Source: Elusimicrobiota bacterium (GTDB lineage: Bacteria > Elusimicrobiota > Elusimicrobia > UBA1565 > UBA9628). Taken from it: a stretch of DNA of 64,000 nucleotides. The stretch is from contig PLZD01000041.1 of assembly GCA_003151975.1 (NCBI GenBank), positions 335 through 64,334 of the forward strand. Direction: 5' to 3'. Position numbers and translations under genes: made by a program. The stretch's first letter is position 1; every line of letters begins with the position of its first letter. The notes under the pieces were generated by a model that was not told the origin of the DNA, made no database searches, and saw nothing but the letters and a program-made list of their open reading frames with translations. Below are positions 1 through 64,000 of this stretch, one piece after another.

Positions 1-2
1 GC

Positions 3-722
3 ACGGTGCCCTTCGTCAGCAAGGCGACGGGCATTCCGGTCGCGAAGCTCGCGACCTCGGTCATGCTCGGCGGAAAGCTCAGGCGCCTGCTGCCCGCCAA
101 GCTCCTGCGCGAATCGCCCCCGCCCTTGCCCTACACGGCCACCAAAGAAGCGGTCATGCCCTTTATTAAATTCCCGGGAATTGATCCGAAATTGGGTCCG
201 GAGATGAAGTCGACCGGCGAGGTCATGGGCATCGACGCGGATTTCCCGCGCTCGTACGCCAAAAGCCAGGAAGCCAGCGGCTACAGCCTGCCCTCATCCG
301 GCTCGGTGTTCATCAGCGTGCGCGACGAGGACAAGCCCGAGCTGCTGCACATCGCCCGCGCCCTGCGCCAGATGGGATTTACTCTGGTCGCCACGCGCAA
401 CACGCACGACTTCCTCAATCGCCACGGCATCGAGGGCACGCGCGTGGCCAAGATCGGCGAAGGCAAGCCCGACGTGGTCGACCTGATCAAGCAAAAGTCC
501 TTGTCGCTGATCATCAACACGCCGTCCGGCAAGCGCTCGCGGACCGACGGATTTGCGATACGCCGCACGGCGCTGGAACTGAACATCCCGTGCATCACGA
601 ATATCCATTCGTGCCAGGCCGCAGTGCACGCGATCGCGGTCATCAGAGAGGCCACGATGGGCGCCAAGCCGATTCAGGACTACTACCGCCAGCTGTCGTA
701 TCGCGCCGTCACGCGGTTTTAA
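3..722 (+). CDS. carB: Carbamoyl-phosphate synthase large subunit, C-terminal part (5' truncated)
   Basis: The frame is open through the left edge of the window, so only the last ~239 residues are present. They match the end of the CarB family: the end of the second ATP-grasp half (PFVSKATGIP, then a GGKLRRL linker) followed by a C-terminal MGS-like allosteric domain (GSVFISVRDEDK, then ALRQMGFTLVATRNTHDFL, and the late SLIINTPSGK). CarB makes carbamoyl phosphate from ammonia, bicarbonate and two ATP for pyrimidine and arginine synthesis. The stop is TAA at 720-722. No classical terminator with a T-run follows; the only hairpin downstream is the palindrome around the next promoter. Confidence 0.93.
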   Translation, partial: TVPFVSKATGIPVAKLATSVMLGGKLRRLLPAKLLRESPPPLPYTATKEAVMPFIKFPGIDPKLGPEMKSTGEVMGIDADFPRSYAKSQEASGYSLPSSGSVFISVRDEDKPELLHIARALRQMGFTLVATRNTHDFLNRHGIEGTRVAKIGEGKPDVVDLIKQKSLSLIINTPSGKRSRTDGFAIRRTALELNIPCITNIHSCQAAVHAIAVIREATMGAKPIQDYYRQLSYRAVTRF

Positions 723-745
723 GACGAGTGAAAAGTCGGTAAAAT

Positions 746-774
746 GAGCTGAAAATATTGACAATTTTCAGCTC
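746..774. promoter_or_regulatory. Perfect 11-bp inverted repeat enclosing the -35 box of the toxin gene
   Basis: GAGCTGAAAAT at 746-756 is the exact reverse complement of ATTTTCAGCTC at 764-774. The 7-nt centre (757-763) contains TTGACA, the -35 box of the next gene. There is no T-run after the right arm, so it is a poor terminator for carB. Its placement suggests an operator for a dimeric repressor. Confidence 0.55.
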
Positions 775-786
775 CGGGACTACACT
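758..786 (+). promoter_or_regulatory. Sigma-70 promoter of the toxin/immunity operon
   Basis: A consensus TTGACA (758-763) and a TACACT -10 box (781-786) are separated by exactly 17 nt. The ATG follows 20 nt later, with a weak AAGG ribosome site at 794-797, so this transcript has a short leader, unlike many other genes here. Confidence 0.7.
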
Positions 787-806
787 TCAAACAAGGTGCC
801 GGCCCC

Positions 807-2204
807 ATGCTCAAACCTCTTTTCGTATCGCTGGCCTTCGCTCTCGCGCTGACCGCTTCGGCTGAGCCGCCGCTTTCTCCTAAGACCGAACCGCCGGACA
901 ACTCCGCAGCACAGACCACAGCCGACTACCCGCTGCTCGACAAACTTTTCAAAGAAGCGCTGACGCCTGAGCAGTTCACGACCCTCGGTGAACAGTCGGC
1001 GCTTAAGGATCGTGTTGCCGCGATGAGCGCGTCCCAAAAAGCAAACGCGAAAGAGAAACTGGTCGCGGCGGAAGCACAGGCCAAAACGTCCAAAGAGCGC
1101 GATGAGATCGCACATGGCTATGCGTTGCTGGGCGACCGCGAAGCCGCCCAGCGGATCGCGGCCGCGACTCTCAAGACCAACCCCGACGATCAAGACGCTC
1201 AAAAGATCGCTCTCATTTCCCAGAAAAAATTGACGGGCAAGACAATCAACACTGATGGAGTCAAGAACGCCTTTGGAACGCGCAGCGCGGAGGACCTCGG
1301 CAAGAGCGGCGGGAACATGCCCGCGGGGCCCGGCGATCCCAACTCGGTCGTCAACGCCGCTCCGAAGAAGGTCGCGCTCGATGCTTCCGTCGTCCCGCCG
1401 GAGACTCCGGTCAATCCCGGTTCACCCTCCCCCGCGCAGGGCCATTGGCCGCTTGTGCCGCTGGGTTCCGCCGCGGCCGGCCTGACGATCTTCGGCTACG
1501 GTCTCTCGCGATCGGGAAAGCCGGACGAAGCGGGGACCAATTCCTCCCAATCCGACGAGGTGTACAAACCCAGTTTCTTCAGCGATCCCATCGGCGTCAT
1601 CGCAGATTATGGATTCCGCGCGAAGACCGCAATCGAAGATCATCCCATCTCGAGTCTGACAACCGGCGCGGTGGTCCTCGGCTCAACACTCTACTTCGGA
1701 GTCCCCATGCTCATCGGCTCCGGTGGAGAAGGTGCCTTGGCGCTAGCGGGCGGAGGCTCCACCGGCGGGACCGTGATCGTTCAACAAGCCACGGTCGTCG
1801 GCGCGGCCAAAGTAGGAGTCGCGACTGCGGGAACCGTCTACGTCGCGAAGGTCGCTTCGGATCATATTCCCCTGGCAACGTCGGACTCAGGTAACGCTGA
1901 CGGCGGCGATAACGGACGACGCGGCACTGAGGGGAAAAACCACGCGCCCGATTTTCACCCCGACCAGGCAGACCACATCTTCGGCAATCGACCAGGACAC
2001 CTTCCCGATACTCCGGAGAACCGAAAGCTGCTTCTCGATACGGCAGCGGATACTAAGAATTTATCCGGAGTGGACAAGTACGGCAACCAATGGTATGCTC
2101 GACTTCTCGAAAATGGCAAGCAGATCTGGGTCGAGGTTTGGAAAGACGGAACTATTCGCAATGCCGGGATGAATGAAACGCCTCGGCCTCTCCCCCCCAA
2201 ATGA
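807..2204 (+). CDS. Secreted protein with a polymorphic-toxin-like C-terminal domain
   Basis: 465 aa. Residues 1-19 are a signal peptide (positive start, hydrophobic core, ASA cut site). Residues ~30-150 are charged and helical with a TPR-like stretch. Hydrophobic or glycine-rich segments lie near 212-232, 282-305 and 320-350. The last ~80 residues (from about 384) hold DHIFGNRPGHLPDTPENR, a DKYGNQWYAR turn and a closing NETPRP. From memory, this arrangement recurs at the C-termini of CdiA/Rhs-type polymorphic toxins; I cannot name the family or its activity. The stop overlaps the next ATG by 4 nt, which is typical of toxin and immunity pairs. The toxin call is inference; the signal peptide and overlap are visible. 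Alternative: a structural envelope protein. Confidence 0.6.
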   Translation: MLKPLFVSLAFALALTASAEPPLSPKTEPPDNSAAQTTADYPLLDKLFKEALTPEQFTTLGEQSALKDRVAAMSASQKANAKEKLVAAEAQAKTSKERDEIAHGYALLGDREAAQRIAAATLKTNPDDQDAQKIALISQKKLTGKTINTDGVKNAFGTRSAEDLGKSGGNMPAGPGDPNSVVNAAPKKVALDASVVPPETPVNPGSPSPAQGHWPLVPLGSAAAGLTIFGYGLSRSGKPDEAGTNSSQSDEVYKPSFFSDPIGVIADYGFRAKTAIEDHPISSLTTGAVVLGSTLYFGVPMLIGSGGEGALALAGGGSTGGTVIVQQATVVGAAKVGVATAGTVYVAKVASDHIPLATSDSGNADGGDNGRRGTEGKNHAPDFHPDQADHIFGNRPGHLPDTPENRKLLLDTAADTKNLSGVDKYGNQWYARLLENGKQIWVEVWKDGTIRNAGMNETPRPLPPK

Positions 2205-2584
2205 ACACCTTGCGACCAGATCAGGCGCTTGCCGCCGTAAGCGACTTCATCGAAATATATGTGTCGCGCGTAAATCCTCCGAAAGGCTTTCTTAGCGGCC
2301 TTCTTAGCGATATCCAATTCCTATCGGACGGGAATACTGCCGATCCCGCCTCGCGTGGCGAATGGCTTGACGCCGTGCAGCAGGTTACTGGAGAGAGAGA
2401 AGGGATCGCACTATCGTCTGAGAAGGCCTTTGAAGCCATGCGTCTTTTCGTAGATCGATACTGTACGCGAATCAAGCGGCCCAAGGAAGTTGTGGACTTC
2501 TTGCAATCGCTCCAATCCTTGTCCGCGGACCGTAGTAATGAATGGCTGGCCTGCTTCGGAAAGGCTTTGAACGTGACCAAATAG
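2201..2584 (+). CDS. Probable immunity protein, internally duplicated
   Basis: 127 aa, cytoplasmic, no signal peptide, acidic. It starts on an ATGA overlap with the upstream toxin-like gene, so the two are translationally coupled. The halves look homologous: residues ~4-30 (LRPDQALAAVSDFIEIYVSR, then PPK) align with ~69-95 (LSSEKAFEAMRLFVDRYCTR, then RPK), and each is followed by a short helical repeat with a conserved EWL. From memory, a helical family with FxxxYxxR and GxxADPxxWxxW patterns often accompanies polymorphic toxins. Base composition is visibly less GC-rich than the neighbours, which fits recent acquisition. The function is inferred from context. Confidence 0.55.
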   Translation: MNTLRPDQALAAVSDFIEIYVSRVNPPKGFLSGLLSDIQFLSDGNTADPASRGEWLDAVQQVTGEREGIALSSEKAFEAMRLFVDRYCTRIKRPKEVVDFLQSLQSLSADRSNEWLACFGKALNVTK

Positions 2585-2747
2585 CGTACTCGGCACCCTC
2601 AGACAGGAAAAGCCGCTCCCAGTTGATCGAGCAACCGCCGAGGATGCCCGCCGCCTGTAAGCCCCGTCGGAGAGCCGCCCGAAAATAGGCCTTTGGACCT
2701 ATACCACTCTGGGCCCATAGTCCCATGGCGAGACCCCATTTTCCTTA

Positions 2748-2753
2748 TAAAAT
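2748..2753 (+). promoter_or_regulatory. -10 box (TAAAAT) of the zincin-like gene, leaderless spacing
   Basis: TAAAAT ends 7 nt before the ATG at 2761. A transcript starting at the usual distance would begin at or next to the start codon. No ribosome site is visible. Confidence 0.45.
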
Positions 2754-2760
2754 AACAGTG

Positions 2761-3627
2761 ATGAACAAAGCGTACCTGGGAGCCCTCCTTATAGCGCTGA
2801 CCGCGACCTTCGCCGCGGCGGCCGACGATGGCGCCCTCAAGGACGGCCGGCGCGATCTCTCCGCGGCCACCAACGAGCTCCACGACGCGGTCAACAATCA
2901 AATCCTGTCGGGCGAAGAGCTCGCCAACCAGACCTACCATTTCTCCAACGAGGGCCTGCCCGCCACGACGGCCGCCTTCAGCTTCAAGCTGCACCCGTGG
3001 GCGGAGTACGACGCTCCCGACAACAAGAACGCGACGATCGCCACGATCATGCAGGAAGGCGAGAAGGCCCTCGAGAACTCCAAGAGCAACCCGCCCGACG
3101 AGGTGACCGAAGCCGCCGTCCGCGCGCGCGCCATGTTCACCGACGGCAAGATCGACTTCGGGCCGCTCGATGAGAACCAGGCCGGCGTCTACAACTACAA
3201 AGAGACCAGCAAGGATCTCGGCACAATCCAGACCAACGATTTCTTCAAGGTGATGGCGCGGCTCATGCAGCCCAAGCTCTTATACGCGACGATCATCCAC
3301 GAGGCGCGCCACGCGCAGGACCATCAGGACGGCAAGCTCAGCCCTCAGCAGGTCAAGAAGGGCGAGGTCTCGGCCTTCCACACCGAGTGGGCGTATCTCG
3401 AGACGATCAGCACCAACGGCCAGGAGATCGCGACGACTTGGATCCGCCTCGACGATCTGGCCAAGAAGACCCACAACCCTCTGGCCGCGCGCGCCGCGAA
3501 CTACGTGTTCTCAATCCTGGCCCTCTACCGCACCAAGGGCGACGAGAAGCGCATACTCGAGTACGTCGACCACATGGGCTATCAGGAAAACGGCGGCCGC
3601 GTGAAGACCTCGCCGTTCTCGTCCTAA
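2761..3627 (+). CDS. Secreted zincin-like (HExxH) protein, function unknown
   Basis: 288 aa from the ATG at 2761; an upstream in-frame start at 2725 would bury the signal peptide. Residues 1-20 form a signal peptide ending AAA. HEARH at residues 180-184 is a canonical HExxH zinc-peptidase motif, followed by a Lys-Gly-Glu-Val-Ser segment whose Glu could be the third ligand of a gluzincin. The sequence before it is helical and alanine-rich. I do not recognise a named peptidase family. It stands alone between the toxin pair and the metal island. Predicted location: periplasm or outside. Confidence 0.6.
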   Translation: MNKAYLGALLIALTATFAAAADDGALKDGRRDLSAATNELHDAVNNQILSGEELANQTYHFSNEGLPATTAAFSFKLHPWAEYDAPDNKNATIATIMQEGEKALENSKSNPPDEVTEAAVRARAMFTDGKIDFGPLDENQAGVYNYKETSKDLGTIQTNDFFKVMARLMQPKLLYATIIHEARHAQDHQDGKLSPQQVKKGEVSAFHTEWAYLETISTNGQEIATTWIRLDDLAKKTHNPLAARAANYVFSILALYRTKGDEKRILEYVDHMGYQENGGRVKTSPFSS

Positions 3628-3639
3628 GCGGACCGGGCC

Positions 3640-3668
3640 TTGACGGGTGATGGGCAATCGGTCATAAT
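3640..3668 (+). promoter_or_regulatory. Sigma-70 promoter at the head of the metal island
   Basis: TTGACG (3640-3645), a 17-nt spacer and CATAAT (3663-3668). The first small CxxC gene starts at 3681, 12 nt after the -10 box, so any leader is only a few bases long. Confidence 0.6.
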
Positions 3669-3680
3669 GAAATCTCAGCT

Positions 3681-4010
3681 ATGAACGGCACGGCACCCAT
3701 GTCGGCGTTGAAGCGCGCAGGGAGGGCCCTCCTCCTCGGCCTCCTGGCATTCGGCCAAGGCCGGCTGATCCTCCACCACCATGTCTCTGTCGCCGATACG
3801 CGCGTCAGCGCTTTCTCTCGCCACGCCGAAGCCACGGAGGCCGCTTGCCCCACCTGCGAGCTGGCCTCCCGCTCCGTCCGCGCATCTGTCGGCGCATCTC
3901 CCGCCCTCTCCGCTCCCGCCCGCCTCGAGTCCATCGTCGCCGTCTCCGAGGTTTCCTCGGACTTCACCTCGTCCATTCGTCTCGCCGCCCGCGCCCCGCC
4001 CGCCTGCTAG
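3681..4010 (+). CDS. Small His/Cys-rich membrane-anchored protein (DUF2946-like), copy 1
   Basis: 109 aa. A basic N-terminus and one hydrophobic segment (ALLLGLLAFGQG) are followed by LHHHVSVAD, a CPTCE motif and a tail ending in RAPPAC. Two more proteins in this window share the plan: TM or signal segment, His cluster, CxxC, then a C-terminus of R[AS]PPA. From memory this resembles small DUF2946-type proteins found beside TonB-dependent metal receptors. It is the first gene of the metal island, so metal binding in the periplasm is plausible but not shown. A second ATG at 3711 is possible but would shorten the N-terminus. Confidence 0.55.
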   Translation: MNGTAPMSALKRAGRALLLGLLAFGQGRLILHHHVSVADTRVSAFSRHAEATEAACPTCELASRSVRASVGASPALSAPARLESIVAVSEVSSDFTSSIRLAARAPPAC

Positions 4011-4095
4011 TCGTCCTTCCCGCGTAACGCGTTTCGTCTCGTAAGCTCCTCCCGCATATCCTTGCGGCGTGGGGCACGCTCAAGACTAGACTTAG

Positions 4096-4410
4096 GTGGA
4101 GTCTTCCATACTTAACGATCGCACCGCCGTTCTAGGCATCCGTAGACGCCTGCTGCGCTTGGCCGCGCTCTTCACGCTCACGCTGTTCATCAGCGCGAAG
4201 ATCGGCGAGGCCTTGCATTCCTTATGTAGGGGCCACGCGGAGGATCACTGCGCCGTCTGCCAGATGGCGCACCATACCCCTGCCGCGCAACAACAAGGCA
4301 TCACGATAAGCTCAGGCCACGAATACAGCAAGGTCGTGGCCGAAGTCGTCAGCCTCCGGTCGGCGCTCGTCGTTCCCGAACGCCGCAGCCGCTCCCCGCC
4401 CGCCGCCTAG
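4096..4410 (+). CDS. Small His/Cys-rich membrane-anchored protein, copy 2
   Basis: 104 aa from a GTG start. One hydrophobic segment (residues ~20-40), then HSLCRGHAEDHCAVCQMAHH, a dense set of possible metal ligands, and a C-terminus RSPPAA. It parallels copies at 3681 and 10949. It lies directly upstream of the TonB-dependent receptor. The start codon is uncertain because there is no clear ribosome site. Function is unknown; metal sensing or carrying is inference from residues and context. Confidence 0.55.
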   Translation: MESSILNDRTAVLGIRRRLLRLAALFTLTLFISAKIGEALHSLCRGHAEDHCAVCQMAHHTPAAQQQGITISSGHEYSKVVAEVVSLRSALVVPERRSRSPPAA

Positions 4411-4499
4411 CGCGAAGTCCCCGCCGCAAGCAGCCGTCGCCGGATCACGGGCGTTTCCCGCCGATTCGGAGCGAAGTTCGCGCAGCACAAGGAGCGATG

Positions 4500-6827
4500 A
4501 TGAAAACATTAAGAGCATTTCTTTTGAGCAGTCTATTCATAGCCGTGGCCGGGGAGTGCGCCCATGCGGCCACTCTGTCCGGGCAAGTGAAGGATCCATC
4601 GGGCAATCCGTTGGCCAACGTGCAAGTCGTGATCCCCGCGCTCCAGACTGGCGGGAAGACCGACGCGACAGGAGCGTATAAAGTGAATAACGTACCGGCA
4701 GGATCTTATGCCGTGGAGTTCCGGCCGCTGGATTATCCCAAGATCGTCAAGAACGCCGATCTCAGCAAAGGAGACGCGACGCTCGATGTGGCGGTCACCG
4801 GTTCACCGATCGCGCTGACGCCCATCACGATCAGCGCGGCGCCGACGCCGAAATCGGTCATGACGACGCCGGCGAGCGTCTCGGTGCTCGAAGGCCGGCA
4901 GATGGACCGCAAGAAAGCCCAGGTCATCATGAACGCCATCCAGGATGAACCAGGCGTCAACATGATCGGCGAGGGCCCCACGACTTCGAAGCCCATCATT
5001 CGAGGTCTGAACTCGGAGAACATCGTCGTCGTCGAAGACGGCCAACGCAGCGAGTTCATCCAATGGGGCAACGAGCACGGACCCGAAATCGACCCACTGA
5101 GCGCGGACCGCATCGAGGTCATGCGCGGAGCCAACAGCCTCTTGTACGGCTCCGACGCCTTGGGCGGCGTCATCTCGGTGAGCCGCGCCGACCTTCCGAA
5201 CGCGAAGCTCGGCGCCGGAGCGCTTTCCGGCAAGGCCGTGACTAACGTCAACTCCAACAACAAGTCCCTCGGGACCGGCATCCAGTTGCAGGGCGCGCAG
5301 GGAGATTGGGGCTGGAGGACCAATGTCAGCCAGACGCGCGCCGGGAACTTTCACAATCCGCTCCAGGGCGAGGTGCCCAACACGGGCTTCGACGAGGCCA
5401 GCGGCAACGGAGCCGCCATCGTGCGCAAGGATTGGGGCAACGTCGAATTCGATTATGGCCGCTTGAACCGGCGCATCGAGCTCCAAAACCCGGCGGCCTC
5501 CGCCGGCATCGCTTGGCCCTCAAATAACCTATCAGACACCGAATACCAAGTGCTCAATCACGACAAAGGTCTGGTGCGCGCCAACTTCCTGACCGACCTG
5601 GCCCGCATCGAATTGGTCGGCGGCTACGACCGAGCGGACCGCGAGGAATATAACGGCCCGACGACGGCTCCCGACAACGTGCCGGTGCTGCACTGGATCG
5701 AGACCAGCTACACGGCCGATCTAAAGGTCCATCATGAGCCCATCGGCCCGGTCCAAGGAACCTTGGGCTTCTCGGGCACGCGCCGCATCGAGCAGTCCCT
5801 CGGAACGAGCCATCTGACGCCGGGCTACAACGAGGACACCGCCGGAGAATATATATTCGAGGAGCTGCCCGTCGGCAAGTTCAACTTCTCCGCCGGAATC
5901 CGCAGCGACCAGACCAATTACCACATCGGCGCGGACAACTTGGTCGGCACCGGCTTGGTCGGAGCGGGACCGGTGCCCAACCCGCCGGCCAACGGCGTGT
6001 CGCAGTCGGCTCTGAAATATACGGCCTACTCCGGCGCGTTGGGCGGAGTGTATCACGTGACGGAACCGTTGGCCTTCGCCGTCAACGTCGGCCGCGGCTA
6101 TCGCAATCCCATTCCGTTCGAACTCTTCGCTTACGGCGTGCACGAGGGCTCCGGGCAATTCTTGATCGGAAACCCAAACCTCAAGCCCGAGATCGCGTTC
6201 AACACAGATGCCTCCATCCGCTGGGCGTCGCCGCGCCTCAAGGCGGAGGTCGGAGTCTTCCGAAATTACATCCAGGACTACATCTACGGCACGATCATCG
6301 ACCGCGGCGCCAACGATCCTTCCGGCCGCGGGTTTCTGGTCACCCAGGAGACGCAGAGCAACGCCGTCATTCAGGGAACTGACGGAGTCGTTACAGGAGA
6401 AGCGATGGATTGGCTCACGCTGAAGGGCGGCTTCAACGTGGTGCGGGGCTACAACAACTCGACGGACCGTTCGCTCGACAACCACAACATCCCGCACGTG
6501 CCGGCTGACAACATGAGGTTCGGGGCCGAAGTTCATAGGAAGCATCTTGGGGATTTTCTCAACCCCTACTTCGGGTTCGACGAGAGGCTCACGCAGTCTC
6601 AGCGCCGCGAGGCTCCGGGCGACACGCCGACGCCGGGCTACGCCTTGCTCGACTTGCACACGGGGAGCGAGTTCCTCGTCATGAACAACCGCATGACAGT
6701 CGACGCGGGCGTCGAAAACCTGCTGGACAAGACCTACATCGACTACAACAGCATCCTCAAGCCGTTCAACATCCCCAATCCGGGCCGCAACGTGTTCGTG
6801 AAGGTGTCGGTGCCGTTCGGTAGCTGA
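4500..6827 (+). CDS. TonB-dependent outer-membrane receptor, probably for zinc or another metal
   Basis: 775 aa. Two adjacent ATGs occur at 4497 and 4500; the AAGGAG at 4489-4494 is best spaced for 4500. A signal peptide is followed by a carboxypeptidase-regulatory-like beta-sandwich (SGQVKDPSGNPLANVQVVIP), then a plug domain (RGLNSENIVVVEDGQRSEF, then DPLSADRIEVMRGANSLLYG) and a 22-strand-type barrel that ends in an aromatic-rich strand. It imports a ligand across the outer membrane using energy from the ExbB-ExbD-TonB complex encoded immediately downstream. Neighbouring Znu-like, ZIP and CDF genes suggest zinc, similar to ZnuD receptors, but the substrate is inferred only from context. Confidence 0.85.
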   Translation: MKTLRAFLLSSLFIAVAGECAHAATLSGQVKDPSGNPLANVQVVIPALQTGGKTDATGAYKVNNVPAGSYAVEFRPLDYPKIVKNADLSKGDATLDVAVTGSPIALTPITISAAPTPKSVMTTPASVSVLEGRQMDRKKAQVIMNAIQDEPGVNMIGEGPTTSKPIIRGLNSENIVVVEDGQRSEFIQWGNEHGPEIDPLSADRIEVMRGANSLLYGSDALGGVISVSRADLPNAKLGAGALSGKAVTNVNSNNKSLGTGIQLQGAQGDWGWRTNVSQTRAGNFHNPLQGEVPNTGFDEASGNGAAIVRKDWGNVEFDYGRLNRRIELQNPAASAGIAWPSNNLSDTEYQVLNHDKGLVRANFLTDLARIELVGGYDRADREEYNGPTTAPDNVPVLHWIETSYTADLKVHHEPIGPVQGTLGFSGTRRIEQSLGTSHLTPGYNEDTAGEYIFEELPVGKFNFSAGIRSDQTNYHIGADNLVGTGLVGAGPVPNPPANGVSQSALKYTAYSGALGGVYHVTEPLAFAVNVGRGYRNPIPFELFAYGVHEGSGQFLIGNPNLKPEIAFNTDASIRWASPRLKAEVGVFRNYIQDYIYGTIIDRGANDPSGRGFLVTQETQSNAVIQGTDGVVTGEAMDWLTLKGGFNVVRGYNNSTDRSLDNHNIPHVPADNMRFGAEVHRKHLGDFLNPYFGFDERLTQSQRREAPGDTPTPGYALLDLHTGSEFLVMNNRMTVDAGVENLLDKTYIDYNSILKPFNIPNPGRNVFVKVSVPFGS

Positions 6828-6838
6828 GCCATGAGCAA

Positions 6839-6868
6839 GGGGAGGGGCGCCCAGGAGCGCCTCTCCCC
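6839..6868 (+). other. Intercistronic hairpin between the receptor and exbB
   Basis: Arms 6839-6850 (GGGGAGGGGCGC) and 6857-6868 (GCGCCTCTCCCC) pair over 12 positions with one G-T wobble and a 6-nt loop. No T-run follows. It could attenuate or protect mRNA so that receptor and ExbB are made at different levels. Confidence 0.5.
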
Positions 6869-6897
6869 CAGCCCGGCTCTATAAAAGGAGGTAGCAA

Positions 6898-7533
6898 ATG
6901 GCGCATCTAGGGTTCCTGCAGTTCCTGACGGCATCGGGAGGCGATTGGGTGATTTACCTGCTCGTCTTCTTCTCGGTGGTCGCGGTCGCCGTCATCATAG
7001 AGCGAATCGTTGTCGTCACCCGCAGCGCGCGCTATCAGGACAGCGTGCTGACCGGCATCACGGAGCGTCTCGAGATGGGGTCCAAGGAAGTTCTCAAAAG
7101 CCTCAAGCATGACTCCATCCTGTACCGGCTGACCAAGGAGCTCATCGACAATGCCGCCAGCGGCACGGTGTCGCTGGAGCGGCATCTCGAGACTCGTCTC
7201 GCCGTCGAGCGCCGCGCCCTGGAGAAACGGACGGTGATCCTGGGAACGCTCGGCAACAACGCGCCCTTCGTCGGGCTGCTGGGCACGGTACTCGGCGTCA
7301 TCAAGGCCTTCCACGACCTCGGGGCCTCGGCGGGCCAAGGCCCGGAGGTTGTGATGGAAGGCATCTCTCAGGCGCTCATCGCGACCGCGGTCGGCATCCT
7401 GGTCGCCCTGCCCTGCGTGGCCGCATACAACTACATCAAGAAGAGTATTAAGGATCTACTCATCGATGCGGATCGCTTCGGCCACCAGCTCATCGCGGTC
7501 CTGCAAGGCACCAAGCGTCGGACGGAGGAATAG
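6898..7533 (+). CDS. exbB: ExbB / MotA-TolQ-ExbB proton channel subunit
   Basis: 211 aa with a strong ribosome site (AAGGAGG, 6 nt spacing). Three membrane segments are visible: residues ~15-37, then the family signature region GTLGNNAPFVGLLGTVLGVI at ~115-135, and IATAVGILVALPCVAAYNYI near 160-180. ExbB pentamers with ExbD form the inner-membrane proton channel that powers TonB. The gene is followed by exbD (1-nt gap) and tonB, and preceded by the receptor it presumably energises. Confidence 0.9.
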   Translation: MAHLGFLQFLTASGGDWVIYLLVFFSVVAVAVIIERIVVVTRSARYQDSVLTGITERLEMGSKEVLKSLKHDSILYRLTKELIDNAASGTVSLERHLETRLAVERRALEKRTVILGTLGNNAPFVGLLGTVLGVIKAFHDLGASAGQGPEVVMEGISQALIATAVGILVALPCVAAYNYIKKSIKDLLIDADRFGHQLIAVLQGTKRRTEE

Positions 7534-7534
7534 C

Positions 7535-7954
7535 ATGGCTTCCGCGGCGCAGGAAGACGAGGAGATGATCAGCGGCATCAACGTGACGCCGCTAGTCGAC
7601 ATTACCCTCGTGCTGCTCATCATCTTCATGGCCACGGCACACTTGATCGTGCACCGCTCGGTGAATCTAAATCTGCCGAAGCTGGCCAACACCGAAAGCG
7701 CGCCGACGCGCACGATTCAGGTGCTGATCGAGGCCGACAAGTCGCTCTCGCTCAACGGCCAGAAGGCGACGGCCCAGGACATCGCCTACAACCTCGGCCA
7801 GATGGCGAAAATGGATGCGTCGCTCAAGGTCACCGTGCTGGCTGACGAGCGGGTGAGCTGGGGAGACATGGCGGGCGTGCTGGACATCGTGCGCGGCGCA
7901 GGCATCACTCGCATCGCCACCGAAGTCGAGCAAAAGAGGGCGGGCGCGCCATGA
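7535..7954 (+). CDS. exbD: ExbD biopolymer transport protein
   Basis: 139 aa from ATG 7535, just after the exbB stop; an ORF start at 7466 lies inside exbB and is rejected. The N-terminal NVTPLVDITLVLLIIFM segment is the ExbD/TolR signature, with the conserved membrane aspartate of the proton path. A periplasmic domain of ~100 residues follows. The stop overlaps tonB by 4 nt (ATGA). Confidence 0.9.
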   Translation: MASAAQEDEEMISGINVTPLVDITLVLLIIFMATAHLIVHRSVNLNLPKLANTESAPTRTIQVLIEADKSLSLNGQKATAQDIAYNLGQMAKMDASLKVTVLADERVSWGDMAGVLDIVRGAGITRIATEVEQKRAGAP

Positions 7955-8598
7955 ACCGGCTTTGGAAAGACGATTGGCTTTTCACGGAGGCATTCGCCGC
8001 CTCCATGATCCTGCACGTGCTCCTCATGAACGCGGGCAACTACTCGTTTCAATGGGCCCAAAAGCACCAAGTGGAGATCGACATCACGAACATGGTCGTT
8101 CGGACTCCGGGAGCGCCCAAACAAGAAGCCGCCCCGAAGCCGGCCCTACCCGCGCCGAAGCCTGCCGAGAAACCCAAGGAGTGGACCAAACCCACCGACA
8201 ATCAGAAAGTTGAACCTGCGGCCATTCCAACCAAGCCCATCGCGCAGGAGCCGCCGGCCCCGCCGCCGGAAATTCCGTTGGGCACCGGCGAGGGCGGCGA
8301 GGCTTTGGTAAGCCACCTGCCGCAGCTGCTCAATCTCTCCGACCTAGGCGCGATCCTGCAGCGATTCTATCCGCAGGCCGCGCGCGAGGATGGGAGGGAA
8401 GCGACGGTCGTCATGGACATCCACATCAACCGCGATGGAGAGATCTCCGCCGTGGAAGTCGTTCAGTCGGCCGATCCGGACTTCGACGCCGCAGCCGTGC
8501 GCGTGGCCCGCCTTTTGCGCTTCAAACCGGCCTACGTCAACGGCCAGACTGTCGCCGTGAAGATGCGCCAAGCGATCCGGTTCAAGCTTGAACGATGA
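7951..8598 (+). CDS. tonB: TonB-family energy-transducing protein
   Basis: 215 aa. One N-terminal membrane segment (residues ~12-30), a proline/lysine/glutamate-rich periplasmic spacer (residues ~50-115) and a C-terminal TonB domain (EATVVMDIHINRDGEISAVE, then FDAAAVRVARLLRFKPA). The start overlaps exbD by 4 nt. It transmits energy from ExbBD to the receptor at 4500. The order receptor, exbB, exbD, tonB makes a self-contained outer-membrane import unit. Confidence 0.9.
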   Translation: MNRLWKDDWLFTEAFAASMILHVLLMNAGNYSFQWAQKHQVEIDITNMVVRTPGAPKQEAAPKPALPAPKPAEKPKEWTKPTDNQKVEPAAIPTKPIAQEPPAPPPEIPLGTGEGGEALVSHLPQLLNLSDLGAILQRFYPQAAREDGREATVVMDIHINRDGEISAVEVVQSADPDFDAAAVRVARLLRFKPAYVNGQTVAVKMRQAIRFKLER

Positions 8599-8605
8599 TC
8601 ATCCA

Positions 8606-9526
8606 ATGACGCAAGAAACCGAAGTCCACAGCCTGAAGCGCCGATTGCAGTGGGCTCTGGCGCTCAACGCCATCATCATCGGCGCCGAATCCCTGATCGG
8701 CTTTCGCGTTCGCAGCGTCGGGTTGCTCAGCGACGCGGGTCACAACCTGATCGACCAAGGAGCGCTCTTCTTGACGCTCTATGCCCACTTGCTTTCGCTG
8801 CGGCCGGCCTCCGCCAGCCGGACCTTCGGCTACCATCGCGCCGGAATCGTCGCTGCATTTCTAAACGCCTTCCTTCTGCTGTTGACTGCGGCGGGCTTGT
8901 CGGCCATGGCCTGTTGGCGTCTGCTGAATCCGGTTCCGGTCGCCGGCGGCTGGATGGCGGGCGCGGCCTTCATCAGCTTCTTCGCGAATCTCGGAATCGC
9001 CAAGCTTCTGGAGCGCGACTCTCACCACGATCTCAACATCCGCAGCGCGTTCTGGCACATGCTTGGCGACGCCTGGGTCTCGTTCGGCGTCGTGGCCAGC
9101 GGAGGCCTGATCCTTCTGACCCGATGGTATTTCTTGGATCCTCTCGTCAGTCTCGTCATCGTTTTCGTCGTGGTGAAGGGCGCCTGGACGATATTCAAGG
9201 AGTCGATGAATATCCTGATGGAGTCCGCTCCGGACGAACTCCCGGTCGGGGAGATCGCGGCGGAATTGCGGGGGCTTCCAGGAGTGACGAACGTGCATGA
9301 CTTCCACGCCTGGCAGATCAAGCCCGGCCTCTCGATGGTCTCCGTGCATGTGGCGACTGACGATGGAGCCGGCTTGGCGCGTGAACAGCTTCTGCATGAC
9401 GTCCTCAGGCTCCTTTTGAGGCGGTTCAAAGTCAGGCACGCTACTGTCCAAATTGAAAACGATTGTTGCCATTCGGAGAAGATTTACTGTGACTTCAGCG
9501 CCTCGCACAAGGAGGAACCGCAATGA
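8606..9526 (+). CDS. CDF-family cation efflux transporter (CzcD/ZitB type)
   Basis: 306 aa from ATG 8606; a TTG at 8588 overlaps tonB and is less likely. Six membrane segments. Segment II carries H46-x3-D50 (AGHNLID) and segment V carries H151-x3-D155 (HMLGD), the His/Asp site typical of Zn/Cd-transporting CDF proteins rather than the all-Asp Mn/Fe type. A cytoplasmic C-terminal domain (GVTNVHDFHAWQIKPG) follows. It exports Zn or a similar ion using the proton gradient. An exporter inside an import cluster suggests homeostasis or wider metal handling. Confidence 0.88.
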   Translation: MTQETEVHSLKRRLQWALALNAIIIGAESLIGFRVRSVGLLSDAGHNLIDQGALFLTLYAHLLSLRPASASRTFGYHRAGIVAAFLNAFLLLLTAAGLSAMACWRLLNPVPVAGGWMAGAAFISFFANLGIAKLLERDSHHDLNIRSAFWHMLGDAWVSFGVVASGGLILLTRWYFLDPLVSLVIVFVVVKGAWTIFKESMNILMESAPDELPVGEIAAELRGLPGVTNVHDFHAWQIKPGLSMVSVHVATDDGAGLAREQLLHDVLRLLLRRFKVRHATVQIENDCCHSEKIYCDFSASHKEEPQ

Positions 9527-10014
9527 AAACCAAACTCGTGCTCTTAATGATCGTCGCCTCAGCGGCGCCGTGCCGCGCCCACATGATGGGTAGCACCGGC
9601 CGTCCCGCGTCGTCGTCCGCGCAAAGCTCGCAAGCTCAGGCCTGGAACGATCTGGACCCCCAACCGGGTCAGCCGCCCAAGAAGAAGGCCGCTAAACCCG
9701 GCGTGCCGTCCAAGCTCGACAAAGAGCGCGCCGCGGAGGCAGAGCGGCTCAAGGCCCAGCGCGCGACGTGCGACGCCGCGCCTCCGGCCGAACAGCAGGC
9801 CTGCTACGACAAGATGAAGTCCGACCATGAGAAATGGCACGCCGCCCACGATCCGGAGGACGAGGGATTCAACCACTTGAAGCCGGGCGGGCTGAAGGAA
9901 CAAGTGGAGGCGCGTAAGAAATGCAACGCGATCCCCAACTTGAACGATCGTATGGATTGTCTTAAGAGCCTCTCCAAGCCGCAGAAGTTCTCCGATTCGC
10001 CGGCTCAGAAGTAG
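9523..10014 (+). CDS. Secreted Cys-containing protein of unknown function
   Basis: 163 aa, ATGA overlap with the CDF gene, preceded by AAGGAGG. Signal peptide residues 1-19, then a histidine/methionine patch (AHMMGS), a lysine-rich linker and four cysteines in two pairs (ATCDAAPPAEQQACYD and KKCNAIPNLNDRMDCL), each about ten residues apart. The paired CX9-12C spacing suggests two disulfide-linked helical hairpins in the periplasm. No family recognised. Coupled translation with CDF suggests a metal-related role. Confidence 0.55.
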   Translation: MKTKLVLLMIVASAAPCRAHMMGSTGRPASSSAQSSQAQAWNDLDPQPGQPPKKKAAKPGVPSKLDKERAAEAERLKAQRATCDAAPPAEQQACYDKMKSDHEKWHAAHDPEDEGFNHLKPGGLKEQVEARKKCNAIPNLNDRMDCLKSLSKPQKFSDSPAQK

Positions 10015-10037
10015 GCGCTGAATCTTCGGCTTAGGTG

Positions 10038-10367
10038 ATGAGACAGCCCACGCCATGGAGGACGATCGCTGTTGTCGCGATTCTAGTTATTCTAGGCATG
10101 GTCATCCCGTTTTGGATGGAATACAGGAGCGTGACCTCCGGACAGGCGGAGCCGCAGCGACCTCCGAAGCGGCCCGAGCTCGACATCAAGCGCACGTTCT
10201 ACTGTCCGCTGTGCGGGGAGGAGGTTGCGATGCCGCGCTGGCGCTCTCAGATAACACGACCGGGCGCGAGCCCTCGCATATTCGTGCGGTCCTTGGAGGA
10301 GTTGGAGTGGGTCGTCCCGCAGGCGAGCGCGCCTGTCGCGCAGCCGCGCAGCCAGGTTCATGACTGA
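10038..10367 (+). CDS. Single-pass membrane protein with a CxxC knuckle
   Basis: 109 aa from ATG 10038 (a GTG sits just before, at 10035). One membrane helix (residues ~10-28), then a soluble part with TFYCPLCGEEV, a half zinc-ribbon with only one CxxC pair. A second pair is absent, so metal binding would need dimerisation. Overlaps the next gene by 8 nt. Function unknown. Confidence 0.5.
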   Translation: MRQPTPWRTIAVVAILVILGMVIPFWMEYRSVTSGQAEPQRPPKRPELDIKRTFYCPLCGEEVAMPRWRSQITRPGASPRIFVRSLEELEWVVPQASAPVAQPRSQVHD

Positions 10368-10917
10368 CCTGCTGCGCGCCGCGGATCATGCGCTGTTCCT
10401 CAGGATCAACGGCGTCTGGACTCATCCCGCGCTCGACATGGCCATGCCGGCGATGACCGACCTGAACCGTTCGTATTGGTTCTGGGCTGCCTTGGGCTGC
10501 GGTCTAGTCGCCTGGCTCTACAAGCGGCGCGCGAGCGCGCTGCGGATGGCGGTCACACTCGGCGCGACGATCGGCGGCACGGATTTGCTATGCGACCGCT
10601 TGCTCAAGCCGCTGTTCCATCGCCTGCGGCCTGAGTTCGTTGAGAGCGCGGTAATCCTGAGGGCGGGCTCCCACTCGCGCTACGGGTTCCCGTCCAATCA
10701 TTCGGCCAACTCATTTGCCGCCGCGGCCTTCATCGCCTCGCTCCATCCAAGATTCGCCGCTCCAGCTTTTGCCGCTGCGGCCTTGATCGCCTACAGTCGC
10801 GTTTATGTCGGCGCGCACTTCCCATCCGATGTCCTAGGCGGCGCCGTTGTCGGCTCGGCCGTTGGCTGGCTCGCCGCCGCGGCGCTTCGCAAATGGTCGC
10901 GCCGGACCCCTTGCTAA
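10360..10917 (+). CDS. PAP2-family membrane phosphatase
   Basis: 185 aa, multi-pass. The three phosphatase motifs are present in order: KPLFHRLRP (residues ~86-95), PSNHSANSF (~112-120, with the catalytic His) and SRVYVGAHFPSDVLGG (~146-161). The family dephosphorylates lipid phosphates such as undecaprenyl pyrophosphate or phosphatidic acid at the membrane face. It overlaps the upstream gene by 8 nt, so it is in the same transcript. Its role in a metal island is not evident. Confidence 0.85.
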   Translation: MTDLLRAADHALFLRINGVWTHPALDMAMPAMTDLNRSYWFWAALGCGLVAWLYKRRASALRMAVTLGATIGGTDLLCDRLLKPLFHRLRPEFVESAVILRAGSHSRYGFPSNHSANSFAAAAFIASLHPRFAAPAFAAAALIAYSRVYVGAHFPSDVLGGAVVGSAVGWLAAAALRKWSRRTPC

Positions 10918-10948
10918 AAAGCGGTTCTTGTTGTATCCTTGGCACTTG

Positions 10949-11221
10949 ATGAAGCGTGCCTTGCTGGTAATCTGCGCGACGGCCTATCTCGCCCTCATTG
11001 GCATGCAGGCCGCGCACTATCACAAGGACGCGCTCGAGACGAAGGCCGATTCGTGCGCCGTCTGCGTCCTGGCCCACCAAAGCGTGCAGCAGGCGCCCAA
11101 CGCCGCGCCGTCTCTCTTCGAGTCGACAAATTTTCGAGCCGTCGTTCCCCTCCCAAACAGCGTACCCTCGGAATCCTTCCTAACCGAGGCTTCCGCCCGC
11201 GCTCCCCCCGCGACAGTCTAA
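10949..11221 (+). CDS. Small His/Cys-rich secreted protein, copy 3
   Basis: 90 aa from ATG 10949. Hydrophobic N-terminus (signal or anchor, residues 1-22), then AAHYHKDALE, DSCAVCVLAHQS and a C-terminus ARAPPATV. It shares the His cluster, CAVC motif and RAPPA end with the proteins at 3681 and 4096. Like them, it sits directly upstream of an outer-membrane protein gene. Metal-related function is inferred from residues and context. Confidence 0.55.
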   Translation: MKRALLVICATAYLALIGMQAAHYHKDALETKADSCAVCVLAHQSVQQAPNAAPSLFESTNFRAVVPLPNSVPSESFLTEASARAPPATV

Positions 11222-11240
11222 ACGCGAAGCAATTGCCGTA

Positions 11241-11254
11241 ATCCCTAAAGGGAT
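11241..11254. promoter_or_regulatory. Palindrome ATCCCT-AA-AGGGAT upstream of the outer-membrane/Znu genes
   Basis: A perfect 6-bp dyad with a 2-bp centre lies 35 nt upstream of the ATG at 11289, in the only sizeable gap (67 nt) before the outer-membrane protein and ABC genes. It is the right size and place for an operator of a metal regulator such as a Fur/Zur-type dimer, but it does not match a consensus I can recall. Confidence 0.35.
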
Positions 11255-11288
11255 GCGTTTGACCCCGACATATTAAAGGAGGAGTACC

Positions 11289-12548
11289 ATGCGTCACATT
11301 TTAATTTGCATGTTGTTGCTGGCCCCCCACCTCGCGCAGGCACAAGAAGCGCCGCCGCCAGCCGAGACCAAGCAGTCCCAAGACGAGCGCATCAAGGCGC
11401 TCGAGGACCGCATCAACAAGATCGAAGGCGCTCCGCAGGCCGTGCGCCAGAACACCTTCAATCCCTCGATCGGCATGGCCATCGACACGATCGTGCGCGA
11501 CTACAACGACAGCCCGAACTTCTCACTGCGGGCCGCCGAACTGAACCTCGAGGCCGCCATCGACCCGTTCCTCAAGGGCTGGGCCGTCATCACCGCGTCA
11601 AACCAAGGCATCAACATGGAGGAAGCGGCCTTCCAGACTCAGAAGCTTCCCGCAAGCCTCCAGGTCACCGCGGGGCGATTCTTCGCGCCATTCGGCCGCT
11701 TCTCGCAGTGGCACGACCACGAACTGCCCATGGTCGACCGCCCGACGTCGATCAATACTTACGTCGGTGGTGAGGCGCAGGCCGATGGGTTCATGCTGCG
11801 CTACCTCGTGCCCACGCCGTTCTTCCTTGAAGCGATGGCGGTCACGTCCAATAAGCTTGGCACCGACAACAACCGCGTCGACAACCTGACGGCCATGCCG
11901 CTCGACCGCTGGACGCACCTCGGGCGGCTGCACGCCAGCACAGAGCTCAGCGACAACATCGGCATGGACTTAGGCACCAGCATCGCCTGGACGCCTAAAA
12001 ACTCAGCGGTCGTGTCCGGCGGCGCGCCCTACGCCGCGACGTCCCCTCAAGATTCGTTCCGCACGCTCTCGGGCGTCGACCTGACCTTGCGCTACCAGCC
12101 CTCCGCGGGCGGCCTCTATAAAGGAATTATTTGGGGAACCGAGGTCATGCAGAACAACGAGCGCGGCTATGACGTCTATACCGCCGCGCCCACGGGCCGA
12201 GTGCACACTTACGCGGGCTACACCAACATCGAGAGCAAGCTCGGCCGCCAACTGCGCGTGGGCAGCTTCGTCGACGTGACCCAGCTTCCCAGCATGCAGG
12301 AAAGCCGGCGGTATGTGAGCAAGAGCTACGCGGGCTACGTCACTTGGGAGTTCACCGAGTTCGACCGCCTGCGGCTCGAATACGAGCGCGTCACATCCAC
12401 TTACGGCGGGACGCTCGGCGGCCTGCCCGGCACGGATTTCGGCGCCAACGACCTCCAGAGCATGCGTCCGGGGCACATCTTCATGCTCCAGTGGACGATC
12501 GTGTTCGGCTACCACGTCCATGGTTTCCGCGGACGCTGGGGAGCTTGA
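11289..12548 (+). CDS. Outer-membrane beta-barrel (porin-like) protein of the metal island
   Basis: 419 aa with a strong ribosome site (AAAGGAGGAG, 11275-11284). Signal peptide 1-19, then a short coiled coil (ERIKALEDRINKIEG) of the kind that precedes trimeric porin barrels, followed by alternating amphipathic strands with QVTAGRFFAPFGRFSQWHDHELP and repeated R/Y/W strand ends. From memory it resembles zinc-regulated outer-membrane proteins found next to znuA. It lies directly before the substrate-binding protein, so it may admit the metal or a complex to the periplasm. Confidence 0.65.
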   Translation: MRHILICMLLLAPHLAQAQEAPPPAETKQSQDERIKALEDRINKIEGAPQAVRQNTFNPSIGMAIDTIVRDYNDSPNFSLRAAELNLEAAIDPFLKGWAVITASNQGINMEEAAFQTQKLPASLQVTAGRFFAPFGRFSQWHDHELPMVDRPTSINTYVGGEAQADGFMLRYLVPTPFFLEAMAVTSNKLGTDNNRVDNLTAMPLDRWTHLGRLHASTELSDNIGMDLGTSIAWTPKNSAVVSGGAPYAATSPQDSFRTLSGVDLTLRYQPSAGGLYKGIIWGTEVMQNNERGYDVYTAAPTGRVHTYAGYTNIESKLGRQLRVGSFVDVTQLPSMQESRRYVSKSYAGYVTWEFTEFDRLRLEYERVTSTYGGTLGGLPGTDFGANDLQSMRPGHIFMLQWTIVFGYHVHGFRGRWGA

Positions 12549-12589
12549 TGACCATGGCACACAAAAGAGATCATAGCCAGGAGACCAAA

Positions 12590-13513
12590 ATGAAAAGGAT
12601 GATTTTGACGGTTCTCGCCGCCCTCGCGCTCTCAATCCAGGCCGACGCCGCGGCGCTCAAGATCGTGGCGACCTTTCCCGAGCTTGCCGACATCAGCAAG
12701 GAGATCGGCGGATCCAATGTCAGCGTGACGGGCATCGCGCGGGGAACCGAAGACCCCCATCAAATCGTCATGAAGCCCTCGTTTGCGACCAAGCTCAACG
12801 AGGCCGACGGGGTCGTCTACAACGGACTGACTCTGGAGCACTCCTTCATCCCGGCCTTGCTCGAGGCCGCCGCCAACGCCCGCATGGTCCCCGACACGTT
12901 CCAGACCTGCGTGGGCCCGGGCTGCATCGATTGCTCCGCCGGGATCCACATTCTCGAAAAGCCCGCCGATCTCTCGCGCGCGCAAGGCGAACTGCACCCC
13001 GCCGGCAATCCGCATTACGAGCTCAATCCCGAGAATGGAGTCATCGTCGCCAAGAACATCGCGGAAGGCTTCTCGCGCCTCGATCCCGCTCACGCCGAGG
13101 ACTACAAAAAGAATTTGGCGGCCTACACGGCCAAGCTCAAAGCGGCCGTCGCGGAACTCAAGAAAATGGCCGCGCCGCTCAAGGGCGTCAAAGCGATCTC
13201 GCACCACGCCGACATCGCGTATCTGGCGGCCTTCACGGGCATCGACTTCGTCGATACCGTCGAGCTCAAGCCGGGCGTCCCGCCCACGCCACCGCACTTG
13301 AGCAAGCTCGTCGATGAAATGAAGGCCCAGCAGGTCAAGCTGGTCGTGCGGGAATCTCAGTACTCGGCCAACGACGCCGACTGGCTCGCCGAGCAGACCG
13401 GCGCCAAGGTGGCCGTCATCGGCGTCATGGCCCACGCGTTTGCCGACACGCCGACCTTCATCGCGTTCCAGGAACACAACATCAAAGCCCTGCTGGCGGC
13501 CATCGGCAAATGA
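12590..13513 (+). CDS. znuA: Metal ABC transporter periplasmic binding protein (ZnuA-like, cluster A-I)
   Basis: 307 aa from ATG 12590, chosen because CAGGAG precedes it and a signal peptide follows directly; the frame extends upstream without support. Candidate ligands typical of the family appear in order: DPH (EDPHQIVMKP), NPHYELNP and SHHADIAY, with a late conserved acidic residue. The long His-rich loop of many ZnuA proteins is missing; instead there is a CVGPGCIDC segment with three cysteines. It delivers Zn or Mn to the ABC transporter encoded next. The stop overlaps the ATPase start (ATGA). Confidence 0.85.
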   Translation: MKRMILTVLAALALSIQADAAALKIVATFPELADISKEIGGSNVSVTGIARGTEDPHQIVMKPSFATKLNEADGVVYNGLTLEHSFIPALLEAAANARMVPDTFQTCVGPGCIDCSAGIHILEKPADLSRAQGELHPAGNPHYELNPENGVIVAKNIAEGFSRLDPAHAEDYKKNLAAYTAKLKAAVAELKKMAAPLKGVKAISHHADIAYLAAFTGIDFVDTVELKPGVPPTPPHLSKLVDEMKAQQVKLVVRESQYSANDADWLAEQTGAKVAVIGVMAHAFADTPTFIAFQEHNIKALLAAIGK

Positions 13514-14226
13514 GCGAGCCGCTGCTGCGCTTTAAGAACGCGAGCCTGGGATACGCGCGCCGGGCCGTGCTGACCGGCGTCGATTTTCAGGTAGACGAGG
13601 GCGCGTTCATCGGCATACTCGGCCACAACGGCGCGGGCAAGAGCACCTTGCTCAAGACCTTGCTGGGCTTGATCCCGACGATCAAGGGCGAGTTCCATTG
13701 CCGCGGCTCGCACTTCGGACGGCCCCGCTACGGCTACGTGCCGCAAAAAGAAAAGCTCGACGCGATCTACCCTCTGACCTCCTACGAGGTCGCCGCGATG
13801 GGGACCTACCGCGGCCTCGAGCTCATGCGCAGACTCCGCGGCCTCGGGCACAGGGACCTCATTCGGCGCTCGCTCAAGGAGTGCGGCGCCTTGGAGCTCT
13901 CCGACAAGCGCTACAGCGACCTCTCGGGCGGCCAAAGACAGCGCGTGCTGATCGCGCGCGCGCTGGCGGCGGAACCCCAGCTCCTGGTGCTCGACGAGCC
14001 GCTGGCCGGCATCGACGTCACGACGCAGACCGCTTTGCTCAAGCTATTCGAGCATCTCAAGATGCAGAAGGCGCTGACCATCCTGATGGTCAGCCATCGC
14101 ATTCAACGCGAGAGGGACCTCTTCACGCGGGTGGCCTGGGTCGGAGACGGCAAGGTCGAGAGCGGCCCGGCCGACGAGATGCTCTCCGAGGGCAAGCTCA
14201 TGAAGATCTTCGAGTCCGAGCTCTAG
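13510..14226 (+). CDS. znuC: Metal ABC transporter ATP-binding protein (ZnuC-like)
   Basis: 238 aa. Walker A GHNGAGKST (residues ~38-46), signature LSGGQRQRV (~138) and Walker B LLVLDEPLAGID (~158-169) are all intact, followed by the switch His in VSHR. Cytoplasmic ATPase that drives metal import with the permease 1 nt downstream. Confidence 0.9.
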   Translation: MSEPLLRFKNASLGYARRAVLTGVDFQVDEGAFIGILGHNGAGKSTLLKTLLGLIPTIKGEFHCRGSHFGRPRYGYVPQKEKLDAIYPLTSYEVAAMGTYRGLELMRRLRGLGHRDLIRRSLKECGALELSDKRYSDLSGGQRQRVLIARALAAEPQLLVLDEPLAGIDVTTQTALLKLFEHLKMQKALTILMVSHRIQRERDLFTRVAWVGDGKVESGPADEMLSEGKLMKIFESEL

Positions 14227-14227
14227 C

Positions 14228-15097
14228 ATGACCGACCTGCTCAAGATCATCAGTCCCAGCTTCCTGCTCCACCACGCGCTGTACGGCAGCATCGTCGTGG
14301 GCTTCGTCGTGCCTCTGGTCGGCGTCTACTTTTTGCTGCGCCGCCTCGTGTTCTGGGGCGTGGCGCTTCCCGAGGTCTCGGCGGCCGGCATTTCGGCGGC
14401 CTTCATGCTCCAAGGGCTCGGCTTTACCTTCATGGCCGGCGGTGAATCCGGCGAGCGCCATCTGGCGATTCTAGGCTCGATCATCTTCACGGGCGGCGCC
14501 ATCATTTTGCTGACCTACATGGAGCAGAAGGGCGGCGTGCCCGAGGGGCGCGTCGGCACGCTGTACGCCTTGGCCGCGGCGCTGGCAATCCTATTCATGG
14601 CCTTCAACCCCGGCGGCGAGGCCGAGCTGCTCGGCCTACTGAAAGGCGAAATCGTGACAATTTCCGAGGGCGACTTTCACGCCATGCTGAACATCTTCAT
14701 CGCCATCACGATCGCGATGTTTCTTTTCCAGCGCGAGTTCACGCTGGTCTCCTACGACCGCGATATGGCCGTAACTCTAGGCCGCTCGGTGCTGGTCTGG
14801 GACGGCCTGCTCTACTTGATCGTCGGCCTGACGATTTCGCTTGGCGTCATGACGGTCGGGCCCATGGTCATCTTCGCCTTCCTCGTGATCCCGCCCATGG
14901 CGGCCTTGCCGTGGGCGCGCGGCATGGCCTCGTTCTCCTTGATCGCGTCCTTTTGCGGGGGCTCAAGCGCCTTTCTCGGCTTCTACATCTCCTACACGCA
15001 CGATCTACCGCTGGGGCCCGTCATCGTCTGCGTCGCCGCCTGCGTGCTGATCCTCTCGTCGGCCCTGCGCTGGCTGATGCCCCGCAAGGCGCGCTAG
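14228..15097 (+). CDS. znuB: Metal ABC transporter permease (ZnuB/MntB family)
   Basis: 289 aa with eight or nine membrane segments and the family loop LRRLVFWGVALPEVSAAGIS. Forms the inner-membrane channel with the ATPase (1-nt gap upstream). Together with the binding protein and outer-membrane protein it completes a second import route in this island, next to the TonB receptor. Confidence 0.88.
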   Translation: MTDLLKIISPSFLLHHALYGSIVVGFVVPLVGVYFLLRRLVFWGVALPEVSAAGISAAFMLQGLGFTFMAGGESGERHLAILGSIIFTGGAIILLTYMEQKGGVPEGRVGTLYALAAALAILFMAFNPGGEAELLGLLKGEIVTISEGDFHAMLNIFIAITIAMFLFQREFTLVSYDRDMAVTLGRSVLVWDGLLYLIVGLTISLGVMTVGPMVIFAFLVIPPMAALPWARGMASFSLIASFCGGSSAFLGFYISYTHDLPLGPVIVCVAACVLILSSALRWLMPRKAR

Positions 15098-15110
15098 TTC
15101 CCAAATAAGC

Positions 15111-15116
15111 TAAAAT
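15111..15116 (+). promoter_or_regulatory. -10-like box (TAAAAT) before the ZIP gene
   Basis: TAAAAT ends 8 nt before the GTG start at 15125. The spacing fits a leaderless or near-leaderless transcript in addition to read-through from the Znu operon. Confidence 0.35.
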
Positions 15117-15124
15117 CGTCGACG

Positions 15125-15880
15125 GTGAACACGGCACCTCACGCGTTTTTCCCATCGGCCGCCTTCGCTGCGGCGGCGGCACTCTCCACGGGCCTCGGCG
15201 GCGTGCTGGCGCTGCGTTTGCGCGCGCACCTGCACCGGATGATGGGTTTTGCCGCCGGCGTGGTCATCGGCATGGTCTGCTTCGATCTGATGCCCGAGAT
15301 CATATCCCAGATCAATTCCGGCGGCTTCAACCCGCGCCAGGTCATGGGCGCGCTGGCGGCGGGCTTCCTGCTTTTTCACGTGCTCGAGAAATCGATCATC
15401 ATCCACCACCACGACGAGTGCGCTCACGGCCAGCCCGGGCACCAGCACCCCAACGTGGGCGTCATGTCGGCGCTGGCGCTCATCGGCCACAGCGCGATGG
15501 ACGGCGTCGGCATCGGCCTGGGCTTTCAGATGAGCTGGAAGGTGGGCTTGGCCGTGGGCTTGGCCGTGATGTCCCACGACTTCGTCGACGGCATGAATAC
15601 GGTCATCCTCATGCTCGGCAGCCAAAACACCGAGCGCCGCACAATCCCGTTTCTGGTCCTCGACTCGGTCGCGCCGCTGATCGGCCTAGGGCTGACCTGC
15701 TTTTTCGCGCTGCCGCCGTTCCATTTGACCGTCTACCTCGCCTTCTTCGCGGGCTTCCTCCTTTATATAGGAGCCGCCCACATCCTGCCCGAGGCGCACA
15801 GCGAGAATAGCTCGGGAGTAACGGTCGCGCTGACCTTGGCGGGCGCCTTGCTGGCGCTGGGCGTGAGCCTGGCGCTCTAG
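15125..15880 (+). CDS. ZIP-family divalent metal transporter
   Basis: 251 aa from a GTG start. Eight hydrophobic segments and a histidine-rich loop (IIHHHDECAHGQPGHQH) between segments III and IV, as in ZIP proteins. Segment IV has HSAMDG and segment V has SHDFVDG, corresponding to the binuclear metal site (HNxxDG and HExxxxG), with Asp in place of the usual Glu in segment V. Its stop TAG shares the palindrome CTAG with the stop of the convergent ceramidase-like gene. Confidence 0.85.
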   Translation: MNTAPHAFFPSAAFAAAAALSTGLGGVLALRLRAHLHRMMGFAAGVVIGMVCFDLMPEIISQINSGGFNPRQVMGALAAGFLLFHVLEKSIIIHHHDECAHGQPGHQHPNVGVMSALALIGHSAMDGVGIGLGFQMSWKVGLAVGLAVMSHDFVDGMNTVILMLGSQNTERRTIPFLVLDSVAPLIGLGLTCFFALPPFHLTVYLAFFAGFLLYIGAAHILPEAHSENSSGVTVALTLAGALLALGVSLAL

Positions 15881-16617
15881 ACGAGCTCGGGCTCGAGATA
15901 CCAGTAGATCGAGCCTGCCGCCAGGGCGCAGAACAGGTGCCAGGCGGCGTGGCCCTGGAACCACGAGTACGGCGAGCACCAAAAGCTCGTGGATTTCTCG
16001 GACAATAGCCAGCAGGCGTAGCCCGCGAAAAAGAATCCCGTCCCCAGCGCCAGACGCCGCCGGTCTCGCGCCGCTCCGGCCTTCCTGAACGCGACAAGCG
16101 CATCCAGCAAAAGAAAGACCGCGATCAGCGCCGCGAAGAGTCGGGGGCCGAACTCGTGGCCCCAGATTCCCAACGCGGTCATGACGACGCATGTCGCCGC
16201 AAGAACCGGAGCGAAGTTCCTATCCACAATAGACGACAAGCGCGCCGCGTCGTGCGCCGTCGCGAAGCCGATGAAGATGAACATGGACGAGACGTCGATG
16301 CCGCCGCCCAGCGCCGTCATCGACGCGTGCAGGGCCATCGAGCCGGGCCCCAGGAGGCTGATGATCAACGCGAAGGCGGCGCCGCGCCAAGATTTCGCGC
16401 GCGTGGCGAGATACAGCCCCATCGCGATGAAGCCGATATTCGAGAAAGTGTTGGCCGGTTGCCTGACCCAGCCGGGGCGAAAAGCTTCGCAATAGAAGGC
16501 GTTTCCGAAAGTGAGATGATTGGGCTTGCCCGGCCAGCCGGCCTTGGCCCAGCACGCGAGGACGGCAAGAAACAACGCGTTAACGACAATAACAACGGCG
16601 ACAGCTCGGCGTCCCAT
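15877..16617 (-). CDS. Ceramidase-family integral membrane protein
   Basis: 246 aa from the ATG at 16617 (an in-frame ATG at 16650 is the alternative; anything further upstream is the shadow of arsC). About seven membrane segments. The N-terminal FYCEAFRPGWVRQPANTFSN motif and the C-terminal FQGHAAWHLFCALAAG (HxxWH) fit the alkaline ceramidase/CREST family, which carry metal-binding His residues. Substrate unknown. It converges on the ZIP gene and shares a 4-nt CTAG stop with it. Confidence 0.75.
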   Translation of the reverse strand: MGRRAVAVVIVVNALFLAVLACWAKAGWPGKPNHLTFGNAFYCEAFRPGWVRQPANTFSNIGFIAMGLYLATRAKSWRGAAFALIISLLGPGSMALHASMTALGGGIDVSSMFIFIGFATAHDAARLSSIVDRNFAPVLAATCVVMTALGIWGHEFGPRLFAALIAVFLLLDALVAFRKAGAARDRRRLALGTGFFFAGYACWLLSEKSTSFWCSPYSWFQGHAAWHLFCALAAGSIYWYLEPELV

Positions 16618-16671
16618 GCGTCTTGATTCTATCAAAAGCGAATAATTCATATCATTTCTACAGAGACGGCC

Positions 16672-17067
16672 ATGAAAAAGAAAGTCCTTTTCGTCTGCGT
16701 CGAGAACTCCTGCCGCAGCCAGATCGCCGAGGGCCTGGCCAAGAAACTCGGCGGCGAGTTGATCGAGGCCTGGAGCGCCGGGTCCAAGCCTTCCGGCAAG
16801 GTCAATCCCACGGCAATCGACTTGATGAAGGAGCGCGGCGTCGATCTCGGCGCCCAGAAATCGAAAGGTCTCACGGATTTGCCCGCCGCGAAATGGGACT
16901 ATGTGTTCACCATGGGTTGCGGCGACGCCTGCCCGTTCGTGCCCGCGGTCGCCAAGGCCGATTGGGCCATCCCCGATCCCAAGCATATGCCGCGCGCGGA
17001 CTTTTCCGCCGTCATCGACCAGATCCAGGCCAAGATCGAACAGCTCTTGCGCGAGATCAAGCCGTAG
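16672..17067 (+). CDS. arsC: Arsenate reductase, low-molecular-weight phosphatase type
   Basis: 131 aa. C9-x5-R15 P-loop (CVENSCRS) at the start, FTMGCGDACP with two further cysteines near residues 82-87 and the WAIPDP loop with the catalytic Asp. These three cysteines are the relay of thioredoxin-coupled arsenate reductases, not the glutaredoxin type. It reduces arsenate to arsenite. No arsenite pump or ArsR is seen nearby, so it may act alone here. Confidence 0.85.
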   Translation: MKKKVLFVCVENSCRSQIAEGLAKKLGGELIEAWSAGSKPSGKVNPTAIDLMKERGVDLGAQKSKGLTDLPAAKWDYVFTMGCGDACPFVPAVAKADWAIPDPKHMPRADFSAVIDQIQAKIEQLLREIKP

Positions 17068-17092
17068 CTCCTCCCCCGTGATTTGCATGTTC

Positions 17093-17098
17093 TATAAT
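17093..17098 (+). promoter_or_regulatory. -10 box (TATAAT), leaderless spacing
   Basis: Consensus TATAAT ends 6 nt before the ATG at 17105 of the caspase-like gene. No ribosome site lies between. Confidence 0.6.
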
Positions 17099-17104
17099 CT
17101 CAAC

Positions 17105-18820
17105 ATGAAAATAATTTTCGCGGGGCTTCTGCTTGCCGCGACCCCGGCGGCAGCGGAGCCGTTTCTCGAGGGCCTGACGGCGTACGAGTCCAAGGATTAT
17201 TCGAAAGCGAAGACTCTCATGCAGACTGCGGCCAATGAAGGCAACGATTACGCTCAAGCCTACTTGGGCCAAATGTATTACCCCGGATCCGATGCGACTC
17301 CTGATATTTCCCAGGCTCTCGGCTTCTACCGCCAAGCCGCCAAAGCCGGCAACCCTGCGGGGCAATACGGCATGGGTCTGCTCTATCAAGATGGGAAGGT
17401 CGAGACAAATAAATCATCGCTGTTCAAACTGCTGAAGGCCATCGATTTTTATCGACCTGCCGCCGATCAGGGTTTTGTCGCGGCAAAGTTGAACCTTGGC
17501 ACCCAGTTATGGTCCCTGGAAGCACACGAGCCGGCCGCCGCATGTAAGCTGTTCCAGGAGGTCGCCGATGTAGAAGGCGGCTGTCAGGCCCTCGCGATGA
17601 TGGACTTGTCCACCTGTTACCGAAATGGCGACGGCATGCCTCAGAATGCCTCCGAGGCGCTAAGATTGGAGCGCAAGGTCGCCATGCTCACCAACGACGA
17701 TGAGGCGCTGACTCGACTGGCCACAGATGACGGTCATCCGAATATTTTTGCCCATACGTTCACTTATAGATCGACTGGCTGGGATTTTGGCGGCGATGAC
17801 GGGCGCAAGGCGGCGATCGCTTGGATCACGCATGACGCTCGGGCAGGCCGCGCGACAGCCCAGTACATCACCGGCGCGATGTCGGAGGAGGGCTTCGACG
17901 GCAAGAAGGACGTCGCCAAGGCCATTGAGTGGTACAAGAAATCCGCGGCGCAGGATTATGCTCCCGCGAAGAAGCGGCTCGACGCCCTCACCCCACCGGA
18001 CAAGAAAGAAGCTCCGACCGTCGCGGCCGCGCCGAAGGCATACTCATCCGACGTCGACAAGGCGCCATTCAAGCTCAAGGAGCGCCCGGGCGATTTCGCC
18101 TTCATCGTGGGCATCGAGAGATATAAGAACGTCCCCGAGGCCCGCTTCGCCGAGCGTGACGCCGCGGCCTTCCGGGCTCATGCCGCCGCGCTTGGAGTGC
18201 CCGAGCGAAATATCATCTACCTGGTCGGGGACGCCGCGACCCGCCCCAAGATCCAAGCCTATCTCGACGAGTGGCTGCCGAAGAACGTCAAGGCCGACTC
18301 GACGCTCTATTTCTACTACTCGGGCCATGGAGCCCCCGACGCCGAGACGCGCCAGGCCTACTTGCTGCCGTGGGACGCCGAGCCGCAATTCCTTCAGAGC
18401 ACGGCCTATTCGCTCAAGGACGTCTACGCCGCTCTCAACAAGCTCAAAGCCAAACGCGTGATCGTCGCGCTGGATTCCTGTTTCTCCGGCGCGGGGGGCC
18501 GGTCCGTGATCGCACCCGGCCTGCGTCCGCTCGTGACGAAGATAAACCCGATGGAGGACGCGGGCAAGCTCGTGGTGTTCGCGGCGGCGGCCGGAGACCA
18601 GGTCTCCGGCAGTCTCGACGATCAAGGGCACGGTGTGTTCACCTATTACTTCCTCAAAGGCCTCTCTGGCGCGATTGCGCGTCCTTCCGAGGATTTCACC
18701 CCCAACTCGATCTACTTCTATCTGAAGCCGCGCGTCGAGGACGCATCGGCGAGGCAGAACCGCATCCAGACGCCGCAACTGGCCGGCGCGGGAGAAGAGG
18801 TCTTGTTCAATATCAAGTAG
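17105..18820 (+). CDS. Secreted Sel1-repeat protein with caspase-like (peptidase C14) domain
   Basis: 571 aa from ATG 17105; this start gives a clean signal peptide (residues 1-19). Residues ~25-310 contain Sel1/TPR-like repeats (YAQAYLGQMYYPG, GNPAGQYGMGLLYQDGKVE, GRATAQYITGAMSEEG). A linker precedes a caspase-fold domain from ~325: FAFIVGIERYKNVP, catalytic His408 in YYSGHG and catalytic Cys459 in ALDSCFSG. It is therefore probably an active orthocaspase, cutting after basic or acidic residues, located in the periplasm or outside. The Sel1 repeats probably bind partners. Isolated gene with its own promoter. Confidence 0.85.
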   Translation: MKIIFAGLLLAATPAAAEPFLEGLTAYESKDYSKAKTLMQTAANEGNDYAQAYLGQMYYPGSDATPDISQALGFYRQAAKAGNPAGQYGMGLLYQDGKVETNKSSLFKLLKAIDFYRPAADQGFVAAKLNLGTQLWSLEAHEPAAACKLFQEVADVEGGCQALAMMDLSTCYRNGDGMPQNASEALRLERKVAMLTNDDEALTRLATDDGHPNIFAHTFTYRSTGWDFGGDDGRKAAIAWITHDARAGRATAQYITGAMSEEGFDGKKDVAKAIEWYKKSAAQDYAPAKKRLDALTPPDKKEAPTVAAAPKAYSSDVDKAPFKLKERPGDFAFIVGIERYKNVPEARFAERDAAAFRAHAAALGVPERNIIYLVGDAATRPKIQAYLDEWLPKNVKADSTLYFYYSGHGAPDAETRQAYLLPWDAEPQFLQSTAYSLKDVYAALNKLKAKRVIVALDSCFSGAGGRSVIAPGLRPLVTKINPMEDAGKLVVFAAAAGDQVSGSLDDQGHGVFTYYFLKGLSGAIARPSEDFTPNSIYFYLKPRVEDASARQNRIQTPQLAGAGEEVLFNIK

Positions 18821-18858
18821 TCCCGGGCGCACCATGGCCGACCAAATAAGGCTTCTGC

Positions 18859-18864
18859 TATAAT
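18859..18864 (+). promoter_or_regulatory. Extended -10 box of the truncated tRNA-Ser copy
   Basis: TGCTATAAT (extended -10) lies 15 nt upstream of the tRNA 5' end, exactly as in the intact copy at 20461. No recognisable -35. Confidence 0.55.
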
Positions 18865-18879
18865 CAACAGTCCCTCACT

Positions 18880-18918
18880 GGAAGGGTGCGTGAGCGGTTG
18901 AAACGAGCAGTCTCGAAA
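18880..18918 (+). pseudogene. Truncated tRNA-Ser: 5' half only
   Basis: 39 nt identical to the start of the intact tRNA-Ser at 20482: acceptor GGAAGGG, D-arm, 5' anticodon strand GCAGT and loop CTCGAAA. Then the sequence diverges completely; no matching 3' anticodon strand, T-arm or acceptor follows. Not a functional tRNA. Confidence 0.8.
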
Positions 18919-19142
18919 TCCCTTTTAGGCCCCTCGGGAGATTCCCGCCCTCGAAATTCTCGTCGAGAAGCGTGAAGTCTCGTTTGGTCGCGTCGTGCGG
19001 TTTGGACCCAAATACACTACGCAAACACTACGCGGTATTATTACACCACCGCATTTTCAATCCAGCATATTGTGGTGTAAGTCCGCTGAGTCCACTGAGA
19101 GAGCCGCCCGCCGCAGGCGCAAGTCCGTCATGCAGCCAAACC
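18919..19142. other. Left arm of the island: non-coding, with paired CACTACG sites
   Basis: No supported gene. The notable feature is CACTACG twice with an 11-nt period (19015-19021 and 19026-19032), a pattern repeated in the right arm. Composition is less GC-rich than the chromosome around it. Confidence 0.45.
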
Positions 19143-19189
19143 GAGTTACCAAACACTGCTCTTATCCGATAGGCAGTTAGGTAATAACG

Positions 19190-19885
19190 CTAGTCGGTCA
19201 GCAGTTTCGCGAGATCGCCCGCGTCGATCTTCCGCAAGGCGGCCAGGATGTCTTTGCGCCATCCCGGCGGGATCTCTGCGTACTTTGCCTTGACCTTGCC
19301 CTCTTCGCCTCGGCCGATCAATGCGCGGAGAATTTCCACGCCCTGCTGCCAATCCTTATCGCGCTTCTCCGGCCGTACGCGGCGCCCGCCTATGATCAAC
19401 TTGTGCAGGGCGAAATTAGCGGGATGGGGCAACTGCAGGTCCAGCCCGTCGCTGTGAACCACGATCGTATCACGGGTCAGGAAGTCCAGATAGCGGAGCG
19501 GCTGAGCGCGAATGCCGAGCGCCTCAACGTTGTAGGGCTTGTCCGAACCCTTGCCCCGCTCAGCGACCAAGAAGTCGATGATAAGGTCGGGGTGAATCAG
19601 GCTGACGTAGCCTTCTCGGTGGAGATCGGGAAGAAACCCCAGGTCATTCAAGAGATCGGCGACCCGGACGCTCGCCTTGAAGTGGGGCGGTCTCCGGATC
19701 AGGAAGTCCATATCCCTGGTTCTCAGCGCTGACAGCTGCGTCTTCTTTCCAAAGTACTCCTTGTAGAAATGAGTGCACCAACTGCCGACCAGGACGAGGT
19801 CCTCAAGGACTCCGGCCGCGTCGAGGCGTCTGAGGACCTCGAGAGTCAGTTCAACCGGCGCGGGATTTTCGTCTTTTCCTTTCAT
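19190..19885 (-). CDS. Nucleotidyltransferase-fold protein (possible toxin or defence gene)
   Basis: 231 aa. LVGSWCTHF (residues ~32-40) followed by LRTRDMDFLI (~54-63) gives the GS and DxD motifs of the polymerase-beta nucleotidyltransferase fold; LIIDFLV (~108) supplies a third acidic residue. The C-terminal half is helical and basic. From memory it resembles the GSU2403/AbiEii-like uncharacterised nucleotidyltransferases, some of which act as toxins by modifying tRNA or proteins. It overlaps its upstream partner by 35 nt and is the distal gene of the cassette. The role is inference. Confidence 0.65.
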   Translation of the reverse strand: MKGKDENPAPVELTLEVLRRLDAAGVLEDLVLVGSWCTHFYKEYFGKKTQLSALRTRDMDFLIRRPPHFKASVRVADLLNDLGFLPDLHREGYVSLIHPDLIIDFLVAERGKGSDKPYNVEALGIRAQPLRYLDFLTRDTIVVHSDGLDLQLPHPANFALHKLIIGGRRVRPEKRDKDWQQGVEILRALIGRGEEGKVKAKYAEIPPGWRKDILAALRKIDAGDLAKLLTD

Positions 19886-20183
19886 GCAGGACGCGCTTCA
19901 GGTAAACGATCTGTTTTCTGACCTTCGATATCTCGCCCCGGTACTTGGCGCGCATCTTCTGGGCTTTCTGGAGCTTCTCGACATCGGAGACGGACAGTTT
20001 CCCTCGGTAATCGAACTTGACCTTGCCGCCCTCGCGATGCGCGACATAGTAAAAGACGCCGCCTTTGATCTTTTTGGCGACAAGGCTCCCTTTCGGCAGG
20101 CTGTCCAATTCCTGCCGGTAGCGCTTGAGTATGCGCTCCGAATTCTCCAGTTCCTCGGACAAGACTCCTTTTATCGGGTCCAT
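19851..20183 (-). CDS. Small basic partner protein of the nucleotidyltransferase
   Basis: 110 aa, about a quarter Lys/Arg. Helical start (residues 1-25), then a compact beta region SLPKGSLVAKKIKGGVFYYV and GGKVKFDYRGKLS, and a coiled basic C-terminus. From memory, small proteins with this KGS and YYY..GKVK..Y.GK pattern often precede nucleotidyltransferase genes. It is first in the operon with a TATACT box about 23 nt upstream in the right inverted repeat, so it has a leader, unlike many host genes. Could be an antitoxin, an RNA-binding adaptor or a regulator. Confidence 0.55.
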   Translation of the reverse strand: MDPIKGVLSEELENSERILKRYRQELDSLPKGSLVAKKIKGGVFYYVAHREGGKVKFDYRGKLSVSDVEKLQKAQKMRAKYRGEISKVRKQIVYLKRVLHERKRRKSRAG

Positions 20184-20228
20184 GGTTACCTAACAGACTC
20201 GCTAATAGTATAGTCCGTTTGGTAACTC

Positions 20229-20435
20229 TCTTCAAGGCCTCGGACAACCTTGGCGGCATCCTGCAGCAGTCACGCCCGCCGTTCCATTCGATGTTTCACA
20301 ACGCAGCCCCGCTGGGATCGGGGCAACAATCACTACGTTGGCACTACGTTCAAAATGAATTGCTATTCACAAATGACCGGTCCACAAACAGTCTTTCGTC
20401 CCACCGATCTCCGACATCAATTCCCGACGAGTCCG
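20229..20435. other. Right arm of the island: non-coding, with paired CACTACG sites
   Basis: No supported gene. CACTACG occurs at 20331-20337 and 20342-20348, again with an 11-nt period and the same orientation as in the left arm. Confidence 0.45.
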
Positions 20436-20460
20436 ATGGCATGCCAAATAATGCTTCTGC

Positions 20461-20466
20461 TATAAT
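20461..20466 (+). promoter_or_regulatory. Extended -10 promoter of tRNA-Ser
   Basis: TGCTATAAT 15 nt before the tRNA 5' end; the upstream 25 nt match the truncated copy at 18834, so this promoter was part of the duplicated segment. Confidence 0.65.
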
Positions 20467-20481
20467 GACTTCACCGTTCTT

Positions 20482-20571
20482 GGAAGGGTGCGTGAGCGGT
20501 TGAAACGAGCAGTCTCGAAAACTGCCAGGGATGCAAGTCCCTCGAGGGTTCGAATCCCTCCCCTTCCGCCA
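20482..20571 (+). tRNA. tRNA-Ser (anticodon CGA)
   Basis: 90 nt including encoded CCA. Acceptor GGAAGGG pairs with CCCTTCC; anticodon stem GCAGT/ACTGC encloses loop CTCGAAA (anticodon CGA); a long variable arm AGGGA/TCCCT identifies a class II serine tRNA; T-arm GAGGG TTCGAAT CCCTC. It lies immediately upstream of the SEC-C gene, probably in one transcript. Confidence 0.95.
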
Positions 20572-20588
20572 GATTTATAGGAGAAAAC

Positions 20589-21023
20589 ATGTCCTGGATG
20601 CAGACGATGTGGAACCCGTTCAAGAAGAAGGACGACGCCGCTCCGTCGTCGCCGGAAGCCTCGAAGGAAGACGCCGCGGCGCAAGCGGCGGTCACCGAGG
20701 GCCTTGCCAATTCCGCCGAGGCCAAGGGCATGATGGGGATGTTCTACCGCAAGTGGAAGGATCCCTCCTTCGTCAAGCAGCTGCGCACTTTGGCCGCGCA
20801 CATGGCCAAGGACGGCGTGAACCTCAAGAACATGAACGAGGTCAAGGCCTGGCTCGAGAAGAACAAGGCCGAGATCGACTCCGGCAAGTTCAAGGAAGCC
20901 CCGCCCATGCCCGGCGGCAAAGTGGAAACTTTCGTCAAGACGGGCCCCGACGTGGGCCGCAACGACCCCTGCACCTGCGGATCGGGCAAGAAGTACAAGA
21001 AGTGCTGCGGCACGAAAGCCTGA
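20589..21023 (+). CDS. SEC-C motif zinc-binding protein
   Basis: 144 aa with ribosome site AGGAGA. An acidic, alanine-rich N-terminal half precedes the C-terminal SEC-C knuckle [19 protein letters not shown], the CxC...CC zinc motif found at the end of SecA. The middle [20 protein letters not shown] region is helical. Such small proteins may bind SecB, ribosomes or other partners; the function is unknown. Located 17 nt after tRNA-Ser. Confidence 0.8.
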
Positions 21024-21027
21024 CCGG

Positions 21028-21864
21028 ATGAAGATCGGGCGCTTCGAGGCCCATCTCCTCAGCGACGGGTTTTTCAGGCTCGACGGCGGCGCCATGTTCG
21101 GCGTCGTGCCAAAGTCGCTCTGGTGCCGCCACGAGGACGTCGATTCCAGCAACCGCGTCCTGCTCGAGCTCGGCAGCCTGCTGATCAAGACACCCTCGGG
21201 CAAAAACGTCCTCGTCGACGCTGGGCTCTCGTCGAAATACGACAAAGACCCCAAGTTTCTGAGCATCTACGCCGTCGAGCGCAAGAAGACCTTGCGCGAC
21301 TCGCTCAAGGAGCACGGCCTCGCGCCCGCGGACATCCATCTCGTGATCAACACGCACCTGCACTTCGACCACGCCGGCGGCGACACCGAGTTCGACGCCG
21401 CGGGCAAGCCCGTCCCCGCTTACCCGAACGCCAGGTATGTCGTGCAGAAGCTCGAGTGGGAAGATGCCAACCACCCGCACGAGCGCAACGCGGCGAGCTA
21501 CTTCGACATGAACTATGCCGTCCTCCACGAGAAGAAGGTCCTCGAGCTTGTCGACGGCGAGGCCGAGCTCGAACCGGGCCTTAAGGCCGTGCGCACGGGC
21601 GGCCACGGGCGCGGCCATCAAGGCGTTCTGATCGAGTCCGAGGGTCAGGCGGCATTTTATCTCGGCGATACTGTTCCGACGCGGGCGCACATACCGCTGC
21701 CCTACATCATGGCCTACGATCTCTACCCGTTGGACACGCTCGACTTCAAGCGCAAGCTTTACGAGCGCGCGCTCAAGGGCGGCTGGACCTTATTCTTCGA
21801 CCACGACCGCTCGCTGCGCTCGGCCAAGCTCGCCTTCACCGACGGCCGGTACAAGGCGGTTTGA
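21028..21864 (+). CDS. Metallo-beta-lactamase-fold hydrolase
   Basis: 278 aa, cytoplasmic. THLHFDHAGG (HxHxDH, residues ~110-119), a later GGHGRGHQG histidine and FYLGDTVP aspartate complete the binuclear zinc site. The overall plan resembles N-acyl-homoserine-lactone lactonases and related quorum-quenching MBL proteins, but specificity cannot be read. Overlaps the next gene by one base (TGATG). Confidence 0.8.
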   Translation: MKIGRFEAHLLSDGFFRLDGGAMFGVVPKSLWCRHEDVDSSNRVLLELGSLLIKTPSGKNVLVDAGLSSKYDKDPKFLSIYAVERKKTLRDSLKEHGLAPADIHLVINTHLHFDHAGGDTEFDAAGKPVPAYPNARYVVQKLEWEDANHPHERNAASYFDMNYAVLHEKKVLELVDGEAELEPGLKAVRTGGHGRGHQGVLIESEGQAAFYLGDTVPTRAHIPLPYIMAYDLYPLDTLDFKRKLYERALKGGWTLFFDHDRSLRSAKLAFTDGRYKAV

Positions 21865-22289
21865 TGAGCTGGGCCGTCCTGATCACCCACGACCTGCTCA
21901 TGGTGGCCGTCGGCCTTTCTTTCGAGATCGTCTTCACGGCCGTTTCCGAATTTCCCGAAGCGAAGAATTGGCGCCTTCTCGGCTACACGTATCTTTGGAT
22001 GATCCCTATCTACGCGCTGCTCTACCCGGGCTTTTGGCTGATGTTCGAGCATCTCGGAACCTGGCCGCTGCTCGCGCGCGGCGCGTTCTACGTCGCGCTG
22101 ATCTTCATCGTCGAGTACGCCAGCGGCTGGCTCATCCGCAAGGCGACCGGAAAATGCCCGTGGGAAGACGGTTATTACAAATCGCGTTGGGGCGTTCACG
22201 GCCTCATTCGGCTGGACTTCGCACCCGCGTGGTTTGTCGCGTCCTTGCTCTACGAGTTCGTCTACCGCGTGCTCCGGGGAATCCTCTGA
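21864..22289 (+). CDS. Small multi-pass membrane protein, PF06541-like (putative ABC-transporter type IV)
   Basis: 141 aa with four membrane segments. YASGWLIRKATGKCPWEDGYYKSRW and WGVHGLIRLDFAPAWF are the conserved loops of this uncharacterised family. Start at the ATG overlapping the upstream TGA by one base. Its own TGA overlaps a CTG from which the next gene may start. Confidence 0.65.
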   Translation: MSWAVLITHDLLMVAVGLSFEIVFTAVSEFPEAKNWRLLGYTYLWMIPIYALLYPGFWLMFEHLGTWPLLARGAFYVALIFIVEYASGWLIRKATGKCPWEDGYYKSRWGVHGLIRLDFAPAWFVASLLYEFVYRVLRGIL

Positions 22290-23176
22290 TCGCGGCGACC
22301 GCCCTGATCGGAATCCTGCTGCTTCCGCTCAGGGCCGAGATATCGATGAGCGTTCATCCTCTGCCTTGGCATCTAGTCGACATCTGGTGGGATATCAAGA
22401 GTCCCGCTGAGGAATTCAAATCGTTCAGCATGGAAATATCCCTGGACAAAGATATGCCCGCGGATCATTTCAACCTCTATGTCGCGCCTATCAGCGGAGG
22501 CTTTGAAGACGGGACGGATTTCTACGGCGGCCTACAGACCAACATCGGCGGCTATCCCGCATCGAAACCGGAGGATCAATCGGGCCCCTACCACAAAGGC
22601 AAGGGTGGAATATTCTCGCGCTGGGGCGAGCATCTCGACCTTTCCTTCGTGAGATCCGAGCCGGACGGTTTCGTGGAAGCGGCCGGCTACGAGGGAGATT
22701 TCGTCTCGGGAAGACGGCCCTATCCCTGGAAAGCGGGGTCGTACATCTTCGAGATCCGGAGGTTGCCGCGGACCAAGGGAGACGATAAGGCCTCGTCGTG
22801 GCTCGGCGCCTTCGTGACCGACAAGGCGACGGGCGCGACGAGCCGCATCGCTTCCCTGAAATTTCCAGGGCACCGCCTTCGCTTCAAGAATTCTTTTGCG
22901 TCCTTCGTCGAATTCTACGGAGGCAAGGAAGTGGACATTCCCAGCCTTCCCGCGCTCGAGATTCGCTTCAGCCGCCCATTGCTCAACGATAAGCCGGTCG
23001 CGTTATTGCGCATCAGCGCGTCCCACCCGCATGGAGCCGACGCGCTTGCCGCGCCGGCCCTGATTCGAGCCGAGCTCTCGGCGGACGGCTCCCAGGTCTT
23101 GTGCCGTCTCTCGAGCCGAGTCCTGACTGACCGCCCCAACGACTACTCTTTGTACCCAAAGAAAAGCCGTCCCTGA
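22286..23176 (+). CDS. Secreted beta-rich protein of unknown function, probable CTG start
   Basis: About 296 aa if translation begins at CTG 22286, whose CTGA overlaps the upstream stop in the same way as ATGA junctions elsewhere here. That start gives a signal peptide (IAATALIGILLLPLRAE); the first ATG in frame (22346) would remove it. The mature part contains HFNLYVAPISGG, DGTDFYGGLQTNIGGYP and GGIFSRWGEHLDL, a pattern reminiscent of carbohydrate-binding beta-sandwiches, but no family is recognised. Codon use is less GC-biased than its neighbours. Ends in a strong hairpin. Confidence 0.55.
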   Translation: MIAATALIGILLLPLRAEISMSVHPLPWHLVDIWWDIKSPAEEFKSFSMEISLDKDMPADHFNLYVAPISGGFEDGTDFYGGLQTNIGGYPASKPEDQSGPYHKGKGGIFSRWGEHLDLSFVRSEPDGFVEAAGYEGDFVSGRRPYPWKAGSYIFEIRRLPRTKGDDKASSWLGAFVTDKATGATSRIASLKFPGHRLRFKNSFASFVEFYGGKEVDIPSLPALEIRFSRPLLNDKPVALLRISASHPHGADALAAPALIRAELSADGSQVLCRLSSRVLTDRPNDYSLYPKKSRP

Positions 23177-23190
23177 CTCGCGTCAGGGAC
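23169..23190. terminator. Perfect 9-bp hairpin at convergent gene ends
   Basis: GTCCCTGAC (23169-23177) and GTCAGGGAC (23182-23190) enclose a TCGC loop. The upstream TGA lies inside the left arm. No T-run, so termination may be factor-assisted; symmetric position suits a bidirectional terminator. Confidence 0.5.
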
Positions 23191-23223
23191 AGCTATACGA
23201 AATTCTTCCGGCTTTGGGCCTAA

Positions 23224-23691
23224 TTAGAGGGCCGACTCGATGTTCTTGAGTTGGAGCTGGCGATGAAGGCGCTCGGCGCCTTCTTTGACGACATAGAGCT
23301 CGCGCTCCATGCTTTTGGCGATCCAGCCGCGGAGCAGGAAGCTCAGGGGATTTGCGATCGCGGGAAAGTGATACTGCTCGTCGCGCGTCACGACGGTGCC
23401 GCCGGCCACGGGGCGCAGATGAAAGCCGCCGACCATCTTCTTGAGCGGGCCGCGCACCATCTCGCTCTTGAAGCCGCCGTCGCGCGTGAACTCCATCTTG
23501 AAGGCGCCCTTCCAGGGCAGGCCGGCGAAGCGCCCCGAGACCTCGACGAAGCCGCTGTCGGAATCGGGATAGCTGGCCTCGACCTTCTCAACTTTGGGCT
23601 CGTACTCGGCCATGTTCTGAAGGTCGCGCAGATACAGGCGCACCGAATCCTTGGAGGCGCTGATGAGAACACTGCGAGAGAGAGAGATCAT
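23224..23691 (-). CDS. SRPBCC/START-like (polyketide cyclase or RatA-type) protein
   Basis: 155 aa from the ATG at 23691; extension to 23790 runs through tRNA-Gly and is rejected. The order fits the helix-grip fold: SRSVLISASKDSVRLYLRDL, then MAEYEPKVEKVEAS, strands with GSFxM-type alternation and a long C-terminal helix. Likely binds a hydrophobic ligand; some relatives are coenzyme-Q carriers or ribosome-associated. It starts 19 nt after tRNA-Gly and is probably co-transcribed with it. Confidence 0.65.
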   Translation of the reverse strand: MISLSRSVLISASKDSVRLYLRDLQNMAEYEPKVEKVEASYPDSDSGFVEVSGRFAGLPWKGAFKMEFTRDGGFKSEMVRGPLKKMVGGFHLRPVAGGTVVTRDEQYHFPAIANPLSFLLRGWIAKSMERELYVVKEGAERLHRQLQLKNIESAL

Positions 23692-23709
23692 CTTTTGATT
23701 GAAAGAAAC

Positions 23710-23783
23710 TGGAGCGGGCGAAGGGAATCGAACCCTCGTCTGATCCTTGGCAAGGACCCGTTCTACCATTGAACCACGCCCGC
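23710..23783 (-). tRNA. tRNA-Gly (anticodon GCC)
   Basis: 74 nt including encoded CCA. Acceptor GCGGGCG with CGCCCGC; anticodon stem GGTCC/GGATC, loop TTGCCAA (anticodon GCC); T-arm CGAGGG TTCGATT CCCT. Confidence 0.95.
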
Positions 23784-23798
23784 GACCCATTGATTATA

Positions 23799-24374
23799 TC
23801 AAAATTCTCGGCTCAGCAGAACTAGGCCCACCAACGCAAAGCAAATCGCGGCGGCCTTCTTGAGGGCGGCGGGCTTAAGCCAGTCCTTCATCTTGGCGCC
23901 CAAAATCACCGCAAGTCCCGTCGCCGCCCAGAGGGCCAGCACGGCGGAGCAAAAGATCGTGCCCGGGGCGCCGAACTTGGCGACCAGGGCCGCCGTCGAG
24001 AACTGCGTCAAATCGCCCCATTCGGCCGCGAAGATCACGACGAAAGCCGCGACGGCGTCCTGCCAAAATCCCGCGGCCGCCTTTCCCTCGTTGGCCGCGT
24101 CGTCATCCTCGTCGCGGCGCCGCCACATGGAGACCGCCAGGATCAGAAATAATATTCCCGCGCCCGCGTGCACCCAGCGTCCAGGAAGAAGGTTTAGCAG
24201 TCTGCCGCATGTCACTGCAACGACAGTCTGCACGAGAAACGCGGCGGCCGCGCCGCAGAAAACGGCCGAAGGCCGTCGGCGCGTCGCCATCAAGATGGAA
24301 GCGAAAGCGGTCTTGTCGGGAAGCTCGGCGAGGAAAGTGACCGCGAAGGTCGAGCCGAAGAGCGGCCAGTTCAA
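23799..24374 (-). CDS. GDT1/TMEM165 (UPF0016) family cation transporter
   Basis: 191 aa with six membrane helices in two repeats. Each repeat has the family motif: AELPDKTAF near residue 17 and AAEWGDLTQF near 118 (ExGD[KR][TS]). Relatives export Mn2+ or exchange Ca2+ for protons; in bacteria MneA/MntX-like Mn export is best supported. Starts on an ATGA overlap with the upstream HD-GYP gene. Confidence 0.8.
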   Translation of the reverse strand: MNWPLFGSTFAVTFLAELPDKTAFASILMATRRRPSAVFCGAAAAFLVQTVVAVTCGRLLNLLPGRWVHAGAGILFLILAVSMWRRRDEDDDAANEGKAAAGFWQDAVAAFVVIFAAEWGDLTQFSTAALVAKFGAPGTIFCSAVLALWAATGLAVILGAKMKDWLKPAALKKAAAICFALVGLVLLSREF

Positions 24375-25558
24375 ATGTGCGGGTGCTGATCGACGGGTTT
24401 TATCACCGTGTCCGGGAAGGCTTCTTTCAACGCCTCGTCCTCGAGGATGCGCCGGTTCTCCTCTTCCATCGCGGCCACGATGTCGTCGAAGCTTTTGAAC
24501 AAGCAGTCGATGACCGCAGGATCAAAGAGCTTGCCCTCTTGCCCGCGGATATAAGTCTTGGCGTCCTCGACGGTCCAGGCGCCCTTGTAGACGCGCTTTG
24601 AGACGAGCGCATCGAAGACGTCGGCGACCGAGACGATGCGCGCCTCGATCGGGATTCCCTCGCCCTTGAGCGCGTAGGGATAGCCCGTGCCGTCGTAGTG
24701 CTCGTGGTGGGCGATGGCGATCTTCGCGGCCAGGCGCAGCAGACGAGACTCGGCGTTGACGAGCATCTGGCTGCCGTAGATCGTGTGGCGCTTCATCTCT
24801 TCGTACTCGACGTCCTCGAGCTTGCCCGGCTTGCGCAGGATCGAATCGGGGATGGCCACCTTGCCGATGTCATGGAGCGGGCTCGCGTAGCGGATGTCCT
24901 CGGCTTCCTGATAGGTCATGCCCATCGCGGAGGCGAGTATGCCCGAGAAGCGGCTCATGCGGCGCAGATGGCGGCCGGTGTCCTTCTGGTCCCGGAACTC
25001 CGCGACAAGAGCCATGCGATAGATCGTCTCGAGATGGGAGCGTCGCAGATCCTCGTAGAGGGTCGCATTTTCGATGAAGGACGCGGCCATCGTCGCGAGT
25101 ATGCGAAGCAGGCCCTCATCCTCGTCGGTGAAAGCGCCTTTTCCCTTGTTCAGGACCTCGAAGACGCCGACCGCCTTTCCGTCTCGTCCTTTCAACGGGA
25201 CCGCAAGGACGGAACGGGTCTGATAGCCGGTGATGCGGTCGAGATCCTGGGTAAATCTCGTGTCCCGATATGCGTCGCGGATGTTCACGGCGGAACCCGT
25301 CTTGGCGACAAAGCCCGCGATGCCCTGGCCCATCGGGATGCGCAGGACCTTCTCTTCCATGCCGAGCGCGACTTTGGTCCAGAGCTCTCCTTTATAAGAG
25401 TCGACCAGGAACACCGAGCAGCGGTCCGCGTTGAGTATGTGCCGCACCTCTTCCGCGATGATGGTCAGAAGCGCGTCGAGCCTGGTTTCGGCCGCGATCA
25501 GGCGGCCGAATCGGGAGAGGAGGGTCTGGCGCTTCTCAAGCTCTTGTCGTCTTCCCAT
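24371..25558 (-). CDS. GAF domain plus HD-GYP cyclic-di-GMP phosphodiesterase
   Basis: 395 aa. A GAF domain (residues ~20-165, ADRCSVFLVDSYKGELWTKVALG) senses a ligand or redox signal; an HD-GYP domain follows with HDIGKVAIPD (~230), the second histidine pair in IAHHEHYDGTGYP (~287) and a conserved late DVFDALVSKR. All metal ligands look intact, so it should hydrolyse c-di-GMP, affecting motility or the exopolysaccharide genes further along. Overlaps the upstream Fe-S gene by 23 nt. Confidence 0.88.
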   Translation of the reverse strand: MGRRQELEKRQTLLSRFGRLIAAETRLDALLTIIAEEVRHILNADRCSVFLVDSYKGELWTKVALGMEEKVLRIPMGQGIAGFVAKTGSAVNIRDAYRDTRFTQDLDRITGYQTRSVLAVPLKGRDGKAVGVFEVLNKGKGAFTDEDEGLLRILATMAASFIENATLYEDLRRSHLETIYRMALVAEFRDQKDTGRHLRRMSRFSGILASAMGMTYQEAEDIRYASPLHDIGKVAIPDSILRKPGKLEDVEYEEMKRHTIYGSQMLVNAESRLLRLAAKIAIAHHEHYDGTGYPYALKGEGIPIEARIVSVADVFDALVSKRVYKGAWTVEDAKTYIRGQEGKLFDPAVIDCLFKSFDDIVAAMEEENRRILEDEALKEAFPDTVIKPVDQHPHI

Positions 25559-26834
25559 GAAGCTCGTGTTTTCCCTGAGAAAGCCGCAGCGCGATGAATT
25601 CGCTGAGGTGCATCACGTGGCCCTGAGGATAGTATTTCTTCAATCCGTGGGCAAGCTGGATAAGGCACGAGGTCGAGCTCGTTAAAACGAGCTCCGCGCG
25701 CGAGACGGCGATCTTCGAGATTTTTCGCACCAGAACTTCGTTTGACAGCTCCGGATTGACGAACGAGAAGGCGCCAGCCCCGCCGCAGCAGACGTCGGAT
25801 TCGGGAAGCTCGTGAAAAGAATCTCCGCACGCCTTTTTCAATAACGCCTTGGGGGTCCTCAAACCTTGGCCGTGGCAGGCGCGGCACGATTCGTGGTAGG
25901 TCACGGCTTTCGCGGTCCCCTCCGGCAATTCGCAGTCCGCGAATTCCTCGACGGCGTCGCGGACTTTATCGGAAAAGGCCTCCGCGCGCTGCCGCCAGGC
26001 GATCTCGCCGGAAAACAGCTGCGGATAGCTCTTAAGATGCGCGACGCAAGAAGAGCAGTCGGCCACGACGGGCAAGTTCTTCCCGCGCTTTTCGTGAGCC
26101 TCGATGGCGCGCTTGGCCAAAGTCCTAGCGTCATCAATCGAGCCGTAATTGTAGCTCAGCAATCCGCAGCAGCCATTATCGAGAAACGCACCGGGTCCGC
26201 GCAGAGCCTCGAGCGACTTGACGGTCGCCAAACCGACCCGCGGGTAGAGATAGTTCGGGCCGCACGCCGCGAAATAAAGCCACTCCGGATTCTCGCTCCA
26301 TTGTTTCCGGCGCAGCTTCTCGAAAAGAAATCCGTACGGCGCTTCGCGCACGTGCGCGTCGGCCTCGACGAGCGCGTCGAAGCCGAGCAAACGCAGCAGC
26401 GGCGCGAAGAGCTTGGGCAAGCCCATGCGCTTGGCGGCGTACGCGCATTTGAGCAGGACGGCCAGCACGGAGGGATGCTCGATCAAGAGCCAGCTCAAAA
26501 GCCGCACGAGCGCCGGCGGCTCCTCGGCGAGCTTGCGTCGGCCCTCGAGCACGATGTCGGCCGTGGGCACGTGGGCGTAGCACGCCGTCGAGCAGGCGCC
26601 GCAGAGCAGGCAGGTCGAAAGGGCCTCCTGCGCGGCGGAGGGGTCCTTGAGCTTGCCCTCCATCAGCTGGCGCACGAGCTGGTTGCGGCCGCGCGCCGAG
26701 TGAGACTCGCGCCCCGTTGCGACGTAGGTCGGGCAGGCCTGCTCGCAGTAGCCGCAGCGGCTGCACTGGCTGGCGGCGTCGTATGTGGAGCGCTCGCCGA
26801 GGTCGGTGATCAAGCGGCCGAGTTCGGGAGCCAT
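25536..26834 (-). CDS. Glycolate/lactate oxidase iron-sulfur subunit (GlcF-like)
   Basis: 432 aa. Two 4Fe-4S ferredoxin motifs: CSRCGYCEQACPTY (residues ~23-36) and CLLCGACSTACYAHVP (~74-89). Two CCG domains follow (NGCCGLLSYN and VCCGGAGAF), each with the Cys-Cys-Gly that binds a further cluster or heterodisulfide. Such subunits pass electrons from a flavoprotein (GlcD/GlcE) to quinone. The matching flavoprotein is 2.2 kb away at 28189, so the complex is encoded in split fashion. Confidence 0.82.
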   Translation of the reverse strand: MAPELGRLITDLGERSTYDAASQCSRCGYCEQACPTYVATGRESHSARGRNQLVRQLMEGKLKDPSAAQEALSTCLLCGACSTACYAHVPTADIVLEGRRKLAEEPPALVRLLSWLLIEHPSVLAVLLKCAYAAKRMGLPKLFAPLLRLLGFDALVEADAHVREAPYGFLFEKLRRKQWSENPEWLYFAACGPNYLYPRVGLATVKSLEALRGPGAFLDNGCCGLLSYNYGSIDDARTLAKRAIEAHEKRGKNLPVVADCSSCVAHLKSYPQLFSGEIAWRQRAEAFSDKVRDAVEEFADCELPEGTAKAVTYHESCRACHGQGLRTPKALLKKACGDSFHELPESDVCCGGAGAFSFVNPELSNEVLVRKISKIAVSRAELVLTSSTSCLIQLAHGLKKYYPQGHVMHLSEFIALRLSQGKHELHGKTTRA

Positions 26835-26840
26835 GAATTC

Positions 26841-26846
26841 ATTATA
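26841..26846 (-). promoter_or_regulatory. -10 box (TATAAT), leaderless spacing
   Basis: Reads TATAAT on the minus strand and ends 6 nt before the ATG at 26834 (intervening GAATTC). No ribosome site. Confidence 0.6.
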
Positions 26847-26864
26847 GCAACGCCGGACCCCGCG

Positions 26865-27299
26865 CTACGGCTTGGTCGCTATCAAATGCGCGTCCGTAGG
26901 CGTCAGCTCCACCTTCCCCTTGCCGATCTCGTCGCCGCGCAGGATGACCTTCGCCGAGATCTGGTCGTAAAAAATCCTGCTGCTATGATGATATTCCTGA
27001 GAGAAGACGCCGCAGGCCTCGATCTTTTCTCCCTCGACAAACGGAGGCTTGCCGTAGCCGAACACCTTCACTTTGTCCTCTCCCTCGGAAACCCAGATCG
27101 TGAAGTACGGATGCGCGTGGCGCGAGACCTTCGTGAACAAGGTCGATGTCTTGCCCGCGACGCAGCAGAACTTGCGGTCGAAAGCAGCCTTGTTCTTCAG
27201 GAGAGAAGCGATCGGCGTGATCTCCTCGGCCGCCAACGAGCCCGCGGCCAGAAAGAGACTCGCAAGCAAAATGAAGCCGCCGACCCTTTGGGAGGACAT
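26865..27299 (-). CDS. Secreted OB-fold-like small protein
   Basis: 144 aa, signal peptide 1-23. A short cysteine pair (FCCVAGKTS) precedes strands FTIWVSEGEDKVKVFGYGKPPFVEGEKIEACGVF, an arrangement seen in small nucleic-acid-binding-type OB folds that are secreted. Weak ribosome site GGGAG before the ATG. No catalytic motif. Function unknown. Confidence 0.5.
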   Translation of the reverse strand: MSSQRVGGFILLASLFLAAGSLAAEEITPIASLLKNKAAFDRKFCCVAGKTSTLFTKVSRHAHPYFTIWVSEGEDKVKVFGYGKPPFVEGEKIEACGVFSQEYHHSSRIFYDQISAKVILRGDEIGKGKVELTPTDAHLIATKP

Positions 27300-27346
27300 G
27301 GCACTCCCAGGGTAATCCCTGACCGGAAAAATATCAAGGCTTTTGA

Positions 27347-27352
27347 TAGAAT
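27347..27352 (+). promoter_or_regulatory. -10 box (TAGAAT), leaderless spacing
   Basis: TAGAAT ends 6 nt before the ATG at 27359; no ribosome site lies between. Confidence 0.5.
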
Positions 27353-27358
27353 GAAGCC

Positions 27359-28192
27359 ATGCTGTGGACCTTGCTTTTCCTGCTGAACCTGCCGGCGCGC
27401 GCGGCCCAAACGCGCCTTCCGTTCCAGAAGATCATGATCGTGGTCTTCGAGAACACCGACTACGAGCACGCGCTGGCCAGGCCCTTCTTCGGCAAGCTCG
27501 CCAAGGAAGGCGCGCTTCTGACCGGCTATTACGCCGTGTCGCATCCGTCCCAGCCCAATTATATCGCGATGGTCGCCGGCGACACGCTGGGAGTCGACTC
27601 CGACGGCAACATAGACCTCGACGACGTCAACCTCGCCGACCGGCTCGACGCCAAGAAGAAGACCTGGAAGATTTACGCCGACGACTACCCCGGCGGCTGC
27701 TTCTTGAAGTCGCGCTCCGGCAAGTACGCGCGCAAGCACGTGCCCCTATTAAGCTTTAAGGACGTCACTGGAGATCCCGCGCGCTGCGCCAACATCGTCA
27801 ACTCGTCCCAACTCGCCGCCGACGTCAAGGCGGGCGCCTTGCCCGATTTCTCGATGTACATCCCCAACCTCAACCACGACGGCCACGACACCGGGCCCGA
27901 GTTCGCCGACAAGTGGTACGCGCAGACCTTCGGCCCGCTGATCGCGGACCCCGAATTCATGCGCGGTTTGCTGATCGTCACGACCTTCGACGAGGACGAG
28001 GACGCCGGCGGCGACAATAGGGTCTACACCTCGCTCTACGGCGCGGGCGTGCTGCGCGGAGCCGTCTCGGCGTTGAAATACGACCACTACAGCTTGGTGC
28101 GTCTGGTCGAAGACGCCTTCGGGCTGAGCACGCTCGGCCGCAACGATGCGGCGGCCTCGCCCGTCGAAGACGTCTGGCAGACGGCTCGTTAA
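27359..28192 (+). CDS. Secreted phosphoesterase (acid phosphatase / phospholipase C family)
   Basis: 277 aa, signal peptide 1-15. Family motifs in order: MIVVFENTDYEHA (nucleophile region with Glu-Asn), SHPSQPNYIAMVAGDT, PNLNHDGHD and TTFDEDEDAGGDN, which hold the metal-binding Asp, Asn and His residues. It probably releases phosphate from organic esters in the periplasm. Its TAA stop shares TTAA with the stop of the convergent GlcD-GlcE fusion. Confidence 0.8.
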   Translation: MLWTLLFLLNLPARAAQTRLPFQKIMIVVFENTDYEHALARPFFGKLAKEGALLTGYYAVSHPSQPNYIAMVAGDTLGVDSDGNIDLDDVNLADRLDAKKKTWKIYADDYPGGCFLKSRSGKYARKHVPLLSFKDVTGDPARCANIVNSSQLAADVKAGALPDFSMYIPNLNHDGHDTGPEFADKWYAQTFGPLIADPEFMRGLLIVTTFDEDEDAGGDNRVYTSLYGAGVLRGAVSALKYDHYSLVRLVEDAFGLSTLGRNDAAASPVEDVWQTAR

Positions 28193-30186
28193 GCGAAAAG
28201 CCAGGGATTGAGCAGGTTCTTGGGATCGAAGGCCCGCTTGATCGCGCGGTGCCACGGACCGGGAGTGAAAGGCTTCGGTGCCGGATCAGCGGATAATTTT
28301 TCCTGAGGACGACCGTAGATCTTGAAAGTAACGTCGAGGATCACGCCGAGAGTCCCCCACGAACCGAGAACCAACCGCGGCGCGTCGTAGCCGGCGACGT
28401 TCTTGACGACCTTGCCGCCCAGTTCGACGACGGAGCCGTCGGCGAGCAGAAGGCGCATGCCGAGCAAATCGTCCCGCAGACTGGGCTGAGCTTTGGACGC
28501 GAGCAGGCCGCCGAGCGTGCCGCCGCAGTCCGGCAGACGTATGAAGCAGCCTTCCCTTCTTAACGCCATGTGAAGTTCGTAAGGCGAAATCCCGGACTCA
28601 ACCGTGATCGTGAAATTCTTTTTATCCAGATCGATGATGTGATTTAAGGAAGTTGTTCGCAGCGCGGCGAGGCCTTCGGCCTCGTCGCGCCACCGAGAGC
28701 CGCTTCCGATGATTTGCATCGCGCGGTTCTCGGCAGCATGCTGTCGTAGTTTTTGAACGAGGTGCTCGGCTTCTTCGGACAGCTTCGGTGACGGCGGTTT
28801 GATGTAAGTCCGTCCCGATTTGTTGTCGGCGAGAGGGAAGAGCTTGTCCGGATTAGCTAAATTCTCCGGATCGATTTCCCGCTTGATCCTCCGGAACAAA
28901 TCCAAAGTCTCCGGAGTAAAGAGCCAAGCCATCGCGTCGCGCTTGTCGACGCCGATGCCGTGCTCGCCAGACAAGGAGCCGCCCAGTTCCACGCACGCCT
29001 GCAGGATCTCGTGTCCGGCGGCCTTGACGCGCGCGGTCTCTTCCAAGTCTCGTTCATCGTAAGCGATGTTCGGATGGATGTTGCCGTCGCCCGCGTGGAA
29101 CAGAAGCCCCGCGCGCAGCTTATATTTCGCCGTGATCTCTTGAATGCGCCGCACGACTTCCGGCAGCTTATCGCGCGGCACGACGCCGTCCTCGACCATC
29201 ACGTTGGGCGCCAGCCGCGCCATCGCGGCGTACGCTCCGCGGCGGCCTTCCCAAAGCTTTTCGCGCTGCGCCTCATCCTTAGCCGAGCGCACCTCGGAGG
29301 CGCCGTGCTTGCGGCAGAGGGCTTCGACGCTCTCGGAGTCCGCGGCGACGACCACCGCATCGCCGTCGAGCTCGATGAGCAGGACGGCCTCGGTCTTGGG
29401 ATAGCCCGCGTTCGAGTACGCCTCGACGGATTCGACCGTCGTGCGGTCGAGCGCCTCGAGCACGCGCGGCACGATGCCCGCGGCGACGATCGCGGAGACG
29501 CATTCGACGGCGGCGTCGATCGAACCGAAGCCCGCCAAAATGGTGCGAATGTCCTTTGGAATCGGCAAAATCTTGAGCCAGGCTTTGACGATGATGCCGA
29601 GCGTGCCCTCCGCGCCGACCAGCAGCGAGGCGAGCTCCGGGCCGCCCTCGGCCAAATCGAATTTCTGCAGGCTGCCGTCGGGCATGACCGCCTCGACGGC
29701 GAGCATGTGGTTGGTCGTGGTCCCGTACTTGAGGCAGCGCGGGCCGCCTGCGTTCTCGGAGAGATTTCCGCCCAAGGTCGAGACCTTGAAGCTGGCGGGA
29801 TCGGGCGCGTAGAAGAAACCGGCTTTCTCGAGTTCCTGCTGAAGATGGAGGTTGACCACGCCGGGCTCCACCATCGCGAAGCGCGCCTTCGTGTCGACGG
29901 CAAGTATCCGGTTGAGCCGCGCGAGCGCGATCATCACGCCCCCTTTGAGCGGTATGCAGCCGCCCGAGAGATTGGTGCCGGCGCCGCGCGCGGTGAACGG
30001 GACCTTGTGCTTGGCGCACCACTGCACGGCGCGGCGCACTTCGGCGGCGTCCTTGGCCAGCACGACGGCGTCGGGGCGAGCCCGGTCGAGCGCGCCGTCA
30101 TAGGAGTAGGCCGCCAAGTCCGCTTCTTCGGCGAGCAAGGAGCCGGGGTGCAGGACTTCCTCGAGGGACTCCAGGCTCCGGATCAC
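28189..30186 (-). CDS. GlcD-GlcE fusion: FAD-linked glycolate/lactate oxidase
   Basis: 665 aa from GTG 30186, which overlaps the kinase stop as GTGA; the frame stays open upstream but that part is a shadow of the kinase gene. Residues ~1-460 form a complete GlcD: PCMH FAD-binding domain (ARGAGTNLSGGCIP) and FAD-oxidase C-terminal domain (HAGDGNIHPNI, GEHGIGVDK). Residues ~480-665 form a GlcE-like FAD domain (IIGSGSRW, LGGLLASKAQ, KNVAGYDAPRLVLGSWGTLG, and FDPKNLLNPW at the end). In E. coli GlcD and GlcE are separate proteins. The fused flavoprotein should work with the GlcF-like subunit at 25536. Confidence 0.85.
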   Translation of the reverse strand: MIRSLESLEEVLHPGSLLAEEADLAAYSYDGALDRARPDAVVLAKDAAEVRRAVQWCAKHKVPFTARGAGTNLSGGCIPLKGGVMIALARLNRILAVDTKARFAMVEPGVVNLHLQQELEKAGFFYAPDPASFKVSTLGGNLSENAGGPRCLKYGTTTNHMLAVEAVMPDGSLQKFDLAEGGPELASLLVGAEGTLGIIVKAWLKILPIPKDIRTILAGFGSIDAAVECVSAIVAAGIVPRVLEALDRTTVESVEAYSNAGYPKTEAVLLIELDGDAVVVAADSESVEALCRKHGASEVRSAKDEAQREKLWEGRRGAYAAMARLAPNVMVEDGVVPRDKLPEVVRRIQEITAKYKLRAGLLFHAGDGNIHPNIAYDERDLEETARVKAAGHEILQACVELGGSLSGEHGIGVDKRDAMAWLFTPETLDLFRRIKREIDPENLANPDKLFPLADNKSGRTYIKPPSPKLSEEAEHLVQKLRQHAAENRAMQIIGSGSRWRDEAEGLAALRTTSLNHIIDLDKKNFTITVESGISPYELHMALRREGCFIRLPDCGGTLGGLLASKAQPSLRDDLLGMRLLLADGSVVELGGKVVKNVAGYDAPRLVLGSWGTLGVILDVTFKIYGRPQEKLSADPAPKPFTPGPWHRAIKRAFDPKNLLNPWLFA

Positions 30187-32399
30187 TGCTTGGGCTTGGG
30201 CGGAGGCGTCTGGGTCACGCCGGGCGCCGGCGTCGGCATCGGCGTCGGAGTTGGAAGCGGCGTCGGACGCGGCGTCGGCATTGGGGCCGGCGGCGGCGTC
30301 TGCAGCTGGGCCGGCAGCGGCGTCGGGATGGGCGTTTGGGAGGGCGCCTGGAGGCCCGACGGCGGCGTCGGCGGGCCGGTGAATGGAATCGGCGTCGCGG
30401 GCGCAGCCGCGGGAGGCTTGGCCGCCGCGGCGGGAGCCGCAGGAGTGGCGGCCACCGGAGCGTTTTTCGGAACGGGCAAGGTGAAGAAGAAGCGCGAACC
30501 GACTCCGTACTCGGACTCGATGCCGATATCGCCGCCGTGCATCTGGACAATTTCTCGGGAAATCTTCAACCCTAATCCGAAGCCGGCCTTGCGCATGGCC
30601 TGGGCTTCCTGAGTTTGGAAGAACCGCTCCCAAACGCGCGGTATGTCTTCCTTCTTGATGCCGATGCCGGTGTCGATGACGCTGACCGTGATCAGCTCGG
30701 GCGTCGGGTCGACGCGGATGGTGACGGAGCCGCCTTCCTTCGTGTACTGGATGCCGTTGGTGCAGAGGTTCTGGATCACTTGGCCGATACGCGCGGCGTC
30801 GCCGGCCAAGACCGGCAAAGTGGGCGGGACCTGCACGCCGAAGATGATCTTGCGCTGCTGCGCGACGACGTCGATGCGGGAGCGCACCTCGCCGACGACC
30901 GAGGCCAGGTCCAAGGTCCCCATGTTGACGCGCAGTTTTCCGGATTCGATCGCCGCCAAATCGACGAGGTCCGAGATCAGCGTGTTGAGCGTCTTGGCGG
31001 CGCTGTGGATGTGCGAGGCGCACTTGAGCTCGTTGGGCAGGTCCTTGAGGCGCATGCCGAGGACCTCCGAGTAGCCGAGGATGGCGGTCAGCGGATTTTT
31101 TACGTCGTGCGCGACCATCGCGAAGAATTTCTTCTGGAAGCCGTTGACTTGCTCGAGCTGGACCTTCTGCTCCTGGGTCTCCTTGAGCAGGCGCGCGTTT
31201 TCCTGGATCAGGAAGCGTCGCTCGAGACCTTTCTTGACCTCATAGAGAAGCTGGGCCGGCTGGACCGGCTTGATGATCGCGGCGTCCAGACCGAGGCTCG
31301 AGGCTTGGGCCACGGCCTGCAGCGCGGTCGGCAGCGGGTGCGGCTCGATCATCAGGATGATCGCCAGCGTCTCGTCCTGCTCGCGCAGCTTCTTGCACAA
31401 GTCCAAGGAGGAAGTCTGCACGAAGGCCAGCGGCAGGCCGCAGACGACGAGGTTGAACTGGCCCTTCGTGGCCAGCTTCAAGGCTCCCTCGCCGTCGGAG
31501 ACGGTGGCGACTTCATAGCCGCTCGGTCCCAGGATCTGCACAAACGAGTCCATGACCGGCTTGTTGTTGTCGACGAGCAGGATCTTGGGCTTCTCGAGCC
31601 GCCCCGCGACGACGTGGCTCGCCTCCGCGAGTATGCCCGCCGCCTGGCCGACCTGCTCGCGCATCAGAGTGGCCGGGAAATTCGAGCGCAGGAAGCGCAC
31701 GGCGTCGCCCTTGCTGTCGATGCCGGCGATGAAGTAGCAGGCGACCCCGGGAACGACTTCGCGCAGACGAACGTCGACGGCCTCCGCCTCGGCCAAGGTT
31801 CCGCGATGCAGGACGACGACCACGCTTCCAGCCCGCGGGGCCGACTCTTCGGCGTCGGCGTCGCCGCCGAGCTTCTGCCAAAAACTCTTGGGCTTGGTGA
31901 TCGGCGCCTCGCGCGACGCCGGGTTCGACTGCAGCAGAAAATCCGCCAAGCCCACCGTTGAATCGAGCGAAGCCGCCTGGACGCCGGCCTGCTGGAGGCC
32001 GCTCTGCGGGGCGCGGCTGGCGTAGAGCGACTGGTCGACGAAGAAGACGATGGACTTGTTGACGGCCCTGACCTGGTCCGCGAAGCCCGGCGGCAGCGGC
32101 CAGGGCACTTGGCGCAAGGGCAGGTCCTCGGTCGGAGAGATCGTGCCCAGCGTCTCGAGCAGGAGCAGGTGGAAGTTCTTCTTCTGCTTGTGAACGGAGA
32201 GCAGGGACTCGCGCTCCGCGTGAGGTATGCGCGAATAATCCACGATCACGCCGGTGAATTCCTCGGTGCCCAGCTTGACGGCCGCGTCGCGCACGAAGGG
32301 CACCGAGCAAACTTCGAACTTGCGCGCCGCCATCGAGGGCGTCAGTTCGTTGAGGAGCCCCTTGTCGTTGGTGACGACGAGAATTTGTCCCTTGGCCAT
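30183..32399 (-). CDS. Soluble hybrid histidine kinase with degenerate receivers and a Pro/Thr tail
   Basis: 738 aa, no membrane segment. Residues 1-120 are receiver-like; ~270-390 is a second receiver-like domain whose phospho-acceptor position is Gly321 (VVCGLP), though Asp277 and Lys377 remain. A coiled coil leads to the HisKA domain with His431 in AHDVKNPL, then HATPase_c with the N box (QNLCTNGIQYT), DTGIGI and GFGLGL. Residues ~655-738 are a Pro/Thr/Ala-rich tail unusual for a cytoplasmic kinase. Fourth gene of a five-gene metabolic operon, overlapped by the GlcD-GlcE start. It probably autophosphorylates; the partner regulator is not next to it. Confidence 0.82.
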   Translation of the reverse strand: MAKGQILVVTNDKGLLNELTPSMAARKFEVCSVPFVRDAAVKLGTEEFTGVIVDYSRIPHAERESLLSVHKQKKNFHLLLLETLGTISPTEDLPLRQVPWPLPPGFADQVRAVNKSIVFFVDQSLYASRAPQSGLQQAGVQAASLDSTVGLADFLLQSNPASREAPITKPKSFWQKLGGDADAEESAPRAGSVVVVLHRGTLAEAEAVDVRLREVVPGVACYFIAGIDSKGDAVRFLRSNFPATLMREQVGQAAGILAEASHVVAGRLEKPKILLVDNNKPVMDSFVQILGPSGYEVATVSDGEGALKLATKGQFNLVVCGLPLAFVQTSSLDLCKKLREQDETLAIILMIEPHPLPTALQAVAQASSLGLDAAIIKPVQPAQLLYEVKKGLERRFLIQENARLLKETQEQKVQLEQVNGFQKKFFAMVAHDVKNPLTAILGYSEVLGMRLKDLPNELKCASHIHSAAKTLNTLISDLVDLAAIESGKLRVNMGTLDLASVVGEVRSRIDVVAQQRKIIFGVQVPPTLPVLAGDAARIGQVIQNLCTNGIQYTKEGGSVTIRVDPTPELITVSVIDTGIGIKKEDIPRVWERFFQTQEAQAMRKAGFGLGLKISREIVQMHGGDIGIESEYGVGSRFFFTLPVPKNAPVAATPAAPAAAAKPPAAAPATPIPFTGPPTPPSGLQAPSQTPIPTPLPAQLQTPPPAPMPTPRPTPLPTPTPMPTPAPGVTQTPPPKPKQ
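30207..30345 (-). repeat. Low-complexity GGCGTCGGC-type coding repeat
   Basis: Imperfect repetitions of GGCGTCGGN on the plus strand encode the Pro-Thr-Pro tail of the kinase on the minus strand. It is a codon-level repeat, not spaced like a CRISPR array. Confidence 0.6.
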
Positions 32400-32400
32400 G

Positions 32401-34452
32401 TTACCTCGGGAACGCCTCCCGCAGTCCGCCGTCGACGGGCAGCAAGGCGCCCGTCGTCTTCGCCGAACGGTCGGAGGCCAAAAAGAGCACGGCCTCGGCG
32501 ACGTCGAATGCCGTCACCTTCGCCTTCAGAATATTGCGCGCCGCGTAGTGCTCCTCGATGGAGGCCACCGGAATGCCCTGCGCCTTGGCGCGGCCGCGGC
32601 GCATCTCGGGCGACCAAAGCCCCGAGCCCTCGAACACCGCGTCGGGGTTGACGATGTTGACGCGCACGCCGTGCTCGCCGGCCTCGATGGCCAGCACGCG
32701 CGCCAGCTGCACCGAGGCCGCCTTCGAGGCGGAATAGGCCGCGAACTCCTTGCCGGGAGCCAAAACGTTCTTGCTCGCGTTGAGCACGACCGCGCCGCCG
32801 ATGCCCTGGCTCTTGAAGACGCGCATGGCTTCGCGCGCGCAGAGGAAGTGCCCGGTCGCGTTGACGCGCAGATTCTTCTCCCAGTCCACAAGCGTGAGGT
32901 CCTCGATCGACGAGGATTTGGCGATGCCGGCGTTGGAAAACAGCACGTCGATGCCGCCGTACTTGAGCACGGCCTGCTCGAACGCCTTCTTCACACTTGC
33001 CTCTGAACCCACATCAACGGATACGGCAAGTGCTGCGCCATTGCCGAAAGACGAGTTGAGGCGCTGCGCTAACTCCTCGGCTTTGCGCAGATCGAGATCG
33101 GCGAGCACGGCGTGCGCGCCGCGCAGGCAGAATGATTCCGCCGCCGCGGCGCCAATGGCGCCTGCCGCCCCCGTGATGAACACGACGCGGCGCGAGAACT
33201 CGGCCTCGGGAGGCAGGAGGCGGTATTTGTAGGTCTCCATCGGCCAAAACTCGAGATCGCCGAGATGCCTGAGATCCAACGGCTCGTAGCGCGAGAACGC
33301 CGAGACCCTAGCTACGACTTCGATCGTGTGGCGGTAAATTTCCTGCGGGATGCCGGCTTTGGCCCAATCGCGGCCGGTCGTGAAGAGACCGACATCGGGG
33401 ACGAGGATGACGCGCGGATTCGGATCCATCCAGGGAGTGTCTTTCGGCGCGTGATGCTGATAGTAAGTCTGATACCACCGGCGGTAACGCTCGAAAGCGC
33501 GCTGAATCGAGGCGCGGCCGTCCAATTTCCAGAACAACGGGCGCGCCTTCGTCTGCAAAGTGTGGTCGGGCGAGAACGGGCCGAGTTGGGACAGCTGTTC
33601 GGCGTCAGGGCGCGCGAGGAAGTTCAGCGTCTCGGGAGAATCGTCCCATCGCACGATGACTCTCTTAAACTTGCTCGCCTCCCCGCGAATCCAAGGAAGG
33701 ATTTTCGCCGCAATCGCTTGTCGTTCGTTGGATGAGGGAATGGGCGAGCGAGCGACGCTCGCTCGCAACCGCCGCGAAGCGGCGGCAGTTTGATACGCCA
33801 GAGCTTTTCTCGTCAGCGAAATCATTTCTTCGTAAGCTTCCTCGGCGTTCTCACCCCAAGTCAACGCGCCGTGCTTATCGAGGATCATGGCGTGGGCCTT
33901 GGGATTGGCGAGCAGAGCCTCCGCGACGTACTTCCCCAACTGGAAGCCGGGGCGCACGTACGGCACCCACAAGACTTTCCCGCCGAAGGCCTTGCGCGTT
34001 CGCTCGAGGCTTCCCGGCGCGCAGGTAAATCCCGCCACCGCGTCGGCGTGCGTATGATAAACATGCGTCGCGGGCACGAAGGAGTGCATCAAAGTCTCGA
34101 TCGAGGGCTTTGCGGCCTTGGGGTCGAGCGAGCAGCGCGAAAAGTAGGCGGTCATCTCCTCGTCCGACATGACCCGCCGCGCCCGCAACGACAGAAGCTC
34201 GTCGAGCCGCAGCGGCGTGAAGCCTTCAGCGGAAATCGTCTTCATGTCGTGGCCCGAGGCCTTGACCCAGACCGCCTTGACGCGCTTGCCGGTGTGGTCG
34301 GTCTCGGTCGTCTTGACCGAGGAGTTCCCTCCGCCCCAAAGCACCAGGCGCGGATCCTCGCCGATCAGCCGCGAGGCGTAGGCGCATAGCTCGACGCCGG
34401 AAAGCTTGGACGCTTTGCGGGGCTCCCAGAGGCTCTCGCTGCGCGCGTTCAT
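32401..34452 (-). CDS. Bifunctional aldolase / short-chain dehydrogenase (rhamnulose-phosphate-type)
   Basis: 683 aa. N-terminal class II aldolase domain: WGGGNSSVK (residues ~38-46), KASGHDM, then HTHADAVAGF with the metal-binding histidines. C-terminal Rossmann dehydrogenase from ~420: VFITGAAGAIGAAAA (NAD site), NAGIAKSS, and catalytic YSASKAA. The fusion matches RhaEW/RhaD-type enzymes that split rhamnulose-1-phosphate to DHAP and lactaldehyde and oxidise the latter to lactate; with GlcD-GlcE downstream this suggests lactate feeding the electron chain. A hairpin-rich in-frame insertion lies at 33744-33785. The sugar specificity is inferred. Confidence 0.8.
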   Translation of the reverse strand: MNARSESLWEPRKASKLSGVELCAYASRLIGEDPRLVLWGGGNSSVKTTETDHTGKRVKAVWVKASGHDMKTISAEGFTPLRLDELLSLRARRVMSDEEMTAYFSRCSLDPKAAKPSIETLMHSFVPATHVYHTHADAVAGFTCAPGSLERTRKAFGGKVLWVPYVRPGFQLGKYVAEALLANPKAHAMILDKHGALTWGENAEEAYEEMISLTRKALAYQTAAASRRLRASVARSPIPSSNERQAIAAKILPWIRGEASKFKRVIVRWDDSPETLNFLARPDAEQLSQLGPFSPDHTLQTKARPLFWKLDGRASIQRAFERYRRWYQTYYQHHAPKDTPWMDPNPRVILVPDVGLFTTGRDWAKAGIPQEIYRHTIEVVARVSAFSRYEPLDLRHLGDLEFWPMETYKYRLLPPEAEFSRRVVFITGAAGAIGAAAAESFCLRGAHAVLADLDLRKAEELAQRLNSSFGNGAALAVSVDVGSEASVKKAFEQAVLKYGGIDVLFSNAGIAKSSSIEDLTLVDWEKNLRVNATGHFLCAREAMRVFKSQGIGGAVVLNASKNVLAPGKEFAAYSASKAASVQLARVLAIEAGEHGVRVNIVNPDAVFEGSGLWSPEMRRGRAKAQGIPVASIEEHYAARNILKAKVTAFDVAEAVLFLASDRSAKTTGALLPVDGGLREAFPR
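33744..33785. repeat. Double perfect hairpin inserted in the aldolase coding region
   Basis: Hairpin 1: GCGAGCGAGCG (33744-33754) and CGCTCGCTCGC (33756-33766), an 11-bp stem with one central base. Hairpin 2: CCGCCGC (33769-33775), GAA, GCGGCGG (33779-33785). The DNA is in frame and encodes an Arg/Ala/Ser stretch (AAASRRLRASVARS). Confidence 0.6.
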
Positions 34453-35834
34453 GCGGCCTCCGGAACGAGCCTTGCCGTGAAGTGGCGCAGGCGCGGCGAG
34501 GACTCGATGATCCGCAGCCCTCGAATAAGATCCTTTCGCTTGGCGATCTCCGCGAACACTTCGATGACGAAATCGATGTGGCTTTGCGTGTAGACCCGCC
34601 GCGGGATGGCCAGGCGTACGAGCTCCATGCGCGCGGGCTTGAAATTACCGTTGCTCCCTTCTCCGAACATCAGCGAGCCGATCTCGACGGCGCGAATGCC
34701 CGCGATCCGGTAGAGTTCGCAGACCAAAGCCTGGCCCGGGAAAAGAGACGGCGGGATGTGCGGCAGGAATTTCTTGGCGTTGACGTACACCGCGTGGCCG
34801 CCCGGCGGTTCGACGATGGGAACGCCCGCTTTGCGCAAGCCGTCGCCGAGATACTCGACCGAGCGAATGCGGTAGGCGAGGTAATCCTCGTCGAGGACTT
34901 CCTCGAGGCCCCTGGCCATCGCTTCCAAATCACGCCCGGCGAGACCGCCGTAAGTCGGGAAGCCCTCGCCGAGTATGAGCACCTCGCGCGCGCCGCGCAC
35001 CCACTCGGGGTCGTTGAGCGCGAGAAACCCTCCGATGTTGACCAGCGCATCCTTCTTGGCGCTCATCATGCAGCCGTCACCGTACGAGAATATCTCCTTG
35101 GCGATCTCGCGGGGAGACCTCTTGGAGTACCCCGCTTCTCGCTGCTTGATCATGTACGCGTTCTCGGCGAAGCGAGCCACGTCGAGGATGAGCGGAATCT
35201 TGTAGTGCTTGCAGATCTCCGCGACCTCGCGCAGGTTGCGCATCGAGACGGGCTGACCGCCCAGCGAGTTGTTGGTCAGCGTCATGATGACCATCGGAAT
35301 GTTCTTGGCCCCGAGCTCGCGGATCTTTGCTTCGAGCGCCTTGAGGTCCATGTCGCCCTTGAAGGGGCCGGGCGTGTCGAAGTGCAGGGCTTCGGGAACC
35401 GGCAGATCGATGGCGTTCGCCCCCGAGGCCTCGACGTTGGCGCGCGTCGTGTCGAAATGCGAGTTGGAGAGCACGGTCTTGCCGGGGCCTCCGACGACGC
35501 TCATGAGGATGCGCTCGGCGGCGCGGCCCTGGTGCACGGGAAGTATGTGCCTGTACCCGGTCAAGTCCCGCACGGCCTTCTCGAAGATGAAGAAAGAGCG
35601 CGCGCCGGCATAGGACTCGTCGCCGCGCATGATGCACGCCCATTGCTCGGACGACATCGCGGAAGTCCCCGAGTCGGTCAGAAAATCAACGAGGACCTTG
35701 TCGGCCGGAATGTTGAAGACGTTGTAGCCGGCATCCTTAAGGACGCGCTCGCGCTCGTCTTCTCTCGTAAAGCCAAGCGGTTCGACGCTCTTGATCTTGA
35801 ACGGCTCGATGATCGTCTTCCAGTGCCGTTCCAT
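34449..35834 (-). CDS. Tryptophanase / tyrosine phenol-lyase family PLP enzyme
   Basis: 461 aa from ATG 35834, one base after the DUF971 stop; extension to 35942 lies in DUF971 and is rejected. HQGRAAERIL, NSHFDTTRANVE, MTLTNNSLGGQPVSM and the PLP lysine in SAKKDALVNIGGFL are family signatures. The last resembles tyrosine phenol-lyase (LVNIGGFL), while AVEIGSLMFG and YTQSHIDFVIE resemble tryptophanase. It should cleave an aromatic (or other beta-substituted) amino acid to pyruvate and ammonia; exact substrate unclear. ATGA overlap with the aldolase gene. Confidence 0.82.
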   Translation of the reverse strand: MERHWKTIIEPFKIKSVEPLGFTREDERERVLKDAGYNVFNIPADKVLVDFLTDSGTSAMSSEQWACIMRGDESYAGARSFFIFEKAVRDLTGYRHILPVHQGRAAERILMSVVGGPGKTVLSNSHFDTTRANVEASGANAIDLPVPEALHFDTPGPFKGDMDLKALEAKIRELGAKNIPMVIMTLTNNSLGGQPVSMRNLREVAEICKHYKIPLILDVARFAENAYMIKQREAGYSKRSPREIAKEIFSYGDGCMMSAKKDALVNIGGFLALNDPEWVRGAREVLILGEGFPTYGGLAGRDLEAMARGLEEVLDEDYLAYRIRSVEYLGDGLRKAGVPIVEPPGGHAVYVNAKKFLPHIPPSLFPGQALVCELYRIAGIRAVEIGSLMFGEGSNGNFKPARMELVRLAIPRRVYTQSHIDFVIEVFAEIAKRKDLIRGLRIIESSPRLRHFTARLVPEAA

Positions 35835-35835
35835 G

Positions 35836-36174
35836 TCAGTTGGTCTCCGACCCCGTATGGTAGGAGCACTCCTTGCAGCGGCAGAGCTTGCGCAGGTTCT
35901 CGAAAGAATAAATCCCCGTGCCGTGGCCGTCCGAGAAGCCAAACGAGATCGCGTAGTTGCCCACGATCTCGGAGCGCGTGGGCTTGGTGTTGGAGGGCAC
36001 CGTCTCGGGATCGAGCAGGCGCTCCCCCGAGAACTCGTCCTTGCACATCGCGCAGGGGCAGTTTTGTCTCAAAAATTGGAAGCTGTAGACGCTCTCATGC
36101 TCGTCCTCCCAGATTATGCGCAAGCGCTCGTCATCGATGTTCTCAATGGCTTTCGGCGAGAAGTTGAGGGACAT
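35836..36174 (-). CDS. DUF971 protein (gamma-butyrobetaine-hydroxylase-like N-terminal domain)
   Basis: 112 aa. RIIWEDEHESVYSFQFLRQNCPCAMC and the closing LRKLCRCKEC give the conserved cysteine pairs of DUF971, a small zinc-binding beta domain sometimes linked to Fe-S cluster carriers. First gene of the five-gene minus-strand operon; a TATAAT-like box on the minus strand lies about 40 nt upstream. Confidence 0.8.
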   Translation of the reverse strand: MSLNFSPKAIENIDDERLRIIWEDEHESVYSFQFLRQNCPCAMCKDEFSGERLLDPETVPSNTKPTRSEIVGNYAISFGFSDGHGTGIYSFENLRKLCRCKECSYHTGSETN

Positions 36175-36254
36175 ATTAAGGAAGCACGAGGGTTGGCTTC
36201 ACCAAGAAGGATATTATATCATTCCATTTTCCGCAAGCCCTGGAGGTTCACTCA

Positions 36255-37106
36255 ATGAACGGCATTTTCGCGCTGATTTTGACGGTTTTGATCGGTCCCG
36301 CGGCGGCCCAAAACGACCGCGACGTGGTCAAGGTCAACGGAACGACCATCCGCCAATCGGAGGTCATGCAGAGGCTGTGGGAGCGCTACGGCCCGGAAAC
36401 GCTCGATGAGATGGTCGACGAGCTCCTGCTCCGCCAGGCCATCGCGGCCAAGAAAATCGAAGCCTCGTCTTCCGAGATCGACAAGCGCGTCGCCAAGATG
36501 CGCGGCCAATTTTCCGACCCTCGGCTCTTCGAGACCCAGCTCGCCGAGTCGGGCTCGACAATGGAGAAGCTCCGCAAAGACATAGGATTTGCGCTCGCGC
36601 GCCAGGAGCTGATCGTCTCCGCACGCAAGATCTCCGTGAGCGAAGAAGAGATCAAGAAGGCCTTCGAAGACCACCGCGCGGAGCTCGGCACTCCGGAAGG
36701 ACTGCACCTGCGGCACATCCTGGTCGCCACCGAAGACGCGGCCGACGACATCGTCAAGCAGGTCAAGGCGGGCGCCGACTTCAAGAAGCTCGCGGCCGAA
36801 AAATCCTTGGCCCCGACGGGCAAGATCAACGGCGGCGACTACGGCTTCATCTCCCCCGGGATGCTGCCGCCCGATATCGAGAAGATCGCCTACTCCATGA
36901 AGAAGGACGAGCTCCGTATCATGCCCAGCGACAAGGGCGTCCACATCCTCCAGGCCCTCGAGCGCCGGCCGGCGGCGCCCGCGAAGTTCGAGACGGTCAA
37001 GGACGACCTGCGCGACATACTGCTCCAGGCGAAGCTCAAGCAGGCCATGCCTGAATTCATGACCGAGCTGCGCAAGAAAGCCGACATACAGCCTCAAGGC
37101 CAGTAG
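36255..37106 (+). CDS. Periplasmic peptidyl-prolyl isomerase (SurA/PpiC type)
   Basis: 283 aa with GGAGG ribosome site, signal peptide 1-18. N-terminal SurA-like chaperone helices (VKVNGTTIRQSEVMQ, LDEMVDELLLRQAI) and a parvulin domain (LHLRHILVATED, FKKLAAEKSLAPTGKINGGD, GFISPGMLPPDIE, then SDKGVHILQALER). It likely helps fold outer-membrane proteins. Divergent from DUF971. Confidence 0.85.
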   Translation: MNGIFALILTVLIGPAAAQNDRDVVKVNGTTIRQSEVMQRLWERYGPETLDEMVDELLLRQAIAAKKIEASSSEIDKRVAKMRGQFSDPRLFETQLAESGSTMEKLRKDIGFALARQELIVSARKISVSEEEIKKAFEDHRAELGTPEGLHLRHILVATEDAADDIVKQVKAGADFKKLAAEKSLAPTGKINGGDYGFISPGMLPPDIEKIAYSMKKDELRIMPSDKGVHILQALERRPAAPAKFETVKDDLRDILLQAKLKQAMPEFMTELRKKADIQPQGQ

Positions 37107-37113
37107 CGTTTCC

Positions 37114-37143
37114 GGGCCTTCGGGCCCAGGCGGCGCTGGGCCC
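37114..37143 (+). other. Two mutually exclusive hairpins in the intergenic region
   Basis: GGGCC-TTCG-GGCCC (37114-37127) forms a UUCG-tetraloop hairpin. Its right arm also belongs to GGGCCCAG (37122-37129), which pairs perfectly with CTGGGCCC (37136-37143). A third GGGCCC follows near 37161. No clear T-run, so terminator or attenuator is open. Confidence 0.4.
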
Positions 37144-37197
37144 GATGCCTTGGACAAATTGGGCCCTCTGCCTCCTTTGTCTTTTGCGGCGGCGTGT

Positions 37198-37203
37198 TAG
37201 ACT
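37198..37203 (+). promoter_or_regulatory. -10 box (TAGACT), leaderless spacing for the ATG at 37210
   Basis: TAGACT ends 6 nt before ATG 37210. The upstream in-frame ATG at 37204 directly touches the box, so 37210 is the better start. Confidence 0.4.
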
Positions 37204-37209
37204 ATGGCC

Positions 37210-40200
37210 ATGCAGAGAGCCGCCGAGCTTTCTCTGGCCATCGCCCTCCTTCTGGGTGCGTCGGCCCATGCCATCGAGATCAACGGCGCCGGCGGTCCGA
37301 TCAAGACCGCGCCCGTCATCGAGAAGATCAACGGCCCCGTCGGCACGCCGACGCTCAACACCCCCTTACTCCCCGCAAACCTTCAGACTCCCGCCGCCAT
37401 CCAGACTCCCGGCGTCGACGCTGTCGTTCCCACGATTCCCGAAGCGCAAGCCGTTCCCACGATTTCCGGACCCGAAGGGATTCCTCAAATGCCCGCGGCC
37501 ATCGAGACGAACGCCTCGCCCGAAGACGCACCGGAGCGCGCTCTGCCGCGGCCGCTGGCCGAAATCACGCCGAGCGTCGGCGGCTTTTCGACGCACGACT
37601 GGCAGACCGCGCCCTGGGAGCACGACTACGATTTCGAGACCGCGGCATTCGATGGAGCTTCCTTGCATGCCGCCGCCAAGTCCAAGCCCGCGGCCAAGGC
37701 GCCGGCCAAGTCGAAGAAGAAGAAAAGCGACGACGACGAGCCCGCCGCTGAGGAGCCCGCCAAGTCGCCCACGGCCGACGACGGCGGCGGCCCGGATTAT
37801 CCGGGGCGCATCATCCGCTTCATCGGCGAGAAGTTCCGCTCGGTCTACTTTAGGCCGAACGTTCCGGTCGAGCAGGAAATCGTGCGCGCCATCAAGAGCG
37901 CGCGCAAGTCGATCCACATCGCGCTCTACGAGTTCAAGCAGACCGAGGTGCTCAAGGCCCTGCGCGAGGCGCGCGCCAACGGCATCCAGGTCCACATCGT
38001 TTTGGATTACAAGCAGGTCTTCCCCGAACAGCAGGCCTCCGACCCCGACAATCCCGCCGGCAAGAAGTACACGCCGACGGTCAGCAAGGAGATCTGGGGC
38101 CTGGCGCGCGAGGGCTTCAACGTCAAGGTCCTGAAGGGCCTCGGCGAGTTCGGCATCAATCACAACAAGATCGCGGTTATCGACCACGGCGAGCAGTACC
38201 AGCTCGGCATCTTCGGCTCGTACAACTGGAACTGGACGGCCGAGGACGATCACTACGAGAACGCCAATTTCACCTCCGACAAGAAGCGCATCGGCGGGAT
38301 GAAGACTTATTGGGACTGGCTCAACACGCAGGCCGAGCCCATCGTCTACAACCACAAGAACGGCACCATCGAGATGGCCAACCCGAACCGGCAGTGGCCC
38401 ACGACGGCGCAAGTTCCCAATATCACGGGCATCCCCGAAGTGAAGTACGGCGACATCAAGCTGCCCATGTCCGTTTTCTCGCCCAGCCGCGCGGCCGGCC
38501 AGAACATCGAGGACCGGCTCGTTCAGGCCATCGAGGCGACCTCAAGGCTCAAGGAGAAATCAGAGCGCACCATCGACGTCTCGATCTTCGCCTTGCGCTC
38601 GACCAAGATCGCCGAGGCGCTGGTGGCCGCGCACAAGGCCGGCGTGACCGTGCGCGTCATCATGGACGAGCGCCAAGCGGCTTCCGAGGAGACCGCGAAG
38701 GTCTTCGGCCTCTACGCGCAGTACCTGGCCTTCCACGGCATCGAGGTGCGCACCCTCTCGGGGCCCGACCCGGAGGGCGGCTACCAGCTCGCGCAAAAGG
38801 ACCACCACAAATTCACGATCTTCGGCGGCCAGCTCGTCGAGACGGGGTCGGCCAATTACACCAAGTACGCCGCCATCGCCAACTACGAGAACGCGCACTT
38901 CCTCGACGACGAGGACGACGTCAAGAGCTACGCTTTCGTCTACGAGCACATGTGGAAGCGCGCCAAAGCGCTTCCCGCCCCAGCGACGGCCCCGGCGCTG
39001 CCCGACGACGCTTATTTGATTTCCGAGATCGACAAGCCGACTTCCCCCGCCGATCCCAACGCGCCGGCGACGGACCCGAACGCGATGAAGACGAAGGCGC
39101 GCGACATCAAGTTCAACGGAGAGGTACTCCCCTCATTCGCCTTCCGCCCCGAGACGCCCGTCGAGCCCCTGCTCATCAAGGCGATCAACGCCTCGAAGAA
39201 GAGCATCCGCCTGGGCCTCTACGAATTCAATTTGGAAGGCGTGCTCGACGCCCTGCGCGCCGCCAAGAAGCGCGGTCTCAAGATCGAAATCGTCATGGAC
39301 CGCTCGCACGTCTACACGACGGGCAAGGACCACACCGGCAAGGCGCGCAAGCCCAGCCCCGAGGCTATGGCCCTCATCGACGAGGGCTTCGACATCAAGG
39401 TGCTCAAGGGCGAGCGCAACGGCATCCAGCACAACAAGTACGGCGTGTTCGACGCCGAGGACATGCAGAACGGCGGCGGCCTGGTGGTCTTCGGCTCCTA
39501 CAACTGGGCCGCGACCGCCGAGAACAACCATTTCGAGAACGTGGTCTTCCGCAACGGCGCCGAGCTTGGCCCCAACGGCGAGCCGCACGGCAAGGTTCGC
39601 ATCCAGAACTACCTGAACTATTTCGAATATCAAAGAGGTTTGGCCTCGGACGTCGATCGCAACGAGCTCGAGTCGGTCCTGACCACCGGCCGCGACAAGC
39701 AGGCCGAGGCGATGGACGGAAACAGCGCGTTGATGTCCGAGGAAGACGAAGCCGGCATCTTGGCGGCCTCAGACCGCACGGACGGCGGCAGCGTGCGCAA
39801 GTCTAAGATGCCGCCGCCGCCCGAGGACACGACGACGCTCGTCGATCTCAACGGCGAGAAGTTCCAGCTCGAGTACTATTCCCCGCAGGGCGGCATTCTA
39901 GACGCCTGGCTGCGCGCGATCCGCGCCGCCAAAAAATCCATCGACATCGGCATGTTCGGCTTCTACTCGCAGGAAGCGGCCGAAGCTCTCGTCTCCCAGG
40001 CCAACGCCGCCATGGCGGCCAACGGCGGCGTCAAGGTGCGCGTCGTGCTCGACGCCGCGCAGTCGATGAACGCCAAGTTCGACAAGGTGCCCGTCGCCCA
40101 GTGGTTCCTCGAGCACGGAATCGACGTCAAGATGCTCGCCGGCCCCAACCCCGGCCGCGACCCGATGTTCGAGAAGCAGCACAGCAAGTTCATCCTCGTC

Positions 40201-40395
40201 GACGGCAAGTTCCTGATGACGGGCTCGTTCAACATGTCGCTGGCCGCCGAGAATTTCAACTTCGAGAACGAGAACGTCGTCGTCGATCCCACCGACGTGG
40301 CCGCCTTCGTGGAATGGTTCGAGCGGCTCTACGAGCGCGGCTGGGTCCCTCGCGAGCGCGGCGGCAAAAAGAAGAAGCCGTCGGCCGCCGCCTAA
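37210..40395 (+). CDS. Secreted protein with four phospholipase D (HKD) motifs
   Basis: 1061 aa from ATG 37210, signal peptide ~1-22, then a Pro/Ala/Lys-rich region to ~195. Four PLD-like modules follow, each with an IRLGLYEFN-type strand and an HxK motif: His318 (HNKIAVID, GSYNWN), His532 (HHKFTIFG, GSANYT), His741 (HNKYGVFD, GSYNWA) and His991 (HSKFILVD, GSFNMS). Only the second has lost the motif Asp (Gly instead). PLD enzymes use two HKDs per active site, so this looks like two tandem enzymes in one chain. Substrate may be phospholipid or nucleic acid outside the cytoplasm. Confidence 0.85.
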   Translation: MQRAAELSLAIALLLGASAHAIEINGAGGPIKTAPVIEKINGPVGTPTLNTPLLPANLQTPAAIQTPGVDAVVPTIPEAQAVPTISGPEGIPQMPAAIETNASPEDAPERALPRPLAEITPSVGGFSTHDWQTAPWEHDYDFETAAFDGASLHAAAKSKPAAKAPAKSKKKKSDDDEPAAEEPAKSPTADDGGGPDYPGRIIRFIGEKFRSVYFRPNVPVEQEIVRAIKSARKSIHIALYEFKQTEVLKALREARANGIQVHIVLDYKQVFPEQQASDPDNPAGKKYTPTVSKEIWGLAREGFNVKVLKGLGEFGINHNKIAVIDHGEQYQLGIFGSYNWNWTAEDDHYENANFTSDKKRIGGMKTYWDWLNTQAEPIVYNHKNGTIEMANPNRQWPTTAQVPNITGIPEVKYGDIKLPMSVFSPSRAAGQNIEDRLVQAIEATSRLKEKSERTIDVSIFALRSTKIAEALVAAHKAGVTVRVIMDERQAASEETAKVFGLYAQYLAFHGIEVRTLSGPDPEGGYQLAQKDHHKFTIFGGQLVETGSANYTKYAAIANYENAHFLDDEDDVKSYAFVYEHMWKRAKALPAPATAPALPDDAYLISEIDKPTSPADPNAPATDPNAMKTKARDIKFNGEVLPSFAFRPETPVEPLLIKAINASKKSIRLGLYEFNLEGVLDALRAAKKRGLKIEIVMDRSHVYTTGKDHTGKARKPSPEAMALIDEGFDIKVLKGERNGIQHNKYGVFDAEDMQNGGGLVVFGSYNWAATAENNHFENVVFRNGAELGPNGEPHGKVRIQNYLNYFEYQRGLASDVDRNELESVLTTGRDKQAEAMDGNSALMSEEDEAGILAASDRTDGGSVRKSKMPPPPEDTTTLVDLNGEKFQLEYYSPQGGILDAWLRAIRAAKKSIDIGMFGFYSQEAAEALVSQANAAMAANGGVKVRVVLDAAQSMNAKFDKVPVAQWFLEHGIDVKMLAGPNPGRDPMFEKQHSKFILVDGKFLMTGSFNMSLAAENFNFENENVVVDPTDVAAFVEWFERLYERGWVPRERGGKKKKPSAAA

Positions 40396-40402
40396 ACCGC
40401 TC

Positions 40403-40416
40403 GCGTCAACGGACGC
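40403..40416. terminator. Short hairpin between convergent genes
   Basis: GCGTC-AACG-GACGC, followed by TTATT on the plus strand. Only 5 bp, so a weak candidate. Confidence 0.25.
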
Positions 40417-41562
40417 TTATTCAACCTTGGCCGATCCGTCCGAGACCCGCAGAAGCTGGCTCAACGCCGCGGAGACCGGCGCTTGCGGCAGCGTCCCCCG
40501 TAAAGTGGAAACGTTCCCCGCCATGTCGCCGATCTCGATCGTGAAGGCGCCGCTCGCATTCTCGGGGACCTTCAGCCTGATCAAAGAAGCCCCCATCCCG
40601 TAGCCGCCCTCGGTGGAGAAATCCCCGTCAGGCGACGAGATCGACTCCAGAAAGAAATCCCAGAGCGGCGGGAAGGCGCCCTGCGCGCTGGAGAGCGTCT
40701 GGCGGAAATCCCATAGGGTCTTGGCGCCGCTCTCGAACTTCAAGAGCGCGTAGACGGGAGGATGCTCGTAGACGTTGTCGTCCTGCTTGTCGACGGCGTG
40801 CACCACGAACTCCTTAACCGCAGAAAAACGACCGTCGCCAAAACCGCGCACCTCGCCCGACGGCAGGACGGCAAACGCGTGGAGGACGGCCGGCGCCAGA
40901 TGGTCGGGCAAAAGTGTTGAGGCGTACTCGGGATTGACGCGCGTGCCGTCGGGCAGGACGATGTTGTAGTGAACGTGGTTGTAGCCGGCCACTGGGAAGT
41001 TGATCGCATGGCCCAGCAATTCGCCTTGGGCCACGGTTCTCCCGCCCGCATCGAGCTTGGCGACGATCGCGGCGGGCAAGGTGTCCCTGTCGACATGATG
41101 GAACTCGTAGCGCAGGCCGCTCTCGGCCACCACGGCGACCTCGAAATAGGTCGGATCGCCTTCCTGAGGCCAGGGCTTCCAGAATTTTTCCAGCGAGCCG
41201 TCCGGATGCTGGGCGTAGCTGTAGGCGCCCGCCTCCAATTTCCCGCCGACCGGCGCGAGTATGTCGGCGCCGGCCTCCACGCGCAGGTCGTCGCCGCCGT
41301 GATAATAAGGAGAGCCGAAGGGCTGGAACTCCGCCATTGCGTTGCCGATCGTATGCGCCGCGTCCTGAAACCGCACCGGCCAGGCCAGCGCGTGCGCGGG
41401 CGGCAGTGAGGCGACGCTTGCGCCATGAACGACCCCAACGGGCTTATAGCCTTCGCGAAGCAGCACTTGGGCGGGGCGAATGCGCTCGTCGGCGCGAGCG
41501 GAAGGATGAAGGGCCGCGAGCAAAAGCGCCGCGACGATGCAGATTTTGATGCGGCCGGCCAT
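40417..41562 (-). CDS. M23/LytM-like secreted peptidase
   Basis: 381 aa from ATG 41562 (the frame also opens at 41580). Signal peptide 1-20. YYHGGDDLRVEAGADILAPVGG and FHHVDRDT, then YNHVHYNIVLPDG supply the His, Asp and HxH ligands of a lysostaphin-fold zinc peptidase. The C-terminal ~190 residues are beta-rich and end in an Ig-like domain. It may cut peptidoglycan cross-links. Confidence 0.72.
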   Translation of the reverse strand: MAGRIKICIVAALLLAALHPSARADERIRPAQVLLREGYKPVGVVHGASVASLPPAHALAWPVRFQDAAHTIGNAMAEFQPFGSPYYHGGDDLRVEAGADILAPVGGKLEAGAYSYAQHPDGSLEKFWKPWPQEGDPTYFEVAVVAESGLRYEFHHVDRDTLPAAIVAKLDAGGRTVAQGELLGHAINFPVAGYNHVHYNIVLPDGTRVNPEYASTLLPDHLAPAVLHAFAVLPSGEVRGFGDGRFSAVKEFVVHAVDKQDDNVYEHPPVYALLKFESGAKTLWDFRQTLSSAQGAFPPLWDFFLESISSPDGDFSTEGGYGMGASLIRLKVPENASGAFTIEIGDMAGNVSTLRGTLPQAPVSAALSQLLRVSDGSAKVE

Positions 41563-41568
41563 GTCCGG

Positions 41569-41574
41569 AGTATA
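41569..41574 (-). promoter_or_regulatory. -10 box (TATACT), leaderless spacing
   Basis: TATACT on the minus strand ends 6 nt before the ATG at 41562. Confidence 0.5.
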
Positions 41575-41650
41575 TAACAAAACCGCCCGACGCGGCCTAA
41601 TGCGCCTGTGCGAAAAGGTTAAAGTGCGGCGGAACGATGATGAAGGCCGT

Positions 41651-42079
41651 TCAGTAGGAAGCCCAGAGGTTGCCCCTCTCGTCGGTGTGCGTGCAATTGA
41701 TGACGATCTGGCCGAAGTTGGCGTCGTTGGGGTTGTTGTCGTACGACCAGCCGCCCGCGTCCGACGGCTCAGACTCGAATGTCACCGCGTTGGAATCGGC
41801 GTGATGGCTCAGGCCCTTGGCCGCAGGAATCGCCGAGACATATTGGCCGTTGAGGGCGGCGAGATTGGTCGGGAAGGTCCCCTGGTCGCTGCTGTAGCTG
41901 TAAAGCGCGGTCCGCATGACGGTCAGATTGGCCGTCGCGCTTCCTTCCTTGGCGCGCTGCAGGGCGCCGGCCATCTTTGGCATGACCACCAACGCGAGCG
42001 TCGTGATGATCAGCATGACGAGCGTCATCTCGATCATGGTATAGCCCGCTTCGCCGCCGCGCCGGATTCCTTTGTTCAT
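41651..42079 (-). CDS. Type II/IV pseudopilin
   Basis: 142 aa. A short basic leader ends in Gly before YTMIEMTLVMLIITTLALVV, the prepilin-peptidase site and hydrophobic helix with Glu at +5. A short globular part follows. A good ribosome site (AAGGGAGAA) lies upstream. It sits just downstream of the GspE-like ATPase, so it is probably a subunit of that secretion or pilus machine. Confidence 0.8.
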   Translation of the reverse strand: MNKGIRRGGEAGYTMIEMTLVMLIITTLALVVMPKMAGALQRAKEGSATANLTVMRTALYSYSSDQGTFPTNLAALNGQYVSAIPAAKGLSHHADSNAVTFESEPSDAGGWSYDNNPNDANFGQIVINCTHTDERGNLWASY

Positions 42080-42105
42080 CTGTGTTCTCCCTTGAATTCC
42101 GATTA

Positions 42106-43932
42106 TCAGGCCGCCAGGACGACGCGCATGGCCTCGCTCAGTGACACCGTGCCCGAGGCGGCCAGCGAAAGCGCCGAGCGCCGGAGCTCCTGCATGCCCT
42201 CGCGCACCGCGATCGTGCGCATCATGTCGACGGGGACCGCGCCGCTGATGGCCGCGCGCATCTGCGGGGTGCGCACGGGCATGCTTTCATAGAGGGCGAT
42301 GCGGCCGGAGAAGCCGGTCTGACCGCAGGCGTTACAGCCCGCCGCGCGGTAGGTGCGCGCCAGCTCGCCGAGCTCAGCTTCGGAGAAATGCTTGCGGTCC
42401 TTCTCGGAGAGCACGGCGGGGACCTGGCAGTGCTGGCACAGGCGCCGCAGCAGCCGCTGCGAGACGACCAATTTCACGGCGGAGGCCAGAAGGTAGGGCT
42501 CCAGGCCCATCTGGGTCAGGCGCGACAGAGTGGCCGGCGCGCTGTTGGTGTGGATCGAGGAGAGGACCATGTGGCCGGTCAGCGACGCCTTGAGCGCGAT
42601 CTCGGCGGTCTCCTTGTCGCGGATCTCGCCGACCAGGATCACGTTAGGGTCCTGGCGCAGCGTCGAGCGCAGCACGCGCTCGAAGGTCAAGCCGATGCCC
42701 GCGTTGACTTGAATCTGAGTGATGCCCGGGATCTGGTATTCGACCGGGTCCTCGACGGTGACGACGTTGACGCCGGGATGGTTGATGGCCGCGAGCATCG
42801 CGTAAAGCGTGGTCGTCTTGCCGCTGTTGGTCGGCCCCGCCGTCAGGATGAGACCCTCGGAGGCCTGCAGCGCGGTCTCCACCTGGTCGATGCAGTGAGC
42901 CGACATGCCGATGCGGGAGAAGCTCGCCCCCGCCAAGGTCTCGCCGAGGATACGGATGACGATCTTCTCGCCAAATTTCGAGGGCAAGGTGCTGATGCGG
43001 AAATCGACTGGCGTTCCTTTATGAACGGCCCGGAACTGGCCGTCCTGCGGGAGACGCCGCTCGGTGATCACGAGGTCAGACATGATCTTGAGCCGGACCG
43101 CGACGCTGGTGTGGGCCGAGGCCGGCAGAGTGGTGATCGTCCGCATCGTGCCGTCGACGCGCGCGCGCACGGTGAGCATCCCTCTTCGCGGCTCGAAATG
43201 GATGTCGCTGGCGCCCAGCTCTATGGCGCGCACCAAGACGCGGTTGACGACCGCGATGACCGACGAATCCTTGCTCATGGTCTCGAGATCGGCCGATTGA
43301 TCCGCGGCGTTGACATGCGAGTCGAGAATGAGGCCGGCGGCCGAATCGGCGTCGCCGGGCTTTTCTTGGTCGACCGGGCCTTTCGCTCCGATGAGGGGAG
43401 CTTGGGAGCCCGCGGAGCCGCAAAAAGCGCCCTGGCCGGCGGGCATCTCTATGGAAAGCGCCTGGCGGACGGCCGCCAAAAGGTTCTGCGGAGCGATGGG
43501 CTTCCTTAGTACGGCCTGGGCGTCATGATGCATGCCGTCAAGGCAGGAGGATCGCGGGCTGCCCGTCAGCACGATGACGGGGATCTTGCGGGTGGCGTCG
43601 TCCATGCGCACGTTGGTGAGAAGCTCGTAGCCGTTCATCCCCGGAACTTCGAAATCGGTCAGGATCAAGTCGGGATGGCGCGTGCGCGCCGCCTCGAAAC
43701 CCTGGGCGCCGTCCGCGAAGTCCAGGACCTCGAACGAAAACGAACGGAACAGTTCGACGATCAGGCTTCGGCAATCCTCATTGTCCTCGATGACCACGAC
43801 ACGCAGACGCTCCGATTTTATGGCAGTCTCGGGCATGCGTTCGGCGAGCTCGGACAGGATTCCGTCGAGCTCGTCTGCGACGGCATCGAGAGAAACATCC
43901 GACGCGACGCCGAAGGAGGTTGTTTCGTTCAT
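42106..43932 (-). CDS. Receiver-GspE/PilB fusion secretion ATPase
   Basis: 608 aa from ATG 43932; the frame opens earlier, at 43974, but without support. A CheY-like receiver (residues ~40-165, VVVIEDNEDCRSL, phospho-acceptor in LILTDFEVPG, TGSPRSS) is joined by a linker to a type II/IV secretion ATPase: ASDIHFEPRRG, Walker A GPTNSGKTTT, Asp box, Walker B VILVGEIRD, His box and a C-terminal CQHC...CNACG zinc module. The N-terminal N1 domain of GspE appears to be replaced by the receiver, so assembly may respond to phosphorylation. Confidence 0.88.
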   Translation of the reverse strand: MNETTSFGVASDVSLDAVADELDGILSELAERMPETAIKSERLRVVVIEDNEDCRSLIVELFRSFSFEVLDFADGAQGFEAARTRHPDLILTDFEVPGMNGYELLTNVRMDDATRKIPVIVLTGSPRSSCLDGMHHDAQAVLRKPIAPQNLLAAVRQALSIEMPAGQGAFCGSAGSQAPLIGAKGPVDQEKPGDADSAAGLILDSHVNAADQSADLETMSKDSSVIAVVNRVLVRAIELGASDIHFEPRRGMLTVRARVDGTMRTITTLPASAHTSVAVRLKIMSDLVITERRLPQDGQFRAVHKGTPVDFRISTLPSKFGEKIVIRILGETLAGASFSRIGMSAHCIDQVETALQASEGLILTAGPTNSGKTTTLYAMLAAINHPGVNVVTVEDPVEYQIPGITQIQVNAGIGLTFERVLRSTLRQDPNVILVGEIRDKETAEIALKASLTGHMVLSSIHTNSAPATLSRLTQMGLEPYLLASAVKLVVSQRLLRRLCQHCQVPAVLSEKDRKHFSEAELGELARTYRAAGCNACGQTGFSGRIALYESMPVRTPQMRAAISGAVPVDMMRTIAVREGMQELRRSALSLAASGTVSLSEAMRVVLAA

Positions 43933-44069
43933 GCCCCAATGATGCCCGGATTTCTGAGCCGCCACAGGTGCCAATCGGGCCCCGCCGCGCGGGAATAGGA
44001 CCTAGAGATAAGATAGGCCCTCGGCCCAAAAGCGGGATCAGGGGCCTTTCTTTTTCTCTTCTTTGGCAC

Positions 44070-44075
44070 TATAAT
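44070..44075 (+). promoter_or_regulatory. -10 box (TATAAT), leaderless spacing
   Basis: TATAAT ends 6 nt before ATG 44082. An inverted repeat AGGCCC (44015-44020) / GGGCCT (44042-44047) followed by a T-rich run lies just upstream. Confidence 0.55.
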
Positions 44076-44081
44076 CTGGCC

Positions 44082-44711
44082 ATGGTCCGTCCCGCGGCTT
44101 TGACGCCTTGGATTAGTTTCGCGCTGGTCGCGTCCATGGCCATTCCCCCGCGGGCCAAGGACAATCAAGCCCCAGTGGTCGTCGCGTCCCCCACGCTCGA
44201 ACCTTCCGTCACCGCGCAGGCCTCCGAGACCGAGGACCGCGTGATCTTCGAAACGACCGCCCAGGTCTGGAAGACCAACCGGCGCCGCGTCGTCCCCGAG
44301 CCCGAGGCCGTCGCCGACGCCCCGCCGCAGCCGCTGATCGTAACCTCGGCCGTCGGCATCATGGACGCGATGACGAGCATCGTCACGGTCCCGTGGGACA
44401 TCGTCGCCTCGGCTTTTCGCAAGCCGAAGAAGTTCCGGGTCCTGACGTGGAGCATCTCGGGACGCCTGCTCGACAAGGCGGGGCGGCCCCGCGCCTTCTC
44501 GCCTCTGACGGTCACCGTCGACCGCTTCGACTTCGGGCGCGATGCTTCCATGGGGCAGGCGGCCAGCGTCGACGCGCACGCCGACGCCAACGGCGCGTTC
44601 TCGGTCTCTCTGACCGGGCGCATCGAGAAGGAATACCGCGCCGAGATCAGCATCTACTCGGAGTCTCACGACGGCAAACGCGTGCTGGAGCGGCGAGTCT
44701 TCGACCAATGA
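44082..44711 (+). CDS. Secreted protein of unknown function with a carboxypeptidase-regulatory-like segment
   Basis: 209 aa from ATG 44082. Signal peptide 1-23, a valine/proline-rich low-complexity region, a hydrophobic stretch (IMDAMTSIVTVPWDIVASAF) and a C-terminal beta-domain (SISGRLLDKAGRPRAFSPLTV, then AHADANGAFSVSLTG) like CarboxypepD_reg modules. ATGA overlap with the DUF885 gene. Confidence 0.5.
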   Translation: MVRPAALTPWISFALVASMAIPPRAKDNQAPVVVASPTLEPSVTAQASETEDRVIFETTAQVWKTNRRRVVPEPEAVADAPPQPLIVTSAVGIMDAMTSIVTVPWDIVASAFRKPKKFRVLTWSISGRLLDKAGRPRAFSPLTVTVDRFDFGRDASMGQAASVDAHADANGAFSVSLTGRIEKEYRAEISIYSESHDGKRVLERRVFDQ

Positions 44712-46477
44712 AGCGGCTTCTGCTGGCGGCAGCGCTCGTCCTTCCGCTGGTCTCGATCCGGTCGTCGGCCCAGCCCTCCCAGGCCAAGGCGCTCGTTCCG
44801 TCCGGCTCGAGGTTCCACGCCCTCGAGGACGATTACTGGGACACGCAGATGCGCCTCTCCCCTCTTTACGCGACCTACGTCGGCTACCCGAAATACAACG
44901 ACCGTCTCGACGATCCCGGGGAAGCGGGCCGCGTGGAGTCGCACCGCGAGTACGAACGGCTTAAGAACGCCTTGTTGGGGACCTCACCCCAGGGCCTGAG
45001 CCCTGAGGACACGGTCTCCTACGGCGTCATGCTGTCCGAGCTCAACCGCGCCCTCGACGGCGAGCGCTACAAGTTTTGGGAGTGGAAGGTCGACCAGATG
45101 GAAGGGCCGCAGTCTTGGATCGCGACCTCGGTGGCCACGGGCCAGCCGATGAAAACCGCCGAGGACGCGCAAGCCTTGGTCGTGCGCATGAAGTCGATCC
45201 CGGCGTATTTCGCCAGCTACATCGCCAACCTCCGCGAAGGCTTGCGCGACGGCAACGTCGCCGCCCGCGTGCCCGTCGAGAAGACCATCAGCCAGCTCGA
45301 CGAGCTGCTCAAGACCAAGCCCGAGGACACGGTCTGGGCCAAGGTCGTGCTCAAGCTTCCCGCCAACATCCAGCCCGCGGTCCTGCCGCAGGTTATGGCG
45401 GCCGTCGACACGCATGTCACTCCGTCGCTCCAGGAGCTCCGCGATTTCCTCAAGAACGAATACCTCCCGAAGGCGCGCGGAGAGAAAATCGGCCTCGCGG
45501 CGCTGCCGGGCGGGCTCGACGCCTACAAATACCTGATCAGCTACCACACGACCCTCAACTTAAGCCCCGAGGAGATTCACCAGATCGGGCTCGACGAGGT
45601 CAAGTCGATCCGCGCCGAGATGGAAGCCGTGGCCAAGCATTCGCGCTACAAGGGCGACCTGGCGTCATTTTTGGCCGCGGTGCGCGCCGACCCGAAGAAC
45701 TACTACGCCTCGCGCGAGGAAATCGTCAAGGACGCCCAGGCGAAAATCGACGCCTCCGCCGCCAAGCTCCCAAAATGGTTCGGCCTGCTGCCCAAGACCG
45801 CACTCGTCGTCAAACCCTTCGAGGAATACCGCGAGCGCAACGAGGTCGACGCCGAATATTTCGAGCCGTCCGACGACCTGGCCCGCCCCGGCATTTTCTA
45901 CGTCAACACCTACAAGCCCGAGACGCGCGCGCGCTTCCAGATGGGCGCCTTGGCCTTCCACGAGGGCATCCCGGGACACCACCTCCAGCTTGCGATCGCC
46001 CGCGAGATTCCCGGCCTGCCGACCTTCCGCCGTCACGGCGATTACAACGCCTTCGTCGAGGGCTGGGCGCTCTACACCGAGCGCCTCGCAGACGAAATGG
46101 GGCTCTACAAGACCGACTTGGACCGGCTGGGCATGCTGTCGATGCAAGCCTGGCGCGCCTGCCGGTTGGTCGTCGACACGGGCCTGCACGCCTTCGGCTG
46201 GACGCGCCAGCAGGCCATCGATTACATGAAGGAAAACACGGCGATGGGCACCGAGGAGATCGAAGCCGAGGTCGATCGCTACACGATCTGGCCGGGCCAG
46301 GCCCTGGCCTACAAGATCGGCCAGCGCGAGATCATGAAATTGCGCGACGAGGCCAAGAAAGCGCAAGGCAGGAAGTTCGACATCAAGAAGTTCCACGACG
46401 ACGTGCTCAAGAACGGAGCCGTTCCGCTCTCTTTGCTGCGCGATCAGCTCGCGCCCGAACTTACCGGCAAGCCCTGA
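44708..46477 (+). CDS. DUF885 family secreted metallopeptidase
   Basis: 589 aa, signal peptide 1-20. His418-Glu-Gly-Ile-Pro-Gly-His-His (HEGIPGHHLQ) is the family's zinc site; a later FVEGWALYTERLADEMG supplies the conserved Glu. Long helical domain before it, as in oligopeptidase-like DUF885 proteins. Probable periplasmic oligopeptide hydrolysis. Its end overlaps the convergent glycosidase gene by 17 nt. Confidence 0.82.
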   Translation: MKRLLLAAALVLPLVSIRSSAQPSQAKALVPSGSRFHALEDDYWDTQMRLSPLYATYVGYPKYNDRLDDPGEAGRVESHREYERLKNALLGTSPQGLSPEDTVSYGVMLSELNRALDGERYKFWEWKVDQMEGPQSWIATSVATGQPMKTAEDAQALVVRMKSIPAYFASYIANLREGLRDGNVAARVPVEKTISQLDELLKTKPEDTVWAKVVLKLPANIQPAVLPQVMAAVDTHVTPSLQELRDFLKNEYLPKARGEKIGLAALPGGLDAYKYLISYHTTLNLSPEEIHQIGLDEVKSIRAEMEAVAKHSRYKGDLASFLAAVRADPKNYYASREEIVKDAQAKIDASAAKLPKWFGLLPKTALVVKPFEEYRERNEVDAEYFEPSDDLARPGIFYVNTYKPETRARFQMGALAFHEGIPGHHLQLAIAREIPGLPTFRRHGDYNAFVEGWALYTERLADEMGLYKTDLDRLGMLSMQAWRACRLVVDTGLHAFGWTRQQAIDYMKENTAMGTEEIEAEVDRYTIWPGQALAYKIGQREIMKLRDEAKKAQGRKFDIKKFHDDVLKNGAVPLSLLRDQLAPELTGKP

Positions 46478-47222
46478 TCGCGATGTGGGTGGGGTTTAAG
46501 TCCTCGCCCTTGTTCGTCGGCAACGCCAAACACTTTCCGCCCGCCGCGTAGCCGCGCGCGCCGCCGCCGTCGTAGAACACCGCCTCGGTCGCGCCGAGAT
46601 TTTTCATGATGTCGGCCAGCGCGCTCACCGTCGCGTGAGCGGAATCCTTCGTGCTCACGATGAGCAGCGCCTGCCGCCCGTTCTCGTCCTTGATGCCCAC
46701 CGCGGTTCGTCCGCGCTCATCATCCAAAATGTCCAGCGGAAAGCTCGGACCCCATTCCCCGCTCCGCGAAGCGTTGAGCGGGCTGACGTCCTGGCCGTCC
46801 GAGAGCAGCAGGCCGCCGCCGCCGAGATAGACGCTCATCGTCCTGAGCGCCGTATCGCCGTCGGCCATGCCCATCAGAGGCACGGCCTTGAGCACGCCGA
46901 TGCCCCAGCGTTTGCCGAGATCGACGAGCCGGGAGCCACGCTTCAGGCGCCGCTGGTCCTTCGCGAGGGGATACGGCGACGCGCCGCCGACGATCACGTC
47001 GCCCAGCGGCGCGCCCGGCGCGAAAAATGTGCCGTTGGCCACGACGACACCGGCCGCGCAGACCTCGGACATGCGCTTGGGCTCGGCCAGCACGGTGAAG
47101 TTCGCGGCCGGATTCTGGACGCGCGCCCAATAGTAGCCTGGCTCCTCGTGCCAGCACGGGGGCTCCGGCTCCTGAGCCGTCGCGCCCACGGAAAAGAACC
47201 GCGCCAGAATAAAAAATAACAT
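46461..47222 (-). CDS. Phosphodiester glycosidase family protein (NAGPA-like)
   Basis: 253 aa, signal peptide 1-16. VVANGTFFAPG, MSVYLGGGGLLLSDGQ, AVGIKDENGRQALLIVSTKD and EAVFYDGGGARGYA match the family core (NGxFF, G..DG....L..., L.DGGGS). Relatives remove terminal sugar-phosphate diesters and occur near exopolysaccharide loci. Its leaderless promoter is back to back with that of the DMT gene. Confidence 0.8.
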   Translation of the reverse strand: MLFFILARFFSVGATAQEPEPPCWHEEPGYYWARVQNPAANFTVLAEPKRMSEVCAAGVVVANGTFFAPGAPLGDVIVGGASPYPLAKDQRRLKRGSRLVDLGKRWGIGVLKAVPLMGMADGDTALRTMSVYLGGGGLLLSDGQDVSPLNASRSGEWGPSFPLDILDDERGRTAVGIKDENGRQALLIVSTKDSAHATVSALADIMKNLGATEAVFYDGGGARGYAAGGKCLALPTNKGEDLNPTHIAIRACR

Positions 47223-47229
47223 CGGTCTA

Positions 47230-47235
47230 AGTATA
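47230..47235 (-). promoter_or_regulatory. -10 box (TATACT) of the glycosidase gene, leaderless spacing
   Basis: TATACT on the minus strand ends 7 nt before ATG 47222. It lies only 9 nt from the -10 box of the divergent gene. Confidence 0.5.
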
Positions 47236-47244
47236 ACCGATTGG

Positions 47245-47250
47245 TATAAT
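47245..47250 (+). promoter_or_regulatory. -10 box (TATAAT) of the DMT transporter gene, leaderless spacing
   Basis: TATAAT ends 7 nt before ATG 47258. The expected -35 would fall on the start codon of the divergent gene. Confidence 0.55.
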
Positions 47251-47257
47251 TCCCGCC

Positions 47258-48175
47258 ATGCCGCCCATCGCAGCGCTGATACTCGACTGGCTGATCACGG
47301 CCCTCTGGCCGATCATCGCCGTGTCGGGCATGCGGCTTTATTCGGGGGTCCTCTTCGCCACCGCCGGGCTCGTCATCGGGCTCTTGCTGCTCTCGCCGTG
47401 GCTGTGCTTCGACCGGCGCCTTGCGCGCATCTTCTCGCGCCGCATGGCGCCGAGCTTGTTCATGATGGGAATTTTTTCCGGCATCGCGTCGGTCATCTAC
47501 ATCTCGGCGATGGCCTACACGACGCCGGCCAACGGCGCGATCATGGCGCAGGTCGAGGTCATCTACTCGGCGCTCCTCTGCGCCTTTTTCCTTAAAGAGA
47601 GCATCACGCTAAAGCAAGGACTAGCCTCGCTTCTCGTCATGGCCGGCACGGGCCTCATCATGGCCCACGACCTGACCTCGCCGCGCTGGAAGGGCGACCT
47701 CATGATCCTGGCGACGCCGTGGATGTTTCAGATCTCTCACATTTTCTCGAAGCGCCTGCCCAAGGACCTCGATCCGGTCACGGCCACGGGCGGGCGCTTG
47801 ATCTACGGCTTGATCGCGATGGCGCCGTTCTGCGCGTGGTCGGTGGCCCGCGGCGGCGCGTGGACTTGGAGCGGCGAGGGCCTGCGGCTCTTGTTCATCC
47901 AGGGGCTCTTCATGTCGTGCCTCAACTTCGTGCTGTGGTACATGGCGATACTCAAGATGGACCTCGCCAAGGCGACGGCCGTCCTTCTCTCCTATCCCGC
48001 TCTGACGTTGGTCTTCTCGTGGGCTCTCGGCAAGGAGACCATCGCGCCCATCCAAATCGCGGGCCTTGCCGTGACGATGACCGGCGCGTACTGGATCACG
48101 ACCTTGCTGCTCAAAGCGCAGAAGGGCCTGCCCGAAAGGGAACGCATTCCCGCCGAGACCGGCGCCGAGATCTAG
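47258..48175 (+). CDS. EamA/DMT-superfamily transporter
   Basis: 305 aa with ten predicted helices in two EamA repeats; YISAMAYTTPANGAIMAQVEVIYSALLCAFFL and the second-half equivalent (ILKMDLAKATAVLLSYPALTLVFSWAL) are typical. Exports or imports a small metabolite. TAG stop shares CTAG with the convergent cyclase gene. Confidence 0.82.
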   Translation: MPPIAALILDWLITALWPIIAVSGMRLYSGVLFATAGLVIGLLLLSPWLCFDRRLARIFSRRMAPSLFMMGIFSGIASVIYISAMAYTTPANGAIMAQVEVIYSALLCAFFLKESITLKQGLASLLVMAGTGLIMAHDLTSPRWKGDLMILATPWMFQISHIFSKRLPKDLDPVTATGGRLIYGLIAMAPFCAWSVARGGAWTWSGEGLRLLFIQGLFMSCLNFVLWYMAILKMDLAKATAVLLSYPALTLVFSWALGKETIAPIQIAGLAVTMTGAYWITTLLLKAQKGLPERERIPAETGAEI

Positions 48176-49251
48176 GCCGAGTCCTTCTTCCACTCGTAGA
48201 CGGAACAGCCGTCCACGATGCGGCCGGAATCCCGAAAAGAGAATTTCCCCAGAAAAGGCTGGATGGCGTGCTCGGAAATCGCGATGCCGTCGACGAGGCC
48301 GTGCTTCTGCATGTGGCCGGCGATGTCGATGACGCGGTCGGTCATCTCCTCCATCGGCGTGTCCTTGTCGCAGAACACTTCGCCGGAGTTGATGCCGGCG
48401 CGTATTTTGAAGTCGCGCCTCATGACCTTGATCGTCCGGTTGAAGTCGTCGAGGCCAAGGATGACGCTCTGCGCGGCTTTCACGGCATTCGCGGCCGACG
48501 GGAAGCAGATCATCACGCCGTCGGGCGTCCAGGTGGACTTCATCGCCTGGTTGGCCTTGAGGATGCCCTCGACCATGCGCTTGTACTGCCGGAAATCGTT
48601 TTCCGCGATGCTCTTGTCCTCGCCGACCTTCATGCCGGTCGAGTCGACGATGTCGATGGAGAGGAAGGCCAGGTTCTGCTTGTGCTCGTCGAGCGACTTG
48701 CGGACCTCGGCGTAGACCTCCAGGAGCTTTCCGCGGTCGAGTTTGTCCTTGTCGAGCGCGGACGAGGCCTTGATCAAGGCGTCGCGCTTGCGCCGGAGGA
48801 TCACGACATCGGAGGCGAACTTGAAGGCGAAGCCGCGCAGGAGCATGGCCGCCACGAAGAGCGCGCCCAAGAGAACGAACCTCGCGATGTCGGTTCCTTC
48901 ATAGTTGGTCGGGATGTTCTGCCTCAGAGCTGACAGAGCTGGAGCCTCGAGCTGCCGGTCGATCTCAACGACGCGAAGGAACTCGGGGTAGTTCTTGATG
49001 TCCTTGAAGCGCGAGAGCACGGACGCGGCGAAGGCCGCCACGATGACGGCCAGCAGGATATTCTTCACGGCGCGCAGCAGCATGCGCATGCCGCCGGCGA
49101 CGGCGATCTTCCCCGTCAGGGCGGCCCGGCCTCTTTTCGCCGAGGCCGCGGCCTTGAGCTGGGCCCTTAAATTCTTCGATTTCCAGGCGGCTTCCGTTGT
49201 CGCCGCCAGAGCCGCCAGATCGGGACCGTCTTTTCTTCGCGATTCCGCCAT
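48172..49251 (-). CDS. Membrane-bound class III adenylate/guanylate cyclase
   Basis: 359 aa. Two membrane helices (residues ~60-82 and ~125-145) enclose a ~40-residue periplasmic loop. A coiled linker leads to a class III cyclase domain: FLSIDIVDSTGMK with the first metal Asp, WTPDGVMICFPSAANAV with the second, and IRAGINSGEV. It should make cAMP or cGMP in response to an envelope signal. A TACAAT box lies 13 nt upstream. Confidence 0.75.
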   Translation of the reverse strand: MAESRRKDGPDLAALAATTEAAWKSKNLRAQLKAAASAKRGRAALTGKIAVAGGMRMLLRAVKNILLAVIVAAFAASVLSRFKDIKNYPEFLRVVEIDRQLEAPALSALRQNIPTNYEGTDIARFVLLGALFVAAMLLRGFAFKFASDVVILRRKRDALIKASSALDKDKLDRGKLLEVYAEVRKSLDEHKQNLAFLSIDIVDSTGMKVGEDKSIAENDFRQYKRMVEGILKANQAMKSTWTPDGVMICFPSAANAVKAAQSVILGLDDFNRTIKVMRRDFKIRAGINSGEVFCDKDTPMEEMTDRVIDIAGHMQKHGLVDGIAISEHAIQPFLGKFSFRDSGRIVDGCSVYEWKKDSA

Positions 49252-49295
49252 GAAAGTGAAAGATATTGTACCATGCCTCCGTGGAGAGAAAGCCC

Positions 49296-49571
49296 GTGCC
49301 TTATTCCAAGACCGTCTTTGTTTGCACCAACATACGCGACGGCGGGCGCGTGGCCTGCGGCAATCCGGGGCGAGGCGGCGCGGAACTCTGCGAGGCGCTT
49401 AAAGTGGCGGTCAAGAAGCTGGGACTCAAGGGCAAGGTCCGCGTGGCGCGCTCGGGCTGCCTCGACCTCTGCGAGAAGGGTCCCAATCTTTTCATCTACC
49501 CCGAGGGCGAGTGGCGCTCGGGCGTCGCCGAGAAGGACGTTCCCGAGATCGTAAAGCTCTTGGAGAGCTAG
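49296..49571 (+). CDS. Thioredoxin-like [2Fe-2S] ferredoxin
   Basis: 91 aa from GTG 49296, preceded by GGAGAG at 7 nt; GTG 49281 is an alternative. FVCTN at the start, then GGRVACGNPGRGG and SGCLDLCEKGPNL give the four cysteines (spacing C..C..CxxxC) of this family, with the YPEGEWRSGV strand. Soluble electron carrier. The TAG stop shares CTAG with the convergent YgjP gene. Confidence 0.82.
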   Translation: MPYSKTVFVCTNIRDGGRVACGNPGRGGAELCEALKVAVKKLGLKGKVRVARSGCLDLCEKGPNLFIYPEGEWRSGVAEKDVPEIVKLLES

Positions 49572-50176
49572 GCCTTCTTCAAGTCGCGGCTGTGCTCGCG
49601 CAGCCAGTCGCGGTGCGTCTTCCAGTCGGGACACTGCGCCGCGACCACGGCCCAGAAGCGGCGCGAGTGGTTCATCTCGCGCAGGTGCGCGAGCTCGTGG
49701 ATGACGAGATAGTCGAGAACCTCGGGCGGGGCCAGCACGACGCGCCAGTTGAAGTTGAGATTGCCCTCGCGCGAACAGCTTCCCCAAAGCGTGCGCTGGT
49801 CCTTGATGCGCAGCGCGCGAAACGACAAGCCCATGCGCGCAGACCACATCGCCGCGCGCTCGGAAAAAAGCCGGCCCGCCTGCTCCTGGTACCAGGCGTT
49901 GAGCAGCTCGCGAGGCTTGGCCGGATCCTTGGGCGAGCGGATGAGCAGAAGCTCGCCCGTCCCTTCTTGGACTTTCGAGAACGCCGCCTCGGGATCGATC
50001 TCTACGCGAAGGTCGAGCGAGCCGCCGCGAAACGGGACCTGCCTGACGCGGCGGGACTTCGGAGGAAACAGGAGGGGAAGCTCGGCCCTCAAGCCGTCGA
50101 GGAAATCCTTCACGTCGGCCAGCACGCCGCCGACTCCGGCGGGCAGGGGCAGGGCGAGTTGATCGTCGGGCGCCAT
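49568..50176 (-). CDS. YgjP-type (M48-like, DUF45) metallopeptidase
   Basis: 202 aa. RTLWGSCSREGNLNFNWRVVLAP and HELAHLREMNHSRRFW (His160 and His164) are the YgjP/DUF45 signatures, with the third ligand in the following helix. The N-terminal part carries a LDLRVEID beta-domain. Physiological substrate unknown. A -10 for the divergent receiver gene lies 17 nt away. Confidence 0.82.
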   Translation of the reverse strand: MAPDDQLALPLPAGVGGVLADVKDFLDGLRAELPLLFPPKSRRVRQVPFRGGSLDLRVEIDPEAAFSKVQEGTGELLLIRSPKDPAKPRELLNAWYQEQAGRLFSERAAMWSARMGLSFRALRIKDQRTLWGSCSREGNLNFNWRVVLAPPEVLDYLVIHELAHLREMNHSRRFWAVVAAQCPDWKTHRDWLREHSRDLKKA

Positions 50177-50192
50177 AGCGGCCCGATTTTAC

Positions 50193-50198
50193 TATAAT
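50193..50198 (+). promoter_or_regulatory. -10 box (TATAAT) of sub-operon 1 of the exopolysaccharide cluster
   Basis: TTTTACTATAATTT; the box ends 7 nt before ATG 50206, a leaderless spacing. The sequence around it is nearly the same as that before the paralogous receiver at 60161. Confidence 0.6.
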
Positions 50199-50205
50199 TT
50201 GCGCG

Positions 50206-50592
50206 ATGGCAAAAATCCTGGTCGTAGACGACGAGCCCACCATCGTGGCGATGATGAGCTTCATACTGCAGAAAGCGGGACACACCGTCTCGTCGGCCGG
50301 CAACGGCGTCGAAGCGGTGGCCGTCCTCGGCATCGATCCCGAAGACCCCGCGGCGCCCCTCCCCGATCTCGTGGTCCTCGACATCATGATGCCCATCATG
50401 GACGGCCATACGGTCGCCGTCATGATGAAGGAATCCGCCCACGCCAACAAGATCCCCATCCTCATAGTCACGGCCAAGAGCGACATGGCTCCCGCCTTCG
50501 AGGCCATCCCGTCGGTGGCCGGATTCTTCGTGAAGCCCTTCGACCCCAAGATCCTGCGCGAGACCGTCAACAAGCTGGTCGGCCAGAAGTGA
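50206..50592 (+). CDS. Stand-alone CheY-like response regulator, copy 1
   Basis: 128 aa, a receiver domain only. ILVVDDEP acidic pair, phospho-acceptor in LVVLDIMMP, conserved Thr in LIVTAKSD and Lys in FVKPFDP. Between helix 2 and strand 3 there is an unusual insert (LGIDPEDPAAPLPD) that the receiver at 60161 shares. No output domain, so it must act by binding a partner. Opens the exopolysaccharide cluster and overlaps the next gene by GTGA. Confidence 0.88.
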   Translation: MAKILVVDDEPTIVAMMSFILQKAGHTVSSAGNGVEAVAVLGIDPEDPAAPLPDLVVLDIMMPIMDGHTVAVMMKESAHANKIPILIVTAKSDMAPAFEAIPSVAGFFVKPFDPKILRETVNKLVGQK

Positions 50593-52487
50593 GGGGAGCC
50601 GTACTCGCGCTGGCGCTCTGCGCAAGCGTGCTCGGCGCCGCGAAATCGTACGCCGAGCCGCCTTCGCTGTACGATCAAGGAACTGACGCGCGCAAAAGCG
50701 GCGACTACGAGGGCTCCAAGAAGATATTCGCGGCGATGCTCCGCAAGGACTCGAAGAGCGGCGGCGCGCTCGAGGGCGCGGCTCTCGCCTGCCTCGCCCT
50801 TAAACAATACGACGAGGCCTACGACTACCTTTGGCGCTGGAACAAGATAAAGCCCGGAAGCCAATACATCCACGATCTCATGGCGCGCGCCCAGGCCGGA
50901 AGTACCGCCAAGTCCGCGTCACCCGCGGCTCAGCCCGCGGCTGCCGCGACTCAGGAGACGCCGGCCGCGCCGGTGTCAGTTTCGACCTCCCCCGCCGAGC
51001 CTTCGCTCTACAACGAGGGTTGGGACGCGCGCAATCGCAAGGACTACCATCTCTCCAAAGAATATTTCGCCAAGATGCTGGAGAAGGACCCGAAAAGCCG
51101 CGGCGCGCTCGAAGGACTCACGCTTGACTGCATGTCGCTGGGCGAATACCCCGAAGCGATCGGGTATCTCGAGCAATGGAAGAAGCTCTCGCCGAACAGC
51201 TCCTATGTGCTGGGCCTGCTCGCGCGCGCCCAGCGCGGCGCCGGCGACGACGTCGCGGCCCTGGGCACGACCGTCGAGCTGACCGAGGCGGACCCCCACG
51301 ACCTGGCCGCGCGGCGCAAGGTCGACTCCATCATGACCGACGACTACCCCGGGGTCTTCCCGTCGGGCCGCATCCGCAAGGCTCTCTCTTCGGAAGGTCT
51401 CGGCACAAGCAGCCCGCAACGCATCGTTTACGAGGGGCGCTACGGCGGCTTGCGCGCCCGCGTGCGCGCCACGCCCACGCTCGACCTCATCGGCGGCCTC
51501 GAGCTCGCGGAGGACGCCCAGCGCAACGACACCGGCGGCTTCATCTATTACGACGTGCTCGAGCACATCTCCACCTTCGGCCTCGAGTACCGGCCCAAGA
51601 AGGGCCTCTTCTTCTCGGGAGAGTATGGAGAAGACATTATCGACAACGTCCACGGCGCGGGCCTGCCGGGCCGCACTTACTTCAGCAAGGTCAAGCTCGT
51701 CGCGCGCGCGCATTTTCTCGACACGGATTGGGATTTGCAGGGAAGCCGCACGCCGTACTTCAACCGCGGCGCGGGCGGCAACAATTTCTTCTCGCTGCTG
51801 CGCGACGACGGCGCCAAGATTCAGGCCGAGCACGACGCGCTCGGGATGACTTGGCGCGGCAAGGCCGGCGTGGACGACTACTCCGAGGGCACGACGCTCA
51901 AGACCTGGTCCTTCCAAGGGACCAAGGAGTCGGGCGACAATCTCGTCGTTCCGAGCTACTCCCACAGCGAACAGGACTTCTACGGCTCGGCTCCTGACGG
52001 GCGTCTGGCCTACGTGCTGACCGACCGCTTCGGCGGCCGCGTGCGGCGCCTGGTCGAGGAAAAATACCAGCTCTCGGGCTCGGGCGGCTACAGCGTCTAC
52101 GCCGACGGCAACCGCCTGACCGACGCCTCTTTCGAGGCCATCGGCTGGCTGCCGTGGTACAAAGAACTTAGCGGCGGCTATCGCTTCGACTCGCTGTATT
52201 ACAAGTCCGACCTGGCGGGCTACAACTCGCTCACTTCGTTCTATCAGTGGCTCGGCGCTTATTGGCGCCACGACTGGAACCACGGCCTCTGGACCAGGAT
52301 CGGCTACGAGCACGGCTTCCTGTGGGACGCGGTCCGCACCCACTACGACGGCAGCGCGTGGCTCGCCGAGATCGAATGGTACCGCCATCGAGATCTCTCC
52401 TTCAAAGCTCAGGGGCGCGTCGGCCTCGATACGGTCCACGACCAATCCTACTCGGCGGGCTTGCAGGCGCGCTACAGCTTTCAATGA
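50589..52487 (+). CDS. TPR plus outer-membrane beta-barrel protein, PgaA/exopolysaccharide-export-like
   Basis: 632 aa from GTG 50589 (GTGA overlap with the receiver). Signal peptide 1-22. Residues ~25-250 hold two similar TPR blocks (PSLYDQGTDARKSGDYEGSK and PSLYNEGWDARNRKDYHLSK) joined by an Ala/Pro linker. Residues ~275-632 are an amphipathic beta-barrel with typical alternation (GLEYRPKKGLFFSGEYGED) and end in YSAGLQARYSFQ with a C-terminal Phe-Gln. The plan matches PgaA-type porins that thread polysaccharide across the outer membrane. Substrate inferred from the cluster. Confidence 0.72.
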   Translation: MRGAVLALALCASVLGAAKSYAEPPSLYDQGTDARKSGDYEGSKKIFAAMLRKDSKSGGALEGAALACLALKQYDEAYDYLWRWNKIKPGSQYIHDLMARAQAGSTAKSASPAAQPAAAATQETPAAPVSVSTSPAEPSLYNEGWDARNRKDYHLSKEYFAKMLEKDPKSRGALEGLTLDCMSLGEYPEAIGYLEQWKKLSPNSSYVLGLLARAQRGAGDDVAALGTTVELTEADPHDLAARRKVDSIMTDDYPGVFPSGRIRKALSSEGLGTSSPQRIVYEGRYGGLRARVRATPTLDLIGGLELAEDAQRNDTGGFIYYDVLEHISTFGLEYRPKKGLFFSGEYGEDIIDNVHGAGLPGRTYFSKVKLVARAHFLDTDWDLQGSRTPYFNRGAGGNNFFSLLRDDGAKIQAEHDALGMTWRGKAGVDDYSEGTTLKTWSFQGTKESGDNLVVPSYSHSEQDFYGSAPDGRLAYVLTDRFGGRVRRLVEEKYQLSGSGGYSVYADGNRLTDASFEAIGWLPWYKELSGGYRFDSLYYKSDLAGYNSLTSFYQWLGAYWRHDWNHGLWTRIGYEHGFLWDAVRTHYDGSAWLAEIEWYRHRDLSFKAQGRVGLDTVHDQSYSAGLQARYSFQ

Positions 52488-53344
52488 GCCGCGCGCTGTT
52501 GAGCTTGGCGCTGGGCGCGGCGCTCTGCTGGAGCGCCCTGCGCGCCGCGTCTCTGCAGCGGCCCTCTCTTGCCGCGGCCGACGCCGGCAGTCTGTGGGAT
52601 AAAGCCAAGGAGTTGCGCGTCGAAGGTCGACACCGGCAGGCGCTGCACTCGGTCCAAGAACTGCTCGCCTCCTACCCGGACAATCCGATTTATCTGTCGT
52701 TTGCCGCCGAGCTTTACGGCGAGCTCAAGGACCCCGCGCGCGAGGCGGCCGCGTGGGAGCTCTTCATGCCGGTGGCGCCGTTTCCGACGGACGCCTGCCC
52801 GCGGCTCGGGCAAGCGTATCGCGCGCTGGGCAAAATCGACAAAGCGCTCGACGCGGATAACCGCTGCCTCGAGCTCGATCCTTCGAAGACCGACCTCATT
52901 TTCTTCAAGGGACACGAGCTGGAACGCCAGGACCGCTGCGCCGACGCGACGGTCCTCTACCAAAAAATCCTCGAGCGCGTCCCCGATCACAGCGACGCGA
53001 CCTTGGGGCTGGCGCGCTGCAAGCTTTCCGACGGCGACGTCGCGGGCGCCAAGTTGCTCGTCGACCGCGTGCTCGCCGGCAACCCTCGCAACACCGACGC
53101 GCTGGCCTCCGCCGCTCGGATCAGCGAAAAGAGCGACGATTACAAGAGCGCCCAACAATTTCTGCGCGAGGCGATCCTGCAAAGCCCCTCTTACACCGAC
53201 CTCTACTTGATGATGGGCCGCGTCAGCCTCGAGGCCGGAGACAAGGACGAGGCGCGCAAGGCGTACACGACGCTGCACGACATCGACTCCAAGGATCCGA
53301 CGGCGGCGCGCAAGCTCAAGGAACTGGAGCAAAGCGGCCGATGA
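52484..53344 (+). CDS. Secreted TPR protein
   Basis: 286 aa, ATGA overlap with the barrel gene. Signal peptide 1-21, then six or so TPRs (EGRHRQALHSVQELLASYPD, YRALGKIDKALDADNRCLEL, YQKILERVPDHSDATLGLAR). Periplasmic adaptor that may bridge the outer-membrane barrel and the synthase or modification enzymes. No catalytic motif. Confidence 0.8.
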   Translation: MSRALLSLALGAALCWSALRAASLQRPSLAAADAGSLWDKAKELRVEGRHRQALHSVQELLASYPDNPIYLSFAAELYGELKDPAREAAAWELFMPVAPFPTDACPRLGQAYRALGKIDKALDADNRCLELDPSKTDLIFFKGHELERQDRCADATVLYQKILERVPDHSDATLGLARCKLSDGDVAGAKLLVDRVLAGNPRNTDALASAARISEKSDDYKSAQQFLREAILQSPSYTDLYLMMGRVSLEAGDKDEARKAYTTLHDIDSKDPTAARKLKELEQSGR

Positions 53345-55710
53345 AGCAGCGGCGCCTCACGGAGACTCTTTCGCGCGCGGCCCTCTTCGCGTTTTCGCTC
53401 GCGACCTCCGCTTACGCCTTGCTCTGCGGCCTCGAGTTCGCCTGGAACAACCTGCTCAAGGACCGGCGCTACCCGCTCTGGGTCGGGCTCTGGCTCGATC
53501 ATCACGCGGCCATCGGCGCGGCCGTCGCGGCGCTCGCGCTGATCCCGCTCTCGGGCCGCCGCCGGTGGCTCTGGGCCGCGGCGGTCGGGCTGTATCTTGC
53601 CGCGGATCTCAAGCCGGGGCTCGCCGCGCTGGGATTGGGCGACGCGGCGCGAGCGCTGGCTTTTCTGGCCTGGCTTCCGTACGCCGCGTGGGAACTCGCG
53701 TTGGCGCGGGGCTCTCCCGCGCTCGATTGGGAGAAGCTGCCGCCGGCGGACGAGGGTCTATCCTACGCCGGCACGGCCGCAGGCTTGATCGTGGGGGCCG
53801 CGTACGCCGCGGCATCATCGGCGCGCTCGGTTCCGGTCCTGGCCTGGAGCCTCGTCGTGCACGCCGCGATGGGGTGCGGCGCGGGACTCGTCCTCGACGC
53901 GGCGCGGCTGTTTTCCATGGCTTCGAAGCGCCCGCGCCGGACGTTGGCGTGGTTCATCTTCGCTCTGCTCGCGCTCTCCGGGACTTGCGTCGTCTACATC
54001 CTCGCGATGCTCCCGCTGCCGTTCGCCAAGCCCTACGCCGCGGCCTACGCGGCCGTCGTTTCTTCGTTGGGGGCCTTAGCATTCGTGCGCCAATGGTCGC
54101 TGCGCCCGGGCGCGCTGCGCGGGGTGATGGCGTCGCGCTTCGGACGATTCGCCGGAGTGGCGGCCTTGCTCGCGGCGCCCGCTGTGATTCGCTCCGCCGT
54201 GGGCAATGCCGATTGGGATTTCCTGTTCGCGACTTTGCTCGCGGCCGGTCTTTGGGGCGCGGCGCTCCTGTTCTGTTCCGCGTGGCCGCGCCGCAAAAGC
54301 GCCGCGGGCTGGGCGCTGCCGGCGGTTTTGCTCGCGTCCTGCCTCGGCGCGCAAGAGGCGCTGGCTCGGCTCGATCCGTGGCTGCGCTTCTCGGGCTGGG
54401 ACCTCCGCGCTCCCGCCGCGGCTCTCGTCGACGCCGACCCGTCCTTGCTGGCCCTGCGCCGCGCGGTCGCGGCGGTCAAGCCCGCCTCCGATTTCTACGG
54501 ATTTCTCCACCGCAGCACGAACATACCGCGGTCAGTGCCTGTCTCGCCAAAGAACATCGTCCTTTCGACGGTGCCGCCCGGGCGCCTTCAGAAGAATCCA
54601 AACATTTTCGTGATCGTGATCGACAGCCTGCGCCAGGACTACACCGGCCCCTACAATCCCGCCGTCAAGTTCACGCCGTCCTTGGACGCGCTGGCCTCCG
54701 ACAGCCTCGTGTTTCGCGACGCCTTCACGGCATACGGCGCGACGGGACTCTCCGAGCCCTCGATTTGGGCCGGCGCGCGCCTGGTCCACAAGCAGTACGT
54801 GCTGCCCTTCTCCCCGATGAACTCGCTCGAAAAGCTCGTCGTCTCCGAGGGATACCGGCGGCTGATCACGGTCGACGTGCTCCTCTCCCAACTGCTCGAA
54901 GCGGGCACGGCCTCGGAAAAGCTGGACGAGCATACCGAAGGCAATTACAAGCTCTGCGGTTCTCTCGAAGAGCTCGACGCCAAGCTTTCGGCCGGAGCGG
55001 ACCAGAGGCCCGTCTTCGCCTATACGCAGCCGCAGGACATCCACATATCGGTCATTTCGCGCGAAGGCGCGCAGCCGGTTTCCGCGGGCGCCTTCGACGG
55101 CTTCTACGCGCCTTACGCCAGCCGCGTGGCGCGCATGGACGAGTGCCTCGGCAAGTTCGTCGCTTCGCTCAAAGCCAAAGGGCTTTATGACGACAGCATC
55201 ATCGTCGTCACGGCCGATCACGGGGACTCGCTCGGAGAGTCGGGGCGCTGGGGTCACGCGTACACTCTCTTCCCCGAGGTCCTGCGCGTGCCGCTCATCA
55301 TCCGCGTGCCGGAGCGCCTCAAGAAAGACAAAGTTTGGGACCTGGACGCCCCGGCCTTTCTCATCGACGTCGCGCCGACGCTTTATTCGCTGCTCGGTCG
55401 CGCGCCGGACGCCGCGCCCGGCGTCGTCGGCCGCAGTCTCCTCGGCGCCGACGCGAAGACTCTGGCCGCCACGGTTCCGGAATCGTCTCTCGAGGTCTCC
55501 AGCTACGGACCGGTCTACGGCCTTCTGCGCGAGCGCGGCCGCTGGCTCTACATCGCCGACGGAGTCAACTACCAGTCATACCTCTTCGACCTGCGCGCGG
55601 ATCCCAAAGGCCGCAGGAATCTTTCCGATCCCGCGGCCGAGGCGCTTTACAATCCCCCGCTCCGCGCCGCCGTCGAGGAAGTCAACGCCTTCTACGGGTT
55701 TAAGCCGTAG
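53341..55710 (+). CDS. Membrane sulfatase / phosphoglycerol- or phosphoethanolamine-transferase-like protein
   Basis: 789 aa, ATGA overlap upstream. About ten membrane helices (residues 1-370) and a periplasmic alkaline-phosphatase-fold domain from ~420: FVIVIDSLRQDY (metal Asp), candidate nucleophile in YGATGLSEPSIW, and VTADHGDSLGESGRWGH (metal Asp/His). The nucleophile region has Thr/Ser rather than the sulfatase CxPxR, as in LtaS/EptA-type transferases. It may decorate the polysaccharide or lipid with a phospho-group. Confidence 0.78.
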   Translation: MKQRRLTETLSRAALFAFSLATSAYALLCGLEFAWNNLLKDRRYPLWVGLWLDHHAAIGAAVAALALIPLSGRRRWLWAAAVGLYLAADLKPGLAALGLGDAARALAFLAWLPYAAWELALARGSPALDWEKLPPADEGLSYAGTAAGLIVGAAYAAASSARSVPVLAWSLVVHAAMGCGAGLVLDAARLFSMASKRPRRTLAWFIFALLALSGTCVVYILAMLPLPFAKPYAAAYAAVVSSLGALAFVRQWSLRPGALRGVMASRFGRFAGVAALLAAPAVIRSAVGNADWDFLFATLLAAGLWGAALLFCSAWPRRKSAAGWALPAVLLASCLGAQEALARLDPWLRFSGWDLRAPAAALVDADPSLLALRRAVAAVKPASDFYGFLHRSTNIPRSVPVSPKNIVLSTVPPGRLQKNPNIFVIVIDSLRQDYTGPYNPAVKFTPSLDALASDSLVFRDAFTAYGATGLSEPSIWAGARLVHKQYVLPFSPMNSLEKLVVSEGYRRLITVDVLLSQLLEAGTASEKLDEHTEGNYKLCGSLEELDAKLSAGADQRPVFAYTQPQDIHISVISREGAQPVSAGAFDGFYAPYASRVARMDECLGKFVASLKAKGLYDDSIIVVTADHGDSLGESGRWGHAYTLFPEVLRVPLIIRVPERLKKDKVWDLDAPAFLIDVAPTLYSLLGRAPDAAPGVVGRSLLGADAKTLAATVPESSLEVSSYGPVYGLLRERGRWLYIADGVNYQSYLFDLRADPKGRRNLSDPAAEALYNPPLRAAVEEVNAFYGFKP

Positions 55711-55741
55711 TGTCCCGTCATAAGGACGCAACAAAAATTCG

Positions 55742-55747
55742 TAACAT
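55742..55747 (+). promoter_or_regulatory. -10-like box (TAACAT) of sub-operon 2
   Basis: TAACAT ends 6 nt before ATG 55754 in a 43-nt AT-rich gap, the only gap in this part of the cluster. Confidence 0.35.
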
Positions 55748-55753
55748 ATAGAT

Positions 55754-56122
55754 ATGCTCGGAGATGGGAAGAAGATATTGATTTTTGAGGATAATCCCAC
55801 CATCGCTCTTTTGCTGCGCACTTTTTTCGAGCGGCGCCGCTACGCGGTCAAGCTCTGCGAGGACGGCACCGAAGCGGTCAAGGCCGTCCGGGAATACGCG
55901 CCCAACCTGATCATCATGGACGTCATCATGCCCGGCAAGGACGGCATCGAGGCGTGCACGGACCTGCGCCGCGAAGGCGTGAGGACTCCCATCATCATCC
56001 TGTCCTCGAAAGCTTACGAGGACGACAAGCAGCGCGGCCTGGCCGCCGGCGCCAACGCGTATCTGCTCAAGCCTTTCGACCCCAAGAAGCTCGAAGAAAT
56101 CATCGCGCCCCTGCTGAGCTAG
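55754..56122 (+). CDS. Stand-alone CheY-like response regulator, copy 2
   Basis: 122 aa, receiver only. ILIFEDNPT, phospho-acceptor in LIIMDVIMPG, SSKAY and LLKPFDPKK are intact. It lacks the insert seen in copies 1 and 3, so it is a more distant paralogue. Opens the HEAT/glycosyltransferase/deacetylase sub-operon; its TAG overlaps the next GTG by one base. Confidence 0.88.
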   Translation: MLGDGKKILIFEDNPTIALLLRTFFERRRYAVKLCEDGTEAVKAVREYAPNLIIMDVIMPGKDGIEACTDLRREGVRTPIIILSSKAYEDDKQRGLAAGANAYLLKPFDPKKLEEIIAPLLS

Positions 56123-56868
56123 TGCACCCGCACCGAAGCCAGGCCCTCCACATGCTGTCTTTGGCCCTGCAAGGCCATTTCAGCCTGGACATGATCGTCT
56201 TCACCACCATTGTGCTCTTCTGGATCGTGGCGATCCTGATCACCTACATGCTGCTCCTGCGCAGCTACTATTATCTGCGCGCGCGCTACATGGCCTCGCG
56301 CCGCAAGCTCTACGAGCCCGCCATCGAGCTCGTGCTGCTCGACGAGCCGCAGGAGAAGGTGCTCGACGCCCTGGCGCCGAAGCGTTGGGGCGACCGCGAG
56401 GTGATCCTCCGCGTTATCCTCGACTCGATGCGCCATCTGGAGGGGCCGCCCTTCGACTCCCTGCAGGCCGCGTGCTTCAAGCTGGGCTTCATGGACCGCG
56501 CTCTCAAGCAGCTCTCGTCTCGAAACAAGCTCCGCCGCGGCCGGGCCATGGAGGCTCTCGGGATCATGCGCGCCCATCCCGCGATGCTGGCCATCATCAT
56601 GCTCCTCCCCAAGCAGCCGAGGGACATGAAGCTCGTGGCCCTGCGGTCCCTGTCTCTGATCCGCGATCCGTTCGCGCTGCCTTACTACGAGCGCGAGGCG
56701 GAGACCCTGCCGCCGACCATGCTGCCGCGCCTGGCTTCGCTCATGCTCGAGTTCGGCCCCCCCGCCCAGCCTTTCATCCGAACCTTGATCAACGACCGGC
56801 CCGAGGCCTTTCCGCCGCGCGTCATGAAGCTTCTGCTCCAGGAAACCGCGCACTACGCGGCGCTATGA
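56122..56868 (+). CDS. Membrane-anchored HEAT-repeat-like protein
   Basis: 248 aa from GTG 56122 (ATG 56152 is an alternative). One long membrane helix (IVFTTIVLFWIVAILITYMLLL) and a cytoplasmic part of paired helices (VLDALAPKRWGDREVILRVI, RAMEALGIMRAHPAMLAIIM, KLVALRSLSLIRDPFALPYY, MLPRLASLMLEFGPP) that read as HEAT repeats. From memory, such proteins precede GT2 synthases in several genomes and may scaffold the synthase or bind the receiver. ATGA overlap with the synthase. Confidence 0.7.
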   Translation: MHPHRSQALHMLSLALQGHFSLDMIVFTTIVLFWIVAILITYMLLLRSYYYLRARYMASRRKLYEPAIELVLLDEPQEKVLDALAPKRWGDREVILRVILDSMRHLEGPPFDSLQAACFKLGFMDRALKQLSSRNKLRRGRAMEALGIMRAHPAMLAIIMLLPKQPRDMKLVALRSLSLIRDPFALPYYEREAETLPPTMLPRLASLMLEFGPPAQPFIRTLINDRPEAFPPRVMKLLLQETAHYAAL

Positions 56869-58316
56869 TCGGAATCATCGCGCGCGCGCAGATTGTCTTC
56901 GAATGGGTGCTCGTCTATTACTTCTTCATCCTCAACACGGTCTACATCGGCCTTTCGCTGATCGCCTACCGCGAGGTCTACCGGCATCTGCGCCGCACGA
57001 CCTACGGCGGCTACGAGCACGTTTCGCGCAGCCCGCTCACGCCCCCCATCTCGGTGATCGTGCCCGCCTTCAACGAAGAGGTCTCCATCGCGCTGACAGT
57101 GCTCAATCTCCTGCACCTCGACTACATGCGCTACGAGATTATCGTCGTCAACGACGGCTCGACCGACGAGACCATGGCTCGGCTCATCAAGGCCTTCGAG
57201 CTCGAGCCCACCAAGGACGACGTCGATGACCAGCTTAAGACCAAGCCCCTACGGGCTCTCTACAAGTCGCGGCGTCACCACAACCTGCTTGTCATTGACA
57301 AAGAGAACGGAGGCAAGAGCGACTCGCTCAACGCGGGCCTCAACAAGGCCACGCATCCCTACTTCTGCTCGGTGGACGCCGACGTGATCATGGAGGCCGA
57401 CGCGCTTCAGCGCGTAATCCTGCCGGTTTTGGAATCGGAGGAGCGAGTCATCGCGGTCGGCGGCATCGTGCGCGTGTCCAACGGCTGCCACCAAGCCAAG
57501 GGCCGCATCACGGACGTCTCGCTGGGCTCCAATCCTCTGGCCATCTTCCAGATCATCGAATATTTCCGCGCCTTTCTCTGCGGCCGCACCGGCTACTCCC
57601 GCCTCAACGCCCTCCTGATCATCTCGGGAGCCTTCGGGCTTTTCGAACGAGAGCTGGTCATGACCATCGGCGGCTACAAGACCGACACGGTCGGCGAGGA
57701 CATGGACCTCGTAACGCGCCTGCACGTCTACATGCGCGAAAGCGACCAGGAGGACCATACGGACCACCGGGACTACGCCATCAGCTTCGTCCCCGATCCC
57801 GTCTGCTGGACCGAGGCGCCCGCGTCCTTTAAGGTGCTCTCGCGTCAGCGACGGCGATGGCAGAAAGGGCTCATGGAAGTCCTCTGGCAGCATACCGGGA
57901 TGTTCTTCAATCCGAAGTATGGGTTCATCGGCTTCTTCACGTATCCGTTTCTTCTGCTCTTCGAAGGCTGGGGCGTGATCCTAGAGTTCCTCGGCTACGT
58001 TTTCTTCGCTATGGCATGGTGGCGCGGCGCCATCGAGACCGATTTCGCGATCGCATTCATGTTCGTGGCCTTCTTCGCCGGCGCCGTCCTGTCGCTCATC
58101 GGCGTCCTTCTGGGCGAGATGACGCCTCGGCCCTACCCGAAGGCATCGCAGTGGATCGGCCTGACCCTTTTCGCTTTCCTCGAAAATTTCGGCTATCGCC
58201 AATACACCTCGGTGCTGCGGCTGCTGGGACTTTTCGATTGGATCTTCAACGCGGGCAGTTGGGGGCGCATGGAGCGCGAGGGCATCGAAGCCGACAAACA
58301 CATGGCCGAAGTATGA
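56865..58316 (+). CDS. Processive family 2 glycosyltransferase (polysaccharide synthase, PgaC/hyaluronan-synthase-like)
   Basis: 483 aa. N-terminal membrane helix, GT2 core ISVIVPAFNEE, IIVVNDGSTDET, DXD in CSVDADVIM, acceptor-site EDMDL and the processivity motif RQRRRW, followed by three or four C-terminal helices. These residues mark an enzyme that elongates beta-linked chains at the inner membrane while extruding them. Central enzyme of the cluster. Confidence 0.88.
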   Translation: MIGIIARAQIVFEWVLVYYFFILNTVYIGLSLIAYREVYRHLRRTTYGGYEHVSRSPLTPPISVIVPAFNEEVSIALTVLNLLHLDYMRYEIIVVNDGSTDETMARLIKAFELEPTKDDVDDQLKTKPLRALYKSRRHHNLLVIDKENGGKSDSLNAGLNKATHPYFCSVDADVIMEADALQRVILPVLESEERVIAVGGIVRVSNGCHQAKGRITDVSLGSNPLAIFQIIEYFRAFLCGRTGYSRLNALLIISGAFGLFERELVMTIGGYKTDTVGEDMDLVTRLHVYMRESDQEDHTDHRDYAISFVPDPVCWTEAPASFKVLSRQRRRWQKGLMEVLWQHTGMFFNPKYGFIGFFTYPFLLLFEGWGVILEFLGYVFFAMAWWRGAIETDFAIAFMFVAFFAGAVLSLIGVLLGEMTPRPYPKASQWIGLTLFAFLENFGYRQYTSVLRLLGLFDWIFNAGSWGRMEREGIEADKHMAEV

Positions 58317-60139
58317 GGCTGCGCGCCTTCCTCGCCGGCGGTGTGCTCTTGCTGATTTTTTTGTGGCGGCTCACGGAACGCAAACCGACGGAAGGGCCGC
58401 TCGGAACCGAGACGGGCGACTCCGCGAGCGAGAACGCTCTGCTGGCGCGCTCGCATCCCGATCTCATGCCCGAACAAGTCGCGATCCTGCTGCTGCGCCC
58501 CGAGCAGGAGGCCCTCCCGGCGGCAAGAGCTCTCGAGCCCGCGGGCGTGCCGTTCACGGTCACGACGGATCGCCCTGCGGCGTTTCGTCACCGCGTGGTC
58601 TTCGTTCCGTTCGGCGAGAAGGCCGTGCGGCTTGACGAGAAGCTTCGCTCCTCCTTCAGCGACTTCGTCTCGAGCGGCGGCGTGCTCGTGCTTCAAGTGC
58701 CGCCGGAGAATCCTTGGAGCTGGCTGACCGGCGTGGAGTCGGCCGCACCATCCCGACAGCGCAAGAAGCTCTCTTTTCGCCTGCTGGCCGACCCCATCTT
58801 CGCCAAGCTCGTAGAGCCCGAGGAGCAGTGGCTGCCGCTAGGCGCTCCGGATTCCAGCGAGGCGATATGGACTCAAGGGCTGCGTCCACTGCGCGAGTCG
58901 GGAGCCGAGGCGATCTCGGACTACACGGAGACCGGAGAGGGCGCGATCATGCGGCGCAGGCTCGGCGCGGGAACGGTCTATACTCTCGGATTCAACCTGC
59001 GCGACCTGGTCGTCAGGCCGCAGGCCGAGCGCCATTTTGACGCCGCGCGCGTCTCTGCCGACGGCTTCGAGCCGGCCGTCGACATTTTGGCCCTCATCTG
59101 GCGCGCGCTCTACGAGAAGTCCAATCCCTTCTGGGCGCGGTTGCGCGCGAGCCCGGAGGCCGGGCCGCTCCTCCTGATGACCCACAGCTTCGGACGGGGC
59201 GCGCAAGCCGCGCAAGCCAGGGAGTTCGCCGTGCTCGAGTCCTCGCGCGGCATCAAATCGACCTGGTTCCTCGAGACGAGGACCGGCGCCGAGAACACCG
59301 ACACGCCGTTCTTCGACGAAAAGATGCGCACCTTGGCCGCCGATCTCCAGCGCGCCGGGCACGAGGTCGCAAGCCACGGCGTCTCTCACGGCGCCGATTT
59401 CGCGCGCCTGCCGCTGGGCGGCGCGCAGGCCCCGAAGGATTATCGCCCGGAAGTCGACGAGGAAGGGCAGAGCCTCGGCGCCACGCTCAACGGCGAAGCC
59501 TCGGTCAGCAAGACCTTGCTCGAAGCGGCCGTTTCCTCGACGGGAACGGTCTTGGGATTCCGCGGCCCCGCGTTCGCCTATCCTCCCGCGCTCGACGCCG
59601 TGCTTGAGAAGGCGGGCTACGCCTACGATTCCAGCCTCGCCGCCAACGCGTGCCTGACGCATTTTCCGTTCCTGCTTCTAAAGAATCGCGCGCTGTCGGA
59701 GGAAAGCGGGATCATCGAGTTTCCCGTGACCTTCCGCGGGGCCGCGGCGGAGGAAGCGGCGGCAGTTCGGAAAATTTCCGCGTACGAGGGCGCCGTGGTC
59801 TGGGACATCCCCCCCGACGGCGACCAAGCGCAGCGGCGCCGTTTGGTCGATGCGCTCGCGGCGGCTCCCGCCGGCGCGCGCTGGCGCACGCTGTCCGACG
59901 CGGCGCTGTTCTGGAGGCGTCGTTCGCAGGCGCGATTCTCGTTTTCCGACGGCCCCGGCCCGGGCCAGAAGACGCTTTGGGTCGGCTCTCCCGCGGGAAT
60001 TGGGGGCCTCTCGTTTTCCTTGTCGGCGCGCGCCAAGGCTTGCGCCGGAGACGTTCAGGTCGACTGTCGCGACGCCACGATATCGATACCGGAAGCCGTC
60101 GCGGCTCCTGAGGCGCGCATCATCCTGACCCTGGAGTGA
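58313..60139 (+). CDS. NodB-like polysaccharide deacetylase with N-terminal GATase-like domain, altered motif 1
   Basis: 608 aa, ATGA overlap with the synthase. N-terminal anchor (residues ~5-20). Residues ~45-260 are alpha/beta with AILLLRPEQEALPAARALE and SSGGVLVLQVPP, like glutamine-amidotransferase-type domains that have lost catalysis. From ~285 a NodB fold: motif 2 ASHGVSHGAD (HxxxH) and motif 3 GFRGPAFAYPP are present, but motif 1, normally TFDDG, reads MTHSFGRG, so the catalytic and one metal Asp are missing. Deacetylase activity is doubtful; it may bind glycan. Confidence 0.72.
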   Translation: MRLRAFLAGGVLLLIFLWRLTERKPTEGPLGTETGDSASENALLARSHPDLMPEQVAILLLRPEQEALPAARALEPAGVPFTVTTDRPAAFRHRVVFVPFGEKAVRLDEKLRSSFSDFVSSGGVLVLQVPPENPWSWLTGVESAAPSRQRKKLSFRLLADPIFAKLVEPEEQWLPLGAPDSSEAIWTQGLRPLRESGAEAISDYTETGEGAIMRRRLGAGTVYTLGFNLRDLVVRPQAERHFDAARVSADGFEPAVDILALIWRALYEKSNPFWARLRASPEAGPLLLMTHSFGRGAQAAQAREFAVLESSRGIKSTWFLETRTGAENTDTPFFDEKMRTLAADLQRAGHEVASHGVSHGADFARLPLGGAQAPKDYRPEVDEEGQSLGATLNGEASVSKTLLEAAVSSTGTVLGFRGPAFAYPPALDAVLEKAGYAYDSSLAANACLTHFPFLLLKNRALSEESGIIEFPVTFRGAAAEEAAAVRKISAYEGAVVWDIPPDGDQAQRRRLVDALAAAPAGARWRTLSDAALFWRRRSQARFSFSDGPGPGQKTLWVGSPAGIGGLSFSLSARAKACAGDVQVDCRDATISIPEAVAAPEARIILTLE

Positions 60140-60148
60140 GGGGTTTAC

Positions 60149-60154
60149 TATAAT
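60149..60154 (+). promoter_or_regulatory. -10 box (TATAAT) of sub-operon 3
   Basis: TTTACTATAATTT; ends 6 nt before ATG 60161. Nearly identical to the promoter at 50193. Confidence 0.6.
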
Positions 60155-60160
60155 TTCCCG

Positions 60161-60556
60161 ATGGCCAAGATTCTGATCGTCGACGACGAGCCCGCCGTGG
60201 TCCAGCTCATGTGCTTCATCCTGGAGCGGGTCGGCCACACCGTCACTCAGGCGTTCAACGGCCAGGAGGCATTAAAAGTCCTCGGCGTCGCGCCGGTAAA
60301 CCCCGAGGCGCCCCTGCCGGACCTCATCCTGCTCGACGTGATGATGCCCATCGTGGACGGCTACACGGTCGCCATCACGCTCAAGAACGACCCGCGCGCA
60401 AGCGTGGTGCCCCTGCTCGTGATCACGGCCAAGTCCGACATGCGCAACATGTTCAGCGCCTTGCCCAACGTGAAGGCTTTCTTCAACAAACCCTTCGATC
60501 CCAAAAGCCTGCGCGAGGCGGTCGCCAAGATCGTCGCGGCTCAGCCTCCGGCATGA
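60161..60556 (+). CDS. Stand-alone CheY-like response regulator, copy 3
   Basis: 131 aa, closely related to copy 1: ILIVDDEP, the shared insert (LGVAPVNPEAPLPD), phospho-acceptor in LILLDVMMP, VITAKSD and FFNKPFDPK. Receiver only. Opens the last sub-operon; ATGA overlap with the PAP2-like gene. Confidence 0.88.
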   Translation: MAKILIVDDEPAVVQLMCFILERVGHTVTQAFNGQEALKVLGVAPVNPEAPLPDLILLDVMMPIVDGYTVAITLKNDPRASVVPLLVITAKSDMRNMFSALPNVKAFFNKPFDPKSLREAVAKIVAAQPPA

Positions 60557-61350
60557 CCCCTCCCCGACGAGGCAAGGAGCTCGAGAATCAGATCGAGCTG
60601 CTGGAAAAACGCTTCCGCGACTCCGCCGAAGAGCTCAAGGACGTACGCCTGAAGATGCTTCAGCTTACTCAGGAGGAGCTCGAGGAGATCAAGGACGAGT
60701 GGCACGGCGTCCATTACAAGTGGTGGGTGATCACGCTCTCGGGCGTGCTGGCCCTGCTGATGTTCTCCTACTTCTTCTACACCAAGCTCGGCTGGGTCGC
60801 CGACCAGCGCCAGCTCCCTACGGGCTCGGATTGGCTGCTGCGGCGCCTGCCCGTCGTCGACGTCCTGCCGATACTCTCTTGGGGATTCTTCGCCCTGCAC
60901 ATCTTCGCGGTCGGCGCCGCCGTCCTCTACTACCCGCGGCGCATGCCGTTCCTGATGTTCATGCTGAGCACCTATCTCATCATCCGCGCGCTCTTCGTGT
61001 TCCTTTCGCCGATCGGCGCGCCCGTCGGTATCGTCGACATGCGCCAGTTCGACTTCATCTTCGCCAAGATCATGGGGACCTGGACCTTCAACAACGAGTT
61101 TATTTTTTCGGGCCACACGGGCATCCCGTTTCTTTTTTACTTATTCTTCGAGACGCGCGGTCTCAAGACGGTGATGATGCTGGGCTCGATCACGATGGCC
61201 GTGTGCGTGCTGCTCTCGCACAACCACTACACCGTCGACGTGCTCGCGGGCTATCTCGTCTCGTATTCGATCTACGCGCTCTCCGAAAAACTTTATTACG
61301 GCTGGATCAGGCCGCTGTTCCAAGTCGGCCACTCCTCAGTACGCTACTGA
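60553..61350 (+). CDS. PAP2-like / sphingomyelin-synthase-like membrane protein
   Basis: 265 aa. N-terminal coiled coil (residues ~8-45), then six membrane helices. EFIFSGHTGIPF and LLSHNHYTVDVLAGYLVSY carry the His/Asp residues of the PAP2_C (sphingomyelin synthase) family, which transfers phospho-head-groups between lipids. Could recycle the polyprenyl carrier or attach a phospho-group to the polysaccharide. Last gene of the cluster. Confidence 0.78.
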   Translation: MTPPRRGKELENQIELLEKRFRDSAEELKDVRLKMLQLTQEELEEIKDEWHGVHYKWWVITLSGVLALLMFSYFFYTKLGWVADQRQLPTGSDWLLRRLPVVDVLPILSWGFFALHIFAVGAAVLYYPRRMPFLMFMLSTYLIIRALFVFLSPIGAPVGIVDMRQFDFIFAKIMGTWTFNNEFIFSGHTGIPFLFYLFFETRGLKTVMMLGSITMAVCVLLSHNHYTVDVLAGYLVSYSIYALSEKLYYGWIRPLFQVGHSSVRY

Positions 61351-61397
61351 TGCAGCGAACTCCTCGACAGTCTTTTTTATAGTGCATCGCCCGGCCC

Positions 61398-61425
61398 TTG
61401 ACAATTCAAGGGGGCCTGCTATACT
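61398..61425 (+). promoter_or_regulatory. Strong sigma-70 promoter not followed by a protein gene
   Basis: Consensus TTGACA (61398-61403), 16-nt spacer and TATACT (61420-61425) preceded by TG (extended -10). The downstream sequence has no convincing ORF. Confidence 0.7.
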
Positions 61426-61431
61426 TTGAAT

Positions 61432-61626
61432 AGTCACGGAGGAACGCGCGAGAAAAGCGCGAAAACCAAAGTGGCTTTTTTATTTTAGAGAAAACGAATC
61501 TTATGATACCGAGAAGAGACTTATTAATCTCACCGGCCCTACCGGGCATGGGAGCGCTCATGTAAAAAGATTTCATCCGCGCGAAGGTCAAGAGCCCCAT
61601 GCTCGCCGCAAGAGCATGGGGCTCTT
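61432..61626 (+). ncRNA. Candidate non-coding RNA of ~195 nt ending in a perfect 15-bp hairpin
   Basis: From the expected start of the promoter at 61398 to the end of hairpin AAGAGCCCCATGCTC (61590-61604) / GAGCATGGGGCTCTT (61612-61626), loop GCCGCAA. Contains a small hairpin CGCGC/GCGCG near 61445 and a T-run near 61466 that may give a shorter product. I cannot match it to 6S, tmRNA, SRP or RNase P RNA. The final hairpin lacks a T-run. 61627-61735 holds nothing recognisable. Confidence 0.4.
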
Positions 61627-61735
61627 GCATTAATAAGGGTAGCGCCGTATCGAGGGGTCCAAAGATTGGCCTGTGACTGGCCGGCCTGCCGCGACGGCGG
61701 CTTGCGGGGACAGGCTCCCGCCCCCTCACAATTTC

Positions 61736-61807
61736 GCCCCGGTAGCCCAACGCAGAGGCGGCCCGCTTAAGACGGGCTTAGTGGAGGTTCGAGTCCTCCC
61801 CGGGGCA
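61736..61807 (+). tRNA. tRNA-like, anticodon TAA (Leu), short variable arm and degenerate D-loop
   Basis: 72 nt. Acceptor GCCCCGG/CCGGGGC, anticodon stem GCCCG/CGGGC with loop CTTAAGA, variable TTAGT, T-arm GGAGG TTCGAGT CCTCC. A leucine tRNA should have a long variable arm; this has 5 nt. The D-loop CAACGCAGA lacks the GG dinucleotide. CCA is not encoded, unlike the serine and glycine tRNAs here. Confidence 0.6.
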
Positions 61808-61811
61808 GTTC

Positions 61812-61882
61812 GGCCTCGTCGCGTAATGAGAGCGCGGGACTCTTCTAGAGTCCAGGTCCGGGTTCGACTCCCGGCGAGGCCT
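61812..61882 (+). tRNA. tRNA-like, anticodon TCT (Arg), degenerate D-loop
   Basis: 71 nt. Acceptor GGCCTCG/CGAGGCC, anticodon stem GGACT/AGTCC with loop CTTCTAG, T-arm CCGGG TTCGACT CCCGG. D-loop AATGAGA has no GG. Four bases separate it from the previous tRNA-like, and its end overlaps the stop of the convergent gene. CCA not encoded. Confidence 0.6.
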
Positions 61883-63524
61883 AGACTTTCGTCTTCGCCG
61901 CGTCCTGCTCGGCGACGAACTTGCCGGCGAAGCGGCTGATGACCCCCGACGCGAAGACGCGCGCGATGCCGATGAGCATCGAGAATCCCATCAGGTAGAT
62001 GAAGCCGATGCTCTTCATCGAAAGGTCCAGCGCTTCGCCGCCCTTGCCCGAGCCGAAGGCCCAGGCGATAAAGAAGCCGACGATGGGCAAACCGAGAAAA
62101 GTTCCGGTGTCGAAGTTGAGGGTCTTGCCGTCGTGGTCGGCGCGGGCGGCCTTGATGAAGAAACGCGTCGCCAGCTGGAAGAAGGAGAGCCCCAGCAGGA
62201 GCGCGACGTCGGCGAAATTCATCAGCGAACGGCCCAGAGGGATCCAGTCGAGCGCGCCGCCCAGTCGCATCAGATCGAGGCCGTTGCCGAGCATGCCGCC
62301 GAGCATCATCGCGATCGAGACGTCGTAGAGGCGCATCGCCCATTTCAACGACGGGTGCTTGGCCAGCATCGTGTCCACGCCCGAGATCGTCACCTTATGG
62401 AAGCCGAGTCCCCGCAGCGCCGCGCTCGAGAGGTCGCGCAATCGCTGCACCCAACGCCAGGACGAAGGCTTGTCGGTCATGCTCGCGCCCAGGATCGCGT
62501 CTTTATAAAAGCCGAGTCTCCCGTTGCCGAGCTGTTCGCTCGACCACTTCCACGACCACTTCCACATCGTGTGGTCGTTGGCCAGCGGCGCGCGCGCCTT
62601 GTACGCGGTAAACCAGATGAACGGCACGATGAACTCCATCATCGGCTTGCGCCACGAGGCCTCGTGGAACATCGTGAAGACGAATTTTGGGGCGAGAAAC
62701 TTCGTGCCCCAGTCGAGGCCGACGAACAAGACGACGCCCGCCAAGATCGGCAAGGCCCACTTCATGACCGTCCTGAATTTCGAGGGCGAGGGCGCGGCGG
62801 GTGCCGCGGCCTTGGGCGCGGGCAGGTCTGCCCCGCGCTTGATTTCACCGACGGCGCTTGAAGGCGCGAGCTGCTGTGAGAAAGCGTGTTCGCCGCCGAC
62901 GGTCGGGGTCCCCATCTCCTCCGGAGTCTTTCCCTTTTCCCAAGAGCGCGTTCCGTCGCCGACGATGCTCGAAATCGTCCGGCTCTTTTGCACCTCAAGC
63001 GCGGACGCCACATCGGACAGGCTCGCCTTCAAAGCTGGATTGTGCGCGGAGAGACCGCGCAGGGCGGCCGCGGCGTCCTCGAGATCGACTTCGCCGACGC
63101 GCCCCGAGTCGATCGCGTCCTGCAGACGCTTCAAGACCTCCGCGTTTTCCTTGCCCGCGGTCTGGCCGGCGGCGACCATGTACGGCTTGAACGATTCCGC
63201 GATGCGCGCGCCTGAATTAGCATCGAGGTCCTTGCCCGCCATGACCTCGGCCCAAAGCTGGGGCGGCACCTGGCCGACCAGCGCGCCGGCGGCGTAGCGG
63301 GCGGCGTTCGGGTCGAGCGTGACGATCTCGGAGGCGCCCGGCAAATTCGCGCCCGCGCCGCGCAGAAAATTCTGGAAGAGATTGGCCGTGCCGACGGTGG
63401 ATTGGCGTCCCGACACGATGGGCTCGACGGCCATCCGGCCGGCGGGCAGGCCGCCTTCGGGCATCGTGATCGCGAAAACCGGCGAGGCCAGCAAGATGAC
63501 GGAAAGCGCGATGGACTTGATCAT
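61881..63524 (-). CDS. Large secreted/membrane protein with a signal-peptidase-II-like domain
   Basis: 547 aa, signal peptide 1-18. Residues ~20-250 are a soluble, helical, alanine-rich periplasmic region. From ~260 come membrane segments resembling LspA: LDWGTKFLAP (DxxTK box), GGMLGNGLDLMRLGGALDWIP with Asp426 and NFADVALLLG with Asp439, matching the LspA motifs around the two catalytic aspartates, though their spacing (13) is shorter than usual. It may be an aspartic lipoprotein-processing protease or a derived non-enzyme. About three times the size of LspA. Confidence 0.6.
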   Translation of the reverse strand: MIKSIALSVILLASPVFAITMPEGGLPAGRMAVEPIVSGRQSTVGTANLFQNFLRGAGANLPGASEIVTLDPNAARYAAGALVGQVPPQLWAEVMAGKDLDANSGARIAESFKPYMVAAGQTAGKENAEVLKRLQDAIDSGRVGEVDLEDAAAALRGLSAHNPALKASLSDVASALEVQKSRTISSIVGDGTRSWEKGKTPEEMGTPTVGGEHAFSQQLAPSSAVGEIKRGADLPAPKAAAPAAPSPSKFRTVMKWALPILAGVVLFVGLDWGTKFLAPKFVFTMFHEASWRKPMMEFIVPFIWFTAYKARAPLANDHTMWKWSWKWSSEQLGNGRLGFYKDAILGASMTDKPSSWRWVQRLRDLSSAALRGLGFHKVTISGVDTMLAKHPSLKWAMRLYDVSIAMMLGGMLGNGLDLMRLGGALDWIPLGRSLMNFADVALLLGLSFFQLATRFFIKAARADHDGKTLNFDTGTFLGLPIVGFFIAWAFGSGKGGEALDLSMKSIGFIYLMGFSMLIGIARVFASGVISRFAGKFVAEQDAAKTKV

Positions 63525-63530
63525 GAGATT

Positions 63531-63536
63531 AGTTTA
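63531..63536 (-). promoter_or_regulatory. -10 box (TAAACT), leaderless spacing
   Basis: TAAACT on the minus strand ends 6 nt before the ATG at 63524. The flank contains repeated GGGCCT/TAGGCC elements. Confidence 0.4.
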
Positions 63537-63617
63537 GCCGCGCGGGACCGGAGGCATCAGGGCCCTTAGGCCGGGTTTAGGCGAGTAAAGGGCCTACGGG
63601 CGGATTGGCCGTAAGGC

Positions 63618-63977
63618 CTAAGGCGTGCTGCGGATCGTGATGACGGTGCGGTGCTCGTCGAGGGCGGCCGCCTCGAGGACGTAGGCGTCCTTGCTTCCTT
63701 GGATCTTGAGCGAGGACATGTCGACGATCTTGCCGAGCTCCGCTTTGAACTCGGGCTCGCGACCCGTGGCGCCGAGCAGCGCATCCAGATCCGGCGCGTA
63801 GGCGCCCGTGCGGTCGTGATAGGCGTGCTCCAGGCGCGCCACCGATTGCAGTCCGACCTGGGCGTTGGCGACCATCTGCCTCTGCGCGTAGCCCGGGGCC
63901 ACCACCAAGACGAAGAACCACATCGCGAGCATCAAGAGGCCCAGCCCCCAAGACGCGACGGTGATGGCTCCTCGCAC
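63618..63977 (-). CDS. Pilin-like or single-pass membrane protein, 5' end uncertain
   Basis: 119 aa from GTG 63977, but the frame stays open to the window edge (TRAKTGAV before it), so the true start may lie outside. One hydrophobic segment (ITVASWGLGLLMLAMWFFVLVV), then LQSVARLEHAYHDRTGAYAPDLDALL, the helix-then-domain plan of pseudopilins (cf. YYxxxGxYPxxL), without a clear prepilin cleavage site. Function unknown. Confidence 0.5.
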   Translation of the reverse strand: MRGAITVASWGLGLLMLAMWFFVLVVAPGYAQRQMVANAQVGLQSVARLEHAYHDRTGAYAPDLDALLGATGREPEFKAELGKIVDMSSLKIQGSKDAYVLEAAALDEHRTVITIRSTP

Positions 63978-64000
63978 GGCTCCGGTCTTGGCGCGCGTCT

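Follow-up and report, generated by a model that had tools for sequence, protein, structure and literature searches.

A conserved HEAT-GT2 gene pair in a putative exopolysaccharide cluster with stand-alone receivers from an Elusimicrobiota genome

A processive GT2 polysaccharide synthase and a HEAT-repeat protein encoded directly upstream of it lie in a cluster of ten plus-strand open reading frames (50206-61350; Table 1) in the 64,000-nt window of an Elusimicrobiota MAG analysed here. We consider it somewhat better than an even chance, about 0.55, that this cluster encodes a synthase-dependent exopolysaccharide (EPS) system in which phosphorylated stand-alone receivers would control the GT2 via its membrane-anchored HEAT partner. 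An earlier note on the same DNA had described a polysaccharide-synthase cluster, a reading that the analysis supports; the GT2 has a processive signature and transmembrane (TM) segments.

Table 1. Features of the cluster (window coordinates)
Feature	Position	Strand	Basis or remark
Promoter 13-mer TTTACTATAATTT	50188..50200	+	-10 TATAAT 50193-50198, 7 nt before RR1 ATG
RR1, stand-alone receiver, insert between alpha2 and beta3, 128 aa	50206..50592	+	PF00072 74 bits
Candidate outer-membrane (OM) exporter with signal peptide, TPR and a C-terminal beta-barrel	50589..52487	+	TPR Pfam matches; alternative start GTG 50628
Periplasmic TPR protein, 286 aa	52484..53344	+	TPR family matches
Membrane-anchored alkaline-phosphatase/sulfatase-fold enzyme, Thr468 at nucleophile position	53341..55710	+	PF00884 90.6 bits
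Weak -10-like TAACAT	55742..55747	+	6 nt before RR2 start; sequence
RR2, stand-alone receiver without insert	55754..56122	+	PF00072 105.6 bits
HEAT-repeat protein, one N-terminal TM helix, 238 aa	56152..56868	+	AlphaFold model, hydropathy; alternative GTG 56122
Processive GT2 polysaccharide synthase, TM segments at both ends	56865..58316	+	PF00535 81.2 bits
TM-anchored GATase-like + NodB-fold protein, degenerate active site	58313..60139	+	Weak PF01522 and PF08532
Promoter 13-mer TTTACTATAATTT	60144..60156	+	-10 at 60149-60154, 6 nt before RR3 ATG
RR3, insert-bearing receiver	60161..60556	+	PF00072 69.5 bits; 58% identity to RR1
PAP2_C / sphingomyelin-synthase-like membrane protein	60553..61350	+	PF14360 42.3 bits

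The most constant partner of the GT2 is the HEAT protein, whose gene lies directly upstream in 78 of 80 retrieved loci, both exceptions being cut by contig ends. A Pfam search gave no hit for this protein; its AF2 model is confident (pLDDT 95.7), with designed HEAT-like alphaRep proteins as best structural matches (Z about 14), and hydropathy places the TM helix at 12-30. Orthologues are 42-55% identical. In the GT2 itself the DxD, GEDM and QRRRW motifs are invariant in all 12 aligned sequences, and a profile search of the PDB returned no close homologue. Among plasmid GT2 hits of 33-43% identity, those inspected had an annotated HEAT gene adjacent, apart from one locus in which it was unannotated but matched by profile; the partner is absent beside distant GT2s, at 27-28% identity among plasmid hits and at 28% or less overall. 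HEAT-GT2 loci span many phyla, archaea included. The full receiver/TPR-barrel/HEAT/GT2 arrangement recurs in Mesorhizobium, Devosia and Erythrobacter; in Bdellovibrio, Acidobacteria, Bacillaceae and haloarchaea the pair has other partners. The arrangement is thus widespread and the locus is not a one-off. Literature searches (HEAT + GT2 + receiver, YaiO + HEAT, PBS-lyase HEAT, HEAT + GGDEF) found the pair neither named nor studied, and the mentions of HEAT that were followed up were unrelated. The earlier view that the system matches no named one therefore holds for the literature searched, but the arrangement is not unique to this lineage.

A receiver gene is found within 3.5 kb of the pair in 65 of the 80 loci, RR2 being 29 nt upstream of the HEAT gene here. 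None is near it in the other 15, nor on Bacteroides and Legionella plasmids, so the receiver is not essential to the core. All three receivers of the cluster are 122-131 aa long and devoid of an output domain, as single-domain response regulators are. The acid pair, phospho-Asp, Thr/Ser and Lys are intact in 18/18 aligned receivers, these three included (in RR1, DDE, D59, T and K110; RR2 likewise), which is in keeping with the putative control by phosphorylation proposed earlier. Across relatives from two families of the order, the gene order receiver-A (RR-A), OM barrel, TPR, sulfatase-fold, receiver-B (RR-B), HEAT, GT2, NodB-like is kept; two of the three receivers therefore belong to the system. 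RR1 orthologues precede the OM barrel in four relatives (L021, L025, L046, L047), and an RR2-type receiver adjoins the HEAT gene in 7/7 relatives examined. The three-receiver layout first described is present in the window genome, but relatives have two, and RR3 and the PAP2 protein are lineage-specific additions. PAP2 relatives (68-69%) were found in L022 and L147 only, the receiver-PAP2 pair being seen again in the latter. A recent RR1-RR3 duplication is not supported, the two being 58% identical and left unresolved by the tree. Nor is the insert that they share rare in this phylum, as had been thought: of 57 relatives, 50 have receivers related to RR1 (E<=1e-20), in many cases arranged in tandem pairs.

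Overlaps of 4 nt join the OM barrel to the TPR gene (52484), TPR to sulfatase (53341), HEAT to GT2 (56865), GT2 to NodB (58313) and RR3 to PAP2 (60553). Gaps precede RR1 (29 nt, to a divergent YgjP gene), RR2 (43 nt) and RR3 (21 nt). The ten genes, their order, overlaps and these three gaps agree with the first description, which had gaps before receivers only; a fourth, between RR2 and HEAT, departs from it and disappears if HEAT starts at GTG 56122. The predicted cargo was recovered by Pfam matches for the three PF00072 receivers, TPR, sulfatase fold, GT2 and PAP2_C, whereas NodB gave a weak match, its 20.0 bits falling short of the 23.1 cut-off, and the HEAT protein is seen by fold. Exact copies of the promoter 13-mer number exactly two in the 4.64-Mb genome, ahead of RR1 and RR3. 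The near-identity of these two promoters was thus correctly noted, but the claim of a leaderless -10 before every receiver is weaker for RR2, which has TAACAT alone. By eye, -10-like hexamers precede RR-B also in L021, L023, L025, L046 and L047. Leaderless promoters as a special mark of the cluster were rejected: TANNNT peaks 6-7 nt ahead of starts in the window genome (41 genes), so this spacing is general.

The AF2 model of the OM protein has TPR helices followed by about 18-20 strands, but is only moderate (mean pLDDT 69, pTM 0.49), and the strand count is therefore not relied on. Its top Foldseek matches include BcsC, and its VIA-align rows extend for the most part over the TPR region; the strand-rich C-terminus notwithstanding, PF19413 (YaiO) is unmatched by the window protein. 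The periplasmic TPR protein is conserved in three relatives (L021, L025, L047) as well as in Bdellovibrio (L100) and Acidobacteria (L081). The sulfatase-fold enzyme has TM segments, and Thr468 and the putative metal-site residues Asp428, Asp626/His627 and His639 are invariant. Thr468, present in 7/7 sequences, aligns where a phosphonate monoester hydrolase has its FGly Cys; in place of the C/S-x-P-x-R of FGly-type sulfatases all seven have T-G-L-S-E or -V. This protein, earlier assigned to the LtaS/EptA-like transferases, to which its sequence matches are partial, has Thr where sulfatases have Cys. Phospho-modification of the polymer by this enzyme is possible. Motif 1 of the NodB-like protein reads THSFG rather than [TS][FYH]D[VI]D, and its second Asp is Gly in all six aligned Elusimicrobiota orthologues, the first being kept only in L057; the motif is intact in alphaproteobacterial relatives and in one paralogue. 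Having lost catalytic and metal-binding Asp, the protein is likely non-catalytic. An active deacetylase was accordingly rejected, since the Asp pair is gone, and a deacetylase step is unlikely with so degraded an active site.

In the mechanism that we propose, the inner-membrane GT2 would polymerise a nucleotide sugar and pass the chain out through its own TM channel. The cytoplasmic HEAT solenoid, anchored by its single helix, would be physically complexed with the synthase beside which it is so regularly encoded. RR-B, encoded just before HEAT, would be phosphorylated by a kinase encoded elsewhere and dock on the HEAT/GT2 complex, turning polymerisation on or off post-translationally. RR-A stands at the head of the export half (TPR-barrel, TPR protein, Thr-nucleophile enzyme), and separate phospho-signals or transcripts could on that account set synthesis and export. 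The NodB-like protein, its deacetylase site lost, would more probably bind or guide the polymer, and a phospho-group may be added in the periplasm by the sulfatase-fold enzyme. RR3 and PAP2 are lineage-specific extras placed under a copy of the promoter of RR1. The closest precedent for receiver control of a GT2 is, by analogy, EpsW of Myxococcus, a single-domain receiver that contacts the EPS enzyme EpsZ directly and thereby activates it (PMC12802240).

The receivers could instead act in gene regulation, buffer phosphate or work with an unrelated partner. They might be phosphorelay or phosphate-sink parts, or act on transcription via a distant partner, without touching the synthase, the EPS operon merely travelling along. 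With 138 PF00072 matches in the window genome, some receivers should be adjacent by chance. Receivers of the insert type make up a large family across the phylum and are found at unrelated loci, for instance as tandem pairs next to a lysyl-tRNA-synthetase-like gene, and the Bacillaceae versions carry receiver-GGDEF-receiver fusions that would act via c-di-GMP. In favour of the proposed control, a PAS-HisKA kinase and another receiver adjoin the cluster in relative L024, and kinase, Hpt or hybrid-kinase genes do so in Mesorhizobium, Devosia and Bacillaceae. Against such a detached role, RR-B immediately adjoins HEAT in all relatives of the order that were examined, and holds this place in many phyla; this constancy favours a local role, and we rate the alternative as unlikely, though it carries some weight.

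Two readings of the product appear improbable. One takes the cluster for a pga-like poly-N-acetylglucosamine system, with the GT2 as PgaC, the TPR-barrel as PgaA and the NodB-like protein as PgaB. The best NCBIfam matches are indeed PgaC_IcaA for the GT2 and PgaA for the OM protein, and in Halosolutus GlmS and a nucleotidyltransferase lie beside HEAT-GT2. The scores, however, fall far under the equivalog cut-offs (123.6 of 422.3 bits for TIGR03937; 36.4 of 366.65 for TIGR03939), PgaD is unmatched in the cluster by NCBIfam, the NodB active site is lost and the HEAT partner is foreign to pga. No cluster protein reaches an NCBIfam Pga cut-off, in line with the earlier distinction from pga-type systems. 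The other, to which we give equally little credence, is a phospho-polymer or glycolipid machine whose core, the Thr-nucleophile enzyme and PAP2_C protein, would move phospho-headgroups while the GT2 decorates a lipid-linked product. An LTA-synthase-family gene does lie beside HEAT-GT2 and YaiO in Emticicia, and the Bdellovibrio and Acidobacteria versions carry a sulfatase-fold gene, but this gene is missing from most HEAT-GT2 loci (profile matches in 6/80, two of them weak), PAP2 is absent in most relatives, and the processive signature and TM segments of the GT2 speak against this reading.

Post-translational control of synthase-dependent polysaccharides, where known, is mostly exerted by c-di-GMP (PMC12802240). 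A broader proposal, which we put forward tentatively and hold to be rather less than an even chance, is that a widespread class of processive synthases, undescribed in the literature searched, is run by phosphorylated stand-alone receivers via a constant membrane-anchored HEAT subunit rather than by c-di-GMP at a site of PilZ or PgaD type, giving a two-component switch wired to the synthase in bacteria and archaea. If so, a synthase subfamily with constant HEAT and frequent receivers would represent a second, phospho-signal route. The pair is also present in organisms that are in culture and tractable (Mesorhizobium, Bacillaceae, haloarchaea), and the proposal is therefore testable without uncultured Elusimicrobiota.

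Among known systems, the nearest are unnamed receiver/YaiO-TPR-barrel/HEAT/GT2 clusters of Mesorhizobium (pMESCI01), Devosia, Erythrobacter and Bdellovibrio qaytius (L100), which have the core genes in common with the window. The alphaproteobacterial ones have the same receiver-barrel-HEAT-GT2 order, and B. qaytius has TPR and sulfatase-fold genes ahead of its receiver. The window differs from them in its two or three receivers, shorter HEAT protein without C-terminal WWVR repeats, degenerate NodB and added PAP2, and kinase or Hpt genes adjoin some of them but not the cluster here. With pgaABCD/icaADBC it shares a GT2 synthase, a TPR-barrel exporter and a NodB-fold protein, but lies below all Pga cut-offs, lacks PgaD and the NodB residues, and has HEAT and receivers. 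BcsABC likewise combines a processive GT2 with a TPR-barrel exporter, BcsC being among the best OM-protein fold matches; the CelA model, however, scores only 33.2 of 699.1 bits, a PilZ domain was not found, and HEAT and receivers are present here. The sulfatase-fold enzyme resembles the LtaS/EptA/YejM alkaline-phosphatase superfamily in its TM-anchored fold and Thr at the nucleophile position, but its sequence matches are only partial. EpsW/EpsZ of Myxococcus xanthus also ties a phosphorylatable single-domain receiver to an EPS enzyme (PMC12802240); there the enzyme, EpsZ, is a phosphoglycosyl transferase belonging to a Wzx/Wzy pathway, whereas here the receiver would act directly on a processive GT2 with its HEAT partner.

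On sequence grounds, the cluster is a variant of the synthase-dependent exopolysaccharide systems, lying within a widespread receiver/HEAT/GT2 class. It belongs to a 4.64-Mb genome, whose closest relatives are Elusimicrobiota MAGs of a public collection and whose contig C34 contains the window. Five junctions overlap by 4 nt, and gaps of 29, 43 and 21 nt precede the stand-alone receivers RR1, RR2 and RR3, respectively. The earlier note placed gaps only before receivers; all three are so preceded, but RR2 and HEAT also stand 29 nt apart, unless translation of HEAT begins at an upstream GTG.

Coordinates of the cluster and of neighbouring or related features
Feature	Location	Position	Strand	Remarks
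Cluster	window	50206-61350	+	Ten genes: RR1, TPR-barrel, TPR, sulfatase-fold, RR2, HEAT, GT2, NodB-like, RR3, PAP2_C
Alternative HEAT start	window	56122	+	GTG
Receiver-ATPase fusion	window	42106-43974	-	Receiver fused to type II/IV secretion ATPase (T2SSE, PF00437, 391 bits)
Membrane protein	window	61881-63524	-	547 aa; C-terminal half weakly matches signal peptidase II (Peptidase_A8)
PAS-repeat gene	L021	10536-11702		PAS repeats only, no kinase domain; divergent; between cluster halves
~1,070-aa protein	L123 (Bacillaceae)	11792-15010		Adjoins HEAT-GT2

An alignment of the candidate synthase GT2 (A1; invariant DxD, GEDM and QRRRW) was used to scan 84,980 genomes once, and the 80 best-scoring loci were retrieved. 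Four close Elusimicrobiota have a GT2 at 61-67% identity, and every other locus one at 41-48%. Acidobacteria, Actinobacteria, Bacteroidota, Bacillota, Bdellovibrio, Gemmatimonadota, Proteobacteria and archaea are among the groups represented. In these best-scoring loci, counted raw across kin and with Bacillaceae heavily represented, HEAT lies immediately upstream of GT2 in 76 of 80 by a first profile, and a receiver lies within 3.5 kb of the pair in 65 (outer flanks: 41 receiver matches in 752 kb). A broader profile finds HEAT in every locus except L067 and L110, both of which are cut by a contig end. The GT2, HEAT and receiver combination thus recurs over many phyla and is not a one-off. Plasmid records served as a control: among opened matches of 33-43% identity, HEAT adjoins GT2 in Halosolutus, Deinococcus, Mesorhizobium, Erythrobacter, Planococcus, Devosia, Bacteroides and Legionella, and also in Emticicia, where it is recognised solely by the profile and by a Pfam match below cut-off; it is absent beside the longer proteins of 27-28% identity (Sphingobium, Sulfitobacter).

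Locus composition varies. In gene order, alphaproteobacterial loci run from a NodB gene with intact motif through a receiver, a TPR/YaiO barrel and HEAT to GT2; Mesorhizobium has an ATP-binding protein (probable kinase), two receivers, YaiO, HEAT, GT2 and Hpt; and Bacillaceae have receiver-GGDEF-receiver, HEAT, GT2, a large protein, a receiver and a hybrid kinase. The window's TPR and sulfatase-fold genes have counterparts in a Bdellovibrio locus (L100) and an Acidobacteria locus (L081). The ~1,070-aa neighbour occurs in some 25 loci, L123 and other Bacillaceae; a Pfam scan of one representative gave no match.

Searching family and phylum with HEAT yielded orthologues at 42-55% identity, whose neighbourhoods were compared. 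Relatives keep a block of insert receiver, outer-membrane barrel, TPR, sulfatase-fold, insert-free receiver, HEAT, GT2 and NodB-like genes. It is full in L047 and L025; L021 has a second NodB gene and the inserted PAS-repeat gene, L046 has neither TPR nor sulfatase, L022 retains both receivers, next to each other, but no export half, and L023 is a contig fragment. PAP2 is seen in the window and L022 only, besides a receiver-PAP2 pair in L147; in L024 a PAS-HisKA kinase and a further receiver adjoin its receivers. Because relatives share only the two-receiver block, we take two receivers to be the core; of the three receivers regarded as a system feature, the third is an addition in the window genome. 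Nor is the RR1/RR3 insert rare, as had been thought: insert-bearing receivers form a large phylum family (about 50 relatives), and in L158 and L160 a tandem pair adjoins a lysyl-tRNA-synthetase-like gene (named by eye). In sister genomes (L144, L148, L155) an RR1-type receiver adjoins a YgjP-like gene, with a 490-aa protein of PAS domains; the remaining cluster genes were not found beside it.

The RR1 and RR3 promoters share TTTACTATAATTT, present in exactly two copies genome-wide, and -10-like hexamers (judged by eye) also precede RR2-type starts in five relatives. Three separate transcripts are plausible. Leaderless -10 spacing, noted earlier before the three receivers, is a general habit of the genome: across 41 genes with upstream gaps (window and L032), TANNNT hexamers are most frequent 6-7 nt before the start codon, which suggests that many of its transcripts are leaderless or nearly so.

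The AF2 model of HEAT (pLDDT 95.7) is entirely helical, with a single long N-terminal helix containing a hydrophobic segment (residues 12-30), and its top structural matches are HEAT-like alphaRep proteins. Partners of this kind usually have 330-410 aa; the window's HEAT protein falls short of that and lacks the C-terminal repeats. The outer-membrane protein is modelled with moderate confidence as TPR plus a strand-rich C-terminus, BcsC being among the top Foldseek matches. Thr468 of the sulfatase-fold protein occupies the formylglycine Cys position (7/7 sequences). Deacetylation by the NodB-like protein is unlikely because none of the six aligned Elusimicrobiota orthologues retains the metal-binding Asp of motif 1; one paralogue and alphaproteobacterial relatives keep it. 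Phosphorylation residues are complete in 18/18 aligned receivers.

A synthase signature, a near-constant HEAT neighbour, conserved phospho-competent receivers and export parts are thus all legible in the sequences. HEAT would bind GT2, receiver phosphorylation would alter synthase activity, and the RR1-type receiver may act on the export half. A literature search that took in few subscription journals found no paper on the receiver/HEAT/GT2 class, which may nevertheless already have a name. Where synthase-dependent pathways are controlled post-translationally, c-di-GMP often has a part in it (PMC12802240). The receiver control that we infer for the window has its closest experimental parallel in EpsW: this single-domain receiver contacts the phosphoglycosyl transferase EpsZ directly and thereby activates it (PMC12802240).
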